Shown: positions 1-64,000 of the stretch, one piece after another
How the letters are laid out: each line of letters starts with the position of its first letter
Numbering within the stretch: the first letter of the stretch is position 1
NCBI RefSeq assembly: GCF_003634105.1
Contig: NZ_RBIQ01000009.1
Coordinates: 62,001 to 126,000, forward strand
DNA from: Maribacter vaceletii
Lineage (GTDB): Bacteria; Bacteroidota; Bacteroidia; Flavobacteriales; Flavobacteriaceae
Direction of reading: 5' to 3'
DNA length: 64,000 nt
Position numbers and translations under genes: made by a program
The notes under the pieces: model-generated
The model's database searches: none
What the model was told of the DNA's origin: nothing
Seen by the model: the letters and a program-made list of their open reading frames with translations, nothing else

Positions 1-651
1 AAATAGAATTTTACAGGATGGAGAATCTACTGCCTTGCATATTTCATATGCTTGTGGAGATTCTGTTAAGAAAGCTCCAGGATGGTTATAAAAATTTAAT
101 GGCTCTAAAACCATTGTTAAATCATGAGGTTCAAATATAGCGGAAGCCTGTTTTAAAGTCTCTATTACATTTGCAGTTTGGTATGCTCCTCTAACCTTTT
201 TTGCTACATTACCAGGAACTACAGTCATCCATTTTGCATTTACTCTTTTTGCTACTTCAACAGATTCTTTACAGTAGTTCAAAAAAGCTTCTCTACTTTT
301 TACGTCCCCAGATGCTACATTCCCTTCTTTTAAAAACACAGCAACAAAAACTCCCATTTCTAGGGCTCTTTTTTGCATAGTGTTTGCCATTTTCTCTTGA
401 AGAGCAACATCCCTTTTACGCATAAGATTATCCTCAAATGCTGTAAAGCCTTGATCTGCCATAAAATTAAGCTGATCAATAGGATTCTCTCCTACATGGT
501 GTTTAAACATCCCTATGTGTGGAGCATATTTTAAATTAAAATTATGCTTTTTAGATACTTCTTTTTTCCTAGCTGCAAAAGCTGCACCAGAACCCAAGGT
601 AATTGCTCCTGCAGATAATGCTGTTTTTTGAATAAAGCCTCTTCTTTTCAT
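1..651 (-). CDS. Sugar isomerase/epimerase TIM barrel (hydroxypyruvate isomerase-like), C-terminus cut off
   Basis: An open frame of 217 codons runs from ATG at 651 off the left edge, so only the N-terminal part is visible. It starts MKRRGFIQKTALSAGAITLG, a twin-arginine-type export signal. The rest resembles the xylose-isomerase-like TIM barrel family (AP_endonuc_2): the segments ending ...MVLEPLN and ...KILF suit strands carrying metal-binding acidic residues, as in hydroxypyruvate isomerases. The substrate cannot be read from sequence. It lies 17 nt after the GMC dehydrogenase small subunit, and such trios (GMC, small Tat subunit, TIM-barrel protein) are common in Bacteroidota. By context it may act on a keto-sugar made by the dehydrogenase. 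Export as a Tat substrate is inferred from the N-terminus only. Confidence 0.8.
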   Translation of the reverse strand, partial: MKRRGFIQKTALSAGAITLGSGAAFAARKKEVSKKHNFNLKYAPHIGMFKHHVGENPIDQLNFMADQGFTAFEDNLMRKRDVALQEKMANTMQKRALEMGVFVAVFLKEGNVASGDVKSREAFLNYCKESVEVAKRVNAKWMTVVPGNVAKKVRGAYQTANVIETLKQASAIFEPHDLTMVLEPLNFYNHPGAFLTESPQAYEICKAVDSPSCKILF

Positions 652-667
652 TAGTTTCTATTTATAG

Positions 668-1234
668 TTATATAGACCATGCTTTTCCTTTTGTTAACTC
701 CTCTATGGTACCACACGGAACATATTGCCCTGGAACAGGTAAATATGCTAAAACTTCCTCTCCAATATATTCATTACACTTATAGGCCCAAATAGTTAAG
801 TCTCTAATATTTTTCACAAACGAAAGCTCTTTATTATCCTTAGGAGATTCTAATGCTGTTCTTAAAATTGGTGCTATATCTTCTGGTGTTAATTCTTTTA
901 TTTCATTCTTTCCGGATGCTTTAAGAGTATCTACAGCCAAAATATCTAATGTAGATTTAAACTGGTCTTGTTGTTTAATTTCCATTACCTCATTAACAAA
1001 CTGATCTAAAAAAATATGAACATTTACTTCCGAGGCAGATGGCGTATCTGTTTTAGGTAGGATAGCGTCTATTGCATTTACAAGAATTAATGCTTGGTTC
1101 TGACTAAAAAAAGTAGGCATCCAAGATACTTCCTTTTCTCCTTTACAACTTTGTAATATAGTTAGGAAGGTAGGTGCTGCAACTACGTAGCCCATTGACA
1201 TTCCCATTTTTAATAATGCTTTTCTTCTATCCAT
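668..1234 (-). CDS. Gluconate 2-dehydrogenase subunit 3 family protein (small subunit of GMC dehydrogenase)
   Basis: The 188-aa protein begins with a Tat-like signal (MDRRKALLKMGMSMG) followed by a hydrophobic stretch and a Cys at about residue 30 (ILQSC), so it may also be lipid-anchored. The body looks like the Gluconate_2-dh3 family, the small subunit that accompanies secreted FAD-dependent GMC sugar dehydrogenases and helps their export or maturation. Its ATG overlaps the stop of the upstream GMC gene by one base (TAATG), which indicates translational coupling and a 1:1 complex. In glucoside 3-dehydrogenases of this architecture a cytochrome c takes the electrons. None is adjacent here, but several c-type cytochrome genes lie upstream in the same run. 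Confidence 0.8.
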   Translation of the reverse strand: MDRRKALLKMGMSMGYVVAAPTFLTILQSCKGEKEVSWMPTFFSQNQALILVNAIDAILPKTDTPSASEVNVHIFLDQFVNEVMEIKQQDQFKSTLDILAVDTLKASGKNEIKELTPEDIAPILRTALESPKDNKELSFVKNIRDLTIWAYKCNEYIGEEVLAYLPVPGQYVPCGTIEELTKGKAWSI

Positions 1235-2946
1235 TATATATTTCCTTTTTTAAGTTCTTGCGCTGCATGATTTGCAGCTCTTGCTGTAAAAGCCATATAA
1301 GTTAATGACGGATTTACACAACTAGAAGATGCCATAAAAGCACCATCTGTTACATAAACATTTTGTACTGCATGTATTTGATTATGTCCGTTAACTACAG
1401 AGGTTTTAGGGTCTCTTCCCATACGTGCCGTTCCCATTTCATGAATACCGTGTCCCATATTATAGCCACCATCACGTGCTTTTACATCTCTAAAACCTGC
1501 TTTTTCTAACATTTCGGCTGCATTAACAATAATATCTTCCCGCATTTTAAGCTCATTATCTCTTATATCTGCATTAAAATTTACTGTTGGTAAACCCCAA
1601 CCATCTAAGGTATTATAATCTAATGTCATTCTATTATCTTCATATGGTAGAATTTCTCCAAAACCACCTATACCCATTGTCCACCCTCCAGGTTTTAAAA
1701 GCTCGTCTTTCATTTGAGCTCCCATACTAAATTCTGCTATAGAGTCTTTCCAGTTTTTACGACTGGCTCCTCCCTGAAAACCAAAACCTCTAACATAGTT
1801 TTTACTATTAGATTTTCCTCCTAGGTTTTTAAATCTTGGAATATAAACACCTCCTGGCCTTCTCCCTTTATAATATTTATCTTCAAAACCATCAAACTTA
1901 CCACTTGCTCCTGTTCCTAAATGATGATCCATTACGTTTCTACCAACTTGATCAGAATCATTCCCTAAACCATTTGGAAAACGATCCGATTTGGATTGCA
2001 ACAAAATAGATGCTGTTGCCATGGATGAAGCGCATAAGAAAATAACTTTTGCTTTAAAAACAAACTCTTCTTTTGTTAACCTATCTATTACTTTTACCCC
2101 AGATGCTTTTTTGGTATTAGGATCATAAATAACTTCAGACACAATAGAATCAGGTCTTAGAGTTAAATTTCCAGTACGTTCTGCCGCAGGTAATGTAGAT
2201 GAGTTACTACTAAAATACCCTCCAAAAGGGCATCCTCTGGCACAACGGTTTCTAAATTGGCATTTAGTTCTACCTTCAAAAGGTTTATCTCCCGTTATAT
2301 GAGCTATTCTACCCGCAGTTACAACTCTACCATCTAAGTTTTCGTAAACTTTATCTCTAAAATGTTGTTCTACACAATTGTGCTCCATCATTGGCAAAAA
2401 TTGTCCGTCTGGCAACTGAGGTAAGTTCATTTTTTCTCCAGAAACTCCAATATAAGTTTCAACCTTATCATACCAAGGAGCAATATCCTTATAACGTACA
2501 GGCCAGTCTACTCCATGACCGTCTTTTTTATTTGCTTCAAAATCTATTTCACTCCAACGGTAACTATGCCTCCCCCACATTATTGAGCGACCACCAACAT
2601 GGTAACCTCTAACCCAATCAAAAGGTTTAGTTTCTTTATAAGGGTGCTCTAAATCATTAACAAACCAATGATTAGCATCTGCATTATTAACTCTGCCAGT
2701 TCTTATTTGTTTAAGCTGTTTAGCCTTATCTTCTTTAGTAAGCTTGCCTCCATTAGGAAAGTCCCAGGTATCTAAATTAGCAGTTTTGTAATCTGTAATA
2801 TGTTCTACCATTCTACCACGCTCAAGAACTAATGTCTTTAAACCTTGTTCACACAACTCTTTTGCAGCCCAACCGCCACTAATACCTGTTCCTACAACTA
2901 TTGCATCATAAGAATCTTGTTCTTCGTTAAAATAAAATTTATTCAT
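1234..2946 (-). CDS. GMC-family FAD oxidoreductase (periplasmic sugar dehydrogenase)
   Basis: The 570-aa protein has an N-terminal FAD-binding Rossmann motif (VVGTGISGG, about residues 18-25, followed by the LVLERG strand end), a middle substrate domain, and the C-terminal GMC signature with a candidate catalytic His in the stretch GHGIHEMGTARMG and a closing FAD segment (NVYVTDGAFM). Length and motifs fit the large subunit of gluconate/glucoside dehydrogenases. It has no signal of its own, which is expected if it is co-exported with the Tat-bearing small subunit encoded directly downstream (one-base overlap). Oxidation of a hydroxyl on a sugar or glycoside, perhaps at C3, is the likely reaction. 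The substrate is not determinable from sequence. Confidence 0.85.
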   Translation of the reverse strand: MNKFYFNEEQDSYDAIVVGTGISGGWAAKELCEQGLKTLVLERGRMVEHITDYKTANLDTWDFPNGGKLTKEDKAKQLKQIRTGRVNNADANHWFVNDLEHPYKETKPFDWVRGYHVGGRSIMWGRHSYRWSEIDFEANKKDGHGVDWPVRYKDIAPWYDKVETYIGVSGEKMNLPQLPDGQFLPMMEHNCVEQHFRDKVYENLDGRVVTAGRIAHITGDKPFEGRTKCQFRNRCARGCPFGGYFSSNSSTLPAAERTGNLTLRPDSIVSEVIYDPNTKKASGVKVIDRLTKEEFVFKAKVIFLCASSMATASILLQSKSDRFPNGLGNDSDQVGRNVMDHHLGTGASGKFDGFEDKYYKGRRPGGVYIPRFKNLGGKSNSKNYVRGFGFQGGASRKNWKDSIAEFSMGAQMKDELLKPGGWTMGIGGFGEILPYEDNRMTLDYNTLDGWGLPTVNFNADIRDNELKMREDIIVNAAEMLEKAGFRDVKARDGGYNMGHGIHEMGTARMGRDPKTSVVNGHNQIHAVQNVYVTDGAFMASSSCVNPSLTYMAFTARAANHAAQELKKGNI

Positions 2947-3056
2947 TTTTTTGTTTTGTTTCTTATTTAAAACTTATGGTAATGCCTAGTAAAACCCATA
3001 TTGCATATTCGGAATTTTAAATTCTAATACCTACCTCATATGTTTAATTATATAAA

Positions 3057-4526
3057 TCAAATAGATTTTAATTTAAAAGGGAATAATTCTGAGTCTACAT
3101 GAGACTCCTTAATAATTTGCTCTATTTCTGCTACAATCTCTGGATTCTCATCTGCCACATTTTTAGATTCTGTAGCGTCTGTATATAAATCATATAGTTC
3201 TAATTTAGCTTTTGGGTCTTTAATAGCATTATATAAAATCCCTTTCCACTTTCCTTTTCTTACTGCTTGCCTACCGCCTTTATGGTTAAACTCCCAATAC
3301 AAATATGTATGTTGTTCCTGTTTTTCTTGGCCTAAAAGTGTTGGTAAAAAAGAAATTCCATCAGTATTAGTAGGTGTATCTATATTCGCTATTTCTGAAA
3401 CTGTTGGCATTACATCCCAAAAAGCAGAAATATGATTAGTTGTTATTCCTGGTTTAATTTTCTTAGGCCAAACTACAATAAAAGGAGAGCGTATTCCGCC
3501 TTCATACAAATCTCTTTTTATTCCTTTTAATCCTCCAGCGCTATTAAAATATTCTGGACTAGCACCACCTGCTGCATGCGGTCCGTTATCACTAGCAAAC
3601 ATAATTATTGTATTATTTTCAATACCCAATTCTTTAACCTTTGTTATTATCTGGCCTACATAAATATCCATCCTATCTACCATAGAGGCGAAAGCTGCAT
3701 AGGGTGTTTCTGTATTGCAATACTTGGCTTCTACAATATCTTTTCCATAGTCAGAACCATTTTTATATGGAACCTCATCATATTTACCAATATACTTTTG
3801 TAATAGACTATCGTTCGGAGAAATTAGTTCTGCATGAGGCAATACCAAAGGTACATATGCAAAAAATGGCTTGTCTTTGTTGTCCTCTAAAAATTTTAAA
3901 GTTTCTTCTTGAATTTTATCCGGAGCATATGTAACTATATTAGTTAAATTATTCCCCTCTAACATTTCTTTTTTATCATTTTTCCATAAATGCGTAGGGT
4001 AATATCTATGCGCTTGTCTTTGACAATTATAACCATAAAAAGTATCGAAACCTTGATTTATGGGATCTCCCTCAGAGCCTATATACCCGAGCCCCCATTT
4101 TCCAAAAGCTCCTGTACTATATCCCGCGCCTTTTAATATTTCTGCTATAGTAACAGAACCTGCGGGCATTGGAGTTTGCCCTTCTCTTCCTTTTATTTCT
4201 TTATTTCCTCTAATCGGAGTGTGCCCTGTATGTTGACCAGTCATTAATGAAGACCTAGATGGCGCACATACCGTGGATCCGCTATAATGTTCGGAAAATT
4301 TTATTCCTCTTTCTGCCAACCTATCAATATTGGGAGTTTGGAATTTTTCTTGGCCATAAGAACTTAGATCTCCATAGCCCAAATCATCGGCAAGAATATA
4401 GATAATGTTTGGCTTACTAGCTTTTGAAACAACTTTACTTTTATCATTCTGGCATGATAAAAACAATACTGTATTGAGAATACAAATTAGTATATAAATA
4501 CTCCTATTATTTAGCTCTAATTTCAT
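3057..4526 (-). CDS. S1-type sulfatase, lipoprotein
   Basis: The 489-aa protein has a type II signal with lipobox LFLSC (Cys25), so it is probably membrane-anchored. The formylglycine motif C-A-P-S-R (Cys87) is intact, with the metal-binding DD pair at residues 47-48 and a later DNGPH metal/substrate motif. Maturation needs a formylglycine-generating enzyme or anSME encoded elsewhere. The stretch after the active site (GHTPIRGN) is typical of arylsulfatase A-like members of family S1. It probably removes a sulfate ester from a galactan oligosaccharide. The gene sits between the glycosidase-like protein (43 nt upstream) and the GMC dehydrogenase (about 110 nt downstream), so it looks like part of the same transcription unit. 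Confidence 0.92.
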   Translation of the reverse strand: MKLELNNRSIYILICILNTVLFLSCQNDKSKVVSKASKPNIIYILADDLGYGDLSSYGQEKFQTPNIDRLAERGIKFSEHYSGSTVCAPSRSSLMTGQHTGHTPIRGNKEIKGREGQTPMPAGSVTIAEILKGAGYSTGAFGKWGLGYIGSEGDPINQGFDTFYGYNCQRQAHRYYPTHLWKNDKKEMLEGNNLTNIVTYAPDKIQEETLKFLEDNKDKPFFAYVPLVLPHAELISPNDSLLQKYIGKYDEVPYKNGSDYGKDIVEAKYCNTETPYAAFASMVDRMDIYVGQIITKVKELGIENNTIIMFASDNGPHAAGGASPEYFNSAGGLKGIKRDLYEGGIRSPFIVVWPKKIKPGITTNHISAFWDVMPTVSEIANIDTPTNTDGISFLPTLLGQEKQEQHTYLYWEFNHKGGRQAVRKGKWKGILYNAIKDPKAKLELYDLYTDATESKNVADENPEIVAEIEQIIKESHVDSELFPFKLKSI

Positions 4527-4568
4527 AAAATTAATAATACACTATAAAATTTATTTTCTATTTGTCTC

Positions 4569-6026
4569 TTAGTTATAAAAATCGGAAATTATATTCTTAG
4601 GACCCTTTTCATACTCCCATAAATACTCTCCCGTTTTATCTACACATTTTTGACTTATGTGGTGTGGTAGTACAGAAACTAATGGGTAACCTGTTTTATT
4701 TTTGAACATATCTAAATGTCTTAAATAATTCTTTTCTGTAAGCGCTTTTGCAGAGGTATCATTACCTCCGATATGATCCAAATTAATTGCCCTTCCTGGA
4801 GAAGATTTAAAAGCAATATCGTAGTGATTTTTTACTCTTGCAGGCCAATCATAATTATCATTTAACCAAACATCATTGGTTCTTGTTACATCTGTATATT
4901 TAGTAAAGAAAATATCTGGCACATGAAATTCCATTTCTATATAAGGATTAATAGCTTTTGCCGCTCTGTATAATTCTTTATGAATATGCAACATATTAGA
5001 TTTAGTATTATAAGACATATCAATCTTAAACTTCTTGACTCCCATGGAATAGAAACGATATATTACTTCCGAAGCATATTCAAAAATATCTGCTTTAGGA
5101 TTTAACCATCTTTCCGCGGTATTTTTGTCTACATCTCCTGTAACTTTCCAATCTCCCAATAGGTCTGGATATTTTTTAGCAATAGTGCTCGCATGATGTA
5201 TTTTAGGGAATGCAATCCATAACCCTGGCGTAAAGCCTTTTTCGCTAATCATATCCATGGTTTTCTTAAAATTTGGAAACTTCTTTGGGTCCGCTTGCCA
5301 AGTTCCAAAACCAGATTTTACAGAACCATCAGGGAATTGTCCCCAACCATGATCTAAAGTCATTTTTCCTTTAGGAAACCCATACTCTATAATTTTATCT
5401 AAATAAGAGGCAACAAAATCATGATTTAATAAATGAAAATGCCCTCCTCTTATCTTGGACATATATTTTTGCTCCACCCAGGTACAATATTCTACATCTG
5501 ACCAAAAATCTGGTATTGTAGTCAAAGGCTTAAAATTAAGCCTTTGCATCATTATTGTATTATACTCTTTCCAAGCTTTATCTCCATTTCCTTTTTCATT
5601 TACAAACAACTCTTGTCCTTCAGGTACAGAAACTATTAAAGTTTCTTTTCCATCAAAACTAAAGGTAGAATTTTCATAACCATAGGAAGTCATAAAACCA
5701 ACAAAAACTCCATTAGCATCTATTATTACTGGAGAACCTGACATGCCAGAAGCTTCTATAATAAATGGGTTATGCATAAAAGCAGTGCTTTTATAATAAT
5801 GAGCCCCTCCTCCTTTTTCTTCTGGGGTAGAAATACTATAGTAAGGGAAAAATAAAGGTGCTTTTACTTTTATAGGTACCTGCTCAACTGTCCTACTTCC
5901 ATTTATAGTAGCCCCTGAACTATACCCATCTTCCGATTTTTCTATTTTACTAGCCCCACAACTTATTAAGCCAGCTCCCGCCAGTCCTAAACCACTCTTC
6001 TTTATAAAGTTTCTTCTATTTCTCAT
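4569..6026 (-). CDS. Putative glycoside hydrolase of the GH31/GH36 clan, Tat lipoprotein
   Basis: The 485-aa protein starts with RRNFIKK (Arg4-Arg5) and reaches a lipobox-like ISC at Cys23, suggesting a Tat-exported lipoprotein. After about 170 residues of beta-rich sequence comes a TIM barrel: LDHGWG near residue 225, then LWIAFPK near 270. KKFKIDMSY holds a candidate nucleophile Asp336, and TRTNDVW holds a candidate acid/base Asp385. The K-x-D and R-x-x-D pattern is that of alpha-galactosidase-type enzymes (GH36/GH31). It is somewhat short for those families and assignment to a numbered family is uncertain. Alpha-galactosidase-like activity would suit the galactan context. An N-terminal G-M-S-G-S-P-V segment resembles a serine-protease motif but has no supporting triad. 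Confidence 0.6.
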   Translation of the reverse strand: MRNRRNFIKKSGLGLAGAGLISCGASKIEKSEDGYSSGATINGSRTVEQVPIKVKAPLFFPYYSISTPEEKGGGAHYYKSTAFMHNPFIIEASGMSGSPVIIDANGVFVGFMTSYGYENSTFSFDGKETLIVSVPEGQELFVNEKGNGDKAWKEYNTIMMQRLNFKPLTTIPDFWSDVEYCTWVEQKYMSKIRGGHFHLLNHDFVASYLDKIIEYGFPKGKMTLDHGWGQFPDGSVKSGFGTWQADPKKFPNFKKTMDMISEKGFTPGLWIAFPKIHHASTIAKKYPDLLGDWKVTGDVDKNTAERWLNPKADIFEYASEVIYRFYSMGVKKFKIDMSYNTKSNMLHIHKELYRAAKAINPYIEMEFHVPDIFFTKYTDVTRTNDVWLNDNYDWPARVKNHYDIAFKSSPGRAINLDHIGGNDTSAKALTEKNYLRHLDMFKNKTGYPLVSVLPHHISQKCVDKTGEYLWEYEKGPKNIISDFYN

Positions 6027-6128
6027 TGTAATGTTTTTCCATCAACTAAAATCGTATAAACTGCAATCCTGTATGTAGTTATTAATACATACTTTGTATG
6101 TTACAGTTAAAAAATAGAATAAACTTAC

Positions 6129-8030
6129 TTACTCTGAAATACAAATAACTTCTTTCATAGTTCTATGGTAAATTTTACCATTGGCGTAACTCATTGTATT
6201 TACGGTCCAAGTCTTGCCACTTTTCCCTAAGTCATTAACTGCAACTAAGGCAGATTCATTCATTTCTTCTACGGTAGCATCAATAACATACACCATTCCT
6301 ACAGCATTTGTGAAAAATATATAATTATTAATCATAGTTGGTGAACCTAAAAAACATTTTTGAAAACCATTTCCTCTAGTTCTTGTATCAAAAGCATTTA
6401 ATTGCCCCTTAGAATTTAATCCATTATTGGTATGCTGAATTTTCCAAATAAAATTATTATCCCTGTCAATATCTCTTGGGACTTCTATGTGTTCATTTAA
6501 GCCTGTTGCTACATTATGACGAGCTATAAATGGACTATAACGAACCATATAAAATAAGTAATCTCCATCTAAAATATTACAGTGCCTTTGGTTTTGAAGC
6601 TCTTTAATTTTTACCTCTTCAGATAACACATATTTACCCTTTTCTATATCATAATTAAACTGGTCAACAGTATTCAGTTTTTTTTCTGAAATTAATTTCC
6701 CTGTTTGTGTATCTACTGTTATATGCTCATTACCTTTATAAAACCATGAGGCTTTATCTATATCCCAGTGCTGTGTACTAAGAGCTCCCCAACCTGCTAA
6801 TGCATTATTTTCTTTTGGCTCCCAGTTCCATAAAGCATTGCCAGCGTTATTTTTTTCTAGACATATTAAACTAAGACCTATTGGTCTTTCTGGCACTCCA
6901 TGTGGACCGCCTCTACCAATTAACAAGGCTGGTTTTCCTTCTTTTGTTTTTCCTATAATTGGTGTATTATAATGGGTAATTGCCATTTTAGTAACCCATA
7001 CCCGCTCTCCTGTAAGTTTATTAAAAGCATGCACATAGTTCCAGTCTTTGTTACGCTCTTTATCTTCTTTCTCTGGCGGTTCTACGTTAAGTATTAAATC
7101 TTCAAAAAGAACAGAATCAAATTGTTTATTAAAGGGTTTTCCTCCTGAACTTGGCTCCCAGGTTCTTTCCCACACCAGTTCCCCTTCCATAGAGAAACAA
7201 GCCATACCTCCACTTGCATTAATTGCCCATACATTCTTCCCATCTGTCATAGGGCAAGGTGTAGTAGCATCACTAAAACCATAATTATACTGACTACTAA
7301 AAGTTCCTTTAATAGTCTTTTCCCAAAGGGTTTCTCCTGTGTTAGCATTTAAGCATAGTAATATTATATTTTTACTTGAAGCTCCTCCTCTTTTATCTTT
7401 TCCAATTTTTATTAATGAATCATAAGTTTTTTGAAGGTTTTGGGATTGGGTATGAATATATGCTACAAGTTTATTATTAAAAATAGCATAATCCTTACCT
7501 ACATCATTTTTACGCATTAAGTTTTTCTTTATATCATATCTTTCTAGACTAGATGCTTTTTGGTAATGCGAATTATTCTTTAGTAAATTTTGCCATTTCT
7601 TCAATGGCTCTGCTAAATTTTCTTTAAGATTTGCATATGAAAGGTCTTTAATTTTTTTAAGTTTCTCTTCTTCCTTCTTAAAGAGAAATTCGTATCTATT
7701 TTTTACAACATCATATTTTTTAAGAACATCTTTATGTTTTGGGTTTGTATTAGGAGGATTAATAGTTAGAAAAAGCTTATATCCCCAAACAGCAATACCA
7801 CTTTGCCCTCCTTCTGGTAAAGTTTTTTTCCATTTTATATTTTCCCCTGTTCTAACGGACCATTTTAACGGTACATCTTTATTTGTTGTAATTTTATAAT
7901 TACCGTTAGGACCTCCAGACATAGGCCATTCGTTAGCGCTACCTATTACAGCTTCCGTATTGTTTTGAGCCGTAATATTATAAGTAATGAGTAATAAAAA
8001 GGTAAAACATTGTATTAAAAAGGTATTCAT
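6129..8030 (-). CDS. Secreted PQQ-type beta-propeller protein
   Basis: The 633-aa protein has an N-terminal signal peptide (cleavage likely after ITA, about residue 21) and a series of blade-like repeats with the pattern N-x-x-T-G-E-x-x-W (for example LNANTGETLWEKT, NKLTGERVWVTK), typical of PQQ_2/BamB-like propellers. A charged helical insertion follows the first blade (roughly residues 100-215) and is unusual. No clear PQQ cofactor residues can be assigned by eye, so it may be a binding or scaffold protein rather than a dehydrogenase. It lies 24 nt after the cytochrome c peroxidase gene and in the same run as other periplasmic redox genes, which suggests a role in extracytoplasmic sugar oxidation. 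Confidence 0.75.
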   Translation of the reverse strand: MNTFLIQCFTFLLLITYNITAQNNTEAVIGSANEWPMSGGPNGNYKITTNKDVPLKWSVRTGENIKWKKTLPEGGQSGIAVWGYKLFLTINPPNTNPKHKDVLKKYDVVKNRYEFLFKKEEEKLKKIKDLSYANLKENLAEPLKKWQNLLKNNSHYQKASSLERYDIKKNLMRKNDVGKDYAIFNNKLVAYIHTQSQNLQKTYDSLIKIGKDKRGGASSKNIILLCLNANTGETLWEKTIKGTFSSQYNYGFSDATTPCPMTDGKNVWAINASGGMACFSMEGELVWERTWEPSSGGKPFNKQFDSVLFEDLILNVEPPEKEDKERNKDWNYVHAFNKLTGERVWVTKMAITHYNTPIIGKTKEGKPALLIGRGGPHGVPERPIGLSLICLEKNNAGNALWNWEPKENNALAGWGALSTQHWDIDKASWFYKGNEHITVDTQTGKLISEKKLNTVDQFNYDIEKGKYVLSEEVKIKELQNQRHCNILDGDYLFYMVRYSPFIARHNVATGLNEHIEVPRDIDRDNNFIWKIQHTNNGLNSKGQLNAFDTRTRGNGFQKCFLGSPTMINNYIFFTNAVGMVYVIDATVEEMNESALVAVNDLGKSGKTWTVNTMSYANGKIYHRTMKEVICISE

Positions 8031-8053
8031 ATATTTTAGATATTATTCCATTA

Positions 8054-9040
8054 TTAATTAGGCTCTATATAATTAGCATCTACTTTTCCTGTCAAGGTTT
8101 TTAAAAATTCTTTTATTTTTAAAGCATCCTCGATACTTACTTGTATTCCTCTTTCATGCTTTCCCATTTGCTGAATTGCTTTCCATATTTTCTTTGAAGA
8201 TGCATCATGAAAATAGGGGCTTGTAATTTCAACATTACGCAAGGGAGCAACTCTAAAAAACATTTTATAATCTGGATTCTTATTTAAACGATAATAACCT
8301 AAATCTTCTTGATTTGGCCAATCATGAGCTATCCCTAACTTCTGAATCATTTGTCCTCCCAGATTAGAACCAGTATGGCAGGTATAACAATTCAACGCAT
8401 TGAATACTAATCCCCCTTCTACTTGAGCCTCCGAAAAAGCTTTATTATCGCCACTAATAAAAACATCTATAGGTGCAGGAGTAACTAAGCCTTTAATAAA
8501 CATTTGTAAAGCATTAACTGCATTTTCAAAACTTATTTTTCCTGATGGATATGCAGTACTAAACAATAATGTATATTTTTTATTTTCTTTAAGTCGATCT
8601 ACAAAAACACTTTCATTTATTACTCCCATTTCATGTGAGGTAGCAAAAGTGTCTTCTATTTTTTTCTTAAATGATTTTTCTCCTCCATCAGCATTATATA
8701 AAGAAAGAGAAGCTACATTATAAACAGAAGGAACATCTCTATAAAACACTCCTTCTTCTTTTAAATCTAGATAATGAGCACCATTAGTTCCTCCTTTTTT
8801 TAAATCGTGACAACTATTACAAGAAATAGTACTTTTTTCAGATATTTGAGTTTCAAAAAATAACGCTCTTCCTAAATCAATTTTGTCTTTTTCTTCCTTT
8901 AAAAAGTTAGTATCATAAGAAAAAGGAACAAAATATGGACTCAGGATTTCTCTTAATTCCTCTACCTTAGGTTTCGTTGTTTTTTGCCCATAGACACCTA
9001 TGGGAATTACCATAAGTACGATCCATTTTAAAAAGTTCAT
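8054..9040 (-). CDS. Di-haem cytochrome c peroxidase / MauG family protein
   Basis: The 328-aa protein has a short signal peptide and two c-type haem motifs: CNSCH (Cys74-His78) and CYTCH (Cys218-His222). Two CxxCH sites, the GRALFFE stretch before the first haem and the LRNVEITSPYFHDAS stretch after the second are typical of the CCP_MauG family. Members either reduce hydrogen peroxide with electrons from small cytochromes or modify partner proteins or cofactors. Next to a GMC oxidoreductase and DUF1592-type cytochromes, it may handle peroxide or electrons from periplasmic sugar oxidation. It lies only 10 nt downstream of the FucP-like transporter gene, so co-transcription is very likely. Confidence 0.9.
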   Translation of the reverse strand: MNFLKWIVLMVIPIGVYGQKTTKPKVEELREILSPYFVPFSYDTNFLKEEKDKIDLGRALFFETQISEKSTISCNSCHDLKKGGTNGAHYLDLKEEGVFYRDVPSVYNVASLSLYNADGGEKSFKKKIEDTFATSHEMGVINESVFVDRLKENKKYTLLFSTAYPSGKISFENAVNALQMFIKGLVTPAPIDVFISGDNKAFSEAQVEGGLVFNALNCYTCHTGSNLGGQMIQKLGIAHDWPNQEDLGYYRLNKNPDYKMFFRVAPLRNVEITSPYFHDASSKKIWKAIQQMGKHERGIQVSIEDALKIKEFLKTLTGKVDANYIEPN

Positions 9041-9049
9041 TTTAATAAA

Positions 9050-10375
9050 TTACACCTTCCCCAATTTCTTCATTGTTCTAAATCCATAAAAACCAACCAC
9101 TATTAAACATAACATAGGCAGTAAAAAAGAAAAATTAACTTCTGGTATATATCCTAAGAAACTTACATCATTAAAACCGTCTCCTCCTATATCTAAAATA
9201 GCTGCTTGTATAGGAGGCATAAAAGCTCCCCCAACAATTGCCATTACTAAACCAGCAGAGCCAATTTTGGCTTCGTCCCCCATATCTTTTAAAGCAATAC
9301 CATAAATAGTTGGAAACATAATGGACATGAATATGGAAATAGCTACGAGAGAGATTAACCCTGGCACACCAGGTAAAACAACTGCACCAATAGCACAAAT
9401 GGCTCCAGAAAAACCAAAAATCATTAATACTTTCGAAGGGTTCATTTTTTTCATTAAACCAGTACCTATCCATCTACCAGTCAAAAACAAACACATAGCC
9501 GTTATATTAAAATTGGTAGCGGTAATGTTCATATCATATGTAGCATTTAAATTATCTACATATTGAAAAATAAATGTCCAACACATAATCTGGGAACCTA
9601 CACAAGCTGCTTGTGCAACAACACCCCCTATGTAATTCTTATTTGCGAATAACTTTTTAAAAGACTCTGACAAACTCATTTTATCTTCTTCCGGAGTTTT
9701 TGGAATTTTTGTGAAAATTATTATTCCCATAATTACTAAAACCAAAATACCCAAAGCTATATATGGCAAACTAATTACTCCCAAATCATTTTCGCGAACA
9801 ATAGACAACTCTTCTGATGACAATGCATTATAAGCCTCGGTAGTATAATCATCCGATTTAAGTGCACTCAAAACAAATACTTGTGCTATAACCATACCTG
9901 TTAAAGAGCCAACAGGATTAAAAGCTTGTGCAAGATTTAATCTCTGCGTTGAGGTTCTTTTATCTCCTAAAGCCAGTATTAACGGATTTGCTGTTGTCTC
10001 TAAAAAAGACAACCCACAAGTAATTACCCAAAGAGAAATTAAGAAGAAATTAAAATCTTCATAAGCCGCTGCAGGATAAAACATAAAAGCTCCTATGGCA
10101 TATAATACAAGTCCTAAAATAATACCAGATTTGTAACTATATTTTCTTATAAATAAAGCTGCTGGTAAAGCCATAAAGAAATAGCCAAAATAAAAAGCAG
10201 ATTGTACTAATGAAGCTTGTAAGTTAGATAACTCTGGCATTACTTTCTTAAAAGCAGATACCATTGGATTAGTTAAATCGTTAGCTATTCCCCATAAAGC
10301 AAATAAAGAGGTTATTATTATAAATGGAAACAATAATTTTTTGCTTACTATAACTGGCTTGGTTTCTTTATTCAT
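9050..10375 (-). CDS. MFS sugar:proton symporter, FucP-like
   Basis: The 441-aa protein has about twelve hydrophobic segments and the FucP-type signature FALWGIANDLTNPMVSAFK in the first helix region, followed by QSAFYFGYFFMALPAA. This matches the fucose/glucose/galactose:H+ symporter family of Bacteroidota and E. coli FucP. Transport of a monosaccharide released by the surrounding glycosidases is the likely role. The exact sugar (galactose, fucose or an anhydro-sugar) cannot be read from sequence. It stands between the DUF1552 gene (45 nt upstream) and the cytochrome c peroxidase gene (10 nt downstream). Confidence 0.88.
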   Translation of the reverse strand: MNKETKPVIVSKKLLFPFIIITSLFALWGIANDLTNPMVSAFKKVMPELSNLQASLVQSAFYFGYFFMALPAALFIRKYSYKSGIILGLVLYAIGAFMFYPAAAYEDFNFFLISLWVITCGLSFLETTANPLILALGDKRTSTQRLNLAQAFNPVGSLTGMVIAQVFVLSALKSDDYTTEAYNALSSEELSIVRENDLGVISLPYIALGILVLVIMGIIIFTKIPKTPEEDKMSLSESFKKLFANKNYIGGVVAQAACVGSQIMCWTFIFQYVDNLNATYDMNITATNFNITAMCLFLTGRWIGTGLMKKMNPSKVLMIFGFSGAICAIGAVVLPGVPGLISLVAISIFMSIMFPTIYGIALKDMGDEAKIGSAGLVMAIVGGAFMPPIQAAILDIGGDGFNDVSFLGYIPEVNFSFLLPMLCLIVVGFYGFRTMKKLGKV

Positions 10376-10419
10376 CTAGAATATTTTATTTAAAAAAAGA
10401 TTGATTGGTTGGTTGTTGC

Positions 10420-11769
10420 TTATAAAACTGCAGATAAAGCCCCTGAACTATCTGCAAAACTTTCTGTAGGCACTCCTACTGTATTAAGCATACTTACGAA
10501 TAGATTAGATAATGGTTCATGCTTTTCTTCAAAAACAGTATAACTACCGTGTTTAACTCCTAATTTAGAGCCCCCCGCTAATACCAATGGGCAATTAGTT
10601 GCATTATGTGTAGAACTACAAGCACTTCCATAAAGCACAAGGGTATTATCTAATAAAGAGCCATATTCATCATTAGTATTTTTCATTTGTTCTAAAAAGT
10701 AAGCGTATTGCTTGGTTAACCACTGATCATACTTCCCTTGTCTTTCAAAATGCCCTTCTCTTTTATCATGTGTCATTCCATGGTGTCCGCTTAAGCCCAA
10801 AGCTAGTTTTGGAAAAGCATCTCCAAATCCCATTCCATCTTCACGAGCCATCATATAAGTCATAACACGAGTTAAATCTGTTTGGAAACCTAAAACCATT
10901 AAATCTAACGTAGATCTTAAATACGCTTCTGGGTCTACAGTAGCATCCACACTAAGATTAATTCTAGAAGCATCAAATTTCTTCATAGGAACATCTAACC
11001 ATTTTTCATTACGTGCTACTTGCTCTTCTACTCTATTTAATGAAGTCATATATTCATCTAACTTAGACTTATCATTATACCCTAGACGTTTTTTTAAACG
11101 TTTGCTATCTTCCAGAACTAGATCCACAATTTTCTTTCCTTGTTGTAAACTTTTACGTCTCTCCAAAGTGGTAGTACCTCCATTTGGAGAAAAATACCTC
11201 TCAAAAATTTCTCTTTGTCTATGTTCTGAAGGTATTGCTTTTCCTGTATTATCAAAAGAAAGAGTACTTGCCCTTGATTTGTAGCCTACACCACCATCTG
11301 TAGATATAGTTAAAGAAGGTATTCTTGTATGTTTTCTTAATTTATGAGCTGCTACTTGATCTACAGAAATAGAATTATTGTACTTATCTCCTCGTAAATC
11401 TCCGGCAGTTAAAAAAGTATCACCTGCCATATGTCCTAAAACATTTCTACTATTTGGATGACTTAATCCTCCTAAAATAGAAATATCGTTTTTATATGGT
11501 GCTAATGCCTCTAAAGGTTTTGTAAAATTGTAATCTTTGCCAGAAGTATGCGGAAACCAACTCCAATCTTTTTCTTTTAAATTATCCATACTAGGCATAC
11601 TTACCCCATTTGGAAAATATAAAAAACAAAGTCTTTTTGGAGCAGTACTACTGCCATTATAATCTATTAATTTAGGCATTCCCATAGCTTCCATGTACGG
11701 AAGCATACAAGCTGCTCCTAACCCTTTAATAAATGTTCTACGATCTAAATGCCATGGTTTTCTACTCAT
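10420..11769 (-). CDS. DUF1552 domain protein, Tat-exported
   Basis: The 449-aa protein carries a Tat signal (LDRRTFIKGLGAACMLPYM) and matches by pattern the DUF1552 family: an early LCFLYFPNGVSM segment, a long middle with HDKREGHF, and a late LVLYGSACSSTHNATNCP. The fold may be alkaline-phosphatase/sulfatase-like and related to DUF1501, but no enzymatic role is established that I know of. DUF1552 proteins are almost always encoded beside DUF1592-type cytochrome proteins, mainly in Planctomycetes and marine Bacteroidota. The same pairing is seen here, 26 nt downstream of the 1304-aa cytochrome. A function in export-side oxidation is inferred only from that association. Confidence 0.85.
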   Translation of the reverse strand: MSRKPWHLDRRTFIKGLGAACMLPYMEAMGMPKLIDYNGSSTAPKRLCFLYFPNGVSMPSMDNLKEKDWSWFPHTSGKDYNFTKPLEALAPYKNDISILGGLSHPNSRNVLGHMAGDTFLTAGDLRGDKYNNSISVDQVAAHKLRKHTRIPSLTISTDGGVGYKSRASTLSFDNTGKAIPSEHRQREIFERYFSPNGGTTTLERRKSLQQGKKIVDLVLEDSKRLKKRLGYNDKSKLDEYMTSLNRVEEQVARNEKWLDVPMKKFDASRINLSVDATVDPEAYLRSTLDLMVLGFQTDLTRVMTYMMAREDGMGFGDAFPKLALGLSGHHGMTHDKREGHFERQGKYDQWLTKQYAYFLEQMKNTNDEYGSLLDNTLVLYGSACSSTHNATNCPLVLAGGSKLGVKHGSYTVFEEKHEPLSNLFVSMLNTVGVPTESFADSSGALSAVL

Positions 11770-11794
11770 AATTTTGTTATTTAGTTCTAAACAA

Positions 11795-14700
11795 TTAATT
11801 ATTTATAAATGAATCTGATAGTATAATTTGCTCTAAAACAGATTGAAATTTATAATCCTCTTTAATTACATTTTGTACAATATTATTTATTTCCTTTTCA
11901 TCAGAAAAGCCTACATCTCTACCTAATCCATAAGCATATAAATGTTCTACTAAGGACTTTGTAAATTCTGTTTTTTTCTGATTCAGAATATATTTTTTTA
12001 TCCCTTGCACCCCATTTACTTGTGTACCATCTGGTAATGTAGATTTAGAATCTATAAACCTATCTTTAGCTTTTTCTTGATACCTTCCTACTGCATCATA
12101 ATTTTCAAATGCTACTCCATAAGGATCTATTTTTAAATGGCAATCTATACAGGATGCTTTGTTTCTATGTAAATCTAATTGTTCTTTTAAAGTCAACTTA
12201 TCAAACCCAGGGGTTTCTGGGTCTAATTCAGGTACATTAGGTGGTGGTGGCGGAGATGGATCTCCAAGTATTTTTTCTTTTAACCATACCGCTCTCTTTA
12301 TAGGGTGCGCTTGTACACCATCTGAATGCCCTGTTAAAAAAGCCCCTTGCGATAATAACCCTCCTCTATTTTCTTTAGTTGGTAAGGCAACCACTCTAAA
12401 TTCATTCCCTTTTATTCCTTTAACACCATAAAATTCTGCTAAATTTTGATTTAACATAGCAAAATCAGAATCTACAAAATTTAATATACTTAAATTATCT
12501 TCTAAAATATGATGCACAAAACTATATGTTTCTTGTGCCATATCTTCTTTAACAAATCTTGTAAAATCTGGATATAAAGACATATTAGCACTCATACCTT
12601 TTAAACGATCAATACGTAGCCAATCATAAGTAAAAGCTTTAATCATTTTCCATATTTTAGGATTTTCAACCATCCTTGGCAGCTCATTAGACAATTCCTC
12701 TTTTAACTTCCCTTGCTCTGCCAAGGAAATTAGTTTGGCATCTGGAGGAGAATTCCATAAAAAATACGACATTTTAGAAGCCAAATAATAATCATCAGAA
12801 ATTTTCTCTGGCTTTGCTTTTTCGGTCTCTAATAAATACAAGAAATTTGGCGAACATAAAATTGCTACTAAAACTTCTTTAACACCATCTTCGTATGTAG
12901 TAAAATTATCTTTAGTGTCTTTCCAAAAATTTAAATACCTTTCTAACTCGCCTTCCAATAATGGTCTTCTAAAAGCTTTTTCTATAAACTTTTTAAGTAC
13001 TTCTGCTGTATAGATTTCTTTGTTATTTATATTAGGAGAATCAAAGAAAATATTGGTATGGCATTCTGGCGGCCATACTGGGTAATATGGTACTTCTAAT
13101 TCTATAGATTTAACAAGCAATGGTGGGCCAGTTTCACCTTTATTTTTTACCAAATTATTATTCCATAAACCAACAATCATTGTACTAGCCAATTCCGATT
13201 TTTCAGTTGGGTTGTATACCGGCATAGGTAAATTTTCTAATCTGCCTTTAAATTCGTAGGTAGAAAAATCTCCAATGTTAGTAGTTACTGTTTTGCTTAC
13301 ATCATACGTATTATAATCTAAACCATCATCTGTTCTAGACCCTACAAACGCTCTAATAGACGGATGGGCATCCTTAAACTTTTGCCTATTAACATCCGCT
13401 TCTTTTCTTAACTTTTCTGGTAAAGGATCATTATCTGCAAGAGGTGTTATCCGTAATTCGCTAAAACCTACAAAAAACTTTCCTCCTAATTTATATTTAT
13501 AGTTTCCTTTTTTAAAAAAGCCTAAAGTAACAGGTGTAACAATTTCTTCTTTAGTTTCTAAACTTTTATCTAATTTTAACCGCTCTTGTATTCTTTTAAA
13601 TCTACCTATTTCCATTAAAAAAGATGGCATATTCTCTTCAGAAGAGTAAGGGTGCACAAAATCTACCTGATAAAACCCTTCTTTAGGTATATTAACATTT
13701 AGTTCTATATTTACATAAGAGTCTACTGCATCTGCCAATAACCACTTATTATCTTTTAATACTGCTCTATGTTGTTTTGTAGCTTCTTTAGCTTTTATAA
13801 TTATTGTTTCTGGTAAAACTTTTGCAGGTACGTTTTTTCGTAAACTTATTAAACCCTCTTTATTTTCTATCACAGGCCCTTTAGATGCTTGTACTCTAAA
13901 TATAAATGGACCATCTTTAGGAAAATTATTCTTAATTAGCATTTTTAAATTTGGAGATGGACCTTGCCACGATCTTGGAGGAACATCTTTATGTGGTAAA
14001 GCAGAATATAAAACCATTCCATTTTTTGTAATTTCATATCTATCACTCATAGAGCCACGCATACCAACACCTATATTTCTTTTAATAGTATCTATACTTG
14101 CCTTAATATCTTTACTTAAAACTTCTACAAGAAAATTATCTTTCTTTATTGGTGCAGATTGAAAACCACCAAATTCTGCCGCAATACCATCTACCCCTAT
14201 ATTTTCTGCAAAAGTTACTTTGTACTTTTTAGGTGTTGGTTTTTCTCCATAAACAATAGCTTTATCTAGAGCCTCCCTTGCTATTTTTTGATAATAATCT
14301 ATATGCAAAGAAGAAACCTGTAACACATCGCCATTATTTGTAAAACCCATTTTAGACTTACCATCGTCTGGTAATACACTTCCAAAGTTTACAGGCAGTT
14401 TTAACAAGTGTTTTAAAGAATTTGTGTATTGCGATTTTGTTAACCTACGTGTTACTTTTTTGTTCTTACCTCTTTTTGCATTTGCTGCTTCCTCTAAAGA
14501 ATTTGTGAGCCAATCTACTAGCATTCTACGCTCATTATCAGTTAATTGCTTCTTTTTCTTTGGTGGCATTTCTCCGGCATTAATTTCATCTAAAGCAGAA
14601 TGCCATTTTTGGGCATCATTACCATTAACCATATCCCAGTTAAGAACATCTAAACGCATACTACCTTTTTGTTTTTTTGCCCCATGGCAACTAAAACAAT

Positions 14701-15709
14701 ATTTATTTAAAATAGGTCTTATATTATTTACATATTCGGATGCTTCTGGAGATAAATTAGACACATTGGTTATTGGCATTGCCATAGCTATTTGCTTTTT
14801 AGGTATCTTATTTATAATACTATCAAGTACTTCTGGTTTTTTTAAAGTTTGTTCTATCCAGCTTAACAATCCATTACGTTCTTCTGTTGTTAGTGGTTCT
14901 TCCTCTTCTGGAGGCATGTTCCCTTCAGAAACTTCTTCTAATATTGTTTGCCACTTTTCTACATCTTCGGGAGTATTAACTTTCCAATTAATATTATCTA
15001 ATCGTATATCTCCCTTTTGTTTATCTGCATTATGACATTCAAAACAGTTTGCTTCCATTATAGGGTGTACCTTATTTGCAAAAGCAAGAGCTCTATGGTT
15101 TATGGTATCTTTTGCTTGTTCTTTTATTTGGGAGAGAATAATCTCAGATTCTGTCTTTTTAACACCAAAGAAATTTTTCATTACTACTGGCATGTCTTTA
15201 GTTAAGTAATCTGAACCGTGTGTTAAAGAACCTCCATAATGCCCTGCAACAGATAATAATGTTACTACAAGAATTACAAGTACCTTATAACTTAATTTAA
15301 AGTTTTTAGATTTTTCTTGCACCCAAGAATGATATACTGCTAACCATATACTAAGTAAAGCAGTACCCCACCCCAACCATTTGTGTAAAAAAAGTTTTTC
15401 TGGGTTATAACCGCCAGAAGCTGCAAGGAAAAAACCCAAATAAACGGTTGGAATAATACTTAATACTGAAAACCAAAGTACTATAGAACTTGCATTATTT
15501 ATTTTTAATTCTGGTTTAAAATAATCTACTATTTCTAAAACAGCTAATACTATGAGAGTACCAATTGGCACATGTAATAATAAAGGATGAAAATTACCTA
15601 AAAATGCAAAAACTCCACCTTCTTCATTTATTTGAATTGGGATAAATAATAACCCTACTAAAACTAGAGTAAAAAAGGACGCAACATAAAAAGTTACTTT
15701 CATAAACAA
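11795..15709 (-). CDS. Membrane-anchored multi-domain cytochrome (PSCyt1 x2, DUF1587/1592/1588/1585)
   Basis: The 1304-aa protein has four or five N-terminal membrane helices (about residues 5-160, DUF2231-like), then two tandem planctomycete-cytochrome-type domains with haem motifs CFECH (222-226) and CFSCH (338-342), each followed by a KQKG-x-x-RLD element. A long region follows with the order of DUF1587, DUF1595, DUF1592, DUF1588 and DUF1585, including a third CIDCH motif near the C-terminus in the DUF1588-like part (CIDCHLKIDPYG). The two haem domains look like an internal duplication. Such proteins are thought to be periplasmic electron carriers or oxidoreductases tied to polysaccharide use, but their reaction is unknown. 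This is the first gene of the left-hand run, with a possible -7 box just upstream. Confidence 0.85.
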   Translation of the reverse strand: MFMKVTFYVASFFTLVLVGLLFIPIQINEEGGVFAFLGNFHPLLLHVPIGTLIVLAVLEIVDYFKPELKINNASSIVLWFSVLSIIPTVYLGFFLAASGGYNPEKLFLHKWLGWGTALLSIWLAVYHSWVQEKSKNFKLSYKVLVILVVTLLSVAGHYGGSLTHGSDYLTKDMPVVMKNFFGVKKTESEIILSQIKEQAKDTINHRALAFANKVHPIMEANCFECHNADKQKGDIRLDNINWKVNTPEDVEKWQTILEEVSEGNMPPEEEEPLTTEERNGLLSWIEQTLKKPEVLDSIINKIPKKQIAMAMPITNVSNLSPEASEYVNNIRPILNKYCFSCHGAKKQKGSMRLDVLNWDMVNGNDAQKWHSALDEINAGEMPPKKKKQLTDNERRMLVDWLTNSLEEAANAKRGKNKKVTRRLTKSQYTNSLKHLLKLPVNFGSVLPDDGKSKMGFTNNGDVLQVSSLHIDYYQKIAREALDKAIVYGEKPTPKKYKVTFAENIGVDGIAAEFGGFQSAPIKKDNFLVEVLSKDIKASIDTIKRNIGVGMRGSMSDRYEITKNGMVLYSALPHKDVPPRSWQGPSPNLKMLIKNNFPKDGPFIFRVQASKGPVIENKEGLISLRKNVPAKVLPETIIIKAKEATKQHRAVLKDNKWLLADAVDSYVNIELNVNIPKEGFYQVDFVHPYSSEENMPSFLMEIGRFKRIQERLKLDKSLETKEEIVTPVTLGFFKKGNYKYKLGGKFFVGFSELRITPLADNDPLPEKLRKEADVNRQKFKDAHPSIRAFVGSRTDDGLDYNTYDVSKTVTTNIGDFSTYEFKGRLENLPMPVYNPTEKSELASTMIVGLWNNNLVKNKGETGPPLLVKSIELEVPYYPVWPPECHTNIFFDSPNINNKEIYTAEVLKKFIEKAFRRPLLEGELERYLNFWKDTKDNFTTYEDGVKEVLVAILCSPNFLYLLETEKAKPEKISDDYYLASKMSYFLWNSPPDAKLISLAEQGKLKEELSNELPRMVENPKIWKMIKAFTYDWLRIDRLKGMSANMSLYPDFTRFVKEDMAQETYSFVHHILEDNLSILNFVDSDFAMLNQNLAEFYGVKGIKGNEFRVVALPTKENRGGLLSQGAFLTGHSDGVQAHPIKRAVWLKEKILGDPSPPPPPNVPELDPETPGFDKLTLKEQLDLHRNKASCIDCHLKIDPYGVAFENYDAVGRYQEKAKDRFIDSKSTLPDGTQVNGVQGIKKYILNQKKTEFTKSLVEHLYAYGLGRDVGFSDEKEINNIVQNVIKEDYKFQSVLEQIILSDSFINN

Positions 15710-15731
15710 GCTTAAATTTATAACTATATCC

Positions 15732-15739
15732 CAAAGTTA
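15732..15739 (-). promoter_or_regulatory. Possible Bacteroidota -7 promoter element
   Basis: Reading the minus strand, TAACTTTG matches the TAnnTTTG consensus of the Bacteroidota housekeeping sigma factor, about 20 nt upstream of the ATG of the large cytochrome gene. No TTG element is present at the usual 17-23 nt spacing, so the call rests on the -7 box and on its position before the first gene of a long operon. Confidence 0.35.
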
Positions 15740-15807
15740 ATTTTCCTTAAAAATTTAATAGGGGGTAATTATCCAACATTAAGGGGAGTATAGTATAATA
15801 TGCCTAT

Positions 15808-18800
15808 TTACATATGTTTTTTACGATATTCTGTAGGGGTAAGCTCGTATTTTTTCTTAAATAATTCTCTAAAATATTTAACATCATTATACCCTAACAT
15901 AAAAGTTATTTCGTTAAAAGAGTAATTATTTTTACTTAATAATTCGGCTGCTTTTGTTAACTTAATAGAGGTTATCAATTCATTAATTGACATTCCTGTT
16001 AGCTGAGAAGTTTTCTTATAAAGAGAACTTTTAGACATGTTCATTTTAGATGTTAGTACTGAAATGTCTAATTTATTTTCAATAAAATTCTCTTCAATAA
16101 CTTGCATTAAATTCTTTAAAAAAATGGTTCCCGAAGATTCAATTTTTTCTTCTTGAGGTTTTAAATTAATTTCTCTTTGAAACCAATCTTTTGTTTGTTT
16201 AATAATCGTTAATTGATTTTTAATTTTTAAGAGCAAACTCTCTGTTTTAAATGGCTTTGTTATATAATCATTAACCCCGCTATCTAAAACTTCAATTTCT
16301 TTTTTTCCGGATGCAGTTATTATAATTGTTGGAATATGTGATGTTCTAATATCCTCTTTAATTTTTTTACAAAGTTCTATTCCATTTAACTCTGGCATCA
16401 TTAAGTCTGTTAAAACAATATCTGGCATTTTATTTAAAACTATTTCCAATGCCCTTTTTCCATTATTTGCAACAAAAAGCTTGTATTTTGTAGCTAGTTC
16501 ATAGGTTAAATATTTCCTAAGTTCATCATCATCTTCTGCAATTAATATACTATATTCAAACTCTTTTTTTTGGGTAGTAACCTCTTTAGAAACTTCCACT
16601 TTTTCTTCTTCACTCGGAAAGCTTAAAAATACTGTTGTCCCTTTTTTAAATTCACTTTCTATTTTTACAGTTCCTTCATGTGCTTCTATATACTCTTTTA
16701 CAATAGATAAACCTATCCCCTGTCCTTTAGTATCTGTGTTTGACTGAAAAAATCTAGAAAATATATCCTGTAATTTATCTTTACTAATTCCTTTCCCAGT
16801 GTCTTTTATACTTACTCCAACTAACTGATTTTCCTCATCATGTCTTATTTTTAAAGTAATTTCACCACCTTTCGGTGTGTTTTTAAAAGCATTAGATAGT
16901 ATGTTATAAAAAACTCTTTCTATTTTTTCTTTATCAATATATAATGGCTGTCTAGGGCTATCTGAGTAAAAATTTAAGTTTATATTTTTTTCTTCTGCTT
17001 GGTACTTAAAATTGTCCAAAAGCAACTTAAAAAAACTTACACACTCTACTTTTTGAATATTTAAAGTTAATTCTCCCGTATGAATAGTACTAAAATTAAG
17101 AGCTTGGTTTATTAATTTAACTAACCTATTAGCATTATTAGAAGCCGTTTCTAATAAAAATTTCTTTTCCTCTTCTGGTAAAGAAGTTTTTAAAATTTTT
17201 TCTAGTGGTTCTTTCACCATTGTTAGTGGTGTTTTTAAATCATGAGAAATATTTGTGAAAAATTTAATTTTCTCTAAATCTGTTTCTCTAAGTTTCTTTT
17301 CTAAATTTAACTCAAGGTTTAAAGTCTTTTTCCTTGTTTGTTTAATAATAGAAAAACGTGTAAATAAAATTAATGCTCCTAAACCAATTACAGCCCAAAA
17401 AGTAATAAACCACCAGGTTAACCAAAAAGGAGGATAAATAGTAAAGTTTATGGACTGTATTTCTGAGTTCCATTTACCGTCTTCGTTAGTACATTGCAAC
17501 CAAATTTTATAATTTCCCTGAGGCAAATTATTTAGGGTAAACAAATTATCTTTAGCAAATTTAATATTCCATTTGCTATTTTCTTGTTGAATTTTATAGC
17601 GATATTTTATAGCACTTGGAGAAATAAAATTTGGAACTGAAACTTGAAAAGTTAAATTATTTTGATAATGATTTAGAGCACTAAGGTCACTAACTGTATT
17701 TCCAGAAATACCATTAATTTGAACATCTTGAATAAAAATAGTATAATCATTTTTACTTGGCGAAAACTTTTCTGGATCAAAAGCAATTATCCCTTTATTT
17801 ACTCCAAAAAGCATTTTATTTTCTTTAGAATAGTATGCTATTTTATCTGAAAACCTATTGGAGAAATATCCAAAACCTTTATAGTAATTAGTAAATTTTT
17901 CTTTAAAGTGATTAAATTTATTTAATCCATTATGCGTACCTATCCATAAAACACTATCATTTTCTGAAACTAAACTCGATACATAGTTATTAGATAAACC
18001 ATCATGCGTTGTATAATTCTTATGTACAATATATTCTCTCTTATCTAGATTAAATTTTAATTTACTTAATCCCAATGCTGTCGCTGCCCATAAATTGTCT
18101 TTAGTTTTATAAAGCATCTGAACAGAATTACTCCCTAAATCTTTTGATTGATTGATATTTTTAATATCTATAGCTTCATGATTAGCATCTAACAAAACCT
18201 GGAAAATTCCTTTATTAATAGCGTTAGTAACAATAGCATTATTAGTTTTATCATATATTACAAAACCAACATTACTCCAACGAGCTACTCGTTCTATTTT
18301 TGGTTTACGAGCAGAATATTCTATTCTAGATAGTCCACCATAATACCCAACCCAATATACATTCTCTTTACTTTTAACAACAGAAAACACATCTCCAATT
18401 GTAATATCTAATTGCAATTGCTTTATGGTATAGTCTTTAAGTGAATCGTTATATTTAAATTCATACAAGCCTTTGTTTGTTCCTATTAAAAACAAAGAAT
18501 CTGTTACACTATTAATACAAAAAATATTTTTCCCTTTTAAATATGTTTTGGTTTCTTCTGTTTCAAAATTCTTCCTAATTAAACCAGAATCTGATGTTCC
18601 TAATAATACAGCTCCAGTAAAATCTTGAGAAATAGTATTTTTATTTTTGGAATTAAATAGTTCTTTAAAATTAGAATCCAAAGCCAAATTTCCTCTAAAA
18701 TTTATTTTTATTAAATCATTAGATGTTACCATCCATAAATTACCTTGTTTATCTACAAAAGATTCTGCATTACGTATAAATCTTCTTGAGACTGGTAATT

Positions 18801-19683
18801 TTATTACTTCTTTTTCTAAAGAACCTAATTCTATATAACTTAACTTAAGATGACTAGTTACCCATATTCTATTTCTTTTTTCATCATACTCTAACCAACG
18901 AACTCCTTCCTCTATTGTAAAGGGCACTTCCCATTCCTTAGTTTTGTTATTGTATTTATATAATTTATCTGTACCATCTCCTATCCAAACATTATTTTCT
19001 GTGTCCACACATATGCTACTTGCCTTTACTGGCATACTTATAACCCTAATAAGTTTCTCCGCTTTAGAATCAAAAAAAACCATATATTCCCCAGTAACAA
19101 ACCATATAAAGTGGGATCTACTATATCCTAATCTAGATCCTCCATTTTTTTTTACAATTGATTTTGGTTCTATATTATTGATATCTAGATTTTTAACTGA
19201 AAAATAAAAAGGTGCTCCCCTACCAACAAATAATTTTGAATCATTTATTGTCATACTATTAACAAAAGAAGCTGTATTATCTCCTTTAAATGTGATATTA
19301 TGAAGCCTTTTACTCTCTATAACATAACAATGCAAAGTATTATCTTTGGTTACTAGCCAAATTCTACCATAATCATCAAACTCAATTTTTTTTATTCCTC
19401 TGAGCGGAAAATCTGGATTGTTATTTAAAAAAGCATGCTGCTCATACCTATAACCATCAAATTTAAATAAACCGTCTTCTGATGTAAACCAAATAAACCC
19501 TTGCTTATCTTGTCTTACTCTAGATACGGTCGTGGTAGGTAAATCTGTTGTTTCAAAAAGAGAGGTGTAATTATATTGTGCAGAACCAATAATGGGGTAC
19601 AAAAAAAACAAAAGTGTAAATTTTAAAAAAAATACGAAAGGTCTTTTTTTTTGCATTTTTTTAAAATTCACACTTTTGCTCAT
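15808..19683 (-). CDS. Hybrid two-component system regulator (one-piece sensor kinase/response regulator)
   Basis: The 1291-aa protein has an N-terminal signal/anchor and a periplasmic sensor made of two-component propeller repeats (recurrent D-K/N-x-G-x-I/L-W elements, to about residue 650), then a Y_Y_Y domain and a transmembrane helix at about 756-777. The histidine kinase follows with phosphorylated His814 (ISHDLKTPLTMV) and an ATPase domain containing DTGKGISKDKL. A receiver domain has phosphoacceptor Asp1093 (LTDLMMPELNG), and an AraC-type helix-turn-helix closes the protein (about 1190-1291). HTCS proteins sense oligosaccharides released from the polysaccharide and activate the neighbouring PUL. 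Its 119-nt distance from the upstream sulfatase gene may hold its own promoter. Confidence 0.95.
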   Translation of the reverse strand: MSKSVNFKKMQKKRPFVFFLKFTLLFFLYPIIGSAQYNYTSLFETTDLPTTTVSRVRQDKQGFIWFTSEDGLFKFDGYRYEQHAFLNNNPDFPLRGIKKIEFDDYGRIWLVTKDNTLHCYVIESKRLHNITFKGDNTASFVNSMTINDSKLFVGRGAPFYFSVKNLDINNIEPKSIVKKNGGSRLGYSRSHFIWFVTGEYMVFFDSKAEKLIRVISMPVKASSICVDTENNVWIGDGTDKLYKYNNKTKEWEVPFTIEEGVRWLEYDEKRNRIWVTSHLKLSYIELGSLEKEVIKLPVSRRFIRNAESFVDKQGNLWMVTSNDLIKINFRGNLALDSNFKELFNSKNKNTISQDFTGAVLLGTSDSGLIRKNFETEETKTYLKGKNIFCINSVTDSLFLIGTNKGLYEFKYNDSLKDYTIKQLQLDITIGDVFSVVKSKENVYWVGYYGGLSRIEYSARKPKIERVARWSNVGFVIYDKTNNAIVTNAINKGIFQVLLDANHEAIDIKNINQSKDLGSNSVQMLYKTKDNLWAATALGLSKLKFNLDKREYIVHKNYTTHDGLSNNYVSSLVSENDSVLWIGTHNGLNKFNHFKEKFTNYYKGFGYFSNRFSDKIAYYSKENKMLFGVNKGIIAFDPEKFSPSKNDYTIFIQDVQINGISGNTVSDLSALNHYQNNLTFQVSVPNFISPSAIKYRYKIQQENSKWNIKFAKDNLFTLNNLPQGNYKIWLQCTNEDGKWNSEIQSINFTIYPPFWLTWWFITFWAVIGLGALILFTRFSIIKQTRKKTLNLELNLEKKLRETDLEKIKFFTNISHDLKTPLTMVKEPLEKILKTSLPEEEKKFLLETASNNANRLVKLINQALNFSTIHTGELTLNIQKVECVSFFKLLLDNFKYQAEEKNINLNFYSDSPRQPLYIDKEKIERVFYNILSNAFKNTPKGGEITLKIRHDEENQLVGVSIKDTGKGISKDKLQDIFSRFFQSNTDTKGQGIGLSIVKEYIEAHEGTVKIESEFKKGTTVFLSFPSEEEKVEVSKEVTTQKKEFEYSILIAEDDDELRKYLTYELATKYKLFVANNGKRALEIVLNKMPDIVLTDLMMPELNGIELCKKIKEDIRTSHIPTIIITASGKKEIEVLDSGVNDYITKPFKTESLLLKIKNQLTIIKQTKDWFQREINLKPQEEKIESSGTIFLKNLMQVIEENFIENKLDISVLTSKMNMSKSSLYKKTSQLTGMSINELITSIKLTKAAELLSKNNYSFNEITFMLGYNDVKYFRELFKKKYELTPTEYRKKHM

Positions 19684-19802
19684 ATAATTCAGTAATCAAT
19701 ATTGATGTAGAAATATACAACTTTCCCTTTTTCAAAAAAAGGAAGTTAATATTCTTGAAAGCAACATTAAAATTATTCTTAACTATATTGTCAAACTAAA
19801 AA

Positions 19803-21353
19803 CTATTTATCTAAAGGAGAATTTGGTGGTAATGGCACTTTATTTTCATCACGCCAAGCTAAAAGTTCATCTAACATATTCTTTGTAATCTCCTCTTCTT
19901 GTTCTGCTATATTATTACCTTCCTTTGGATCATCTAGAAGGTTATAAAGTTCTACTTTACCCGTTGCCAAAAACTGTATCAACTTATAATCTCCTTTTCT
20001 TATAACGGAACATGTACCATGCTTCCATTGACTAGCAACATGCCAAAATAATGGCCTAGAGCTTAAGTCCGTAGTATCTTCTTGAAATAAAGGAGTAATA
20101 GAATTACCATCTAATTCTCCTTTATAATCTTTAATTCCGCTCACATCTAAATAGGTAGGAAAAAAATCTAAACAGCTTACAGCTGTATTGGTTCTTCTAG
20201 CTTTTACTTTCCCTGGCCAATTAACCAACATAGGAACTCTAATTCCTCCTTCATAAATATAACCTTTGGATCCTCTTAATAAATCGTTTTTACTTTGTCC
20301 GCCATTATACCCATTATCTGATGTTATAATTATCATGGTATTTTCTCTTAATCCATTAGCATCTAAATATGCTACAATTCGTTTAATATTATCATCTACA
20401 GATTCTACCATAGAAGCATAACCAGCATAGTGCTCTCTTCTTTTTTCTTTATCTGCAATTCCCTGCCCTGTAATAGAATCTACAGGTTTGTCTAGGTATT
20501 TCTTAAGCAATTTTTCACTACGAGCTCTTACTGGAGCATGTACTGCATAGTAATTTAGATTAATAAAGAAAGGCTCTTTCTTATGAATGTCTATAAACTC
20601 AATTGCTTCATCTGTTAATCTATCGGTTAGCCAATTATCTGTAGGTTTTTGTTCTATAAATGGGTTGTTAAACGGTGCCCAATACCCACCACTAATACTT
20701 TTATACCCACCAACTTCTAGCGCTGGGTCTCCTCTATATGTTCCTGCAACATTTTTTATAAATCCTCGCCCTTCTGGATAGTATTTCTGCACTTCTGGTG
20801 TTTTATGAATTTCCGCCCAATCATAAGTTCCCGGGTCTGGTTGCTTTAGTTTTTGTTGGATCGGAAATTCCATTTTTAATTCTTCATTTGGGTACGGCCC
20901 TACAATATGCCATTTTCCAATATGAATAGCCTTATAACCAGCTTCAGCTAATGGTTCTGCATAAATAGGATGTTCTCTTCCTACCGTCCATCGCGAAAAG
21001 ATATTTTCTTTTGCAGTTCCTTTTTCCAACACTGGCACCGTATAAATTCCGGTTCTAAAAGATTGTTTTCCTGTGAAAATTGCTGTTCTAGAAGGAGAAC
21101 AGGTAGGGTACATATAAGCATTATTAAATACTAAACTTTCTTTAGCCAAAGCATCCATTCCGGGGGTCTCAAAATAAGTAGAACCATTGAACCCAACATC
21201 TGCATACCCTAAATCGTCTACCAAAATAAAAACAATATTTGGTTTTTGCTTCTGCGTTATCTTTTTTTGTTTCGATGTTGTTTTACAGGAACCTAGTAGG
21301 ACAACTATTAAAATAAAACATATAGATTGAAATCTTGATATTTGATATTTCAT
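19803..21353 (-). CDS. S1-type sulfatase, lipoprotein
   Basis: The 516-aa protein has lipobox LLGSC (Cys23), the metal-binding pair in FILVDDLGYADVG, and the formylglycine motif C-S-P-S-R (Cys85) followed by TAIFTGKQ. The later TSDNGYNGGQ and YEGGIRVPM elements complete the S1 active site. The type resembles exo-acting galactan or glycosaminoglycan sulfatases. It is the last gene of the run that begins at 27130 and lies 11 nt after the next sulfatase, so the two are co-transcribed. No subfamily is assigned with confidence. Confidence 0.92.
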   Translation of the reverse strand: MKYQISRFQSICFILIVVLLGSCKTTSKQKKITQKQKPNIVFILVDDLGYADVGFNGSTYFETPGMDALAKESLVFNNAYMYPTCSPSRTAIFTGKQSFRTGIYTVPVLEKGTAKENIFSRWTVGREHPIYAEPLAEAGYKAIHIGKWHIVGPYPNEELKMEFPIQQKLKQPDPGTYDWAEIHKTPEVQKYYPEGRGFIKNVAGTYRGDPALEVGGYKSISGGYWAPFNNPFIEQKPTDNWLTDRLTDEAIEFIDIHKKEPFFINLNYYAVHAPVRARSEKLLKKYLDKPVDSITGQGIADKEKRREHYAGYASMVESVDDNIKRIVAYLDANGLRENTMIIITSDNGYNGGQSKNDLLRGSKGYIYEGGIRVPMLVNWPGKVKARRTNTAVSCLDFFPTYLDVSGIKDYKGELDGNSITPLFQEDTTDLSSRPLFWHVASQWKHGTCSVIRKGDYKLIQFLATGKVELYNLLDDPKEGNNIAEQEEEITKNMLDELLAWRDENKVPLPPNSPLDK

Positions 21354-21364
21354 ACACTTAAATC

Positions 21365-22912
21365 TTATTTCTTTTTAAATTGATCATACTCTGGGTTTAC
21401 TTTTGCATCTCGGAACCTAGGTCTATCTTTCCACATGTCGTATGTAGCTTTAAGTTGTGTTGCAACTTCCGGATACTGCCCTTTATCATCTGTTTTTTCT
21501 ATCCAATTCTCTAATTCCTTTCTATGCTCCAAAAGAATAGAACTGTACTTAGATTTAGCTGCTAGGTTATTTATTTGTTCTGGATCCGCTTTTAAATTAT
21601 ATAACTCTTCTGTTGGTCGTGTGCCAAACCAATGCTCTTCTTGGTATGAAGTTAATTTACCTTCTTCATGTAATTTTTTAAAATCTTTTACTATCGGTTT
21701 ATTATCTCTATAACCCGCTTGTAACATTGGTCTTTCAGGAAAGTAATTACGTATATATCTGTAATCTTTAGATACTACCGTTCGTATTCTATCTATTGTA
21801 TAATCGCAACGATCTCTAGCTCCAACAACATACTTAGGAGCTTTATATTCTTTCGCTAATAAATCTTGACCGTCTAAATACTTAGATAAAGAAACCCCGC
21901 CCATTGCCAGAGTAGTTGCGGAAATATCTAAAAGAGAAACTAAATCATCACTTACGGTACCCGCTTGTATAGCCGGATGATTTCCTTTTATCATCAAAGG
22001 AACTAACATTCCGCCTTCATAACAAAATTGTTTATGCCTCAATGATGAATTGCTACCATGATCGGAAAAGAAAAATATAATCGTGTTTTCTAATTCGCCA
22101 TCTGCCTCTAGTTGCTTTACTATTTTTTCTACAGTAACATCTGACCCTCTATTAGCATTATAATGCTCTGTCCAAGCTTTTCTTTGCGAAGGAATGTTCG
22201 GAAAATAAGAAGGTAAAGGAACATCATTATCTGCTAATTTTTCACCTTCACGAACGTATTTAGCATCTTTTTTTCCTCCCATTATTTGTACTTGCCCAAA
22301 CCATGGTTGATTTTTATCTTTTCTTGCACTCCAAACCCCATCGGTAACAGACATATAATTAACCGCTTTATTTCCTTGCCAACCATTCATCCCTGGCTTG
22401 TAATCTTTCTCATTACCTACCTCATACAAAGCTTTACGGTCATAATGGAAATTATAATCGTCCTTACCAGAGTTAAAAACAAAATAGCCAGCATCTTTCA
22501 TAAGTTCTGGTATAGTCTTCATGCCATTTGGAAGATTTATTCGCAACTCTTTGGGTACAATCACTCCATCTGTTGTTCTACTAGATCTATGATTATGCGT
22601 TCCGGTAGTGGTTTGCATAACTCCAGTAATTAAAGCCGACCTACTGGCCGAACAAACTGGTGCCGTTGCATAAGCTCGTGTAAATAAAACACCATCATTG
22701 GCTAGTTTATCTATTACTGGCGTATGCCCTGTGTTAACAGAGTCTCCATAACACCCCATAAAAGGAGAAAGATCCTCAGCTACAATCCATAAAACATTCG
22801 GTTTCCTAGCATTAACCGTTTCTTTTGATTTACAACCAGATAGTAAGACCATAAAAACCAATAGGCCCAAAAATTTCTTTAAATTACTCATGGTGCTTTT
22901 ATTCTTTATCAT
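21365..22912 (-). CDS. S1-type sulfatase (heparan N-sulfatase-like type), lipoprotein
   Basis: The 515-aa protein has lipobox LLSGC (Cys27 from the first ATG) and formylglycine motif C-S-A-S-R (Cys87). Metal-site residues are A-E-D (46-47) instead of the usual D-D. The GTHNHRSSR stretch after the active site fits the S1_8-like group as I recall it. Two starts are possible: the ATG at 22912 overlaps the upstream esterase stop (ATGA), while ATG at 22891 (MSNLKKFLGLL) gives a more regular lipoprotein signal. I keep the coupled one. It probably desulfates a galactan oligosaccharide together with the sulfatases and GH110 in the same run. Confidence 0.9.
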   Translation of the reverse strand: MIKNKSTMSNLKKFLGLLVFMVLLSGCKSKETVNARKPNVLWIVAEDLSPFMGCYGDSVNTGHTPVIDKLANDGVLFTRAYATAPVCSASRSALITGVMQTTTGTHNHRSSRTTDGVIVPKELRINLPNGMKTIPELMKDAGYFVFNSGKDDYNFHYDRKALYEVGNEKDYKPGMNGWQGNKAVNYMSVTDGVWSARKDKNQPWFGQVQIMGGKKDAKYVREGEKLADNDVPLPSYFPNIPSQRKAWTEHYNANRGSDVTVEKIVKQLEADGELENTIIFFFSDHGSNSSLRHKQFCYEGGMLVPLMIKGNHPAIQAGTVSDDLVSLLDISATTLAMGGVSLSKYLDGQDLLAKEYKAPKYVVGARDRCDYTIDRIRTVVSKDYRYIRNYFPERPMLQAGYRDNKPIVKDFKKLHEEGKLTSYQEEHWFGTRPTEELYNLKADPEQINNLAAKSKYSSILLEHRKELENWIEKTDDKGQYPEVATQLKATYDMWKDRPRFRDAKVNPEYDQFKKK

Positions 22913-23811
22913 TTTAGATTTTGTAATTCTATAAGTTTATTAGCAAAAATAGTTCCCAGCCTAATTTGCCCCTCTGTATTATAATGGACATTATCCGAAT
23001 GTTTTGGAAAATCTGTGTATGGACTATTCTCTTTAGTCTCTACTACCAAAACATTTTCATCTTCAGCAGCAACTTCTAAAAAGGCATTTCTTATTATACG
23101 AACCCCGCCCTCCATGCCATAGTGCGAATTTATTTGTCCAGCCACAAAAGGTAACTTCTCAACATTAAGGGTAGTCCTGTATTTTCTAATTAGCTTTTTT
23201 AAATTCTCCGCATAGCTATTAATAGAAACCTTTAACCGAGCATCATTCTCCCCTTGCATCCAAGCCATTCCAAAAAAATGATGTGTTTTGTTTTTTTGAT
23301 CAAGATTTATCAAATTTTCTTTTATACTATTTATGTGTATATCGCATAAATTCCAACTTTGTTTTTCTTCGCCTTTTTCTATTTCTCTTGTTTTTTCCAG
23401 AGTCCATTCTGGGTTCCAAGCACCATAAAGTGCTGTACCACCTTTAGCCTCTTTTATTAATAAAAACTCTTGATTAGGGTATGCTTCTGCCAAGGTTAAC
23501 CCTACAAATAATTCTGGACCAAATCGCTTTTTAAAATTGTATTTTTCACTTGGTTTATTATCATAAAAACTCAAAGGTTTTTGCAATGTATTAGATTGAC
23601 TAACCCATACTCTATGTGACACCTTAGCTATTCTAGCTTTAAGCTCTTCACTTAGTTCATCATAATTTCCTGCGCCAGCCATATTAGATTGTCCAGCCAA
23701 TAACACTACTTGAACCTCATCTTTTACATAAGAGGTTTTATCCTTTTTAACCTTACAACTTAGCTGCATGAATACTGCTACTAAAATAATAAGTGACGAT
23801 TTTTTATACAT
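22909..23811 (-). CDS. SGNH-type carbohydrate esterase (SASA / sialate O-acetylesterase-like)
   Basis: The 300-aa protein is a lipoprotein (lipobox LSC, Cys19) with the hallmark LLAGQSNMAG, in which Ser42 is the candidate nucleophile, an internal GMAWMQGENDA block, and a C-terminal DNVHYNTEGQ that supplies the catalytic Asp/His. This is the SASA (DUF303) family, including CE6-type acetyl esterases. It likely removes acetyl or another ester group from algal polysaccharide. Its stop overlaps the downstream sulfatase start (ATGA) and it begins one base after the GH110-like gene, so the three are almost certainly one transcript. Confidence 0.88.
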   Translation of the reverse strand: MYKKSSLIILVAVFMQLSCKVKKDKTSYVKDEVQVVLLAGQSNMAGAGNYDELSEELKARIAKVSHRVWVSQSNTLQKPLSFYDNKPSEKYNFKKRFGPELFVGLTLAEAYPNQEFLLIKEAKGGTALYGAWNPEWTLEKTREIEKGEEKQSWNLCDIHINSIKENLINLDQKNKTHHFFGMAWMQGENDARLKVSINSYAENLKKLIRKYRTTLNVEKLPFVAGQINSHYGMEGGVRIIRNAFLEVAAEDENVLVVETKENSPYTDFPKHSDNVHYNTEGQIRLGTIFANKLIELQNLK

Positions 23812-23812
23812 C

Positions 23813-25627
23813 TTAAAATTTTTGACTAAACCCTTTATTCCTTTTTACTTTTAATGATTTAGCCGATGCTTCGTCTGTTTTAATTCCATTCTTAGAATTA
23901 CCTTTATAAACATTTTTGCTTATTTCTACATTCTTGCAATTGATTAAATCGAACATATAAGCGTCGGGGTATTTCGGTTTTTCGGTATTCGTTTGTATAA
24001 TTGTATTACCTCTTACAATTAACCCATCTAATCTATCTGCCCAAATAATTCTATTGTCAAAAGTTTCTATCCTATTATTTTCAAAAACAATGTTTCTATC
24101 ATAAGGAATTGTAACATCAAAAGTTTTAGCTAATCTTGGCGAGACTTTTAATATTGCATGTTCTGATCCTCCATAAGCACAATGCTTAAATCTATTGTTG
24201 CGGATTACTACATCTTCCACGTTTCCAGATTCGAACCAATAGAATGTTTCTCCTCTTAACATTATAGAAGACATCATGGATGATAAATCATTATCCTCAA
24301 TTATGATTTTCTTTGGCGTTTTTATAATGATATTTCTTGCCCTATGATCACGAATAATATTACTACGCATCGTAAAATTCGGGTTCCAAGTTTTGTTCTC
24401 TAAAATATCATCCTTCTTTAAATCTTCTGGAATACTATTTACAAAAGTTATGTCTGAGTAATAATCATTAATAACAGTAACATTAGCTACCACATTTATT
24501 TCTTTTCTTCTTGGATCTGGGTTTTTAATAAACCATATTTCGTCTTTAGTGCCTGCAAATTCAAACCCCATTTGTTGATCATGACCTAATTTAACACGAA
24601 CAGTTTTTCTGTCTATAATTTTATCGACCAACACATAGGTACCATGCACATTGGTACCATCATCATACATACCTTCAAAACGACATTTTTCTATTAAAAT
24701 ATCTCCTTTACAATTTGCAAAATGGGTAGCATCGGCAATAATAGATATTACTCTATCGGAGCCTTCTCTAATATAAATACCACTATTGAGTATCTCTATA
24801 TTTTCTGACCTTTCACACAAAAAACCCATCCCTAAAGCATGGTAAATTATAACATTATTAAATGTTATATTCTTAGAGTTACGCACCAAAAAGGCAGGAG
24901 CATATCTATTGTTTTTTTTATCTCCTTTGGATTGTAAAACCGACCCTACTCTGGGAAAATGTTTTACATTTTTATCATAAAAACGAAGATTCCCGTTAGC
25001 TAATTCCTCTACATAATTAGAATTTAAAGACATGTCCCATGCTCCATAATCTACAGCCTTTGTTTCTTTATTATGAGGTAATGAACTCCCTAAGGAGGTA
25101 AAGCTAAAATGATTAATATTTGGAAAAACTATGCGCCCTTTAGAAAGCTTCCAAGAATAACCGTTTGTATAAGGTTTTAAATCATACCACTGTTCTTTTT
25201 TATTTACAGCTATAACGTCTCCTTGAAAACTAAAAGGAATATCCCAATCTAGGGTAAGGTTTTTTACATCGATTTTATTACATCCTTCAAAAACAAAAGG
25301 AGCTGTTTGTCCTCTAAAAATAAACTCAGACCCATTACCTTCAATTTCTACAGAATTAAAACCATCAAAAGAAAATATTATCTTTTTAAAACCATTACCG
25401 TGATTAGTAACATAAAGATATTTCCCAATAGCATAATCCGTAAGAAAGGTATATTCCCCTTTCTCGAATACTAATTTTATATCTTTTCCTTTTGCATTTT
25501 CTATGGCCTGTCGGACAAGCATTGTCATATCTCCATTGGCATGTTTAATATCAATTATTTCCTGACTATAAACACTTAGCCCATTAACAATTGCTAAAAA
25601 TAGGATTGCGTAAGTTTTAATTTTCAT
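23813..25627 (-). CDS. GH110-like right-handed beta-helix enzyme (alpha-1,3-galactosidase type)
   Basis: The 604-aa protein has a signal peptide ending in YSQ (about residue 22) and then a parallel beta-helix with repeats of the form N-I-x-F/I-x-N-x-x-I. Features recalled from GH110 alpha-1,3-galactosidases are present: IDVKNLTLDWDIPFSFQGDV near residue 120, an aspartate at 299 (IIADATHF) and the pair Asp322-Asp323 (YDDGTNVHGTY). The total length is close to known GH110 proteins of about 600 aa. In marine bacteria GH110 acts on alpha-1,3-linked galactose of desulfated carrageenan-type oligosaccharides, which suits the flanking sulfatases. Family placement is from pattern memory and should be confirmed by a profile search. 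Confidence 0.75.
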   Translation of the reverse strand: MKIKTYAILFLAIVNGLSVYSQEIIDIKHANGDMTMLVRQAIENAKGKDIKLVFEKGEYTFLTDYAIGKYLYVTNHGNGFKKIIFSFDGFNSVEIEGNGSEFIFRGQTAPFVFEGCNKIDVKNLTLDWDIPFSFQGDVIAVNKKEQWYDLKPYTNGYSWKLSKGRIVFPNINHFSFTSLGSSLPHNKETKAVDYGAWDMSLNSNYVEELANGNLRFYDKNVKHFPRVGSVLQSKGDKKNNRYAPAFLVRNSKNITFNNVIIYHALGMGFLCERSENIEILNSGIYIREGSDRVISIIADATHFANCKGDILIEKCRFEGMYDDGTNVHGTYVLVDKIIDRKTVRVKLGHDQQMGFEFAGTKDEIWFIKNPDPRRKEINVVANVTVINDYYSDITFVNSIPEDLKKDDILENKTWNPNFTMRSNIIRDHRARNIIIKTPKKIIIEDNDLSSMMSSIMLRGETFYWFESGNVEDVVIRNNRFKHCAYGGSEHAILKVSPRLAKTFDVTIPYDRNIVFENNRIETFDNRIIWADRLDGLIVRGNTIIQTNTEKPKYPDAYMFDLINCKNVEISKNVYKGNSKNGIKTDEASAKSLKVKRNKGFSQKF

Positions 25628-25657
25628 ATAATTATTAATTCTGTTTTATACGTTTTT

Positions 25658-27130
25658 TTATAAATTAACTCCTGTTCCTTGAATGGAAGAATCATGATCC
25701 CACATAATCATCCAAGGGTCTTTTGTTTTTCTTTGAAAACCTTTAAGTTTGGTTTTTAGGGATTCTAATTTTTCTTCAAAATCTTTATTCCCAACTAAAT
25801 TATTTCTTTCATCTGGGTCTTTAGATAAATCATAAAGTTCAAACTCTGGTCTAAATAAATAGTCTTCTACTTTTCTTGGCCCAAAATATTCTATTTTATT
25901 TCTATAAATCCCTTGCCAGGTAGAAGACGCCCACAAGTCTGATGCAAAAGGATACTCTAACCTCCAAGCAATATTCCATATTAATTTATAATCTCCGCTA
26001 CGTACCACACGCATTGGATAATACATAGTAATTTCATGAAAAGTATGCGATGCATAAATCTCGTTCCAGCCCTCTGGTTTCGTTTTATCAACAATGGCGT
26101 TAAAAGATTTACCATGAAATTGTTCCTTATCATAATGTATATCTGCCATATCCAAGATTGTTGGAGTTAAATCTACCCAAGAAATCATTGCTTCATTAGC
26201 AATACCCTTAACTCCGTTCGTAGGGTCTTTTATAATACATGGCAGTTTTATACCCGGTTCACTAACCGTAGTCTTTGCTCCTGGGAATGCCATTCCATTA
26301 TCTGAAATATAAATTACAACCGTATTTTTATCTTTCCCTGTATCCTTAAGCATTTTCATTAATTTACCAAAACCTTGGTCTATTCTAGAAACACTCTGGT
26401 AATACTGTGCAATTTCTTCTCTACTTTGTTTTGTATCTGGTAAGAAACTAGGAACCAAAACATCTTTAGGATCATATACTATATTTTCCACTCCCGCATA
26501 TCCTTCTGTTTTGTTACCAAAACTATTTGGAGTATCCCATTGTTCAGGTTCAAAAGGATGTCCTCTGTGGGGATCATCTGTACAGAAGTACAAGAAAAAC
26601 GGTTTTTCAGATGCTAAAACATCTTTACATTTATCTGCCATTTCCACAGTATTCCTTGGGTCCGCTTCTAGAACAGTATTAAAATGATATACTTTTTCTG
26701 GTGCCACATGGTATTTTCCTATCCTAGCTGTTTCATACCCAGCTTCCTCCATTATTAGAGGTAAGGACGTTTCAGAATCAAACGTACTAAAATGATGGTA
26801 ATCGTGCACATGTCCATACGAACCAGTTGCATGACCATATTTTCCCGAAAGAATTACGGATCTACTCGCGGCACAACTTGCACTTGTACAATATGCATTA
26901 TTAAAAAGAGTGCCTTCCGATGCTAACTTATCTAGGTTAGGTGTTTGTATCACCTTATTCCCGTAACAACCAAGTGCATCTGTACCATGATCGTCTGCTA
27001 CGAATAATATAACATTTGGTTTAGACGCTATATTTTTTTCAGGTTTGTTCTCTTTAGGTTTCTTTTCACAACTAGAGAAAGCTATAATTACAATTGTAAG
27101 AAATAGTAGTTTAGAAGTAAATAATTTCAT
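25658..27130 (-). CDS. S1-type sulfatase (CAASR), lipoprotein
   Basis: The 490-aa protein has lipobox FSSC (Cys21), metal-binding ADD (residues 45-47), and formylglycine motif C-A-A-S-R (Cys86) followed by GKYGHATGSYGHVHDYHHF, a His-rich segment shared with heparan N-sulfatase-like members. YISDNGMAFPG and CIIKDPTNG follow. It is the first gene of the run reading to 19803. The 206-nt region upstream (27131-27336) carries the terminator of the preceding regulator and an inverted repeat TATGTA-N8-TACATA at 27207-27226 that may be regulatory. Exo-sulfatase activity on a galactan oligosaccharide is inferred from context. Confidence 0.9.
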   Translation of the reverse strand: MKLFTSKLLFLTIVIIAFSSCEKKPKENKPEKNIASKPNVILFVADDHGTDALGCYGNKVIQTPNLDKLASEGTLFNNAYCTSASCAASRSVILSGKYGHATGSYGHVHDYHHFSTFDSETSLPLIMEEAGYETARIGKYHVAPEKVYHFNTVLEADPRNTVEMADKCKDVLASEKPFFLYFCTDDPHRGHPFEPEQWDTPNSFGNKTEGYAGVENIVYDPKDVLVPSFLPDTKQSREEIAQYYQSVSRIDQGFGKLMKMLKDTGKDKNTVVIYISDNGMAFPGAKTTVSEPGIKLPCIIKDPTNGVKGIANEAMISWVDLTPTILDMADIHYDKEQFHGKSFNAIVDKTKPEGWNEIYASHTFHEITMYYPMRVVRSGDYKLIWNIAWRLEYPFASDLWASSTWQGIYRNKIEYFGPRKVEDYLFRPEFELYDLSKDPDERNNLVGNKDFEEKLESLKTKLKGFQRKTKDPWMIMWDHDSSIQGTGVNL

Positions 27131-27280
27131 TGCTTTTGGTTTGATATTTTATACCACCATAAAGTAGGCATTTTTTAAAGCAAAAAGAGTACCTAACAGT
27201 ACAGTTTATGTATCTATACGTACATATATAACATAAATATAGTTTATAAGGGTCTACAGAACTCTTTTTACTTTAACATC

Positions 27281-27310
27281 AAAAAAAAAAGAGCTGTGTT
27301 TTTACAGCTC
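27281..27310 (-). terminator. Rho-independent terminator after the second hybrid two-component regulator
   Basis: On the minus strand, the stem GAGCTGT/ACAGCTC (27291-27297 with 27304-27310, 6-nt loop) is followed by ten U residues (27281-27290). It lies just downstream of the regulator stop at 27337, so it separates that operon from the sulfatase-GH110 operon. Confidence 0.9.
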
Positions 27311-27336
27311 CATAAAAAAAACTATTTACAAAATCA

Positions 27337-30300
27337 TTAATCAGGACTAATAGAATTTGAATATTTTCCTGGAGAAACTCCAAATTTTTCTTTAAAAAGT
27401 TTACTAAAATGGGTTCTACTTTTAAAGCCTGTCATTACATAAACTTCATTTATAGAAACATTTTTGTTTAATATTAATTCCCCTGCTTTTTTAAGTCTAT
27501 ACCCTTTTAAGAGTTCAAAAGGGGTCTGATTGGTTAAAGATTTTACTTTCTGAAAAAAATGTGTCCTATTGAGGTAAAGTTCCTTTGCAAATGTATTAAT
27601 ATCTAAATCTTGATTATCTAGGTTTTCTGCCATTAAATTATATAACTTTTCTAAAAAGGCGTTATCATTTCTGTTGTTCTTATTATTGTCTTTATTTAGG
27701 GGAATTCCTATTTGGTAACGCTCTCTTAACTGTTTCCTATTTTCTAATAACATAGCTATTTGTGTTATTAAAAAAGGTACACTAAAAGGCTTTGTAATAT
27801 AAGCATCTGCACCATCTCTTAACCCTTGAATATGACCTTCTATTTTTGTAAAAGCAGTTAAAAGGATTACTGGGATATGACTAGTTTTCATATCCGATTT
27901 TATTTTGTTGCAAAGTTGTAATCCGTTCATTTCAGGCATGTGTACATCACTAAGAATAATATCTGGCCATTCATCTTCCATCGCATTTAAACATTCCTTT
28001 CCATTATTAAATGGTTTTACTTTAAAATAAGGAGTTAAAACATCGGTCACAAAAACACGCATATCTAAATTATCTTCTACAAAATAAACAACAACGGTGG
28101 AGTAATCTTCTTTTAAAAGAACTTTTTCTTGCGTATTGTTTTTCACAATTTGAGTGTTAAACTCAAATTTTTTCTCCTCAGATAAAATTATTTCTACTTT
28201 CTCTTCTTGTTCTAAAGCTCCATCTTGCTTAACTACAGGAAGTACCAATTTCATATCCGTACCTTTATCTATTTCGCTTTCTACAGATATATAGCCATAA
28301 TGCATTTCTACCAACCTCTTTGTAAAAGCTAAACCAATACCAGAACCACCGAGATTTATATTTTTTTGCCTTTTTGTTTGATAAAATCTTTTAAACACAT
28401 GTTCTAAATCTTCTTTATCTATACCTCTTCCGGTATCTTTTACACTTAGTATTAAATCTTTATCATCACTTCTAAAATCTATTGTAATAGAATCATTTGG
28501 CTCTGTATATTTAAAGGCGTTACTAAGTAGATTATTTAAAACCTTTTCTAGTTTATTTTTATCTGCAGAAATAAAAATTTCATTTCCTGGACTAATGACA
28601 GTAAGTTTCTTTTTATCACTATCTGCCATAAACTTAAAGTCGCTCACTAAATCCTCTATAAACGCATTAAAACTAAATCTAGAATAATTCATTTTTAAAA
28701 GGTTAGCCTCAGATTTTTGAAAATCGTGAACTTGAGTTACTAACTGTCTAATCTTTCTAGATTGCCTTAAAACTAGCTGAAGTTTATCACTAACATCTTT
28801 ATTTCCTTTATATCTTTCTAACAAAATATTTACAGGGCTTGCTATTAATGTTAATGGAGTTTTTAATTCATGAGATATATTAGAAAAAAAACGAAGTTTT
28901 GCTTTATTAATTTCTTTTACATTCTCTATTTCTAAATGCTCAATCTCAACTTTATGATTTAAAGACTGTATTTTTAATAGAGTTAATACTACTATATATG
29001 AAACTAAAAGTATACCTAGTAGATATAATAAATACGCCCATATAGTTTTCCAAAATGGTGGCGCTATATTTATTTTAATATTCTTAGAAGCAGTCCAGTC
29101 ATTTAACGAATTAGAAGCCATTACACTAAGCTCATACTCTCCTGGCTGAAGTCCATTAAAATATAAAGATTTTTGATCAGATGATGTTTCTATCCACTCC
29201 TTATTTGTAGGCAATAATTTATATTTTAAATGATGGTTTTTGGGATTTAAAAAATGAAGACTTGCTAAATCTATAGAAAATACATTTTCATCGTGCTTTA
29301 AATTTATTTCTTTCTGTTCATTTAGCCTTTTATTTAGTAAAACTCTACCATTTATGGTATCTCCAGGAATTATTTTTTTATTAAAAATCTTTAAAGATTC
29401 TAATTGTAAAATTGGTAAACTTTCTTTTTTAGGAAGTTCATCTTTATTAAAATAGCAAAACCCATTTACTCCTGAGAAGAACAAAGATTTACTATTTACC
29501 ATAGAGGCTACGTACCAAAAATCTTCAAAAGGTAAACCATCAGAGATACTAAAATTTCTAACCACACGATTAGTTACATCTAATTTATTGAGCCCTTTAT
29601 TTGTTGCTACCCATAAATTTTCGTCATCTGCAACTAGTGCTTTTACGACATTATTAGACAAGCCGTCTTTTTCTGTGAAAGAAACAAACTTTAAATCTGC
29701 TGCTTCATTTTCTATCTTACATATACCTCCTCCTTCTGTGCCCAACCATAACTCTTTATTTGGGAGTCTTAAAATAGAAGTAACAAAATTACTAGAAATA
29801 GAATTTTCATCTCCTTTTATATTAATATACTGTTTTACCTCTGCGTTTTCAAGAGACTTGTCATTATTCAATTTTAGTTTATATAAACCATCTGCATCTG
29901 TACCTATCCAAATATATTTTTTTAATGGATCTAGAAATAATGCTCTAAAAAGTGAGGGCTTGTTTTTATTAAAAAAAGGATTATCGTAGAGAGATTCTAT
30001 TTTTAAAATATCTCTATTATCATCTAAATATATTTTATAAATACTTTCTGTGTTTACTATCCAAATATTACCTTCTATATCTTCTTTAATTAACCTAACA
30101 TGTCCAGGTTCTTTAATGTCTATTAAATCATTTTCTAGTTTTACTACTTTACCTTTTTTAATTTTAAATATTCCTATACCAGCTATTTTTAACCAGATAC
30201 ATTTTTTAGAATCTACATAAATATGAGACCCTCTCACTAAATATTTATTAGGCATAAAAAAAGGAAGTGGTTCAAATTCTTCTTTCTCTATATTGAAAAG

Positions 30301-31467
30301 TACTACACCTCCTCTATTTGCCGTTAATAGCACTTTATTATCCTCAAACTTAGTAATAGAAGTTATATTATTAGATAATGGGCCAAAAGGATAATTTAAT
30401 TTAGTATGATACTTTTTAAAAGGTGTTTCTCTTAAATTAAATTTATATATACCATTATTAAATGTACTAACCCAACAACCACTTTTAATGTTAGATGCTA
30501 TTGCACTTGTTCTTATAACATTATCTTTTTCATTAAAAGTAGCTATCTTATATGGTTTGTTGTTTAGAAACCTTTCTACATTAGTAATATGAATAATTCC
30601 GTTGGTTAAAGTTCCTAACCACAAATTCCCTAATGGGTCTAAAGAAGAACTATTAAAGCCTTCGTTTATAAATTTTCGCTTCTTAAATTTATAACTAACC
30701 TCTCCTTTTATATTTCTATCAAAAGTTAAATGAACAACACCTAAATTAGTGGTAACTATTAAATTACTACTACTTACTTTTACTATTGAATTACAATATT
30801 TTATTTTATTTTTTAAAACTTTAGTAAATACATTAGTTTTTAAATCAAAGGAATATAAGCCGTTAGAAGTTGTAAGTAAATATGTTCTTTTATTTATTTT
30901 TAATCCATCATAAAAATCTATCCTAATATTTTTATCCTCCTTAGGAACTTCATAATGTCCAGAAAACTTATAATCCTCTGTAAAAACTAATATACCGCTA
31001 CCTTCTGTTAAACAATAAACTAATTTCGCTTCTTTATTAACTAATATTTTTCTAATAATAGGCCCCTTAACCCCTTTGTTAATATTCCTATTAGAATAAA
31101 TTGTAGTGAATTTTTCTTCTAAATAATTGTATACAGATATACCATTATCTGTACCTATCCAAATATTATTTTTTACATCTTCTGTAATAGTTCTTACTCT
31201 ATTACTAGCCAAAACTTCTTGACCTACAGAATTTTTATACACTTTAAAAGCATAACCATCAAATTTATTAAGCCCCTCATAAGTTCCAAACCATAAATAC
31301 CCTTTAGAGTCCTCTAGAATAGAAGTTACACCATTGTGTTCCAAACCATCTGTTAGGGTATAATTTTGGTCAAACTTTAATCTTTTTTCATCCTGAGACG
31401 TCACATAATTAAAACTTAGTAACACCAACCAAACAAAACAAAAAAAAGCTTTTTTTACCAAAGACAT
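27337..31467 (-). CDS. Hybrid two-component system regulator (second copy)
   Basis: The 1376-aa protein has an N-terminal signal, a periplasmic propeller sensor (repeats such as D-S-K-G-Y-L-W-F-G-T and N-N-I-W-I-G-T), a Y_Y_Y domain and a transmembrane helix near residues 810-830. The kinase has phosphorylated His866 (ISHELKTPLTLI) and an ATPase domain with DTGRGIDKEDL. The receiver has Asp1174 (LSDVHMPEMNG), and a C-terminal AraC-type DNA-binding domain follows. It is diverged from the regulator at 15808, so the two probably sense different oligosaccharides. It ends the run that starts with the sugar porter at 38492 and is followed by a strong terminator. Confidence 0.95.
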   Translation of the reverse strand: MSLVKKAFFCFVWLVLLSFNYVTSQDEKRLKFDQNYTLTDGLEHNGVTSILEDSKGYLWFGTYEGLNKFDGYAFKVYKNSVGQEVLASNRVRTITEDVKNNIWIGTDNGISVYNYLEEKFTTIYSNRNINKGVKGPIIRKILVNKEAKLVYCLTEGSGILVFTEDYKFSGHYEVPKEDKNIRIDFYDGLKINKRTYLLTTSNGLYSFDLKTNVFTKVLKNKIKYCNSIVKVSSSNLIVTTNLGVVHLTFDRNIKGEVSYKFKKRKFINEGFNSSSLDPLGNLWLGTLTNGIIHITNVERFLNNKPYKIATFNEKDNVIRTSAIASNIKSGCWVSTFNNGIYKFNLRETPFKKYHTKLNYPFGPLSNNITSITKFEDNKVLLTANRGGVVLFNIEKEEFEPLPFFMPNKYLVRGSHIYVDSKKCIWLKIAGIGIFKIKKGKVVKLENDLIDIKEPGHVRLIKEDIEGNIWIVNTESIYKIYLDDNRDILKIESLYDNPFFNKNKPSLFRALFLDPLKKYIWIGTDADGLYKLKLNNDKSLENAEVKQYINIKGDENSISSNFVTSILRLPNKELWLGTEGGGICKIENEAADLKFVSFTEKDGLSNNVVKALVADDENLWVATNKGLNKLDVTNRVVRNFSISDGLPFEDFWYVASMVNSKSLFFSGVNGFCYFNKDELPKKESLPILQLESLKIFNKKIIPGDTINGRVLLNKRLNEQKEINLKHDENVFSIDLASLHFLNPKNHHLKYKLLPTNKEWIETSSDQKSLYFNGLQPGEYELSVMASNSLNDWTASKNIKINIAPPFWKTIWAYLLYLLGILLVSYIVVLTLLKIQSLNHKVEIEHLEIENVKEINKAKLRFFSNISHELKTPLTLIASPVNILLERYKGNKDVSDKLQLVLRQSRKIRQLVTQVHDFQKSEANLLKMNYSRFSFNAFIEDLVSDFKFMADSDKKKLTVISPGNEIFISADKNKLEKVLNNLLSNAFKYTEPNDSITIDFRSDDKDLILSVKDTGRGIDKEDLEHVFKRFYQTKRQKNINLGGSGIGLAFTKRLVEMHYGYISVESEIDKGTDMKLVLPVVKQDGALEQEEKVEIILSEEKKFEFNTQIVKNNTQEKVLLKEDYSTVVVYFVEDNLDMRVFVTDVLTPYFKVKPFNNGKECLNAMEDEWPDIILSDVHMPEMNGLQLCNKIKSDMKTSHIPVILLTAFTKIEGHIQGLRDGADAYITKPFSVPFLITQIAMLLENRKQLRERYQIGIPLNKDNNKNNRNDNAFLEKLYNLMAENLDNQDLDINTFAKELYLNRTHFFQKVKSLTNQTPFELLKGYRLKKAGELILNKNVSINEVYVMTGFKSRTHFSKLFKEKFGVSPGKYSNSISPD

Positions 31468-31569
31468 AAAAGTACTATTTGCTTACAATTAACTGTAAAA
31501 ATAGCTAAACAGATTTAAAAACCATGATCAAGTTACCTGGAAGAGATTAAAATATTAAGTTTCATAAAC

Positions 31570-33066
31570 TTATTGCTTGGATGCTTTTTGAATTAACTTA
31601 GAAACTTCAAAAGTTTCGTTGTAACTAGGCATTCTGCCATCATTCCACATTTCTTCATCTTTGGCAGAATAAAACCATAATGGAGTAATAAAACTTTTTG
31701 TCCACTCTTTTGTTTTAGAAACCATAGCATTAAGGCGTTCAGGATACCTACTTGCTGCATTCTTCTTTTCTCCAATATCTGTAGTAATATTGGTTAATTT
31801 CCATGGCTCATTACCAACACGTGTAATTTTCCAATCGCCTTGTCTAGCACCTACATCGCAATGTCCATGACGGTAACGTAAACAATAAATCATTTCATCC
31901 TTATATGGTTCCGTATCTTCTAAAACATTTAGCATAATATCTTTTCCATCTAGTATTTTAGCATTTGGCAATTTAGATTTTGCTAAACCTGCAAAAGTTG
32001 GATATAAATCTAAAGAGGATACTGGAAAATCAAACTTTTTTCCTTTTGTAATTTTATTTGGCCAATGAAAAAACATTGGTACACGATAACCACCTTCCCA
32101 AGCGTCTCCTTTTGATCCTTTTAACGGATAATTATTAGCTCCATGATCAAAATTACCTCCGTTATCACTTAAGAAAACAATTAATGTATTATCATATTGG
32201 TTATTTTCTTTTAAGGCTTTTACAATACTCCCCATACCCCTATCTACAGCATAAACCATGGCTGCATATGTTCTCCTATCTTTATCTTGAATATGTGCAA
32301 ATTTCTTTAAATCCTCTTTTTTTGCTTCTAATGGCACATGCGGTGCATTATATGCTAAATAAATAAAGAAAGGTGTTTCTTTTTTTGATGCAATTTTAAT
32401 ATCATTCACAGCTTCTCTAGACAAGGCATCTGTAATATATTCAGTCTCTCTTACTTCCTTATTATTGTGTTCTAATGGCAAATAATAATCTCTAATATTT
32501 TTATTTCCCTCTTTAAGTTGTTTCTCATAAATTTTTAGATACTGCTCTGGAAAATAATTATGTCCGCCACCTAAAAAACCATAAAAATTATCGAATCCTC
32601 TTTTATTAGGGTGAAACTTAGGAGCAGCTCCTAAATGCCATTTACCAATTGCACTTGTATAGTAACCAGAATTCTGTAAAATTTTAGACATAAAGGTTTC
32701 CTTTAAGGGAACTCCCATATTGTCATCATTATTTTTACTAGAATTGCTATGCAAATTAAATGGCGTTCCAATTTCCTGTGAATAACGCCCTGTTAATAAT
32801 GATGCTCTACTTGGTCCGCAAAATGGATGTGCAACATAAGCCGATGTAAATACCACTCCATTATTTGCTAAATTATCTAGCTCTGGAGTTATAATATCTG
32901 TAGATCCATTAAAACCTACATCTGCATACCCTAGGTCATCACATAAGACTACTAGAATATTAGGCTTTTTAGATTCATTAATAAAACTTGATTGTGCCTT
33001 ACAACTACTAACAGTTAGCAATAATACCATTAGTAGAGCACTGTTAATTTTTTTAAATAGTTTCAT
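31570..33066 (-). CDS. S1-type sulfatase (CGPSR), lipoprotein
   Basis: The 498-aa protein has lipobox VSSC (Cys22), metal pair in VVLCDDLGYADVG, and formylglycine motif C-G-P-S-R (Cys83) with the ensuing LLTGRY. FLSDNGGNF and WEGGYRVPM complete the active site. It begins 11 nt after the neighbouring sulfatase gene, so both are co-expressed with the GH127 and sugar porter upstream. A role in removing sulfate from red-algal galactan fragments is inferred. The C-G-P-S-R signature resembles that of the sulfatase at 56492, but the two are not close copies. Confidence 0.92.
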   Translation of the reverse strand: MKLFKKINSALLMVLLLTVSSCKAQSSFINESKKPNILVVLCDDLGYADVGFNGSTDIITPELDNLANNGVVFTSAYVAHPFCGPSRASLLTGRYSQEIGTPFNLHSNSSKNNDDNMGVPLKETFMSKILQNSGYYTSAIGKWHLGAAPKFHPNKRGFDNFYGFLGGGHNYFPEQYLKIYEKQLKEGNKNIRDYYLPLEHNNKEVRETEYITDALSREAVNDIKIASKKETPFFIYLAYNAPHVPLEAKKEDLKKFAHIQDKDRRTYAAMVYAVDRGMGSIVKALKENNQYDNTLIVFLSDNGGNFDHGANNYPLKGSKGDAWEGGYRVPMFFHWPNKITKGKKFDFPVSSLDLYPTFAGLAKSKLPNAKILDGKDIMLNVLEDTEPYKDEMIYCLRYRHGHCDVGARQGDWKITRVGNEPWKLTNITTDIGEKKNAASRYPERLNAMVSKTKEWTKSFITPLWFYSAKDEEMWNDGRMPSYNETFEVSKLIQKASKQ

Positions 33067-33077
33067 TCTTATCCTAA

Positions 33078-34760
33078 TTATTTTATTACTGTAGCCATAT
33101 TACCTTTCCAACCTTTGTTAAATTGCAATAACAGTTTACTTACCAAATTTGGGTTGTCGTTTGCTATGTTAATAGTTTCTGTAGGGTCTGCATTATGGTC
33201 ATATAATTCTATAAACAAAGGTTCTTTTTCTGGTTGGGTATAATCTTTCCAAACTATAAATCTATACTGCTGCGTTCTCATTGCATAGCCCATTAACCTA
33301 TTTTCAAAAAATTCTCTATCCCATTTATCTTTTTGCTGCTCTTTAATTTTTCCTTCTACCTCTTCTATTAAAGGTCCAAAATAAGTTTCTCTCATTCCTT
33401 TAGATAACGGATTTGCAGCCCATTCTCTTAATGCCGGATTAGGAAATTGACTAAAAGCTGCTGTTTTCCAAGTTTGGTTAGGATTAGTCAATAAAGGCTT
33501 AAAACTTTGACCCTCTATGTGCTTAGGTAAATCTAACCCCGCTAATTCGGATAATGTTGGATACATATCGACCAACTCAACTAAAGCATCAGATTTTTTA
33601 CCTCGCACTTCTTTTGCCATGTCTGGAGTCCAAATTATTAAAGGTACTCTAGTCGCTATCTCATAGTTAGTTGCTTTTCCCCAAATTCCCATATCTCCTA
33701 AATGCCATCCATGATCACTCCACAGAATAATAATAGTATTATCTCTTACTCCAGCTTCTTCTAAAGCATTTATCATTAAACCTACTTGCGCATCTATATA
33801 ACTTACACAAGCCAAATAGGCATGTTTAAGCGTTCTTGCCATTTCATTATTAATAGGGCCTTTTTTAGGAATACCATATCTGGCACGTAACTCAAAAGAA
33901 GGATGCAACCCCATAGTAGCACCATCTTTAGGTCCATCAGGTTCTGTCGCTAATTGAATCTTCTCTGGATCATACAAATCCCAATACTTCTCTGGTGCTA
34001 ACCAATTTAAGTGTGGTTTTTTCATACCCATACCTAAAAAGAAAGGCTTATCTGGATTTTTTTGCAACATATCTTTTAACGTAGCTATTGCCAATTCCGC
34101 ATTGTAACCATCCTCATAAAAAGAATCTGGAACATCTGCTTTTTCATAGGCTGGCCCTTTACCTAAGCCATTTCTAGGTGCATTTTTACCATATTTAGCA
34201 ATTACATCTGCAGTACTTTTTTTAGAAAATTCTTGATTTTCTTTTAATGCATAACCACCAGGAGCATTACTTTTCTTTATTGTCATTTTATCATAAGCAG
34301 GTTCTCTACTCCATGATTTGCCTACATCTGACCATTTATCTTTATGGAAAATTTTACCAGTATGAACAGCTTCGTATCCATTTTTTATAAAATGCTGTGG
34401 TAATGTAACAATATCAGGGTTTGCTTCTCTAAAATAAGTCCAGTTTTCGATAACATTAATAGTTTCTGGTCTTGCCCCTGTCATTAAACTTGCTCTGGAT
34501 GGGCTACAAATTGGCTGTTGACAATATGCTTTGTTAAACAATAATCCATCAGATGCCAACTTATCTATATTTGGTGTAATAGCTATTTCTGAACCATAGG
34601 CTCCTATTTCTGGTCTTAAATCATCTATAGCCAAAAAAAGAATATTTGGCTTTTTCTTTTCTGTAACAACAGTTTTTTTATTCTCTTGACAACCAACTAC
34701 AATTAATCCAATAAAAAAGAAAAAAAAATGTTTACAATAACTATTATTTACAACTTGCAT
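33078..34760 (-). CDS. S1-type sulfatase, iduronate-2-sulfatase-like, lipoprotein
   Basis: The 560-aa protein has lipobox VVGC (Cys24), metal-binding FLAIDDLRPEIGAYG, and formylglycine motif C-S-P-S-R (Cys85). The pattern LMTGARPETINV after it is typical of iduronate-2-sulfatase-like (S1_7 as I recall) enzymes, which occur in carrageenan loci. WSDHGWHLGDMGIWGKAT supplies further active-site residues. A 160-nt gap separates it from the GH127 gene upstream. That gap holds a short hairpin (34781-34804) but no clear terminator, so read-through is likely. Confidence 0.92.
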   Translation of the reverse strand: MQVVNNSYCKHFFFFFIGLIVVGCQENKKTVVTEKKKPNILFLAIDDLRPEIGAYGSEIAITPNIDKLASDGLLFNKAYCQQPICSPSRASLMTGARPETINVIENWTYFREANPDIVTLPQHFIKNGYEAVHTGKIFHKDKWSDVGKSWSREPAYDKMTIKKSNAPGGYALKENQEFSKKSTADVIAKYGKNAPRNGLGKGPAYEKADVPDSFYEDGYNAELAIATLKDMLQKNPDKPFFLGMGMKKPHLNWLAPEKYWDLYDPEKIQLATEPDGPKDGATMGLHPSFELRARYGIPKKGPINNEMARTLKHAYLACVSYIDAQVGLMINALEEAGVRDNTIIILWSDHGWHLGDMGIWGKATNYEIATRVPLIIWTPDMAKEVRGKKSDALVELVDMYPTLSELAGLDLPKHIEGQSFKPLLTNPNQTWKTAAFSQFPNPALREWAANPLSKGMRETYFGPLIEEVEGKIKEQQKDKWDREFFENRLMGYAMRTQQYRFIVWKDYTQPEKEPLFIELYDHNADPTETINIANDNPNLVSKLLLQFNKGWKGNMATVIK

Positions 34761-34920
34761 ACTATTATATTTTGATATATTGAGGCTCTATAAAAAAAGC
34801 CTCATCAAAGTTCTTAACTTTATTAAAAGTTAGTTTTATATAAATTACCAGATAGTAACAGTATTTTACCTTTATACTTATTATCTTTTATTATTTTACT
34901 AAACAAAAACATAAATACTC

Positions 34921-36906
34921 TTAAGACCAAATAACAGGCATAAAAACAGTCATCTCTGCTTGCCCCCTATTACTCCAAGAAAAGTATGGGACTAATTGTG
35001 TTTTATATGATTTTAAAACTGGCTTTACTACAGCTCTATACATTTCATCATTTTTATCTTCTCTTATGTGCAGTTCAGTTTTTACTACTGTTACTCCTCC
35101 TAAGAAACCTGGCTTATGCTCTGCTACTAATTCAGCATCTCCCTTAATATACACATCTAAAATAGAAGTATTTTCTGGTAAATCCGGAGTTTCAACACAG
35201 TAAACAATAGGCCCTCTTTTAACTGCTATTTGATTTCTAGTTTCCTCAATTCTGTTATGCCCTTCAATTAACTTAATTTCCATAGGCATATCTAAAACAA
35301 TAACATCGCTAGCTTTCCATTCCCGATTAATTACTGCAAAAGTTCCTGGAACAACTTCTACACCAGTATCCTCCCCGTTTACTTTTAAAGTACTATCTAT
35401 AGCCCATTTTGGAATTCTTATTTTCACATCAAAAGGTTCTGCTTTACACTCCTCCACTGTAATTTTAACAACACCTTTCCAAGGGTAATCTGTATCTTGA
35501 GTTAGCTTTAATGGAGAACCATCTAATAAATTGGTATCTAAGGTATTCCCCCCAAATAACACCACTACAACTCCGTTTTCTGATAATGTATACGCCCACC
35601 CAGAACTTTTACAAATAGTTCTTACTAAATTAGGAGGACAACAAAAGCATTCTAAATAAGCCTGCCTTACAGGGCTTTCTGTAACATCTGCATGTGCTTC
35701 ATAATCTCTAGCACCATTAACCATTCTTAATGGGTTTGAGTAGAAGTATTCCTTCCCCTCAATACTAATACCTGATAAACCACTATTAAATAATACTAAT
35801 TCTATAATATCAGCATAACGTGACTCTTCTTTTAAAGCCATCATCCTATTACTAAACATTGCGTTACAAAGGTTTGCACAAGTTTCATTATATGCTGTCA
35901 TGTTAGGCATCATGTAAGCATCAATAAAACCTTCCTCGATCATATCTAAACTAGTAGATGCTCCATAATGTGCTTGGCCTACAGCTCCAGTAACATACAT
36001 TTTTTTACCTGTTACATTTTCCCATAACCTATCTAAAGCTTCTAGTAAAGATTTTTCTCCAGTTTCAGCATATACATCCGCTGCGCCGGCATAATAATAT
36101 AAAGCTAAAACAGCATGACCTACAGCTTCTTTAGATTCTCTTAATGGTGTACGTTCTTGTACCATATCTCCAATAGGATAATCTTTTGTTGTAGAGTGGT
36201 CTTCTATTTTGAATGTTCCTCTTCTATTAATGAATTTTTCAGCTAATTTTAAATACTTCTCATCTCTAACAGTTCTATATAATTCAACTAATCCCATAAT
36301 CTGAGTTTGGTTAAATCCAAAACGTTGGTAGTGTTTGGTATCTGGCATAAAATATACACATAACAAATCTGCTTGTTTAATAGCAATATCTAAAAAGTTT
36401 CGTTGCCCTGTTAGGCGATAGTGTATACTAGCAGCTATGAATAAATGCCCATAATTATACATTTCATGATACTTCCTATTTGAATACCTTTCTGCACCTT
36501 CAGTAATTTGTATATGGGTATGAATGTATCCATCTTCTTCTTGAGCTTTACCTATCCACTCAATATACTCGTCTAACTTTTTTAATAGAACTTCGTCTTT
36601 AGTTAAAGAATAGATATACATGCATGCTTCCATGTACTTAAAGAAATCTCCATCATGCCAATAAAAGCCTTTATGTTCCCCTTCTTTTTCTCCTGCAGCA
36701 ATTTTAAAATTGTTTAGCCCATGACCAACATCACCACATAAAACATCTCCCATATACGGTACCATGATTTGTGCCGCAGCATTTTCTTTATTTGCCCAAA
36801 ATCCATTACTCCATCTACAATCGCCAAAATTTATACTCTTTAATTTTACATATGGACTTTCTGAGGTATTCGTTATTGCTTTTTTATGATTGTTACTAAT
36901 TTTCAT
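34921..36906 (-). CDS. GH127-type (DUF1680) glycoside hydrolase without signal peptide
   Basis: The 661-aa protein has an (alpha/alpha)6 barrel and C-terminal beta domains typical of DUF1680. The active-site set of GH127 is intact: acid/base Glu325 (IEEGF), Glu341 and Cys343 (NETC) and the Cys422-Cys423 pair (ECFCCPPN), the zinc/cysteine-nucleophile centre of beta-L-arabinofuranosidases. Unlike its three paralogs at 50175-56465, it starts directly with MKISNNHKK and has no export signal, so it is probably cytoplasmic and acts on an imported oligosaccharide. It is most like the paralog at 54432. In Zobellia some GH127 enzymes release 3,6-anhydro-D-galactose. It follows a sugar porter by 17 nt, which supports intracellular action. 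Confidence 0.9.
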   Translation of the reverse strand: MKISNNHKKAITNTSESPYVKLKSINFGDCRWSNGFWANKENAAAQIMVPYMGDVLCGDVGHGLNNFKIAAGEKEGEHKGFYWHDGDFFKYMEACMYIYSLTKDEVLLKKLDEYIEWIGKAQEEDGYIHTHIQITEGAERYSNRKYHEMYNYGHLFIAASIHYRLTGQRNFLDIAIKQADLLCVYFMPDTKHYQRFGFNQTQIMGLVELYRTVRDEKYLKLAEKFINRRGTFKIEDHSTTKDYPIGDMVQERTPLRESKEAVGHAVLALYYYAGAADVYAETGEKSLLEALDRLWENVTGKKMYVTGAVGQAHYGASTSLDMIEEGFIDAYMMPNMTAYNETCANLCNAMFSNRMMALKEESRYADIIELVLFNSGLSGISIEGKEYFYSNPLRMVNGARDYEAHADVTESPVRQAYLECFCCPPNLVRTICKSSGWAYTLSENGVVVVLFGGNTLDTNLLDGSPLKLTQDTDYPWKGVVKITVEECKAEPFDVKIRIPKWAIDSTLKVNGEDTGVEVVPGTFAVINREWKASDVIVLDMPMEIKLIEGHNRIEETRNQIAVKRGPIVYCVETPDLPENTSILDVYIKGDAELVAEHKPGFLGGVTVVKTELHIREDKNDEMYRAVVKPVLKSYKTQLVPYFSWSNRGQAEMTVFMPVIWS

Positions 36907-36923
36907 TATCCTATACTATTATT

Positions 36924-38492
36924 TTATTTTTTTGCATGCAGGGCTAATTGTATATCTTCAATACTCATATTTTTGGTTTCTACAAGAAATTTATACAAGA
37001 TTAACATTCCTATAAATACTGTAACGGCATAAAAAAGCAGCGTATTACTAATACCCATTGTTTCTAATTGTGTTGGGAACAACACCTGTACAAAAGAACT
37101 TACCGTACTTGTTATTAAAGTAAAAAAAGGAATTGCAGTTCCTCGTATTCCAATTGGAAATATTTCCGAAAATAAAACCCACATTATAGGTCCTATAGAA
37201 AAATGAAATGCCGCAATGAAACTCAAGATTCCAATTAAAATTAAAATAGCATTCATATCTGCAGATTTCTGAATTAACATACTAGAATAATTCCTAGCGT
37301 CCTCTTTCCCCAAAGACTCTATAACTACCGATTTAAAAGCAATATCACTATCATAAGTAACACCTATTAAAGTATTTAATCTTTCTTTATTAGGTAAATC
37401 CACAATTTCTGAAATAGCATCTTGGGTTAAGGTGTACTTTGCTGTCTGGAAACCATAAAAAGAAATTCCTAGACTAATAACAATCCATAACATTCCACCA
37501 ATTATTAAGGGTTTACGCCCTATTTTATCTACTAATAAAAGTCCTAATATTGTAAAAATCAATGCTGTTACTCCTATCCAAATGGCTTGCATAAAAGCAG
37601 CATCTGTCCCCATTCCTAATTGTTCAAAAACAGTTGGCGCATAAAACAAAATAGCATTTATACCTGTTGCTTGCTGTGCAATTGCCAAAGTCATAGCAAT
37701 AATCATTGTTACACGCATTGATTTTCCAAAAATCTCTTTTACTTGCGCTATAGTAGATTTATCATCTGTGCTTTTTTCTAAACTTTCTCCCATTGCCAGT
37801 AATTGCGTATCAACCTCATTAGCTGGTAATAATTTTAATAAAGTTCTCTTTGCTTCTTCCTTTTTTCCGTTATAAAATAACCAAGCAGGGCTACGAGGAA
37901 CAAAAAGTAAAAGACCTAACCACAATAAAGCTGGAAGAATCTCTGAACCCAGCATCCACCTCCATGTATGTTCATTAATTCCTAGACTACTTACCCATAA
38001 AGCATCTGAACTTCCTAATTGAAGTATTAAATAGTTAATAAAATAAGCTCCAGATAAACCCAATACAATATTTATCTGAATCATAGTCACTAGTTTTCCT
38101 CTTAATTTTGGGGGTGCAATTTCGCCTATATACATAGATGCTAATGAAATAGAACTAAATGCTAATCCTCCTAAAAAACGAAAAGACAATAAAGACCAGT
38201 AGTTGGGAGATAAAGAAGAACCGACTGCAGAAATAAGATAAAGTGCAGCAACAATTTGTAAAGTTCTTTTTCTTCCATACTTATTACAAGCATAGCCAGC
38301 AAAAAATAAAGCCAACAAAACACCTACACTTGGAGCTCCCACAACTATTCCTAATTGAATAGCGTCTAGTGAAAATTCTTTGGAAATAAAATTAACCGTA
38401 CCGGAAATTAGAGCAGCATCTAACCCAAAAATAAAGCCTCCCATTGCAACTATAGTTGCATAAGCATAGGCATTTCTCTTGTTTGAATTCAT
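36924..38492 (-). CDS. MFS sugar porter (XylE/GLUT-like) with enlarged loop
   Basis: The 522-aa protein has twelve hydrophobic segments and sugar-porter signatures: GFIFGLDAALISGT in helix 1, NKYGRKRT in loop 2-3, EIAPPKLRGK after helix 4, PRSPAWLF at the end of helix 6 and DKIGRKPL in loop 8-9. Between helices 9 and 10 there is an extra polar stretch of about 65 residues (FQTAKYTL... to ...QKSADMNA), larger than in XylE. It is the first gene of the run toward the second regulator and lies divergent from the plus-strand catabolic operon. Import of a mono- or disaccharide for the cytoplasmic GH127 is a reasonable inference. Confidence 0.9.
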   Translation of the reverse strand: MNSNKRNAYAYATIVAMGGFIFGLDAALISGTVNFISKEFSLDAIQLGIVVGAPSVGVLLALFFAGYACNKYGRKRTLQIVAALYLISAVGSSLSPNYWSLLSFRFLGGLAFSSISLASMYIGEIAPPKLRGKLVTMIQINIVLGLSGAYFINYLILQLGSSDALWVSSLGINEHTWRWMLGSEILPALLWLGLLLFVPRSPAWLFYNGKKEEAKRTLLKLLPANEVDTQLLAMGESLEKSTDDKSTIAQVKEIFGKSMRVTMIIAMTLAIAQQATGINAILFYAPTVFEQLGMGTDAAFMQAIWIGVTALIFTILGLLLVDKIGRKPLIIGGMLWIVISLGISFYGFQTAKYTLTQDAISEIVDLPNKERLNTLIGVTYDSDIAFKSVVIESLGKEDARNYSSMLIQKSADMNAILILIGILSFIAAFHFSIGPIMWVLFSEIFPIGIRGTAIPFFTLITSTVSSFVQVLFPTQLETMGISNTLLFYAVTVFIGMLILYKFLVETKNMSIEDIQLALHAKK

Positions 38493-38993
38493 AAGTTGTA
38501 ATTTAATCTAGTTAACATTAACACATTATAATCGTATAAGTTAACCTTTTCCATACTGTTCCAACAAACAAAAAAAATAAAATAACATACATAAAACTAC
38601 TTATGAGTTAACACATAGTTAAACTATTTTACCCTTTTAAATTTACGCAGACTTACAGATAAAAAAACATAATACCAACAACTCTAATTATTATCTACAA
38701 ATTCTTATACATTATAAAATTTACCACTAATACTTTTTTAAAAAATATTAAAAATTTATTTGATTATTGCACCGAATATACCTTAAGTTAAAATACAGTC
38801 ATATAAAGATAATAGCAAAAAAAACATAGTATCAAAAAAAACCTCTACGAATAAAAACCAATTAATTAACAAAATAACAATACCACATAGATTTAACACT
38901 TTTTCAAACAAAAATATACTACATGGTAAAATAAGTTAAGCCAAAGGTAAATAACAAGTACAAACAGCACACTAAATTTGGTTCATTTGTAAA
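38493..38993. promoter_or_regulatory. Divergent intergenic region with AGTTAAC repeats
   Basis: This 501-nt AT-rich stretch separates the minus-strand sugar porter from the plus-strand catabolic operon and is the only gene-free gap over 300 nt. It contains three AGTTAAC copies (38510-38516, 38539-38545, 38606-38612), a variant AGTTAAA at 38617-38623, and a shared TTAACACAT at 38518 and 38608. These are candidate operator sites. A TAAATTTG at 38973-38980 fits the TAnnTTTG -7 consensus 13 nt before the ATG of the first plus-strand gene, but no TTG lies at the right distance. No small ORF or RNA gene is evident. Confidence 0.45.
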
Positions 38994-39761
38994 ATGGAGA
39001 AAAAAACAAAAAAACTTTCAATCATCTTAGATAATGCTGCTAGAGATTCGAAACCAACAATACAAGTAAGTACTATTGAAAAAATATCACTGAATGAATC
39101 CTACATTATTCAGGCAGAAAGTATCAATTTAAGATTAGCTAGAGGCGAAAAATTAACAGGCCTAAAAATGGGGTTTACAAGTAAGGCCAAAATGGAACAA
39201 ATGGGTGTTCACGATATGATTTGGGGAAGACTCACAAATACCATGGAAATTCAAGATAAAGGTATTATGAACTTAGATAAATTTATTCATCCGAGAGCAG
39301 AACCTGAAATTGCTTTCTTACTAAAAAAAAATATCAACTCTACTATAACGATTGAGGAAGCGGAATCTTGTATATCTGGATTAGCATCTGCAATCGAAAT
39401 TATTGACTCAAGATATAAAAATTTTAAGTTCTCCCTAGAAGATGTAATTGCTGATAACTGTTCATCATCTGGTTATGTCATTGGAGAGTGGCATGCACCA
39501 AATACAGATATTTCAAATGTAGGTATTACCATTGGAGCAAATGGAAAAATTGAAGCCTCTGGTAACTCAAACGCTATATTAGGAAACCCTCTTCAATCTC
39601 TTGTAGAAGCAGTTCGCTTATCTCTTAAATATGGTCAAGAATTAAAAAAAGGAATGATCATTTTAGCTGGTGCAGCAACTTCTGCAATTGCTATTAATCC
39701 AGGAGATACGATTGAAGCAAATTTTGGAAGTTTAGGTAATCTAAGTTTTAATGCAAAATAA
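38994..39761 (+). CDS. 4-oxalocrotonate decarboxylase-like protein (XylI/DmpH type)
   Basis: The 255-aa cytoplasmic protein belongs to the hydratase/decarboxylase branch of the FAH superfamily. The segment GLKMGFTSKAKMEQMGVHDM followed by WGRLTNTM resembles 4-oxalocrotonate decarboxylases more than hydratases. Candidate metal ligands are Glu103 and Glu105 (EPEIAF) and Glu135 (AIEIIDSR). The known reaction turns 2-oxohex-3-enedioate into 2-hydroxypenta-2,4-dienoate plus CO2. It is the first gene of the only plus-strand operon, with just 3 nt before the sugar-acid dehydratase. No ring-cleavage dioxygenase is nearby, so the substrate here probably does not come from an aromatic ring. Confidence 0.82.
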   Translation: MEKKTKKLSIILDNAARDSKPTIQVSTIEKISLNESYIIQAESINLRLARGEKLTGLKMGFTSKAKMEQMGVHDMIWGRLTNTMEIQDKGIMNLDKFIHPRAEPEIAFLLKKNINSTITIEEAESCISGLASAIEIIDSRYKNFKFSLEDVIADNCSSSGYVIGEWHAPNTDISNVGITIGANGKIEASGNSNAILGNPLQSLVEAVRLSLKYGQELKKGMIILAGAATSAIAINPGDTIEANFGSLGNLSFNAK

Positions 39762-39764
39762 ATA

Positions 39765-41489
39765 ATGTCAAATAATAATAATAATAATAATAAAGAATTA
39801 AGAAGCCAAAAGTGGTTTGCACCCTCTGGAGGAGGCAAAGGAGGATTTGTACACCGTAAAGCATGGCGAAAAAATCAAGGACTCCCTGCTGATACTTATG
39901 GTAAACCTGTTATCGGAATATGTAATACTTGGTCAGAATTGTCTCCTTGTAATACACATCTTCGTGGACTTGCAGAATCTGTAAAACGTGGTATTATTGA
40001 AGCAGGAGGCTATCCATTAGAATTCCCTATAATGAGTACTGGCGAAACTATAATAAAACCTACAGCCATGCTATTTAGAAATCTAATGAGTATGGATGCT
40101 GAAGAAAGTATTGGCTCTAATCCATTAGATGGTGTAGTGCTTTTAACAGGTTGTGATAAAACAACACCCGCAACCATTATGGGCGCTGCAAGTGTAGATA
40201 TTCCAACTATTGTTGTTCCAGGTGGGGCTATGCTTAATGGCCGATTTAGGGGTGAAAATATAGGTAACGGTACCTATGTGTGGAAACTCAAAGAAAAAAT
40301 AAAAACAGGAGAATTTACTCAAAAAGATGTTAAGGACGCTGAAGTTTGTTCTGCCAGAAGTGAAGGACATTGTACCACAATGGGCACAGCTTCTTCAATG
40401 GCATGTATGGCAGAAGCTTTAGGGCTTACTCTTCCAGGGGCTGCTGCAATTCCTGCAGTAGATTCTAGAAAAAAAACCATGGCACAACTCTCTGGTAGAC
40501 AGATTGTAGAAATGGTAAAATCTGACCTTAAAATATCTAAAATATTAACCCGTAAAGCTTTTGAGAATGCAATTGTGGTGAATGCAGCTATTGGGGGTTC
40601 AACTAATTTTATTATTCATTTACAAGCCATTGCTGGTAGAATTGGTGTTGCATTAAACTTGCAAGATTTTGATGACTTAGGAAGTAAAATTCCACTCTTA
40701 GTTAATTTGATGCCATCTGGTAAATATCTTATGGAAGAGTTTTACGATGCCGGCGGACTACCTGTAGTATTAAATTATATGAAGGACTATCTTCATAATG
40801 ATACTATTACAGTAAACGGAAATACATTAGGTGAGAATAATGATGATGCTATTTGCTTTAGAGATGATGTTATTTATAAACCGTCAGATCCGCTTCAAAA
40901 AGAAGCTGGAATAGCAGTTCTTAGAGGTAACTTATGTGAGAATGGTGCCGTAATTAAACCTTCAGCAGCTACAGAATCATTATTAGTTCATACAGGAAAG
41001 GCAGTTGTTTTTGAAAACATGACCGATTTCAGGAATAAAATAGATGATCCTAATTTAGATATAGACGAAACTAGCGTAATGGTATTAAAAAGTGTAGGGC
41101 CAGTAGGTTTTCCTGGTATGCCAGAAGTTGGAAACCTAGACCTTCCCGAAAAAATCTTAAAAAAGGGAATTAAAGATATGGTTAGAATATCTGATGGTAG
41201 AATGAGTGGTACAGCATTTGGAACAGTAATTCTTCATGTTTCACCAGAATCAGCTGTTGGAGGCAACTTAGCTTTAGTTGAAAATGGAGATACTATCATA
41301 CTAGATGTACCTAATCGAACTCTAAATATGGAAATAAGTGACGAAGAGTTACAAAAGCGAAGAGATAAATGGATAGCTCCTGAGTCTAAAGCAAAACGAG
41401 GTTATCCAAATTTATTTATAAATACAGTGCAACAAGCTCATCTAGGAGCAGATTTAGATTTCCTCGTTGGAGGTTCAAAAGATAACTAA
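39765..41489 (+). CDS. IlvD/Edd-family sugar-acid dehydratase (L-arabinonate dehydratase-like)
   Basis: The 574-aa protein dehydrates an aldonic acid to a 2-keto-3-deoxy acid. Cys62, Cys130 and Cys203 keep the spacing I recall for the [2Fe-2S] ligands of L-arabinonate dehydratase, and Lys132 in TGCDKTTPA matches the metal-site lysine. The QKWFAP...GFVHR start also resembles pentonate dehydratases rather than IlvD itself. The N-terminus has seven consecutive Asn encoded by an AAT microsatellite. It is embedded between a decarboxylase-like gene and a GntP permease, so it should act on an imported sugar acid. The exact acid (arabinonate, fuconate, anhydrogalactonate or another) is unknown. Confidence 0.9.
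   Translation: MSNNNNNNNKELRSQKWFAPSGGGKGGFVHRKAWRKNQGLPADTYGKPVIGICNTWSELSPCNTHLRGLAESVKRGIIEAGGYPLEFPIMSTGETIIKPTAMLFRNLMSMDAEESIGSNPLDGVVLLTGCDKTTPATIMGAASVDIPTIVVPGGAMLNGRFRGENIGNGTYVWKLKEKIKTGEFTQKDVKDAEVCSARSEGHCTTMGTASSMACMAEALGLTLPGAAAIPAVDSRKKTMAQLSGRQIVEMVKSDLKISKILTRKAFENAIVVNAAIGGSTNFIIHLQAIAGRIGVALNLQDFDDLGSKIPLLVNLMPSGKYLMEEFYDAGGLPVVLNYMKDYLHNDTITVNGNTLGENNDDAICFRDDVIYKPSDPLQKEAGIAVLRGNLCENGAVIKPSAATESLLVHTGKAVVFENMTDFRNKIDDPNLDIDETSVMVLKSVGPVGFPGMPEVGNLDLPEKILKKGIKDMVRISDGRMSGTAFGTVILHVSPESAVGGNLALVENGDTIILDVPNRTLNMEISDEELQKRRDKWIAPESKAKRGYPNLFINTVQQAHLGADLDFLVGGSKDN
39771..39791 (+). repeat. (AAT)7 microsatellite
   Basis: Seven perfect AAT units encode Asn3-Asn9 of the dehydratase. 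Length changes would not shift frame but would alter the early coding region, where translation initiation is set. Confidence 0.95.
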
Positions 41490-41507
41490 TACTAATAAAT
41501 TCTATTT

Positions 41508-42845
41508 ATGACTATTTTACTTTTAATTTTTAGTATTATCATTATTATCCTTCTTACAGCAAAGCTTAATGTTCATCCATTTTTAGCACTACTTGCAGCT
41601 GCATTTTTCTTTGCCCTATGTTCTGGAATGGCTTTTGAAACTATTGTAGAATCTATAAATGGTGGATTTGGAAAAACGTTAGGAAAAATTGGATTAGTAA
41701 TAATTCTTGGTGTCATTATGGGTACGTTCCTTGAGAAATCTGGAGCAGCCTATAAATTATCAGAACTTATCTTAAAATTAATTGGCAAAAAACGTGTTCA
41801 TGAGGCTATGGGTTTAACAGGTTTTATTGTATCCATTCCCGTGTTCTCTGATAGTGGCTTCATTATTCTAGCTCCATTAAATAAAAGCTTAACTAAAAGA
41901 GCAGGGCTGTCATTAGCAGGTACTGCTGTAGCATTAAAGTTAGGATTATTTATTTCACACATATTAATTCCGCCAACACCAGGGCCTATTGCTGCTGCAG
42001 GAATACTTAAGGCTGATGTTGGCTTAGTAATGCTAGCAGGTTTATTGGTTGGTATACCTACTTTAATTGTCGCTATTATTTATTCCAAATATATTGGCAA
42101 AAAAACATACATAGACCCAAACCCAGATGTTTCTGAAGAAGAAGTACAGGAAAAACTAAAAAATGCACCGAGTACTTTTAAATCATTTTTACCAATTCTT
42201 GTTCCTATTTTACTAATCCTTAGTAAATCGGTTTTAGATTTCAAATTGGGAAGTGAAGCAATGAAAGAAGGATTTCTATATTTTATTAGTTTTATAGGAA
42301 CTCCAGTTATAGCATTATTAATAGGAATGTTGTTAGCCTTTACTTTACCTAAGAAACTTGATGTTAAAATGTTCTCTGCTTCAGGCTGGATTGGCAAATC
42401 TTTAGGAGAGGCTTCGAATATTCTTTTAATAACTGGAGCTGGTGGTATTTTTGGAACTGTATTACAAAACAGTGGTATGGCAAATTCTGTCACCGAATTG
42501 GTATCAGGTTTAAACCTAGGTATCATTTTACCTTTCCTTTTATGCGCTGTAATTAAAACAGCACAAGGGTCCTCAACAGTTGCTTTAATTACTACAGCCT
42601 CAATTATGGCTCCTTTACTAGGGACTTTAGGTTTTGATACAGAACTTCAAAAAGTTTTGGTTGTTTTAGCAATCGGAGCTGGAGCTGCAGTTGTATCGCA
42701 TGCCAACGATAGCGGTTTCTGGGTGGTTACATCCATGTCTAATTTTGATACAAAAACCGGTTATAAATTATATACCAGAGGAACTTTAGTTGTTGGATTA
42801 ACTTCAGGTTTAATCATTTGGACAGCTTCATTATTTATACAATAA
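41508..42845 (+). CDS. GntP-family gluconate/aldonate:H+ symporter
   Basis: The 445-aa protein is very hydrophobic with about twelve to fourteen membrane segments. GntP signatures include LNVHPFLALLAAAFFFALCSG near the start, GFGKTLGKIGLVIILGVIMG, IPVFSDSGFIIL and a late HANDSGFWVV. These permeases import gluconate and related aldonic acids. Located 18 nt after the dehydratase gene, it supplies that enzyme with its substrate and argues that the operon starts from an aldonic acid made outside the cytoplasmic membrane. Confidence 0.92.
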   Translation: MTILLLIFSIIIIILLTAKLNVHPFLALLAAAFFFALCSGMAFETIVESINGGFGKTLGKIGLVIILGVIMGTFLEKSGAAYKLSELILKLIGKKRVHEAMGLTGFIVSIPVFSDSGFIILAPLNKSLTKRAGLSLAGTAVALKLGLFISHILIPPTPGPIAAAGILKADVGLVMLAGLLVGIPTLIVAIIYSKYIGKKTYIDPNPDVSEEEVQEKLKNAPSTFKSFLPILVPILLILSKSVLDFKLGSEAMKEGFLYFISFIGTPVIALLIGMLLAFTLPKKLDVKMFSASGWIGKSLGEASNILLITGAGGIFGTVLQNSGMANSVTELVSGLNLGIILPFLLCAVIKTAQGSSTVALITTASIMAPLLGTLGFDTELQKVLVVLAIGAGAAVVSHANDSGFWVVTSMSNFDTKTGYKLYTRGTLVVGLTSGLIIWTASLFIQ

Positions 42846-42871
42846 GAAAATAAATTAAATCACTAAACAGA

Positions 42872-43213
42872 ATGCCACATTTAATTGTTGAATGCTCCGA
42901 GAATATCTTAAATAAGAAATCCCCCGATAACCTTATTAAAGAGATATACAATACTGTAACAGCTATAGATTCTTTTGAAAATAATGTTATGGTTAGAATA
43001 ATTCCATATAAACACTATACAACTTTAGGAACCAAAGATGATTTCATATACATATTCGCTAATATTTTAGAAGGGCGAACATTAGAAAACAAAAAAATAT
43101 TTTCAAAAAACGTAGTGACCTTACTTAAAAACATGTTTCCTGATGTGCCAAAAATCTCTATAAACATAAGAGAGTTTGAAAAAGCAACATTCGTTAACAA
43201 TTCAATGATATAA
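42872..43213 (+). CDS. 5-carboxymethyl-2-hydroxymuconate isomerase-like tautomerase
   Basis: The 113-aa protein starts M-P-H-L-I-V-E-C-S, so Pro2 becomes the N-terminal catalytic base after Met removal, as in the tautomerase superfamily. Length and the segments IVECSENI and GRTLENK match the CHMI (HpaF-type) family rather than the ~62-aa 4-oxalocrotonate tautomerase. The likely reaction is enol-keto isomerisation of a 2-hydroxymuconate-like or other unsaturated 2-keto acid. It sits between the permease and the hydratase, so it fits the step before decarboxylation and hydration. Confidence 0.85.
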   Translation: MPHLIVECSENILNKKSPDNLIKEIYNTVTAIDSFENNVMVRIIPYKHYTTLGTKDDFIYIFANILEGRTLENKKIFSKNVVTLLKNMFPDVPKISINIREFEKATFVNNSMI

Positions 43214-43227
43214 AGATTACATTAATT

Positions 43228-44016
43228 ATGAGTACAAATAAAATTACAGAAATTGCAGACCGCTTATTCAAAGCATCCCAAACAGGGGATTACTGTGAAC
43301 CAATTAGAAATGTTATAGGTATTGAAGATATCGAAGCTGCTTATGCTACTCAAGATATTAATACCGAAAAACGTAGAAAATCTGGTGCTAGAATTGTTGG
43401 TAGTAAAATTGGATTAACATCTGTGGTAGTACAAAAACAATTAGGAGTTGACCAACCAGATTTTGGAGTTCTTTTTGATGATATGGAAATTGAGAATGGT
43501 TCTGAAATGGATTTCAATTTATTAATGCAACCAAAAGCTGAAGCAGAAATTGCTTTTGTTCTTAAAAAGGATATATCTAATACTCAAATAGGTGCTGCAG
43601 ATATTATTTCCGCAATAGATTATGCTTTAGTGTCTATTGAAATTGTTGGCAGTAGAATAGCTAATTGGGACATTAAAATAACCGATACCATTGCAGATAA
43701 TGCATCTGCAAGTCATTTTGTACTAGGACACAAACCTGTTAAGCTAGAAAACTTAGATCTTATTGGTTGCGAAATGGAGATGTTTGTGAATGGCGAAAAA
43801 GTTTCTGAAGGAAAAGGAGCTGCATGCATGGGTTCTCCTATAAATGCCTCGTTATGGTTAGCTAAGACTATGGCAAAACTAGGGAGGCCACTTAAAGCGG
43901 GTGATGTTATTTTATCAGGTGCTTTAGGGCCTATGGCAAAAGTAAACCCTGGTGATGAGGTTGTAACCAAAATTAGTGGACTAGGAAGTGTTTCAGTAAA
44001 ATTTAGTGATCTATAA
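43228..44016 (+). CDS. 2-keto-4-pentenoate hydratase (MhpD/XylJ-like)
   Basis: The 262-aa protein is a paralog of the one at 38994, but its segments [20 protein letters not shown] and DFGVLFDDM match 2-hydroxypentadienoate hydratases such as MhpD. Candidate metal ligands are Glu105, Glu107 and Glu138 (SIEIVGSR). The known reaction adds water to 2-hydroxypenta-2,4-dienoate giving 4-hydroxy-2-oxopentanoate, which is the substrate of the aldolase encoded two genes further on. It starts 14 nt after the tautomerase gene. Confidence 0.88.
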
Positions 44017-44024
44017 AACTCTGG

Positions 44025-44963
44025 ATGATGGAAAAAGTAAAATGTGCAATTATTGGTTCTGGAAATATCGGAACCGATTTAATGATTAAAATATTAAGAT
44101 ATTCTGATATTCTAGAAATGTCAGTAATGGTTGGGATTGACCCAAAATCAGATGGTTTAGCAAGAGCTAAAAGAATGGGGGCAGCAGCTACCCATGAAGG
44201 TGTAGATGGCTTAATAAAAATGGAGGAGTTTAAAGATATCCATATCATATTTGATGCAACTTCTGCGAAAGCGCATCTATATAACTACGATAAAATTAAA
44301 GCATTTCCGAATAAGCAAATGATAGATTTAACACCTGCTGCTGTAGGTCCTTATTTAATACCTCCAGTAAATTCAGATGCTATAACAAAAGGTGATAATG
44401 TGAATATGGTAACCTGTGGAGGTCAAGCTACTATTCCTATAGTAGCTGCAGTATCTAAAATTGCAAATGTTCATTATGGAGAAATTGTAGCCTCTATTGC
44501 AAGTAAATCTGCTGGCCCAGGAACTAGAGCTAATATTGATGAGTTTACAGAAACAACATCTGAAGCTATAGAAAAAATTGGAGGAGCTGATAAAGGAAAA
44601 GCGATTATTATTTTAAATCCTGCTGAACCACCATTGATGATGCGCGATACTGTATTAACATTAAGTGAACCAGCAGATAAAGAAGAAATCAGACAAAGCA
44701 TTGCTAATATGGTTGCTGAGGTTCAAAAATATGTAAAAGGGTATAGATTACATCAAGAGGTTCAATTTGATGAAATACCTAAAGATAAACCTGTATTTAT
44801 TGAAGGTTTAGGTTATCGTCACGGACTTAAAACCATGGTTCTATTAGAAGTTGAAGGAGCAGGTCATTATTTACCAGAATACGCTGGAAATCTTGACATA
44901 ATGACTTCTGCAGCAAAAGCTACCGCTGAAAAAATAGCTCTATTAAAATACCAAAACGCCTAA
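44025..44963 (+). CDS. mhpF: Acetaldehyde dehydrogenase (acylating), MhpF/DmpF-like
   Basis: The 312-aa protein has an N-terminal NAD-binding motif ([12 protein letters not shown]), the catalytic Cys131 in MVTCGGQAT, and downstream blocks [19 protein letters not shown] and GYRHGLK typical of the family. It turns acetaldehyde plus CoA and NAD into acetyl-CoA and forms a channelling complex with the aldolase encoded 2 nt later. If the aldolase releases another aldehyde (glycolaldehyde or lactaldehyde), the product would be the corresponding acyl-CoA. This cannot be decided from sequence. Confidence 0.93.
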
Positions 44964-44965
44964 TC

Positions 44966-45982
44966 ATGAATAATAAATTATATATACAAGATGTAACGTT
45001 GAGAGATGGTATGCATGCCATTCGTCACCAATATTCAAAAGAACAAATTACCCAATTAGCAAAAATTTTAGATGAAGCCAAAGTTGATGCTATAGAAATT
45101 TCTCATGGAGATGGGCTTGCAGGCGCTAGTTTTAACTATGGCTTTGGTGCTCATACAGATTGGGAATGGTTAGAAGGCATTGCGGATAGTTTAAATCATG
45201 CCAAGTTAACTACTCTTTTAATTCCTGGCATAGGAACTATTGAAGATTTAAAAAAAGCAAGAGAACTTGGAGTAGAAAGTGTTAGAGTTGCAACACATTG
45301 TACGGAAGCAGATGTATCTGCACAACATATAGAAAAAGCAAAATCACTCGGTATGGATGTTGGTGGTTTTTTAATGATGTCTCACATGGCTGAACCATCC
45401 GTTTTAGTAGAACAAGCAAAATTAATGGAGTCTTATGGTGCCGATTGTGTATACGTTACGGATTCTGCTGGTGCCCTTCTTATGGATGGTGTTGCTGAAC
45501 GTGTAAAAACATTTAGAAACGAATTAAAACCAGAAACAGAAGTTGGTATTCATTGTCATCACAATTTAAGTTTAGGAGTTGCTAATACTGTAGTTGCTAT
45601 GCAACATGGCGCAACGAGATTGGATGCTTCTTTGGCCGGAATGGGTGCCGGTGCTGGTAATTGCCCATTAGAAGTTTTAATTGCTGTTTTAAATAAAATG
45701 GAAGCAAATCACAATAGTGATTTATATATGCTAATGGATGCTGCCGATGATATTATTCGCCCTATACAAGAACGTCCTGTTAGAGTAGATAGAGAGACTT
45801 TATCTCTAGGCTACGCAGGAGTATATTCTAGCTTCTTATTGCACTCAGAACGAGCAGCAAAACGCTACGGTCTTGACACAAGACACATATTAGAAGCTTT
45901 AGGAAAAAGAAACATGGTAGGCGGACAAGAAGATATGATTGTTGATGTAGCATTAGACATGCTTAATAAATCTAAAATGTAA
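44966..45982 (+). CDS. mhpE: 4-hydroxy-2-oxovalerate aldolase (MhpE/DmpG-like)
   Basis: The 338-aa protein shows the catalytic cluster Arg13, Asp14 and His17 ([10 protein letters not shown]) and the metal-binding HCH (His196 and His198 in [11 protein letters not shown]), with the same relative spacing as DmpG. The C-terminal dimerisation/communication domain that contacts the aldehyde dehydrogenase is present. It cleaves 4-hydroxy-2-oxopentanoate to pyruvate and acetaldehyde. The pair with the preceding dehydrogenase marks the end of a meta-cleavage-type route, here inside a sugar-acid operon. Confidence 0.93.
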
Positions 45983-45985
45983 ATT

Positions 45986-46444
45986 ATGATAACACTAAAA
46001 ATTAACGGAAAAGAACATTCCGTAGATGTGGATCCTACAATGCCCCTATTATGGGTAATTCGTGATATTATTGGATTTACTGGTACAAAATTTGGCTGCG
46101 GCAAAGGCTTATGCGGTGCATGTATGGTTCTAATGGATGGAAATGCTATTAACTCATGTCAAATGCCAATTTCTGCAATACAAGGAAAAGAAATAGTAAC
46201 CATTGAAGGGAAAACAGAAAACCTTCAAGCACTTCAAAAATCTTGGGCAGAATTTAATGTTCCACAATGTGGTTTTTGTCAATCAGGACAATTAATTACA
46301 GCAACTTCCATGCTAAATAATAATCCAAACCCTAGTGAAGATGAAGTTAATGGAAATATGTCTCGTAATATTTGCCGATGTGGCACCTATACAAGAATTA
46401 AAGAAGCTATTACTCATTGTGTTGAATTAAAAAATAAAGGTTAA
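45986..46444 (+). CDS. [2Fe-2S] small subunit of molybdenum hydroxylase/aldehyde oxidase (IorA-like)
   Basis: The 152-aa protein has a plant-type ferredoxin domain with Cys38, Cys43, Cys46 and Cys58, and a second [2Fe-2S] helical domain with Cys95, Cys98, Cys130 and Cys132 (CGFCQSGQ and CRCGTY). This is the standard small subunit of xanthine-dehydrogenase-like enzymes without a flavin subunit. It lacks a signal peptide and would be carried out with the Tat-bearing large subunit encoded 3 nt downstream. It passes electrons from the molybdenum centre to a cytochrome. Confidence 0.92.
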   Translation: MITLKINGKEHSVDVDPTMPLLWVIRDIIGFTGTKFGCGKGLCGACMVLMDGNAINSCQMPISAIQGKEIVTIEGKTENLQALQKSWAEFNVPQCGFCQSGQLITATSMLNNNPNPSEDEVNGNMSRNICRCGTYTRIKEAITHCVELKNKG

Positions 46445-46446
46445 TT

Positions 46447-48633
46447 ATGGCGCCTATTAAAAATATAAGCAGAAGAGGTTTTATCAAAGGTATTGGCTTA
46501 GCTTCTGGCGGATTGGTTTTAGCTTCAAGCGCATACTCATTCTCTAATTTTGGTTCTAAAGAAGAGGATATACTAGAATTTAATCCAAATTTATTTGTGC
46601 AGTTAAATTCTAATGGCAGCCTAATTTTAGTCGCTTCTCGTTCTGAAATGGGCCAAGGAGTTAGAACCTCATTAACATCTGTCATTGCAGATGAAATGGA
46701 GGCAGATTGGGATAAAGTAATAGTTAAACAAGCTACTGGTGATGCCAAATATGGAAACCAAAATACAGATGGATCAAGAAGCGTAAGAACACTCTTTGAA
46801 ACCATGCGTAAAATGGGAGCCACTGTAAAAGCAGTTCTTATAACAGCAGCAGCAAAATCTTGGAAAGTCCCTGAAAGCGAATGTATTGCAAAAAATCATT
46901 TTATAATCCACTCTAGTGGTAAAAAAATTGGTTTTGGCGATTTAGTAGAAATCGCAAAAGAAATTTCTATACCAGAAAACGTAATATTAAAAGACCCCAA
47001 AGATTTTAAATTCATAGGTAAAAAACTACCGAGTATTGATGTAGAAAATTTATCAAACGGGAGTGCTGTATTTGGTTTAGACAAGCGTGTACCAAATATG
47101 AAGTTTGCTGCTATAAAACGCTGTTCTGTAGCTTTTGGAACCGTTAAATCTGTAGATAAAACGGAAGCATTAAAAATAAATGGCGTTTTAGATGTTGTTG
47201 AAGTACCTATGCTAATTAAGGCATTTGGTCCTTTAGGTGGTGTAGCTGTTATTGCAACAAATACTTGGGCAGCTTTTAAAGGTAGAGATGCTTTAAAAAT
47301 AGAATGGAATTATAGTAAAAACACCTCCTATAATTCAGAAACTTTTATGGATAGCATTACCGCTAACGTACACAAACCAGGTAAGGTTGAAAAAAGTATT
47401 GGAAATATTGATAATGCTTTTAAAAAAGCAAATAAAACCCATGAAGCAACCTATAAACTACCTCATTTAGCGCATGCTCCTATGGAAGTACCAAACGCAG
47501 TAGTTTCTGTAAAAGGAGATATCTGTGAAGTTTGGGCACCTATACAATCTCCGCAGGCCGCCAGAAGGGAAGTTGCAAACTTCTTAGAAACTGACCAATC
47601 TAATGTAACTATAAATGTAACTTTTTTAGGTGGTGGCTTTGGAAGAAAAGCAAAACCTGATTTTATTGTAGAAGCTACCGCTGTTTCTAAAGCAATAAAT
47701 GGACCAGTTCAAGTAGTGTGGTCTCGAGAAGACGATATACAACATAGTTATTATCATACTGTTTCCTCCCAATTTTTAAAAGGAGCTATAGATAAAAATG
47801 GAAAAGTAACAGGTTGGTTGCATCGTTTTGCGTTACCTACTATTGGGTCTACGTTTACTCCTGGAAGAGATTTACCACAACCTTGGGAAGCAAGAAGTGC
47901 TACTGATGTTCCTTATGACATCCCTAATTTACAAATTGAAGCTGGTAAAGCGGACGCGCATGTTAGAATTGGTTGGTTACGTTCTGTAATAAACATACCG
48001 CATGGATTTGCTATAAATGTGTTTGCTGATGAATTAGCTCACGAAGCAGGTAAAGACCCTTTAGAATTTAGATTAAATTTAATTGGAAAAGACCGCATTC
48101 AAGAAACTAAAGATGCTTATAAATATGATACTAGTAAATTAAAACATGTCTTAAAAACGGCGGCAAAAAATGCTGGATATGATAAACAATTACCCGAAGG
48201 CCATGCAATTGGATTAGCTGTACATTATAGTTTTTACTCTCATGTAGCTGCTGCTATAGAGGTTTCTGTTACTAATGGGAAATTAACTATACATAAAATA
48301 TCTGTAGTAATAGATTGCGGAACTGCAATTAATAGAGATACTATAACTGCGCAAATGGAAGGCGCGGCAATATTTGGAATGTCGTTAGCATATTATGGAA
48401 AAATAACTGCTAAAGACGGCGCAATAGAACAGAGTAATTTCCACAACTACCAAGTGTTAAGAATGCCAAATGCTCCAAAAATACAGGTAGAAATTGTTAA
48501 TAGCAATGACAAACCAACTGGTGTTGGAGAACCTGGAGTTCCTGTTATTGCACCAGCAATTATTAACGCTATTTTTAAGGCAACTGGAAAGCGTTATCGA
48601 ACTTTACCCTTATCTGATCATGGACTTGTTTAA
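46447..48633 (+). CDS. Molybdopterin large subunit of aldehyde/isoquinoline oxidoreductase (IorB-like), Tat-exported
   Basis: The 728-aa protein carries a Tat signal (SRRGFIKGIGLASGG, Arg9-Arg10). Molybdenum-cofactor segments include SEMGQGVRTSL and FLGGGFGRKA, and the catalytic Glu695 sits in GVGEPGVP. IorAB-type enzymes are periplasmic, contain no flavin and feed electrons to c-type cytochromes. In this operon, next to a lactonase-like lipoprotein and an aldonate permease, oxidation of an aldose or other aldehyde to the lactone or acid is the likely role. Annotation as isoquinoline oxidase should not be taken literally. Confidence 0.9.
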   Translation: MAPIKNISRRGFIKGIGLASGGLVLASSAYSFSNFGSKEEDILEFNPNLFVQLNSNGSLILVASRSEMGQGVRTSLTSVIADEMEADWDKVIVKQATGDAKYGNQNTDGSRSVRTLFETMRKMGATVKAVLITAAAKSWKVPESECIAKNHFIIHSSGKKIGFGDLVEIAKEISIPENVILKDPKDFKFIGKKLPSIDVENLSNGSAVFGLDKRVPNMKFAAIKRCSVAFGTVKSVDKTEALKINGVLDVVEVPMLIKAFGPLGGVAVIATNTWAAFKGRDALKIEWNYSKNTSYNSETFMDSITANVHKPGKVEKSIGNIDNAFKKANKTHEATYKLPHLAHAPMEVPNAVVSVKGDICEVWAPIQSPQAARREVANFLETDQSNVTINVTFLGGGFGRKAKPDFIVEATAVSKAINGPVQVVWSREDDIQHSYYHTVSSQFLKGAIDKNGKVTGWLHRFALPTIGSTFTPGRDLPQPWEARSATDVPYDIPNLQIEAGKADAHVRIGWLRSVINIPHGFAINVFADELAHEAGKDPLEFRLNLIGKDRIQETKDAYKYDTSKLKHVLKTAAKNAGYDKQLPEGHAIGLAVHYSFYSHVAAAIEVSVTNGKLTIHKISVVIDCGTAINRDTITAQMEGAAIFGMSLAYYGKITAKDGAIEQSNFHNYQVLRMPNAPKIQVEIVNSNDKPTGVGEPGVPVIAPAIINAIFKATGKRYRTLPLSDHGLV

Positions 48634-48643
48634 CTTATACAAT

Positions 48644-49624
48644 ATGCTTTTAAAAAAACTAAAACAATTAAAAAAAACCATACCTATAATAGGTATGGTT
48701 TTTTTTATATCGTGCAATGAACAAAAGAAAAAAGAAAATTATTCTATTACTTCTGAACTAGACACTTTACCTAAATTAATTATTGCAAAGGCACCTGGAC
48801 AAAACCCTGAAGGTATAGAATATGATAAAAAAAGAAAATTATTCTTTTTAAGTTCTATTAATAAAAACCCTGCTATTATTACATTAGATTTTAAAGGTAA
48901 TGTTAAGGTCTTTTCAGATGAAAAAGAAAAAAAACAAGGGGAAAGTTTTGGTTTACAAATTGATTACAAAAACAACTATTTATTGGCTTGTGCAAATTAT
49001 TTGGAATCAAGCAGTCATATAGCTATTTATAATCTTACTAGTGGTTTGCTGAAGCATACTATTAATTTATCGGAGATACTTCCTGAAAAAAAGTTATTTC
49101 AAGCAAACGATTTAATTGTTGATGATAATGATATTATCTATGTTACAGGACGACTTGAAAACACTATCTATAAAATTGATACAAATTTAAAACCGTCTAT
49201 TCTATATCAAAAAGAAGGTCTTGGTCTTCCTAATGGTATTATTTATAACCCAAAAGGTTATTTATTAGTCTCATATTACACAAAAGAAGAAGCAAATCTA
49301 ATTAAGATTCCAATCAATACTCCAACTAAAGCTGAAATTATACAAATTAAAGGTTTTGATTTTAGAGGATTTGATGGTATGATTTTAAATGAAAAAGGAA
49401 ACCTTGTTGGTGTCGCTAAAAATTTTGATAATCCTAAAAGAGGTTTTGTTTTTGAATTGTCTACTGAAGATGAATGGAAAACAGCTAAAGTAGTTCAAAA
49501 AATCTCTATTAATAGAAGTTCAACTATTGCACAAGTAAATTCAGAAATATATTATGTGCTTAATCAAGATTGGAAAAATAAAAATGCTAAAACATGGACC
49601 TTAGAGAAAGTTAGTCTTAAATAG
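48644..49624 (+). CDS. SMP-30/gluconolactonase-like lipoprotein
   Basis: I place the start at ATG 48644 because it gives a proper lipoprotein signal (MLLKKLKQ..., lipobox FFISC, Cys24) and lies 10 nt after the previous gene. The longer open frame begins inside iorB. The mature part is a beta-propeller with SMP-30-like metal-site elements: NPEGIEYD, QANDLIVDD, LPNGIIYNP and FDGMIL. Hydrolysis of a sugar lactone to the aldonic acid in the periplasm would link the IorAB oxidase to the GntP permease. An intrinsic-terminator-like hairpin overlaps the signal-peptide codons. The overall match to known lactonases is moderate. Confidence 0.72.
   Translation: MLLKKLKQLKKTIPIIGMVFFISCNEQKKKENYSITSELDTLPKLIIAKAPGQNPEGIEYDKKRKLFFLSSINKNPAIITLDFKGNVKVFSDEKEKKQGESFGLQIDYKNNYLLACANYLESSSHIAIYNLTSGLLKHTINLSEILPEKKLFQANDLIVDDNDIIYVTGRLENTIYKIDTNLKPSILYQKEGLGLPNGIIYNPKGYLLVSYYTKEEANLIKIPINTPTKAEIIQIKGFDFRGFDGMILNEKGNLVGVAKNFDNPKRGFVFELSTEDEWKTAKVVQKISINRSSTIAQVNSEIYYVLNQDWKNKNAKTWTLEKVSLK
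48670..48706 (+). terminator. Intrinsic-terminator-like hairpin inside the lipoprotein signal sequence
   Basis: A near-perfect hairpin pairs ACCATACCTA (48677-48686) with TAGGTATGGT (48690-48699) over a 3-nt loop, extended by A/T pairs on both sides and followed by eight T residues (48699-48706). It lies 40-70 nt after the iorB stop but within codons 10-21 of the lipoprotein. It can end most iorB transcripts or act as a translation-coupled attenuator. Confidence 0.75.
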
Positions 49625-49645
49625 CGGAGTGCTTAAATACATAAA

Positions 49646-49681
49646 AAAAGAGGTTGAATAATAAATTATTCAACCTCTTTT
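49646..49681. terminator. Bidirectional terminator between convergent operons
   Basis: A 16-bp perfect stem (49646-49661 with 49666-49681) closes on the loop TAAA and has A-rich and T-rich flanks. It lies between the plus-strand lipoprotein stop (49624) and the minus-strand cytochrome stop (49715), so it serves both operons. Confidence 0.9.
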
Positions 49682-49714
49682 AAATTTTATAAGAATGACT
49701 TTATTCAAATATTC

Positions 49715-50125
49715 TTACTTTCTTACTTTGGAAACCTCTTCACTTTCAACAATATCACCTTTATTACCCCAACTATTTCTAATATAGTTAAGTACATCAG
49801 CTACTTGCCTATCTGTTAACATATTATATCCAACCATTGAGCCATAGTAAGACTGCCCATTAACCTTCATTTCTCCAGTTGCACCTTCAATAATAACTTT
49901 AATACTTCTTTCTACATCTTCCATTAGATAGTCAGACTTTGCTAATGGCGGAAAAGCTCCAATTATTCCTTCTCCTGTAGCCATATGACATGACACACAA
50001 TTAGCAGCATATATATCTTTACCACTAGACATACTCTCTTTTAATTTACTAGATTCATTTTGAGCCTTAGCAGTAAAAGAAATAAATACTAAAATTAGTA
50101 AAGACAAAAAATTACAGAAATTCAT
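49715..50125 (-). CDS. Small secreted c-type cytochrome
   Basis: The 136-aa protein has a signal peptide (cleavage after AKAQ, near residue 22), one haem-binding CVSCH (Cys43-His47) and a C-terminal VADVLNYIRNSWGN helix with a candidate Met ligand in GYNMLTDRQ, typical of class I cytochromes. It ends the leftward PUL run, 49 nt after a GH127 gene, and faces the IorAB-lipoprotein genes tail to tail. It is a plausible periplasmic electron acceptor for the flavin-less IorAB enzyme, by proximity only. Confidence 0.9.
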   Translation of the reverse strand: MNFCNFLSLLILVFISFTAKAQNESSKLKESMSSGKDIYAANCVSCHMATGEGIIGAFPPLAKSDYLMEDVERSIKVIIEGATGEMKVNGQSYYGSMVGYNMLTDRQVADVLNYIRNSWGNKGDIVESEEVSKVRK

Positions 50126-50174
50126 TTTTTTTAAGTTTTTATATTCACACTAATGGGTACAATAACTATTCCAT

Positions 50175-52232
50175 TTATTTCCATTCAGCAGGTAACCATA
50201 CAGACATATCTGTTTTGCCTCTATTACTCCATGCGTAATAAGGTATTAACTTAACATTTACCTTATTTAATTGACGAGGTTCCAATTTTTTATACAATTG
50301 ATTACTTGTCCAATCTTGTTTTTCAAGAATTCCTGCTTCGCCCTCTAAAACTGTAACTCCTGATAATAAATTTGCATCAAAACGAGGTGTTAAATGTATA
50401 TCCTGAGGAATAACAACATCTAATAAACTAACATCACTAGGCAAGTCTTTAGATTCTAAGCAGTATACTAAAGGCCCGTATTTAACAGCTACTTGATTTC
50501 GTGTTTGTTCTACATTAGGATTAGCTGTAACTAATTGTGCTTTCATTGGTAAATTAAGCTCCACTTTATCTCCTTTTTTCCATTGACGTTTTAAATCAAA
50601 ATAAGTACCTGACTTTAATGTTTCGGATACATTTTCTCCATTTACTTTTAAAGTAGCCCCATCAACCCAAGCAGGAATACGTAACATTAAAGAAAATTCT
50701 TTTTTTCTTTTTACATCCACATTTATTTCAATAGCACCATCCCATGGGTAATTAGATTTTTGAGATAATTTTACATTTGTTCCATCTTCCAAATCTGTAT
50801 CTAGAGTATTACTTCCATAAAGATTAACCCAAACCCCTTTATCCGAAGTATTATACGCGTAACTATGCATTTTTGCTATAGTACGAATAATGTTTGGAGG
50901 ACAGCAAAATACCGGCATAAACTCTCTTCTTTCACCAGAATCTCTTGTTATCTGTGACTGACCTTGAACAAAACGCAAAGGATTTGTATAAAAGAAATTT
51001 TCTCCTTTTAAATCAATTCCAGATAAAGCGCTGTTATAAAAAACAAGCTCCATAATATCTGCAAAACGAGATTCTCCATTTAATAGAAACATACGCCAAT
51101 TAAACATAGCATTACCTATATTAGCACATGTTTCATTATAGGAAACTGTATTAGGAAGATCATAACTTTCTGCATAACCCTCACTTATTTTATCATTATT
51201 CCTAGAAACTGTATGATGATATGAACCTGTAGCCCCTGTAACAAACATTTTTTCATTTGCTATATTACTCCATACATTTTCTAATGAATTTAATAACGCA
51301 ACCTCTCCCGTTTCAGCATAAAGGTCCGTTATTCCACAATACATATAGTTTCCATGACCAGCATGACCAACTGCTTCTGTTTCTTCTCTAAAAGGAGTTC
51401 TTTTTTGACTATGATCTAATCCTCTAGATTCCATAGCCCCACTTTCTTTACTAGTACCTAACTTGTCTACAAAACTTTGGGCTAATTCAAGATATTTTTT
51501 ATCTCCTGTAGTTCTATACATTTCTACCAACCCCATATAATGTGGTGGATTCCAGTCTATTGCAACTAATTCTGGCGTAGGATTAATAAATTTTTCATAA
51601 ATAAGGTCACTTGCTTTAATAGCTATATCTAAAAAATTTCTTTTCCCTGTAATTCTATAATGTACACAAGCTGCAGTCATTAAGTGTCCAAAATTATAAA
51701 ACTCATGGTCAAAATCTATAGTGAAAGGCTTATTAAAAGTTTCAAAAGTTTGTTGATCTTTTCGTGGAAACTTATTTATACCATGACCTATTTGAATTTT
51801 AGTATGTAAATAACCATCTTCACGCTGAGCCTTTGCAACTACAGCTATGATTTCATCCATACGCTTATTTAAACTTTCGTCTTTAGTTACACCATACGTA
51901 TAGGCTAAAGCTTCTACATATTTATAAAAATCGCCATCAAGAAATGAAAATCCTCTAAATTCACCTTCAACTAAACCTGCAGCAACTTTAAAATTATCAA
52001 AAGCGTGAATTGTATTTGGGTCATCCATTAATCTTCCAAGATTTGGAAGCATATTTTCATGACATAATTTTTGTCTTTCTGCCCAAAAACCATCTGTCCA
52101 TTGACAATCAGCAAAATCGATTGTCTTTAATTTCATGTTTGGCGTAGCCTCATTATTAATTAGTCCTTTTTCTTGTGCAAAAGAAGAATTAAACAGAAAT
52201 AAACTACATACTGTAATTACTATATTTTTCAT
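50175..52232 (-). CDS. GH127-type (DUF1680) glycoside hydrolase, secreted
   Basis: The 685-aa protein has a type I signal peptide (SSFAQ, cut near residue 20). The active-site set is complete: Glu351, Glu367 and Cys369 (NETC), and Cys443-Cys444 (VFCCPPN). It is the most diverged of the three tandem copies, with an insertion near residues 150-175 (FPRKDQQTFETFNKPF) and a substitution to SYHHTVSRN where the others have HYGAST or HHGATQ. A different aglycone preference is likely. It lies 18 nt after the next GH127 gene. Candidate activities are beta-L-arabinofuranosidase or 3,6-anhydro-D-galactosidase, the latter known for some Zobellia GH127. Confidence 0.92.
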   Translation of the reverse strand: MKNIVITVCSLFLFNSSFAQEKGLINNEATPNMKLKTIDFADCQWTDGFWAERQKLCHENMLPNLGRLMDDPNTIHAFDNFKVAAGLVEGEFRGFSFLDGDFYKYVEALAYTYGVTKDESLNKRMDEIIAVVAKAQREDGYLHTKIQIGHGINKFPRKDQQTFETFNKPFTIDFDHEFYNFGHLMTAACVHYRITGKRNFLDIAIKASDLIYEKFINPTPELVAIDWNPPHYMGLVEMYRTTGDKKYLELAQSFVDKLGTSKESGAMESRGLDHSQKRTPFREETEAVGHAGHGNYMYCGITDLYAETGEVALLNSLENVWSNIANEKMFVTGATGSYHHTVSRNNDKISEGYAESYDLPNTVSYNETCANIGNAMFNWRMFLLNGESRFADIMELVFYNSALSGIDLKGENFFYTNPLRFVQGQSQITRDSGERREFMPVFCCPPNIIRTIAKMHSYAYNTSDKGVWVNLYGSNTLDTDLEDGTNVKLSQKSNYPWDGAIEINVDVKRKKEFSLMLRIPAWVDGATLKVNGENVSETLKSGTYFDLKRQWKKGDKVELNLPMKAQLVTANPNVEQTRNQVAVKYGPLVYCLESKDLPSDVSLLDVVIPQDIHLTPRFDANLLSGVTVLEGEAGILEKQDWTSNQLYKKLEPRQLNKVNVKLIPYYAWSNRGKTDMSVWLPAEWK

Positions 52233-52250
52233 TTTTATATAAAGATTAAA

Positions 52251-54338
52251 TTATTCCCAAATAATAGGTGCAAAAACTGTCATTTCAGATTCCCCTCTGT
52301 TACTCCAAGCAAAATATGGTACAAATGAGCTCTTAACCGTTTTCCATGAAGGTTCTTCGAGTTTACGATACATGGTGTTTTCATTTTGAGTACGTAGCTT
52401 TATCTCTCCATCAATCATTGTTACGCCCCCTAAAAAGTCTGGACGATGATTTGCTTTAAGTTTCGCGTTTTGAGGAATATAAACATCTAAAATACTTGTT
52501 CCTTCAGGTAAATCTGGAGATTCAATACAATATACTAATGGCCCTCTTTTTATTGCTACTTGATTTCTTGTTTCTTCAATTCTTGGGTCTCCTTCTACAA
52601 AATTAATATCCATAGGTATGTTCATAGAAATAACATCTCCTTTTTTCCAAGTGCGCTCTAATTTTGCAAAAGTTTTAGGAGTAACTTCTATCCCTGCATC
52701 TTCTCCGTTTACTTTAATAGTTGTACCAGATGCCCATTCAGGAATTCTTAAAAGAATTTCAAAAGGTGTGCTTTTACATTCTTCTACGGTAAAGGTTACT
52801 GCACCCTCCCAAGGATATAATGTTTTTTGATTTAATTTTAATTCAGAACCATCAAGTAATGTTGTTTCTAATTTATTACCTCCATAAAGGTTAACTGCTA
52901 TTCCATTTGGAGATTTACTATACGCCCACCCTGCTGATTTAGCAATAGTTCTGGCTAAATTAGGAGGACAACAAAATACAGGGATATAAGGTACTCGATG
53001 TCTTCTTTCTGTAGTTGCGTGTGTATAATCTACTCCACCATCTAACATTCTAAGTGGGTTTGCATAAAAATAATCTTTACCCTCTACGCTAATACCAACT
53101 AATGCACTGTTATACATTACTAACTCCATAATGTCAGCATATTTTGCATCTCCTTTAGCAGAAAGTAAACGGTAATTAAACATTGCATTTGAAATATTTG
53201 CACATGTTTCGTTATATGCAGTTTTATTAGGCATTAAAAAATCTTCCTGAAACGATTCGTGAACCATATCTGTTCTACCACTTGCGCTTTGAGTAGCTCC
53301 ATGATGGGTTTGTCCTTGAGCACCAGTAACATACATCTTTCTATTAACAGAGCTTTCCCAAATTCTTTCAAGAGCATCTAGTAATTCTTTATCGCCAGTT
53401 TCTGCATAAACATCAGCAGCTCCTGCCCATAAATAATTCCCTAATACTGCATGTCCCTTCGCTTCATTTTCTTCTCTTAAAGGAGTTCGCATTTGATTGT
53501 GATCCCCTAAGAAGTTAGGATTTACTGTTGGGTGTTGATCCATTGCTACAGAACCTCTCATATTAACAAAAATCTCAGCTAGTTCTAGATATTTTTTGTC
53601 TTTTGTTGTTCTAAATAACTCAACTAACCCCATAATTTGAGAAGGATTAAAGCCGAAACGAGCCATATCTGGATTCTTAGGTTGAAAAACTGAATAAACG
53701 TAATCCGCGTTCTTAATAGCTATATTTAAAAAATTAGTTTTACCAGTAACACGATAATGTATTGAAGCACTTGTATATAAATGCCCCATGTTGTATAACT
53801 CATGTTGAATTATATTATCCCATCTTTTGGCTCCATTCACCTGAACATGTGTTGATAAATATCCGTCTTCCTCTTGAGCCTTACCTATTATCTCTATAAT
53901 CTCATCAAGATCATCCATTAATTTTTCATCTTTGTTCTCCAAGTACAAATACATGGTAGATTCCATCCATTTATAAAAATCTCCATCATGCCACCATTTC
54001 CCTAAAGCTTCTCCTTCCATCATTCCGGCTGCTTTTTTAAAATTATCATAAGCAAAGCCTACATCTCCTTTAAAAATAGTTCCCATATGTGGAATCATAG
54101 TTTCCTCCGCCATTTTGTGCTTTTCTGCCCAAAATCCTTCTGTCCATTCACAATCCCCTAATTCTATACTTTTAAATGTAAGATGCGGACTATCTGTATG
54201 GTTTAAAATACCCCCTCTTCTATCGTAGTTGGTTGCAACAAAATCTTTCTCTGGTATTTTTTCTTGTTTTTCTGAGCACGAAGTAATCATTGCCACACCT
54301 ACAAAGGCCGTGGCTAAAATTTTTAATTTAACTTTCAT
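52251..54338 (-). CDS. GH127-type (DUF1680) glycoside hydrolase, lipoprotein
   Basis: The 695-aa protein is the only GH127 copy here with a lipobox (MITSC, Cys21), so it is membrane-anchored. Active-site residues are Glu361, Glu377 and Cys379, and Cys456-Cys457. The linker after the signal carries RRGGILNHTD, comparable to the LINNEA/ILNNAE motifs of the secreted paralogs, which suggests a shared N-terminal strand. It is the middle gene of the tandem triplet, 93 nt after the copy upstream and 18 nt before the one downstream. Exo-acting removal of a terminal sugar from galactan oligosaccharides is inferred. Confidence 0.92.
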   Translation of the reverse strand: MKVKLKILATAFVGVAMITSCSEKQEKIPEKDFVATNYDRRGGILNHTDSPHLTFKSIELGDCEWTEGFWAEKHKMAEETMIPHMGTIFKGDVGFAYDNFKKAAGMMEGEALGKWWHDGDFYKWMESTMYLYLENKDEKLMDDLDEIIEIIGKAQEEDGYLSTHVQVNGAKRWDNIIQHELYNMGHLYTSASIHYRVTGKTNFLNIAIKNADYVYSVFQPKNPDMARFGFNPSQIMGLVELFRTTKDKKYLELAEIFVNMRGSVAMDQHPTVNPNFLGDHNQMRTPLREENEAKGHAVLGNYLWAGAADVYAETGDKELLDALERIWESSVNRKMYVTGAQGQTHHGATQSASGRTDMVHESFQEDFLMPNKTAYNETCANISNAMFNYRLLSAKGDAKYADIMELVMYNSALVGISVEGKDYFYANPLRMLDGGVDYTHATTERRHRVPYIPVFCCPPNLARTIAKSAGWAYSKSPNGIAVNLYGGNKLETTLLDGSELKLNQKTLYPWEGAVTFTVEECKSTPFEILLRIPEWASGTTIKVNGEDAGIEVTPKTFAKLERTWKKGDVISMNIPMDINFVEGDPRIEETRNQVAIKRGPLVYCIESPDLPEGTSILDVYIPQNAKLKANHRPDFLGGVTMIDGEIKLRTQNENTMYRKLEEPSWKTVKSSFVPYFAWSNRGESEMTVFAPIIWE

Positions 54339-54431
54339 TTTAGTGATTTTTAAAATTTAACAAAAGAACATACTAGCCCTAACCATTAATTAAAATAGCA
54401 ACCCAAACTAGAAAATGGAGGTTATAAATAT

Positions 54432-56465
54432 TTATTCCCAAATAACCGGTAAGAAAACAGTCATTTCGCTTTCTTTACCTTTATTTCTGTTAGACCAAGC
54501 ATAATATGGAACAAAAGTAGTTTTGTATGTTTCCATATTTGGCTTTTTTACTTTATGATATAATCCTTTACCATTATCTGTTTTTCGTAATAAAACTTCA
54601 CCAGTAATAGCAGATACACCTCCTAAAAAATCCGAACGATATTCTGCTGTTAGTTTTTCTGCATCCCCTTTAATATATACATCTATTACACTAGATTCTT
54701 TAGGCAAATCAACAGATTCTACACAATAAACCACAGGACCTCTTTTAATTGCTACCTGGTTACGAACTTCTTCTATACGAGAATGACCTTCTACAAAATT
54801 TACATCCATAGGCATATCCAAACGGATAATATCTCCTTTTCTCCATTTACGGTTAATCGTAGTAAAAGTACCAGGTGTAACACTTACAGCAACGGCTTCC
54901 CCATTAACTAATACTTTAGAACCTTCTGCCCACTCTGGTATTCTTAGCATTATATCAAAAGGTTTTCTTTTACTTTCTTGAATAGTTATCTTAACATCAC
55001 CCTCCCAAGGATACATTGTTTCTTGCTTTAATTTTATTTTAGAACCATCCAATAATTTAGTAGACAGTGTATTTCCTCCATATAAATTAACAGCTACACC
55101 ATTACTAGATAAACTATAAGCCCAACCAGAAACTTTAGCAATTGTTCTTACTAAGTTTGGAGGACAACAAAAACAATCTAAATACTCTTGACGCGTTGGA
55201 AATTCAGTATTCATTTTATCGTAATCTCTAGTACCGTGTAATACACGAAGAGGATTTGCATAATAATATCTATCGCCATCTAAATTAATTCCAGATAGCG
55301 CACTATTATAAAGCACAAGCTCCATAATATCTGCATATTTAGATTCCCCTTTTAAACCTAACATACGGTAACTAAACATGGAATTACAAACATTAGCACA
55401 TGTTTCATTGTATGCCGTTAAATTTGGCATTATATACCCATCTATAAAACCTTCTTCTATTTTATCTCTATTTGTAGATGCTCCATAATGCGTTTGCCCT
55501 ACTGCTCCAGTAACATACATTTTCTCTAAAGCAACATTCATCCACAATCTATCTAAAGCATCAATAAGTTCTTGCTCTCCTGTTTCCGCTGCAACATCAG
55601 CAGCTCCAGCATAATAATACAACGCTAATACAGCATGACCAACAGCTTCACTTGACTTACGAATAGGAGTTCGCTCCTGTACCATATCTCCTATAGGGTA
55701 CCCCTTTGTTTCTGGAGTTTCTTTTACTTCATATGCCCCACGATTATTGATAAATTTTTCAGCAAGATTTAAGTATTTTTTCTCTTTTGTAGTACGGTAC
55801 AATTCCACTAAACCCATTATCTGAGTCTGGTTAAACCCAAAACGACCATAACGCTCATCATCTGTCATAAAAAGAGACACCAATAAGTCTGCATGTTTTA
55901 TAGCTATATCTAAAAAGTTAGTTTGCCCAGTAATTCTATTATGAATACAAGCACTAGTTAATAAGTGTCCAGAATTATACATTTCATGATATTTACGATT
56001 ATCATAACGCTCAACATCATCATTCAACTGTATTTGTGTTTGCAAGTAGCCATCTTCTAATTGTGCTTCTCCGATGATTGCAATGTACCCATCTAATTCA
56101 CTTAACAACTTTGGGTCTTTATTTTGCGCATAAACATACATTGCAGCTTCCATAAACTTATAGAAATCTCCATCATGCCAACGCATACCCTTATGTTCTC
56201 CTTCTTTGTGGCCTGCAGCAATTTTAAAATTATTTAAAGCATGCCCAGTATCTCCTGTAAGTAAGGAACGCATATAGGGAATCATTTTTTCTTCGGCAAC
56301 CTTAAATTTATCTGCCCAAAAACCATCTGTCCATTGGCAGTCACCCATATTAACACTTTTTAGCTTAACATGCTTACTCTCCGCATTATTAAGAATCCCT
56401 TTTTCTTGGGCAAATGTTATTTGCATTGCTAAAATGCCAAATGCGGCAATAATTATTTTTTTCAT
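54432..56465 (-). CDS. GH127-type (DUF1680) glycoside hydrolase, secreted
   Basis: The 677-aa protein has a type I signal (ITFAQ, cut near residue 20). Active-site residues are Glu338, Glu354 and Cys356, and Cys433-Cys434 (DCFCCPPN). It is strikingly like the signal-less copy at 34921 over the whole length (shared YVTGAVGQ-x-HYGAST, IEEGFID, YLDCFCC/YLECFCC), so those two probably share a substrate but work in different compartments. It follows a sulfatase gene by 26 nt. Confidence 0.92.
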   Translation of the reverse strand: MKKIIIAAFGILAMQITFAQEKGILNNAESKHVKLKSVNMGDCQWTDGFWADKFKVAEEKMIPYMRSLLTGDTGHALNNFKIAAGHKEGEHKGMRWHDGDFYKFMEAAMYVYAQNKDPKLLSELDGYIAIIGEAQLEDGYLQTQIQLNDDVERYDNRKYHEMYNSGHLLTSACIHNRITGQTNFLDIAIKHADLLVSLFMTDDERYGRFGFNQTQIMGLVELYRTTKEKKYLNLAEKFINNRGAYEVKETPETKGYPIGDMVQERTPIRKSSEAVGHAVLALYYYAGAADVAAETGEQELIDALDRLWMNVALEKMYVTGAVGQTHYGASTNRDKIEEGFIDGYIMPNLTAYNETCANVCNSMFSYRMLGLKGESKYADIMELVLYNSALSGINLDGDRYYYANPLRVLHGTRDYDKMNTEFPTRQEYLDCFCCPPNLVRTIAKVSGWAYSLSSNGVAVNLYGGNTLSTKLLDGSKIKLKQETMYPWEGDVKITIQESKRKPFDIMLRIPEWAEGSKVLVNGEAVAVSVTPGTFTTINRKWRKGDIIRLDMPMDVNFVEGHSRIEEVRNQVAIKRGPVVYCVESVDLPKESSVIDVYIKGDAEKLTAEYRSDFLGGVSAITGEVLLRKTDNGKGLYHKVKKPNMETYKTTFVPYYAWSNRNKGKESEMTVFLPVIWE

Positions 56466-56491
56466 AATCCAGTATCTATAGTAATTTAATT

Positions 56492-57910
56492 TTAATCTCT
56501 AATTGGCAATTCAAGTTCTTTTTTTACAAGCTCAGGACTTCTATAACGATCCATTCTATCAATATCATAATTCTCAAAAGTTCTTTTAAGCATCCATAAA
56601 GGGCGCTCTAAAGTGGATTCCCAAGCAAACATTTCTTTAAACATTTTTTTTACTTTCTCAGGATATTCTGATGCCAAATCATTTTGTTCCGCAAGGTCTT
56701 CTGTTATATTATACAATTCGGCCGGTCTATCTGCAAAACGAATAAGTTTCCAATCTTCTTTTCTATATGCAAGTCGCACTTCCTTTTTCCAAAATAGAGT
56801 TTGGTGCGGTCTATCTAGGTTTTGACCGTTAACATATGGCAAAAGATTTACACCATCTACCTCTTTTAAATCTGCTACATTTCCACCGCCAGCAGCATAA
56901 AAGGTAGGTAATAAATCTAAGGTACTTACTGGATAATCATATTTCTGATTCTTTTTTATTTGATTTGGCCAACTTAAAAGATAAGGCACGCGAATTCCCC
57001 CTTCTAAGTGATTAGATTTAGTGCCACTTAAGGGAAGGTTAACAGATGCGTTTTTATCCGTAGGGCCACCATTATCATTAGAAAAAACAACTATAGTATT
57101 TTCTTCTAAACCCAATTCCTTTAACTTATCTAAAACACGACCACAAGCGCGATCCAAAGCCAATGTCATTGCCGCCAACTCTTTACGTTTTCCTAGTAAG
57201 TTTGGGAATTTATCTAGGTCTTCCTGTGTAGCTTCCATAGGTGTGTGCACCGCATTAAAAGCCAAGTATATAAAAAATGGATTTTCCTTATTCTTTTCTA
57301 TAAAAGAAACTGCTTTATTTGCTAAGGCATCTGTAACATATTCTTTTGGCTCTTCGAAGTTCTCAAAACCTCTTTCCATTCTGTTATCCTTATGAGCTTT
57401 ATCTATATTCTCATAACCAAAATAACTACGAGCCCCTCCTCTAAAACCATAGAACTCATCAAAACCTCTTTTCAAAGGATGATAGCGATCCGCATCTCCT
57501 AAATGCCATTTACCATACATTGCAGATGTATAGCCCAATTTCTTTAAATAATCTGCTATAGTCGCCTGATCCAAAGGAAGCCCCATATCGTCTGCAAGAA
57601 ACTTAGAGTTTTCACTCATATAACCAGGAACATTAATCTCTTCATAACCAAAACGCTGTTGGTATTTTCCGGTCATTAAACCGGCTCTAGAAGGACCACA
57701 AGTAGCATCAGTAACATAACCTTGCGTAAATCTTATACCAGATTTAGCTAACTTATCTAAATTAGGGGTTATCATTTCCTTGCTTCCTTGAAAACCAAAA
57801 TCTGCATAACCTGCATCATCAGAAAAAAGAAAAACAATATTTGGTTGTTTTTGGGCAGCTATAGATAAACTACACAAAACTAGCACAATAAAAGACCCTA
57901 AACCCTTCAT
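56492..57910 (-). CDS. S1-type sulfatase (CGPSR), secreted
   Basis: The 472-aa protein has a type I signal peptide (SIAAQ, near residue 20) and no lipobox, unlike most sulfatases in the window. The formylglycine motif is C-G-P-S-R (Cys71), followed by [15 protein letters not shown], which resembles S1_19-type carrageenan sulfatases as I recall them. The metal pair DD is at residues 31-32. A LacI-type operator-like palindrome lies about 70 nt upstream of its ATG. It opens the sub-run that leads into the three GH127 genes. Confidence 0.92.
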
Positions 57911-57979
57911 ATAGATTTATTTACAATTTTTAAACCAACACATATTAAAATGCTTGTCTACAAATTAAATAAATAACAT

Positions 57980-57995
57980 CGGAAACGTTTTCGCG
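57980..57995. promoter_or_regulatory. LacI/GalR-type operator-like palindrome
   Basis: CGGAAACGTTTTCGCG contains the central AAACGTTT core and near-symmetric flanks (GGAAACG/CGTTTTC) typical of LacI-family operators. It is in the 185-nt gap before the sulfatase-GH127 sub-run. A 7/8 match to the -7 consensus (TTAATTTG on the minus strand, 57961-57968) lies on the gene side. No LacI-family gene is in the window. Confidence 0.4.
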
Positions 57996-58095
57996 AATTT
58001 TATCCTTAAGCAACATTATTTTATCCAAAAAAAATAATAAAGAATATAAGTCGGTAATCTACGCCTTGAATGTTAATTTTTTTAACGTTTAAACA

Positions 58096-59907
58096 TTATT
58101 CAATTAATTTTACATCAACAAATAAAGGACCGGTTGCTAAACCTAAGGGATTTGTTTTAAAATAAGCATGTAAGTTTCCTTCCCCATCGGGTAATTGAAC
58201 ATTATCAAATATTACTTTTCTTTGCCCTTTGTCAATTGGTAGAGTAAGATGTATTTGGTTGTATTTTAAATGGGCAATACAATTTTCTTTGACTTCAGGT
58301 AAATCTAAAGAAATTTGATATTTTCCTTTTTCTGTTTTTACACGCCAATAGCCTAATTGATTATCCTCTATAACACGTGGACCGCCATAATCAAAACGAG
58401 AGATAACTCTAGGACCTCCCCAATCAAAACGAGATAGGTTTACATGTAACTGTTCTTTCTCTCCTAAATGAATTCGTTGAATTCCTTTTGCATCACGTTC
58501 TTCCGTTACCTCATCAAACCAATTTTCATAACGTAATAGTAAATCTTCCACAACATCGGGATGTTTTTGAGCTAAATTGATTCGCTCTGTAGGATCCTCC
58601 TCTACATTATAAAGTTCTAAATTTTTTAAAACATTCTTTAGCTCATGATCCGTAGGTTGATGCACTATACCATGTGGAAAATCATGCGGACTAACTAATT
58701 TATATTTCTGAGTTCGTACTCCAAAATGCATATACTTAAATGGTGTTGGACCATAATGCATTTGCACATAAAACGCTCTATCATCCAGATTAGAATCGGT
58801 TCCATGCTTCCATAAATTCAATAATGATTTGCCATCTAACGAAACATTATTTGGAACAGGAATATTAGCAACATCTAAAACCGTTGGTAATATATCAATC
58901 ATAGACCCCATAGTATTAGTATTCACCTTTTTTGGTAGCTTACTTTTCCATTTCACAAAAAATGGAACTCGTATTCCTGCTTCATAAACACTTGTTTTTG
59001 TTCCTCTTAAATTGGACACCCAACGCCCAGGATATACATCGTTTTTAGATCTTCTAGTTCGCGGGCCATTATCCGATAAAAATAAAATCAACGTATTTTC
59101 TTCTATCCCTAACTCTTTTAGCTTTTCTAGAACTCTACCCACATTGTAATCTATACTAGAAATCATTCCATAAGTGAGTGCATTGTCTTCATGTAGTCCC
59201 ATTTTTCTAAATGGCGCAGCTAATTTATCTGGAACCTGAAGAGGAAAATGCGGTAAATTTGTTGCCAAATAAGCAAAAAACGGTTTGCCATCTTTTTTAC
59301 CAATAAAATCTAAAGAAGCATCTGTAAAAATATCATCACAATACCCTTCGTACTTCTTGGACACATTATTATGCTCTAATACTGGATCAAAATATGTATT
59401 CCCTGCAGGACCGGCTGCCTGCCCTATTCCGCCTCCTTTATGAACCAAGACTTCTTGAAATCCTTGATCTGATGGTCGCATAGGATTATTATCCCCTACA
59501 TGCCATTTTCCAAAAATTCCTGTCCTATACCCATTATCCCTTAATATTTCTGCAATTGTTATTTCTGACCCATTCATAAAATGATCCACCTGTGTGACCG
59601 CTGTTACCCCTGTTCTATAAGGGTACCTTCCTGTTAATAAAGCCGCACGAGAAGCTGAACAATTGGGATACGATATAAAAGCAGACATTTCTACCCCCTC
59701 CTTACCTATGCTTTCTATATGCGGTGTTTTTAAATAAGGGTTACCATGTGATCCAATATCTCCATACCCTTGATCATCAGACATCATTATGATAATATTT
59801 GGCCTTTTTTCTTGCCCACTAACAATAGAGTTAAAAGAGAAGCAGAAAAAAATAAATAGAAATTGAATTACAGTAACACCACATCTCTTTATATTCGACT
59901 TTTTCAT
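58096..59907 (-). CDS. S1-type sulfatase with extra C-terminal beta domain
   Basis: The 603-aa protein has a type I signal (IVSGQ, near residue 32), metal pair in MMSDDQGYGD and formylglycine motif C-S-A-S-R (Cys83) followed by LLTGRYPYRTGV. After the usual sulfatase fold comes an additional C-terminal region of about 120 aa predicted to be beta-rich (GKYQISLDLPE, RKVIFDNVQLPDGEGNL), possibly for substrate binding. At the junction an 11-residue unit, SRFDWGGPRVI, is tandemly repeated with one change (W to Y). The gene follows the enolase-family gene by 36 nt. Confidence 0.92.
   Translation of the reverse strand: MKKSNIKRCGVTVIQFLFIFFCFSFNSIVSGQEKRPNIIIMMSDDQGYGDIGSHGNPYLKTPHIESIGKEGVEMSAFISYPNCSASRAALLTGRYPYRTGVTAVTQVDHFMNGSEITIAEILRDNGYRTGIFGKWHVGDNNPMRPSDQGFQEVLVHKGGGIGQAAGPAGNTYFDPVLEHNNVSKKYEGYCDDIFTDASLDFIGKKDGKPFFAYLATNLPHFPLQVPDKLAAPFRKMGLHEDNALTYGMISSIDYNVGRVLEKLKELGIEENTLILFLSDNGPRTRRSKNDVYPGRWVSNLRGTKTSVYEAGIRVPFFVKWKSKLPKKVNTNTMGSMIDILPTVLDVANIPVPNNVSLDGKSLLNLWKHGTDSNLDDRAFYVQMHYGPTPFKYMHFGVRTQKYKLVSPHDFPHGIVHQPTDHELKNVLKNLELYNVEEDPTERINLAQKHPDVVEDLLLRYENWFDEVTEERDAKGIQRIHLGEKEQLHVNLSRFDWGGPRVISRFDYGGPRVIEDNQLGYWRVKTEKGKYQISLDLPEVKENCIAHLKYNQIHLTLPIDKGQRKVIFDNVQLPDGEGNLHAYFKTNPLGLATGPLFVDVKLIE
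58369..58434 (-). repeat. 33-bp in-frame tandem duplication
   Basis: Two adjacent 33-bp units (58402-58434 and 58369-58401) encode SRFDWGGPRVI and SRFDYGGPRVI in the sulfatase. They differ at 7 of 33 bases but only one residue, so the copy is not recent and the amino-acid sequence appears to be under selection. Confidence 0.9.
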
Positions 59908-59943
59908 TTTGCAAAGTTTTGTTTTATTAGTATTTTTTTTAAT

Positions 59944-61104
59944 CTACCAATTAGTAAAAGAACCATCCTTACGTTTTAGTCTTGGCGTTTCTACGGGCTT
60001 AAAACCTTCTTTAAGAGCCAACTCTTCATTAAACTCAATACCAAGACCAGGGGCATTACTAACCTTATATCTATTTCCCTCTAAAATTGGCTGTACAGGG
60101 TAATAATTAATATCATCTAAACCAGGATTTTCTACCGGAGTATTCATTTCCTCTAACCAAGTAAAATTAGGACAAGCTGCCGCTAGATGAATCGTTGCTG
60201 CTGTACAAATAGGACCAATTGGATTATGTGGCAATAAATCTATATAATGTGCTTCAGCCATATGCGCTACTTTCATTGCCTCGGTAATTCCTCCTACATT
60301 ACAAACATCTATCCTAGCAAATTGCGTAAGCTCTTTTTCTAAATAAGGCATGAATTGCCACTTGCTTGCAAATTCCTCGCCAACGGCAAAAGGAACATTT
60401 ACCATGCCTCTTAATGTTTCGTATGCTTGTGGACTTTCATCCCTTATTGGTTCTTCTATAAAATCTAATGTTCCTGTAGGCATCCGTTGTAAAAAAGAAA
60501 CGGTTTCCGGAACAGAAAGTCTGTGGTGATAATCAATTCCTATTGTAGGTTTAGAACCTACTTCTTTTCTTAGTTCTGTTACCCAATCTGCAATAATTGC
60601 AATAGATTCTCTAGGCTCAAAAGTAGAAGCATATTTACCCTCTTCATATTCCGCAGGAGCCAAACGCAACATTTGCCAACCTTCCTTAATTAATATTTTT
60701 GCTCTTTCTATCAGCTCTTCTTTACTACTAAATCGCAAAGAAGCAAAACACTCCACATAGTCCCTTTGTTTTCCTCCTAAAAGCTCATATACAGGAACTC
60801 CCAAAGCTTTTCCTTTAATATCATACATAGCTATATCTAATGCAGAAATAGCCGCCGTTAACACTCTTCCTCCTTCAAAATATTGCCCCCTATATAGATC
60901 TTGCCATATTGCTCCGATTTGCATTGGGTTTTTACCAATTAATATAGGTTTATAATGCTCTAGAGCACCTATAACGGCAAGTTCTCTTCCCGTAATACCA
61001 GAAGCTCCCCACCCATATATACCGTTACTCGTCTCAATCTTTATATTTAGCTGACTTCTACCAGCTATATTTACTGGAAACGCTATTATATCTGTAATTT
61101 TCAT
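59944..61104 (-). CDS. Enolase-superfamily sugar-acid dehydratase/cycloisomerase (galactonate dehydratase-like)
   Basis: The 386-aa protein has the mandelate racemase/enolase layout. Metal ligands are likely Asp191, Glu217 and Glu243, with catalytic His193 (GIDYHHR), His293 (LLPHNPIGP) and Glu318 (LEEMNTP). The D-x-H element and the ending DGSFTNW resemble D-galactonate dehydratase DgoD. In Zobellia the 3,6-anhydro-D-galactonate cycloisomerase also belongs to this superfamily, so either reaction, both leading to 2-keto-3-deoxy-galactonate, is possible. It lies 11 nt after an MFS acid-sugar transporter gene, forming a transport-plus-dehydration pair. Confidence 0.85.
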   Translation of the reverse strand: MKITDIIAFPVNIAGRSQLNIKIETSNGIYGWGASGITGRELAVIGALEHYKPILIGKNPMQIGAIWQDLYRGQYFEGGRVLTAAISALDIAMYDIKGKALGVPVYELLGGKQRDYVECFASLRFSSKEELIERAKILIKEGWQMLRLAPAEYEEGKYASTFEPRESIAIIADWVTELRKEVGSKPTIGIDYHHRLSVPETVSFLQRMPTGTLDFIEEPIRDESPQAYETLRGMVNVPFAVGEEFASKWQFMPYLEKELTQFARIDVCNVGGITEAMKVAHMAEAHYIDLLPHNPIGPICTAATIHLAAACPNFTWLEEMNTPVENPGLDDINYYPVQPILEGNRYKVSNAPGLGIEFNEELALKEGFKPVETPRLKRKDGSFTNW

Positions 61105-61115
61105 ATTCTAAAAAA

Positions 61116-62402
61116 TTATTCTTTTAACTCTATTCTTTTAACCTTACCAACTACTAATAAAAAGGAAAGAAAACCTACAACGGTTAATCCTCCTATAAAA
61201 AATAGTGCTGGACTAAAATCGCCGTCTTGTACCAAAAAACCAATTACTGAAGGCACTATAACAGCAGATAAACCTCCTATTAAATTAAACACACCGCCTA
61301 CTAAACCAATTATTCTTTTAGGCGCTATTAAAGACACAAACACCCAGGTAATAGATGCTAAACCATTGCCAAAAAAAGCTATTGTTAAAAACATAATGAT
61401 TAGAAAAGTACTATCTGTAAAATTAGCCCCGATAATTGTTGATGATAATGCCAAACCAACAAGAACTGGTAGCTTTCTTGCAAACTCTGGTGACCTCCCT
61501 TTTTTAACTAAATAATCTGAAGAAAATCCAGCTAAGAGAACTCCACAAAAAGCAGCCAAAAATGGAATGGAAGCTAGGAAGCCAGATTTTATAAAATCTA
61601 ACCCTCTATACTCTACCAAATACGTTGGAAACCATGTTAAAAAAAAGATAGACATAGAGCCCATACAAAACTGTCCTATATAAATTCCCCAAAGTTTTTT
61701 ATGTTTAAAAGCTTCAAAAAAATCATCCCAATTAAACTTTTCTTTTTCTTTAGATTTAGAACTAACATTGACTAGTCCACCTCCTTCTTGTATAAGCTTT
61801 AATTCCTGCTCACTTACCGTTTTATGCTGATCAGGATCCCTATAAAAGGCATACCAAATAAAAGCCCATACTATTCCAATAATACCAGATACAATAAGTA
61901 ATCCTCGCCACCCTACTTTATCTTGTATTAGAGTTAAAACGGGAAATAAAAATGCCAAACCAATAAATTGACCCGAAGTATATATAGCTATAGCAGATGC
62001 ACGCTCATGTTCCGGAAACCATTTTGTAACAATAGCATTGTTTGCAGGATAAGAAGGCGCCTCAAACACACCTATACTTGCTCTTAATCCTAATAATACT
62101 TTAAAGGAACTTATAAAACCCTGAAATAAAGTAGCAATAGACCATAACAAAAGCATAAAAGCATACAAAAACCTAAGTCTTACTTTATCCACTATTATAC
62201 CTCCCGGAATTTGTAGAGCAGCATAAGCAATACCAAATACCGAAAAAATAAGCCCCATTTGAACCGTACTTAACTCTAATGACTCACTAATAGCAGCAGC
62301 AGCTACAGAAATATTAGTTCTATCTAGATAATTTATAACTACAGTCCCAAAAATTAATGCTAAAATATTATAGCGTTTTTTACTATTCATTATTTTTTTC
62401 AT
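61116..62402 (-). CDS. MFS transporter of the anion:cation symporter family (hexuronate/galactonate type)
   Basis: The 428-aa protein has twelve predicted helices and ACS-family signatures: NYLDRTNISVAA in helix 1, GLRASIGVFEAPSYPANNAI in helix 4 and KWFPEHERASAIAIYTSGQF. The family includes ExuT, GudP and DgoT, carriers of hexuronates, glucarate and galactonate. Its pairing with the galactonate-dehydratase-like enzyme downstream suggests import of a galactose-derived acid. An internal Met (residue 5) could also be the start. It is separated from susD by a strong terminator, so it needs its own promoter or partial read-through. Confidence 0.9.
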   Translation of the reverse strand: MKKIMNSKKRYNILALIFGTVVINYLDRTNISVAAAAISESLELSTVQMGLIFSVFGIAYAALQIPGGIIVDKVRLRFLYAFMLLLWSIATLFQGFISSFKVLLGLRASIGVFEAPSYPANNAIVTKWFPEHERASAIAIYTSGQFIGLAFLFPVLTLIQDKVGWRGLLIVSGIIGIVWAFIWYAFYRDPDQHKTVSEQELKLIQEGGGLVNVSSKSKEKEKFNWDDFFEAFKHKKLWGIYIGQFCMGSMSIFFLTWFPTYLVEYRGLDFIKSGFLASIPFLAAFCGVLLAGFSSDYLVKKGRSPEFARKLPVLVGLALSSTIIGANFTDSTFLIIMFLTIAFFGNGLASITWVFVSLIAPKRIIGLVGGVFNLIGGLSAVIVPSVIGFLVQDGDFSPALFFIGGLTVVGFLSFLLVVGKVKRIELKE

Positions 62403-62430
62403 TGAACCATTTTTTTTAGAATAATGAGTT

Positions 62431-62469
62431 AATCAAAAAAAACCGAGAGCTATGACAACTCTCGGTTTT
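62431..62469 (-). terminator. Rho-independent terminator after susD
   Basis: An 11-bp stem (62439-62449 with 62459-62469, core CCGAGAG/CTCTCGG) is followed on the minus strand by a run of U residues (62435-62442). It ends the SusCD transcript ahead of the catabolic genes, which often reduces their expression relative to the uptake pair. A second, AT-only fold (62492-62505 with 62516-62535) lies between it and the susD stop. Confidence 0.9.
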
Positions 62470-62473
62470 AAAA

Positions 62474-62493
62474 ATTAACTCAACTCAACTCAA
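62474..62493. repeat. Short CAACT/AACTC tandem repeat
   Basis: Three to four copies of a 5-bp unit (TAACTCAACTCAACTCAATT) lie between the susD terminator stem and the susD stop. It may be slippage-derived and no function is evident. Confidence 0.8.
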
Positions 62494-62542
62494 TTCTTAA
62501 ATTGACCTAAAAAAATCAATTTAAAAACAAGAATTTTAAATA

Positions 62543-64000
62543 TTATTCGTAACCTTCATTTTGAATAAAAGCAGGTGTTCTTTCAATTTCCGTTAAAGGA
62601 ATTGGTAAATAATATTGCTTTTGATCAAACGGTCTTTGTTCAATAGTGAATTCTGTTAAAGAATTAGTTCCTGTTAAATCTTTGGACCAGCTAATACCTC
62701 TAAGATCAAATCCTAAGTGATCTTCATTCATCCAACGTCTTTCATCAAAAAAGTTATGTCCTTCAAAAGCTAACTCTACTCTTCTTTCTCTTTTTATTGC
62801 TTCCAATAAATCTGAACCACTAGCTGTAATTGCAGGCTGCAACGCTCTTTGCGAAACTCTACTTACATATGTTCTTGCTGTAGCTTCATCACCGATATGG
62901 TACATAGCCTCTGCATAGTTCAAATATACTTCTGCCAATCTATATAAAATATAAGGTCTTCCAGGAGTAGTCTGTTGTAAGTTATCTCCTAAAGCTTCGT
63001 TTTGAAATTTACGAATAGCATACCCAGTTGTAGAACCGTGTCTAAAATTACCTTTAGTTTGTTGGTCTGCTGAAAAGGAATCCAATCCATCAGCTATCAC
63101 TGTATTATCAACAGAAATGGAATAATCTATTTCTCTTCCTCTAAAAGAAGCGCCTTGATAATTAATGTTTGCATAGAAACGCATTTCTCTATTTTCGTAA
63201 GGATTACTAGGATCGTAGGTTCCATCGTCCGTCGTAGTACCATCTTCCATGTTATATTGTAAAACATAGTTATGAGTTGGTGTAGAAAGTGACCATCCGT
63301 CAAATCCTCTAGGTGATTGCGTTTTGTCCGGAAGTGAATTTGTATCGGTTCCAAAATCAAATAGCGCTCCACCAAAAGGTCTAGCAAATAAAATATCCTG
63401 ATTAACAGATAAGAATAAATCTTGATATGCTTTAGCATCTGCAACAGAAATCAAATCTCTATCCCCCACCATATCAATAATGTCTTTAGCAGCATCAGCA
63501 GCGTTTTGCCATTTGTTTGCGCTATTGTAAGTATAAAGCTCTAAATTAGAAGATTGTGGCGCCATTGCTGGATCATGTAAGTCGCTTGCCGCATAAAGTA
63601 ATACTCTTGATTTAACAGCCATAGCAGAAAGCTTTGTTGCACGTCCAAATTCTCCAGCAGGTCTTGTTTCTGGAAGCAATGGAATAACAACATCCAACTC
63701 ACTTACAATAAAATCTACACATTCTTGATACGTATTACGTGGAATATCAAAATTATCATCTAAAGTAGCCGCTGTTGTTAAAATTGGAACAGCACCAAAA
63801 TATTTGATAAGTTTTGCATACACATTAGCTCTTAAAAAACGCATTTCCGCTTTTAACTCCTCTATTCTATCTGGATCTAGCTCCTGAGCTGGACTACCTT
63901 CAACCAATTCTAGAAAAACATTTGCTTGTCTAACAAAAGGCCAAGTATCCTGCCATTTAAATCTAAATTCTCCAGGATTACCCGCAGTCCAACCTGGTAA
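62543..64000 (-). CDS. SusD/RagB-family outer-membrane glycan-binding protein, N-terminus outside the window
   Basis: The frame is open from 64000 down to the stop at 62543 (485 residues visible), so the real start lies to the right. The TTG-initiated start at 63907 is not the true beginning, because the upstream codons LPGWTAGNPGEFRFKWQDTW continue the SusD pattern. Features of the family include the tetratricopeptide-like helices (RFLRANVYAKLIKYFGAVPI), YILYRLAEVYLNYAEAMY and the ending YLPIPLTEIERTPAFIQNEG. SusD caps a SusC transporter that should be encoded further right. It binds the target oligosaccharide and defines this as a PUL. Confidence 0.95.
   Translation of the reverse strand, partial: LPGWTAGNPGEFRFKWQDTWPFVRQANVFLELVEGSPAQELDPDRIEELKAEMRFLRANVYAKLIKYFGAVPILTTAATLDDNFDIPRNTYQECVDFIVSELDVVIPLLPETRPAGEFGRATKLSAMAVKSRVLLYAASDLHDPAMAPQSSNLELYTYNSANKWQNAADAAKDIIDMVGDRDLISVADAKAYQDLFLSVNQDILFARPFGGALFDFGTDTNSLPDKTQSPRGFDGWSLSTPTHNYVLQYNMEDGTTTDDGTYDPSNPYENREMRFYANINYQGASFRGREIDYSISVDNTVIADGLDSFSADQQTKGNFRHGSTTGYAIRKFQNEALGDNLQQTTPGRPYILYRLAEVYLNYAEAMYHIGDEATARTYVSRVSQRALQPAITASGSDLLEAIKRERRVELAFEGHNFFDERRWMNEDHLGFDLRGISWSKDLTGTNSLTEFTIEQRPFDQKQYYLPIPLTEIERTPAFIQNEGYE

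Follow-up and report, generated by a model that had tools for sequence, protein, structure and literature searches.

A Maribacter vaceletii operon joining a remodelled IlvD-type dehydratase to a meta-cleavage lower pathway: a possible ring-free route from a red-algal sugar acid

The oxalocrotonate branch of catechol meta-cleavage (Dmp/Xyl/Nah) and its 2-aminophenol (Amn) variant use the same tautomerase, decarboxylase, hydratase, aldolase and acylating dehydrogenase as an operon of Maribacter vaceletii, a marine bacterium that degrades seaweed. The operon differs from them in that a ring dioxygenase, a semialdehyde dehydrogenase and a deaminase are missing and that an IlvD dehydratase and GntP permease are carried inside the gene set instead. 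This IlvD-GntP pair is shared with the Weimberg and Dahms systems and with Weimberg-like clusters of Bacteroidota, which judging from gene content probably run the Weimberg pathway. In the operon, however, a 4-oxalocrotonate set replaces the FAA-hydrolase and ALDH genes of those clusters, and the IlvD protein lacks their C-terminal histidine. The operon could not itself be read as a Weimberg pathway: it has neither KDP dehydratase nor KGSA dehydrogenase nor any PF00171 ALDH, and its genes g1 and g5 are of decarboxylase/hydratase type. A complete lower pathway also occurs on the Escherichia coli plasmid RCS46_p (LysR-tautomerase-FAH-FAH-MhpF-MhpE), with a 98.9% identical copy in one Klebsiella plasmid, and no ring-cleavage dioxygenase is annotated in the stretches seen around the RCS46_p cassette. 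Unlike the operon, the plasmid cassette has no dehydratase, permease or IorAB attached, and a PDR/VanB-family oxidoreductase lies some kb off.

Within the analysed window (64,000 nucleotides of contig NZ_RBIQ01000009.1), ten plus-strand genes (g1 to g10, 38994-49624) were assigned to families with Pfam and NCBIfam profiles. Their coordinates, order and families agree with an initial annotation of this DNA, as do the gaps between g1 and g9, which measure 3, 18, 26, 14, 8, 2, 3 and 2 nt. An arrangement of ten long open reading frames with coherent families and such tight spacing is not due to chance. A bidirectional intrinsic terminator (49646-49681, no strand; an inverted repeat with a 16-pair stem and T tracts on both strands) closes the operon and separates it from a convergent cytochrome c gene. 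The operon comprises an IlvD dehydratase, GntP, a set leading from 2-hydroxymuconate to acetyl-CoA, IorAB and a propeller lipoprotein; the lower pathway is complete and a ring dioxygenase is found neither within nor beside the operon, as had been claimed. The composite of IlvD/GntP and lower pathway was found in one genome only, and comparison therefore does not tie IlvD to the lower pathway.

The product of g1 (38994-39761, plus strand) is a candidate 4-oxalocrotonate (2-oxohex-3-enedioate) decarboxylase of the FAA-hydrolase superfamily. It scored 192.8 bits with TIGR03218 (cut-off 350.6) and, among solved structures, matched the 4-oxalocrotonate decarboxylase 8ih6_F best (247.6 bits, against 139.8 for NahK and 114 for the top hydratase); it kept 64 of 64 conserved columns when aligned with 79 relatives and clustered in the tree with Bacteroidota relatives (90/95). 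The putative MhpD-type 2-hydroxypenta-2,4-dienoate (2-oxopent-4-enoate) hydratase g5 (43228-44016, plus) scored 319 bits with PRK11342, short of the cut-off of 350, and kept all 58 conserved columns. It is to be noted that g1 and g5 both fall under NCBIfam equivalog cut-offs although their residues are conserved. The acylating acetaldehyde dehydrogenase g6 (MhpF/DmpF; 44025-44963, plus) and the 4-hydroxy-2-oxovalerate aldolase g7 (MhpE/DmpG; 44966-45982, plus) exceeded the cut-offs of TIGR03215 (459 bits) and TIGR03217 (550 bits), matched 1nvm_B (426 bits) and 1nvm_A (490 bits), and kept 150/155 and 212/217 conserved columns, respectively. In a leave-one-out control the conservation of g1, g5, g6 and g7 lay inside the range of their own relatives, so that they seem adapted to the substrates usual for them, and the four are predicted to provide the 4-oxalocrotonate decarboxylase, hydratase, 4-hydroxy-2-oxovalerate aldolase and acylating aldehyde dehydrogenase with conserved residues. 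The CHMI-type protein g4 (42872-43213, plus) passed the PF02962 cut-off with 38 bits and reached 26 bits with the NCBIfam CHMI equivalog, whose cut-off is 215. It begins with Met-Pro, and the top fold matches of its predicted structure (pLDDT 76) were 3e6q and 1otg (CHMI); with this start and modelled fold, g4 would supply the Pro1 tautomerase of an oxalocrotonate branch.

The dehydratase g2 (39765-41489, plus) carries IlvD/EDD domains, the cysteine motif and the serine motif SDGRMSGT. It scored 868 bits with PRK06131, over the cut-off, and 797 bits with the L-arabinonate dehydratase model, whose cut-off of 882 was not attained; solved structures 8ej0 and the L-arabinonate dehydratase 5j83 matched at 763 and 720 bits. 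Its sugar-acid ancestry and its altered ends can be read from the sequence. In the tree it is sister to 11 sequences (support 98/95), and for nine of these the same 20 kb also holds an FAA hydrolase, a particular ALDH or both. We found 19 of 248 conserved columns (the same residue in at least 95% of 20 relatives) altered in g2, 11 of these 19 being invariant in all 20 relatives, whereas in the leave-one-out control relatives altered at most 6/202 columns (median 2/198). Three residues are inserted near the recognition helix, and the terminus GGSKDN ends in N where 30 of 30 distinct relatives have H. According to the accessible part of PMC11316719, the C-terminal active-site histidine is fully conserved across the sugar-acid dehydratase subfamily, from which g2 departs in this respect. 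Excerpts of crystal and mutant work link this histidine and the recognition helix to substrate choice (PMC11316719, PMC5770437). His579 variants of L-arabinonate dehydratase, as far as the excerpted account goes, retained some activity, one being about 20% more active on D-fuconate, so that the altered tail of g2 is by itself no proof of a new substrate. The tail loss could be decay, and part of the change in g2 may reflect its long branch (length 0.5). The adjacent g3 (41508-42845, plus) is a GntP-family permease (TIGR00791, 308 bits, over the cut-off), presumably an aldonate importer, and is 54-61% identical to the GntP proteins of 5 of the 20 fetched IlvD loci. The likeness of both proteins to those of sugar-acid clusters bears out their initial assignment to the sugar-acid type, and two gene sources are visible in the operon, Weimberg-like sugar-acid clusters for IlvD and GntP and kynurenine-linked relatives for g1.

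The last three genes may act outside the cytoplasm. g8 (45986-46444, plus; PF01799 and PF00111) encodes an IorA-type [2Fe-2S] subunit of a molybdenum aldehyde dehydrogenase and g9 (46447-48633, plus) an IorB-type molybdopterin subunit with MoCoBD domains, whose N-terminus NISRRGFIKG reads by eye as a twin-arginine-like signal and whose top solved match was 8gy3_C, 'large subunit of aldehyde dehydrogenase' (311 bits). The small cytochrome c beyond the terminator (49715-50125, minus; PF00034) is a candidate electron acceptor; at another locus (L234) a cytochrome c 45% identical to it lies about 2 kb from the IorAB pair. IorAB relatives also occur without the other operon genes, and IorAB could only scavenge aldehydes. 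The most likely start of the lipoprotein gene g10 (48644-49624, plus) is the ATG at 48644, which lies ten nt past IorB, a TTG at 48494 being disfavoured; the protein shows a lipobox-like FISC (by-eye reading) and matches designed propeller (Pizza) proteins, and its predicted structure was unusable (pLDDT 41). While the gene itself stands, its SMP-30-like label proved weak: SGL reached 21.9 bits, under the cut-off of 26.3, and an assignment as SMP-30 gluconolactonase was rejected, leaving a possible SMP-30-like lactonase.

The operon is flanked by GH127 glycosidase genes (PF07944), one at 34921-36906 on the minus strand and three more at 50175-52232, 52251-54338 and 54432-56465. With GH127, sulfatases and a DauB-type cycloisomerase the locus has the make-up of a carrageenan-utilisation system, and anhydrogalactose-type genes were located just outside the window. 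The initial annotation, whose algal-sugar setting is retained, had missed this carrageenan-type locus and its neighbours. Since these adjoining genes probably already serve the bulk sugars of the polymer, the operon is unlikely to be the chief route for galactan. GH127, sulfatases, MFS permeases, the DauB-like cycloisomerase and an ALDH are shared with the Zobellia carrageenan system as described in the accessible text (PMC5698469). In contrast, the accessible part of the Zobellia gene table holds nothing resembling the operon (PMC5698469), the DGOK kinase family was not found here, and an HpcH/HpaI aldolase gene adjoins the DauB-like gene.

We propose that a sugar acid enters the lower pathway at its C6 stage. 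By formula, a C6 substrate of composition C6H8O6 or C6H10O7 fits, for example 2,3-dihydroxyhex-4-enedioate (C6H8O6), which we add, or a monodeoxyhexarate (C6H10O7), which had been put forward initially alongside 5-deoxypentonate; both earlier formulae balance. The enol product of IlvD from 2,3-dihydroxyhex-4-enedioate would itself be 2-hydroxymuconate. Pentonates, galactonate and anhydrogalactonate were rejected as substrates of a 2-hydroxymuconate route by mass, and inositol (5-deoxyglucuronate) catabolism because IolD matched in the genome only below cut-off (251/715 bits); that match adjoins the genome's other ilvD gene. In the periplasm, IorAB and cytochrome c would oxidise an aldehyde or aldose, the g10 lipoprotein may open a lactone, and GntP would bring the acid into the cell. 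The remodelled IlvD would dehydrate the 2,3-diol to 2-hydroxymuconate or its 2-oxo tautomer, possibly with one more dehydration, after which g4 would yield 2-oxohex-3-enedioate (4-oxalocrotonate), g1 would decarboxylate it, g5 would add water to give 4-hydroxy-2-oxovalerate, and g7 and g6 would convert this to pyruvate and acetyl-CoA. What we infer from the gene set is the step order, the part of the route that runs in the periplasm, and the kind of substrate, namely a C6 diacid bearing a 2,3-diol. That a remodelled IlvD feeds an imported C6 diacid into the lower pathway as 2-hydroxymuconate or its tautomer is a tentative reading, to which we give slightly less than an even chance. We are more hesitant about the fuller claim of an undescribed, ring-free route by which a neofunctionalised IlvD turns a red-algal sugar acid into 2-hydroxymuconate for a meta-cleavage lower pathway. 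The initial idea of a sugar-acid feed gains from the likeness of IlvD and GntP to proteins of sugar-acid clusters, whereas the identity of the sugar was not borne out; we know of no red-algal polysaccharide sugar yielding the required acid.

Two functions might instead share one transcript, with an aldonate handled by IlvD and GntP and with 2-hydroxymuconate or 4-oxalocrotonate of external or aromatic origin degraded by g1 and g4-g7. We hold this to be unlikely, though the strongest of the rivals: the lower cassette does exist as a block on the E. coli and Klebsiella plasmids and the conserved g1 and g5-g7 require no new substrate, but IlvD and GntP are placed between g1 and g4-g7 and not terminally, IlvD is altered at specificity elements, and the operon offers no evident enzyme dedicated to the 2-keto-3-deoxy acid that an aldonate would give. 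The precedent on the plasmid is also imperfect, its oxidoreductase and a glutathione S-transferase lying about 7 kb on, beyond insertion sequences. An aromatic source is weakened by the genome. The whole-genome search for ring dioxygenases, made with TIGR03211 (catechol 2,3-dioxygenase), gave no match. PF00171 gave 11, nine of them in full-length ALDHs and two in a single shorter protein; when two of the genome's ALDHs were compared with NCBIfam, one listed TIGR03216 at 246/693 bits. The whole catechol pathway was rejected, an extradiol dioxygenase (by TIGR03211) and a hydroxymuconic semialdehyde dehydrogenase (by ALDH comparison) both being missing; of the co-regulated pair that the initial annotation had named as telling against a sugar, the part looked for was not found. 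Because of a lone 3-hydroxyanthranilate dioxygenase gene, over cut-off, an aromatic source is still possible. This gene adjoins L-piperidine-6-carboxylate dehydrogenase, and no kynurenine genes are among the open reading frames annotated around it. It is one of two points for the operon being the lower half of tryptophan breakdown (kynurenine, 2-aminomuconate) with IlvD, GntP and IorAB as passengers; the other is that for 33 of the 80 g1 relatives the fetched flanks include a gene of tryptophan-dioxygenase, amidohydrolase, kynureninase or KMO type (at least 40% identity). The nine ALDHs are, however, at most 33% identical to a kynurenine-cluster ALDH, presumed from its place in the cluster to be an aminomuconate-semialdehyde dehydrogenase (no row was returned for the shorter protein), while the same query reached 66-90% in three Bacteroidota control loci and 44-45% in two others, with no row in the sixth. 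Pfam found no deaminase in the operon, and a tautomerase, which the operon has, is absent from the aminomuconate route in the accessible description (PMC6742747). On a test that covered ALDHs genome-wide and deaminases within the operon, we rejected this pathway and consider it quite improbable.

Direct entry at 4-hydroxy-2-oxovalerate is rather improbable, if less so than the tryptophan route. Here a 5-deoxypentonate would lose one water or, in a variant starting from 3-C-carboxy-5-deoxypentonate (oxidised aceric acid), IlvD would remove water and the FAA-hydrolase-fold decarboxylase CO2. The formulae balance, pentonates are the substrates of the closest IlvD enzymes that have been characterised, and the four GH127 proteins of the window score 826, 727, 708 and 678 bits with the NCBIfam aceric acid hydrolase model, BT1003 being such a hydrolase (PMC5698469, accessible part). 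None of the four attains the cut-off of 950, and aceric acid (RG-II) catabolism was rejected on this ground. According to the same source, three Zobellia GH127 enzymes liberate 3,6-anhydro-D-galactose, and red algae are not known to contain aceric acid (PMC5698469). Moreover, g1, g4 and g5 would be superfluous or off-substrate, yet g1 and g5 are fully conserved. A Dahms-type route, in which IlvD would form 2-keto-3-deoxypentonate and MhpE would split it to pyruvate and glycolaldehyde, draws on the IlvD-GntP likeness to Weimberg-like clusters and had been the third option initially. It was dropped, and we regard it as the least probable of all, as it gives g1, g4 and g5 nothing to do, the positions conserved in the acetaldehyde-forming pair are almost all retained in g6 and g7, and g2 is missing the C-terminal histidine reported for pentonate dehydratases.

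With the dehydratase g2, the change of an enzyme at two known specificity elements can be put to a direct test. If the proposed entry of a C6 diacid through IlvD is true, sugar and aromatic catabolism would meet at 4-oxalocrotonate in a new kind of link, IlvD dehydratases would have a new destination, and the operon would indicate a C6 acid, so far unrecognised, in the polysaccharide of red algae or in its breakdown.

The operon at 38994-49624 was borne out as the initial annotation had described it: ten plus-strand genes flanked by minus-strand genes, with eight gaps of 2-26 nt each from the first gene (g1) to the ninth (g9). The last gene, coding for a propeller lipoprotein (g10), has its probable start at an ATG at 48644 and is followed by a two-way terminator with a 16-pair stem (49646-49681). 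A promoter scan returned 59 sites, too close to the 52.2 expected to be informative. The window lies at C3:62001-126000 in a genome of 3.89 Mb. The complete meta-cleavage lower pathway that had been read from this operon was found intact, both by family matches and by conserved columns. The g1 product scored 247.6 bits against 4-oxalocrotonate decarboxylase and 114 bits with its best hydratase match, the MhpF/DmpF protein (g6) and the MhpE/DmpG aldolase (g7) matched chains B and A of 1nvm with 426 and 490 bits respectively, and the tautomerase (g4) displays a tautomerase fold and an N-terminal Met-Pro. Conserved columns, defined by agreement in at least 95% of the relatives (79 for g1, 16 for the MhpD-type hydratase g5, 20 for g7 and 15 for g6), were kept at 64/64, 58/58, 212/217 and 150/155 positions. 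When each relative was left out in turn as a baseline, the maxima of changed columns were 3/65, 8/66, 5/191 and 7/162 in the same order. The window copies are thus inside the normal range and, judged from their sequences, these four enzymes seem to have kept their usual substrates.

The IlvD/Edd dehydratase (g2) is sister, with 98/95 support, to 11 Bacteroidota IlvD sequences, nine of which have an FAA hydrolase and/or a particular aldehyde dehydrogenase (ALDH) within the same 20 kb, mostly adjacent. We call these loci Weimberg-like from their gene content; the best NCBIfam model for their ALDH is dioxovalerate dehydrogenase, at 119 of 750 bits, far under the cut-off. The GntP permease (g3) is 54-61% identical to GntP permeases in 5 of the 20 fetched IlvD loci. 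Conserved columns are changed in g2 at 19 of 248 positions, a count that comes from a laxer threshold, so that the real excess is clear yet smaller than it suggests; the relatives left out in turn gave a maximum of 6/202 and a median of 2/198. Eleven of the changed columns are invariant in all 20 relatives, against at most six fully invariant columns changed in any relative. The protein ends in GGSKDN, whereas all 30 distinct relatives have a tail about 8 residues longer with a final His, and translating the region in its two other frames does not yield the missing tail. Three extra residues also lie close to the recognition helix at the N-terminus, and the motifs with the cysteine and serine residues are retained. 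According to excerpts of two structural reports on L-arabinonate and D-xylonate dehydratases (PMC11316719, PMC5770437), the C-terminal tail and the recognition helix reach into the active site of the partner subunit, and the C-terminal histidine is fully conserved in the dehydratase subfamily, its mutation lowering activity except in one variant about 20% more active on D-fuconate. Changes at both recognition elements therefore point to a new substrate or to decay, and we favour a new substrate because the frame is intact and the gene keeps its place in the operon.

A sugar acid had been proposed to feed the pathway. This is a reasonable proposal that has gained support from the ancestry and remodelling of the dehydratase, and the link remains putative. 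Worked backwards from 4-hydroxy-2-oxovalerate, the formulae require an IlvD substrate of C6H8O6, or of C6H10O7 with one further water lost, and a C5 entry would be C5H10O5. An attractive candidate is 2,3-dihydroxyhex-4-enedioate, because the enol that IlvD would produce from it is 2-hydroxymuconate, a substrate for the operon tautomerase. Galactonate and anhydrogalactonate do not fit by formula, and galactarate, pentonates and fuconate reach neither 4-oxalocrotonate nor 4-hydroxy-2-oxovalerate by these steps. Hexuronates fit by mass only and need an internal redox step for which no gene was seen. The inositol ring-cleavage product 5-deoxyglucuronate was set aside despite its attractive chemistry, as the genome has no IolD over the cut-off. 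Furan and butenolide precursors were weighed on paper only. As direct substrates, 3,6-anhydrogalactose and galactose miss 4-oxalocrotonate by formula, and they are also disfavoured by nearby DauB-like, ALDH, HpcH/HpaI and galactonate dehydratase-like genes.

These last genes belong to a larger locus. The window encodes eight sulfatases, four GH127 enzymes, a SASA esterase, two hybrid two-component regulators, a FucP-type symporter (499.6 bits, cut-off 280.4) and one protein with GLAA-B barrel domains, which we take to be GH110. At 59944-62402 a galactonate dehydratase-like enzyme (268.5 bits, below the cut-off of 311) adjoins a galactonate-type transporter (376.9 bits, below 395), hinting at oxidative galactose use. 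The stretch just right of the window (L008) encodes a DauB-like cycloisomerase (475 bits to 5olc, which the PDB calls a galactonate dehydratase and which is presumably the Zobellia enzyme), together with an ALDH, an HpcH/HpaI aldolase, RhaT-type and GntP permeases and a TonB-dependent receptor. This gene content resembles the Zobellia carrageenan system as outlined in excerpts of PMC5698469, and differs from it in that a genome search of Maribacter vaceletii found no DGOK-family kinase. Given the resemblance, the main sugars of the polymer probably use a route separate from the operon. At L008:9778-14225 the cycloisomerase and ALDH genes adjoin the HpcH/HpaI aldolase gene; as no DGOK-family kinase was found, they possibly form a kinase-free anhydrogalactose route. 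The GH127 paralogues lie at 50175-56465 and 34921-36906, one of them scoring 826 bits with an aceric acid hydrolase model (cut-off 950); excerpts of PMC5698469 give 1 to 3 per locus. Within a flavobacterial sulfatase locus, 668-15709 carries a GMC oxidoreductase, gluconate dehydrogenase subunit 3, a MauG-like cytochrome and DUF1552 and DUF1592/PSCyt proteins, a possible periplasmic sugar-oxidising set.

A catechol 2,3-dioxygenase elsewhere in the genome, which the initial annotation had named as evidence against a sugar feed, gave no match in a TIGR03211 search. The genome has 11 ALDH-family matches, and none of its nine full-length ALDHs exceeds 33% identity to the ALDH of a kynurenine cluster; among control loci, three Bacteroidota clusters reached 66-90% and two others 44-45%, the sixth giving no row. 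Other FAA-hydrolase matches in the genome are three genes only, all elsewhere. On C1 (L232:7624-10169), a lone 3-hydroxyanthranilate dioxygenase gene adjoins an L-piperidine-6-carboxylate dehydrogenase gene, and the annotated ORFs surrounding it include no kynurenine genes. These searches, which covered the TIGR03211 dioxygenase, the ALDH family, FAA hydrolases and 3-hydroxyanthranilate dioxygenase, brought no aromatic feed to light. The operon could also consist of two independent halves. An E. coli plasmid carries a complete LysR-tautomerase-FAH-FAH-MhpF-MhpE cassette (FAH, FAA hydrolase; L247:6956-10733, NZ_LT985249.1 212375-216152) between insertion sequences; the stretches seen contain no gene annotated as a ring-cleavage dioxygenase, though about 7 kb further along, past insertion sequences, there are genes for a PDR/VanB-family oxidoreductase and a glutathione S-transferase. 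One Klebsiella plasmid (LR890720.1) bears the same cassette at 98.9% identity. The cassette can therefore be recruited as a block, which supports independence of the halves; it is a partial precedent for the operon, for its lower half alone.

IorAB (g8 and g9) probably acts in the periplasm, either ahead of GntP or in scavenging leaked aldehyde, since IorB begins with what resembles a twin-arginine signal and, among solved structures, its best match is the large subunit of an aldehyde dehydrogenase. The genes around four proteobacterial relatives of IorB were uninformative, and a single-sequence structure model of g10 was unusable (pLDDT 41).

Regarding the origin of the parts, a pattern-based genome scan found 148 relatives of g1, of which we kept 80 (48-58% identical, nearly all Bacteroidota). 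Of these 80, 33 have one or more kynurenine-type neighbours in the fetched flanks and 27 have two or more, a neighbour being counted from 40% identity upwards among tryptophan-dioxygenase, amidohydrolase, kynureninase and KMO-type genes (the KMO label read from sequence, the other three from Pfam); letting in distant ALDHs and aminotransferases raised these numbers to 38/80 and 30/80. None of g2, g3, g4, g8 and g9 was the best hit of an ORF at any of the 80 loci, many of which end at contig ends. In its tree, whose bootstrap had not settled, g1 is placed in a 21-row group supported at 90/95. The suggested neighbourhood search for IlvD beside MhpE came back empty, with MhpE in 0 of 20 fetched IlvD neighbourhoods. 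Within the genus, a g2-type IlvD occurs in one of eight genomes, the window's own; in the other seven the sole IlvD shares 35-36% identity with g2 and is presumably the biosynthetic enzyme. Of 397 family genomes, seven including this one have an MhpE above the cut-off, and three of the other six show kynurenine-cluster genes. IorB at 60-68% identity occurs in three of the other 394 phylum genomes, where the fetched 20 kb hold IorA and no other operon gene. Among the open-licence literature matches listed, titles and abstract openings did not describe a sugar acid feeding 4-oxalocrotonate. In the samples searched, beyond which close relatives may be missed, the composite gene set is known from one genome only. 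The operon is built from known modules, and their combination looks new in the data searched.
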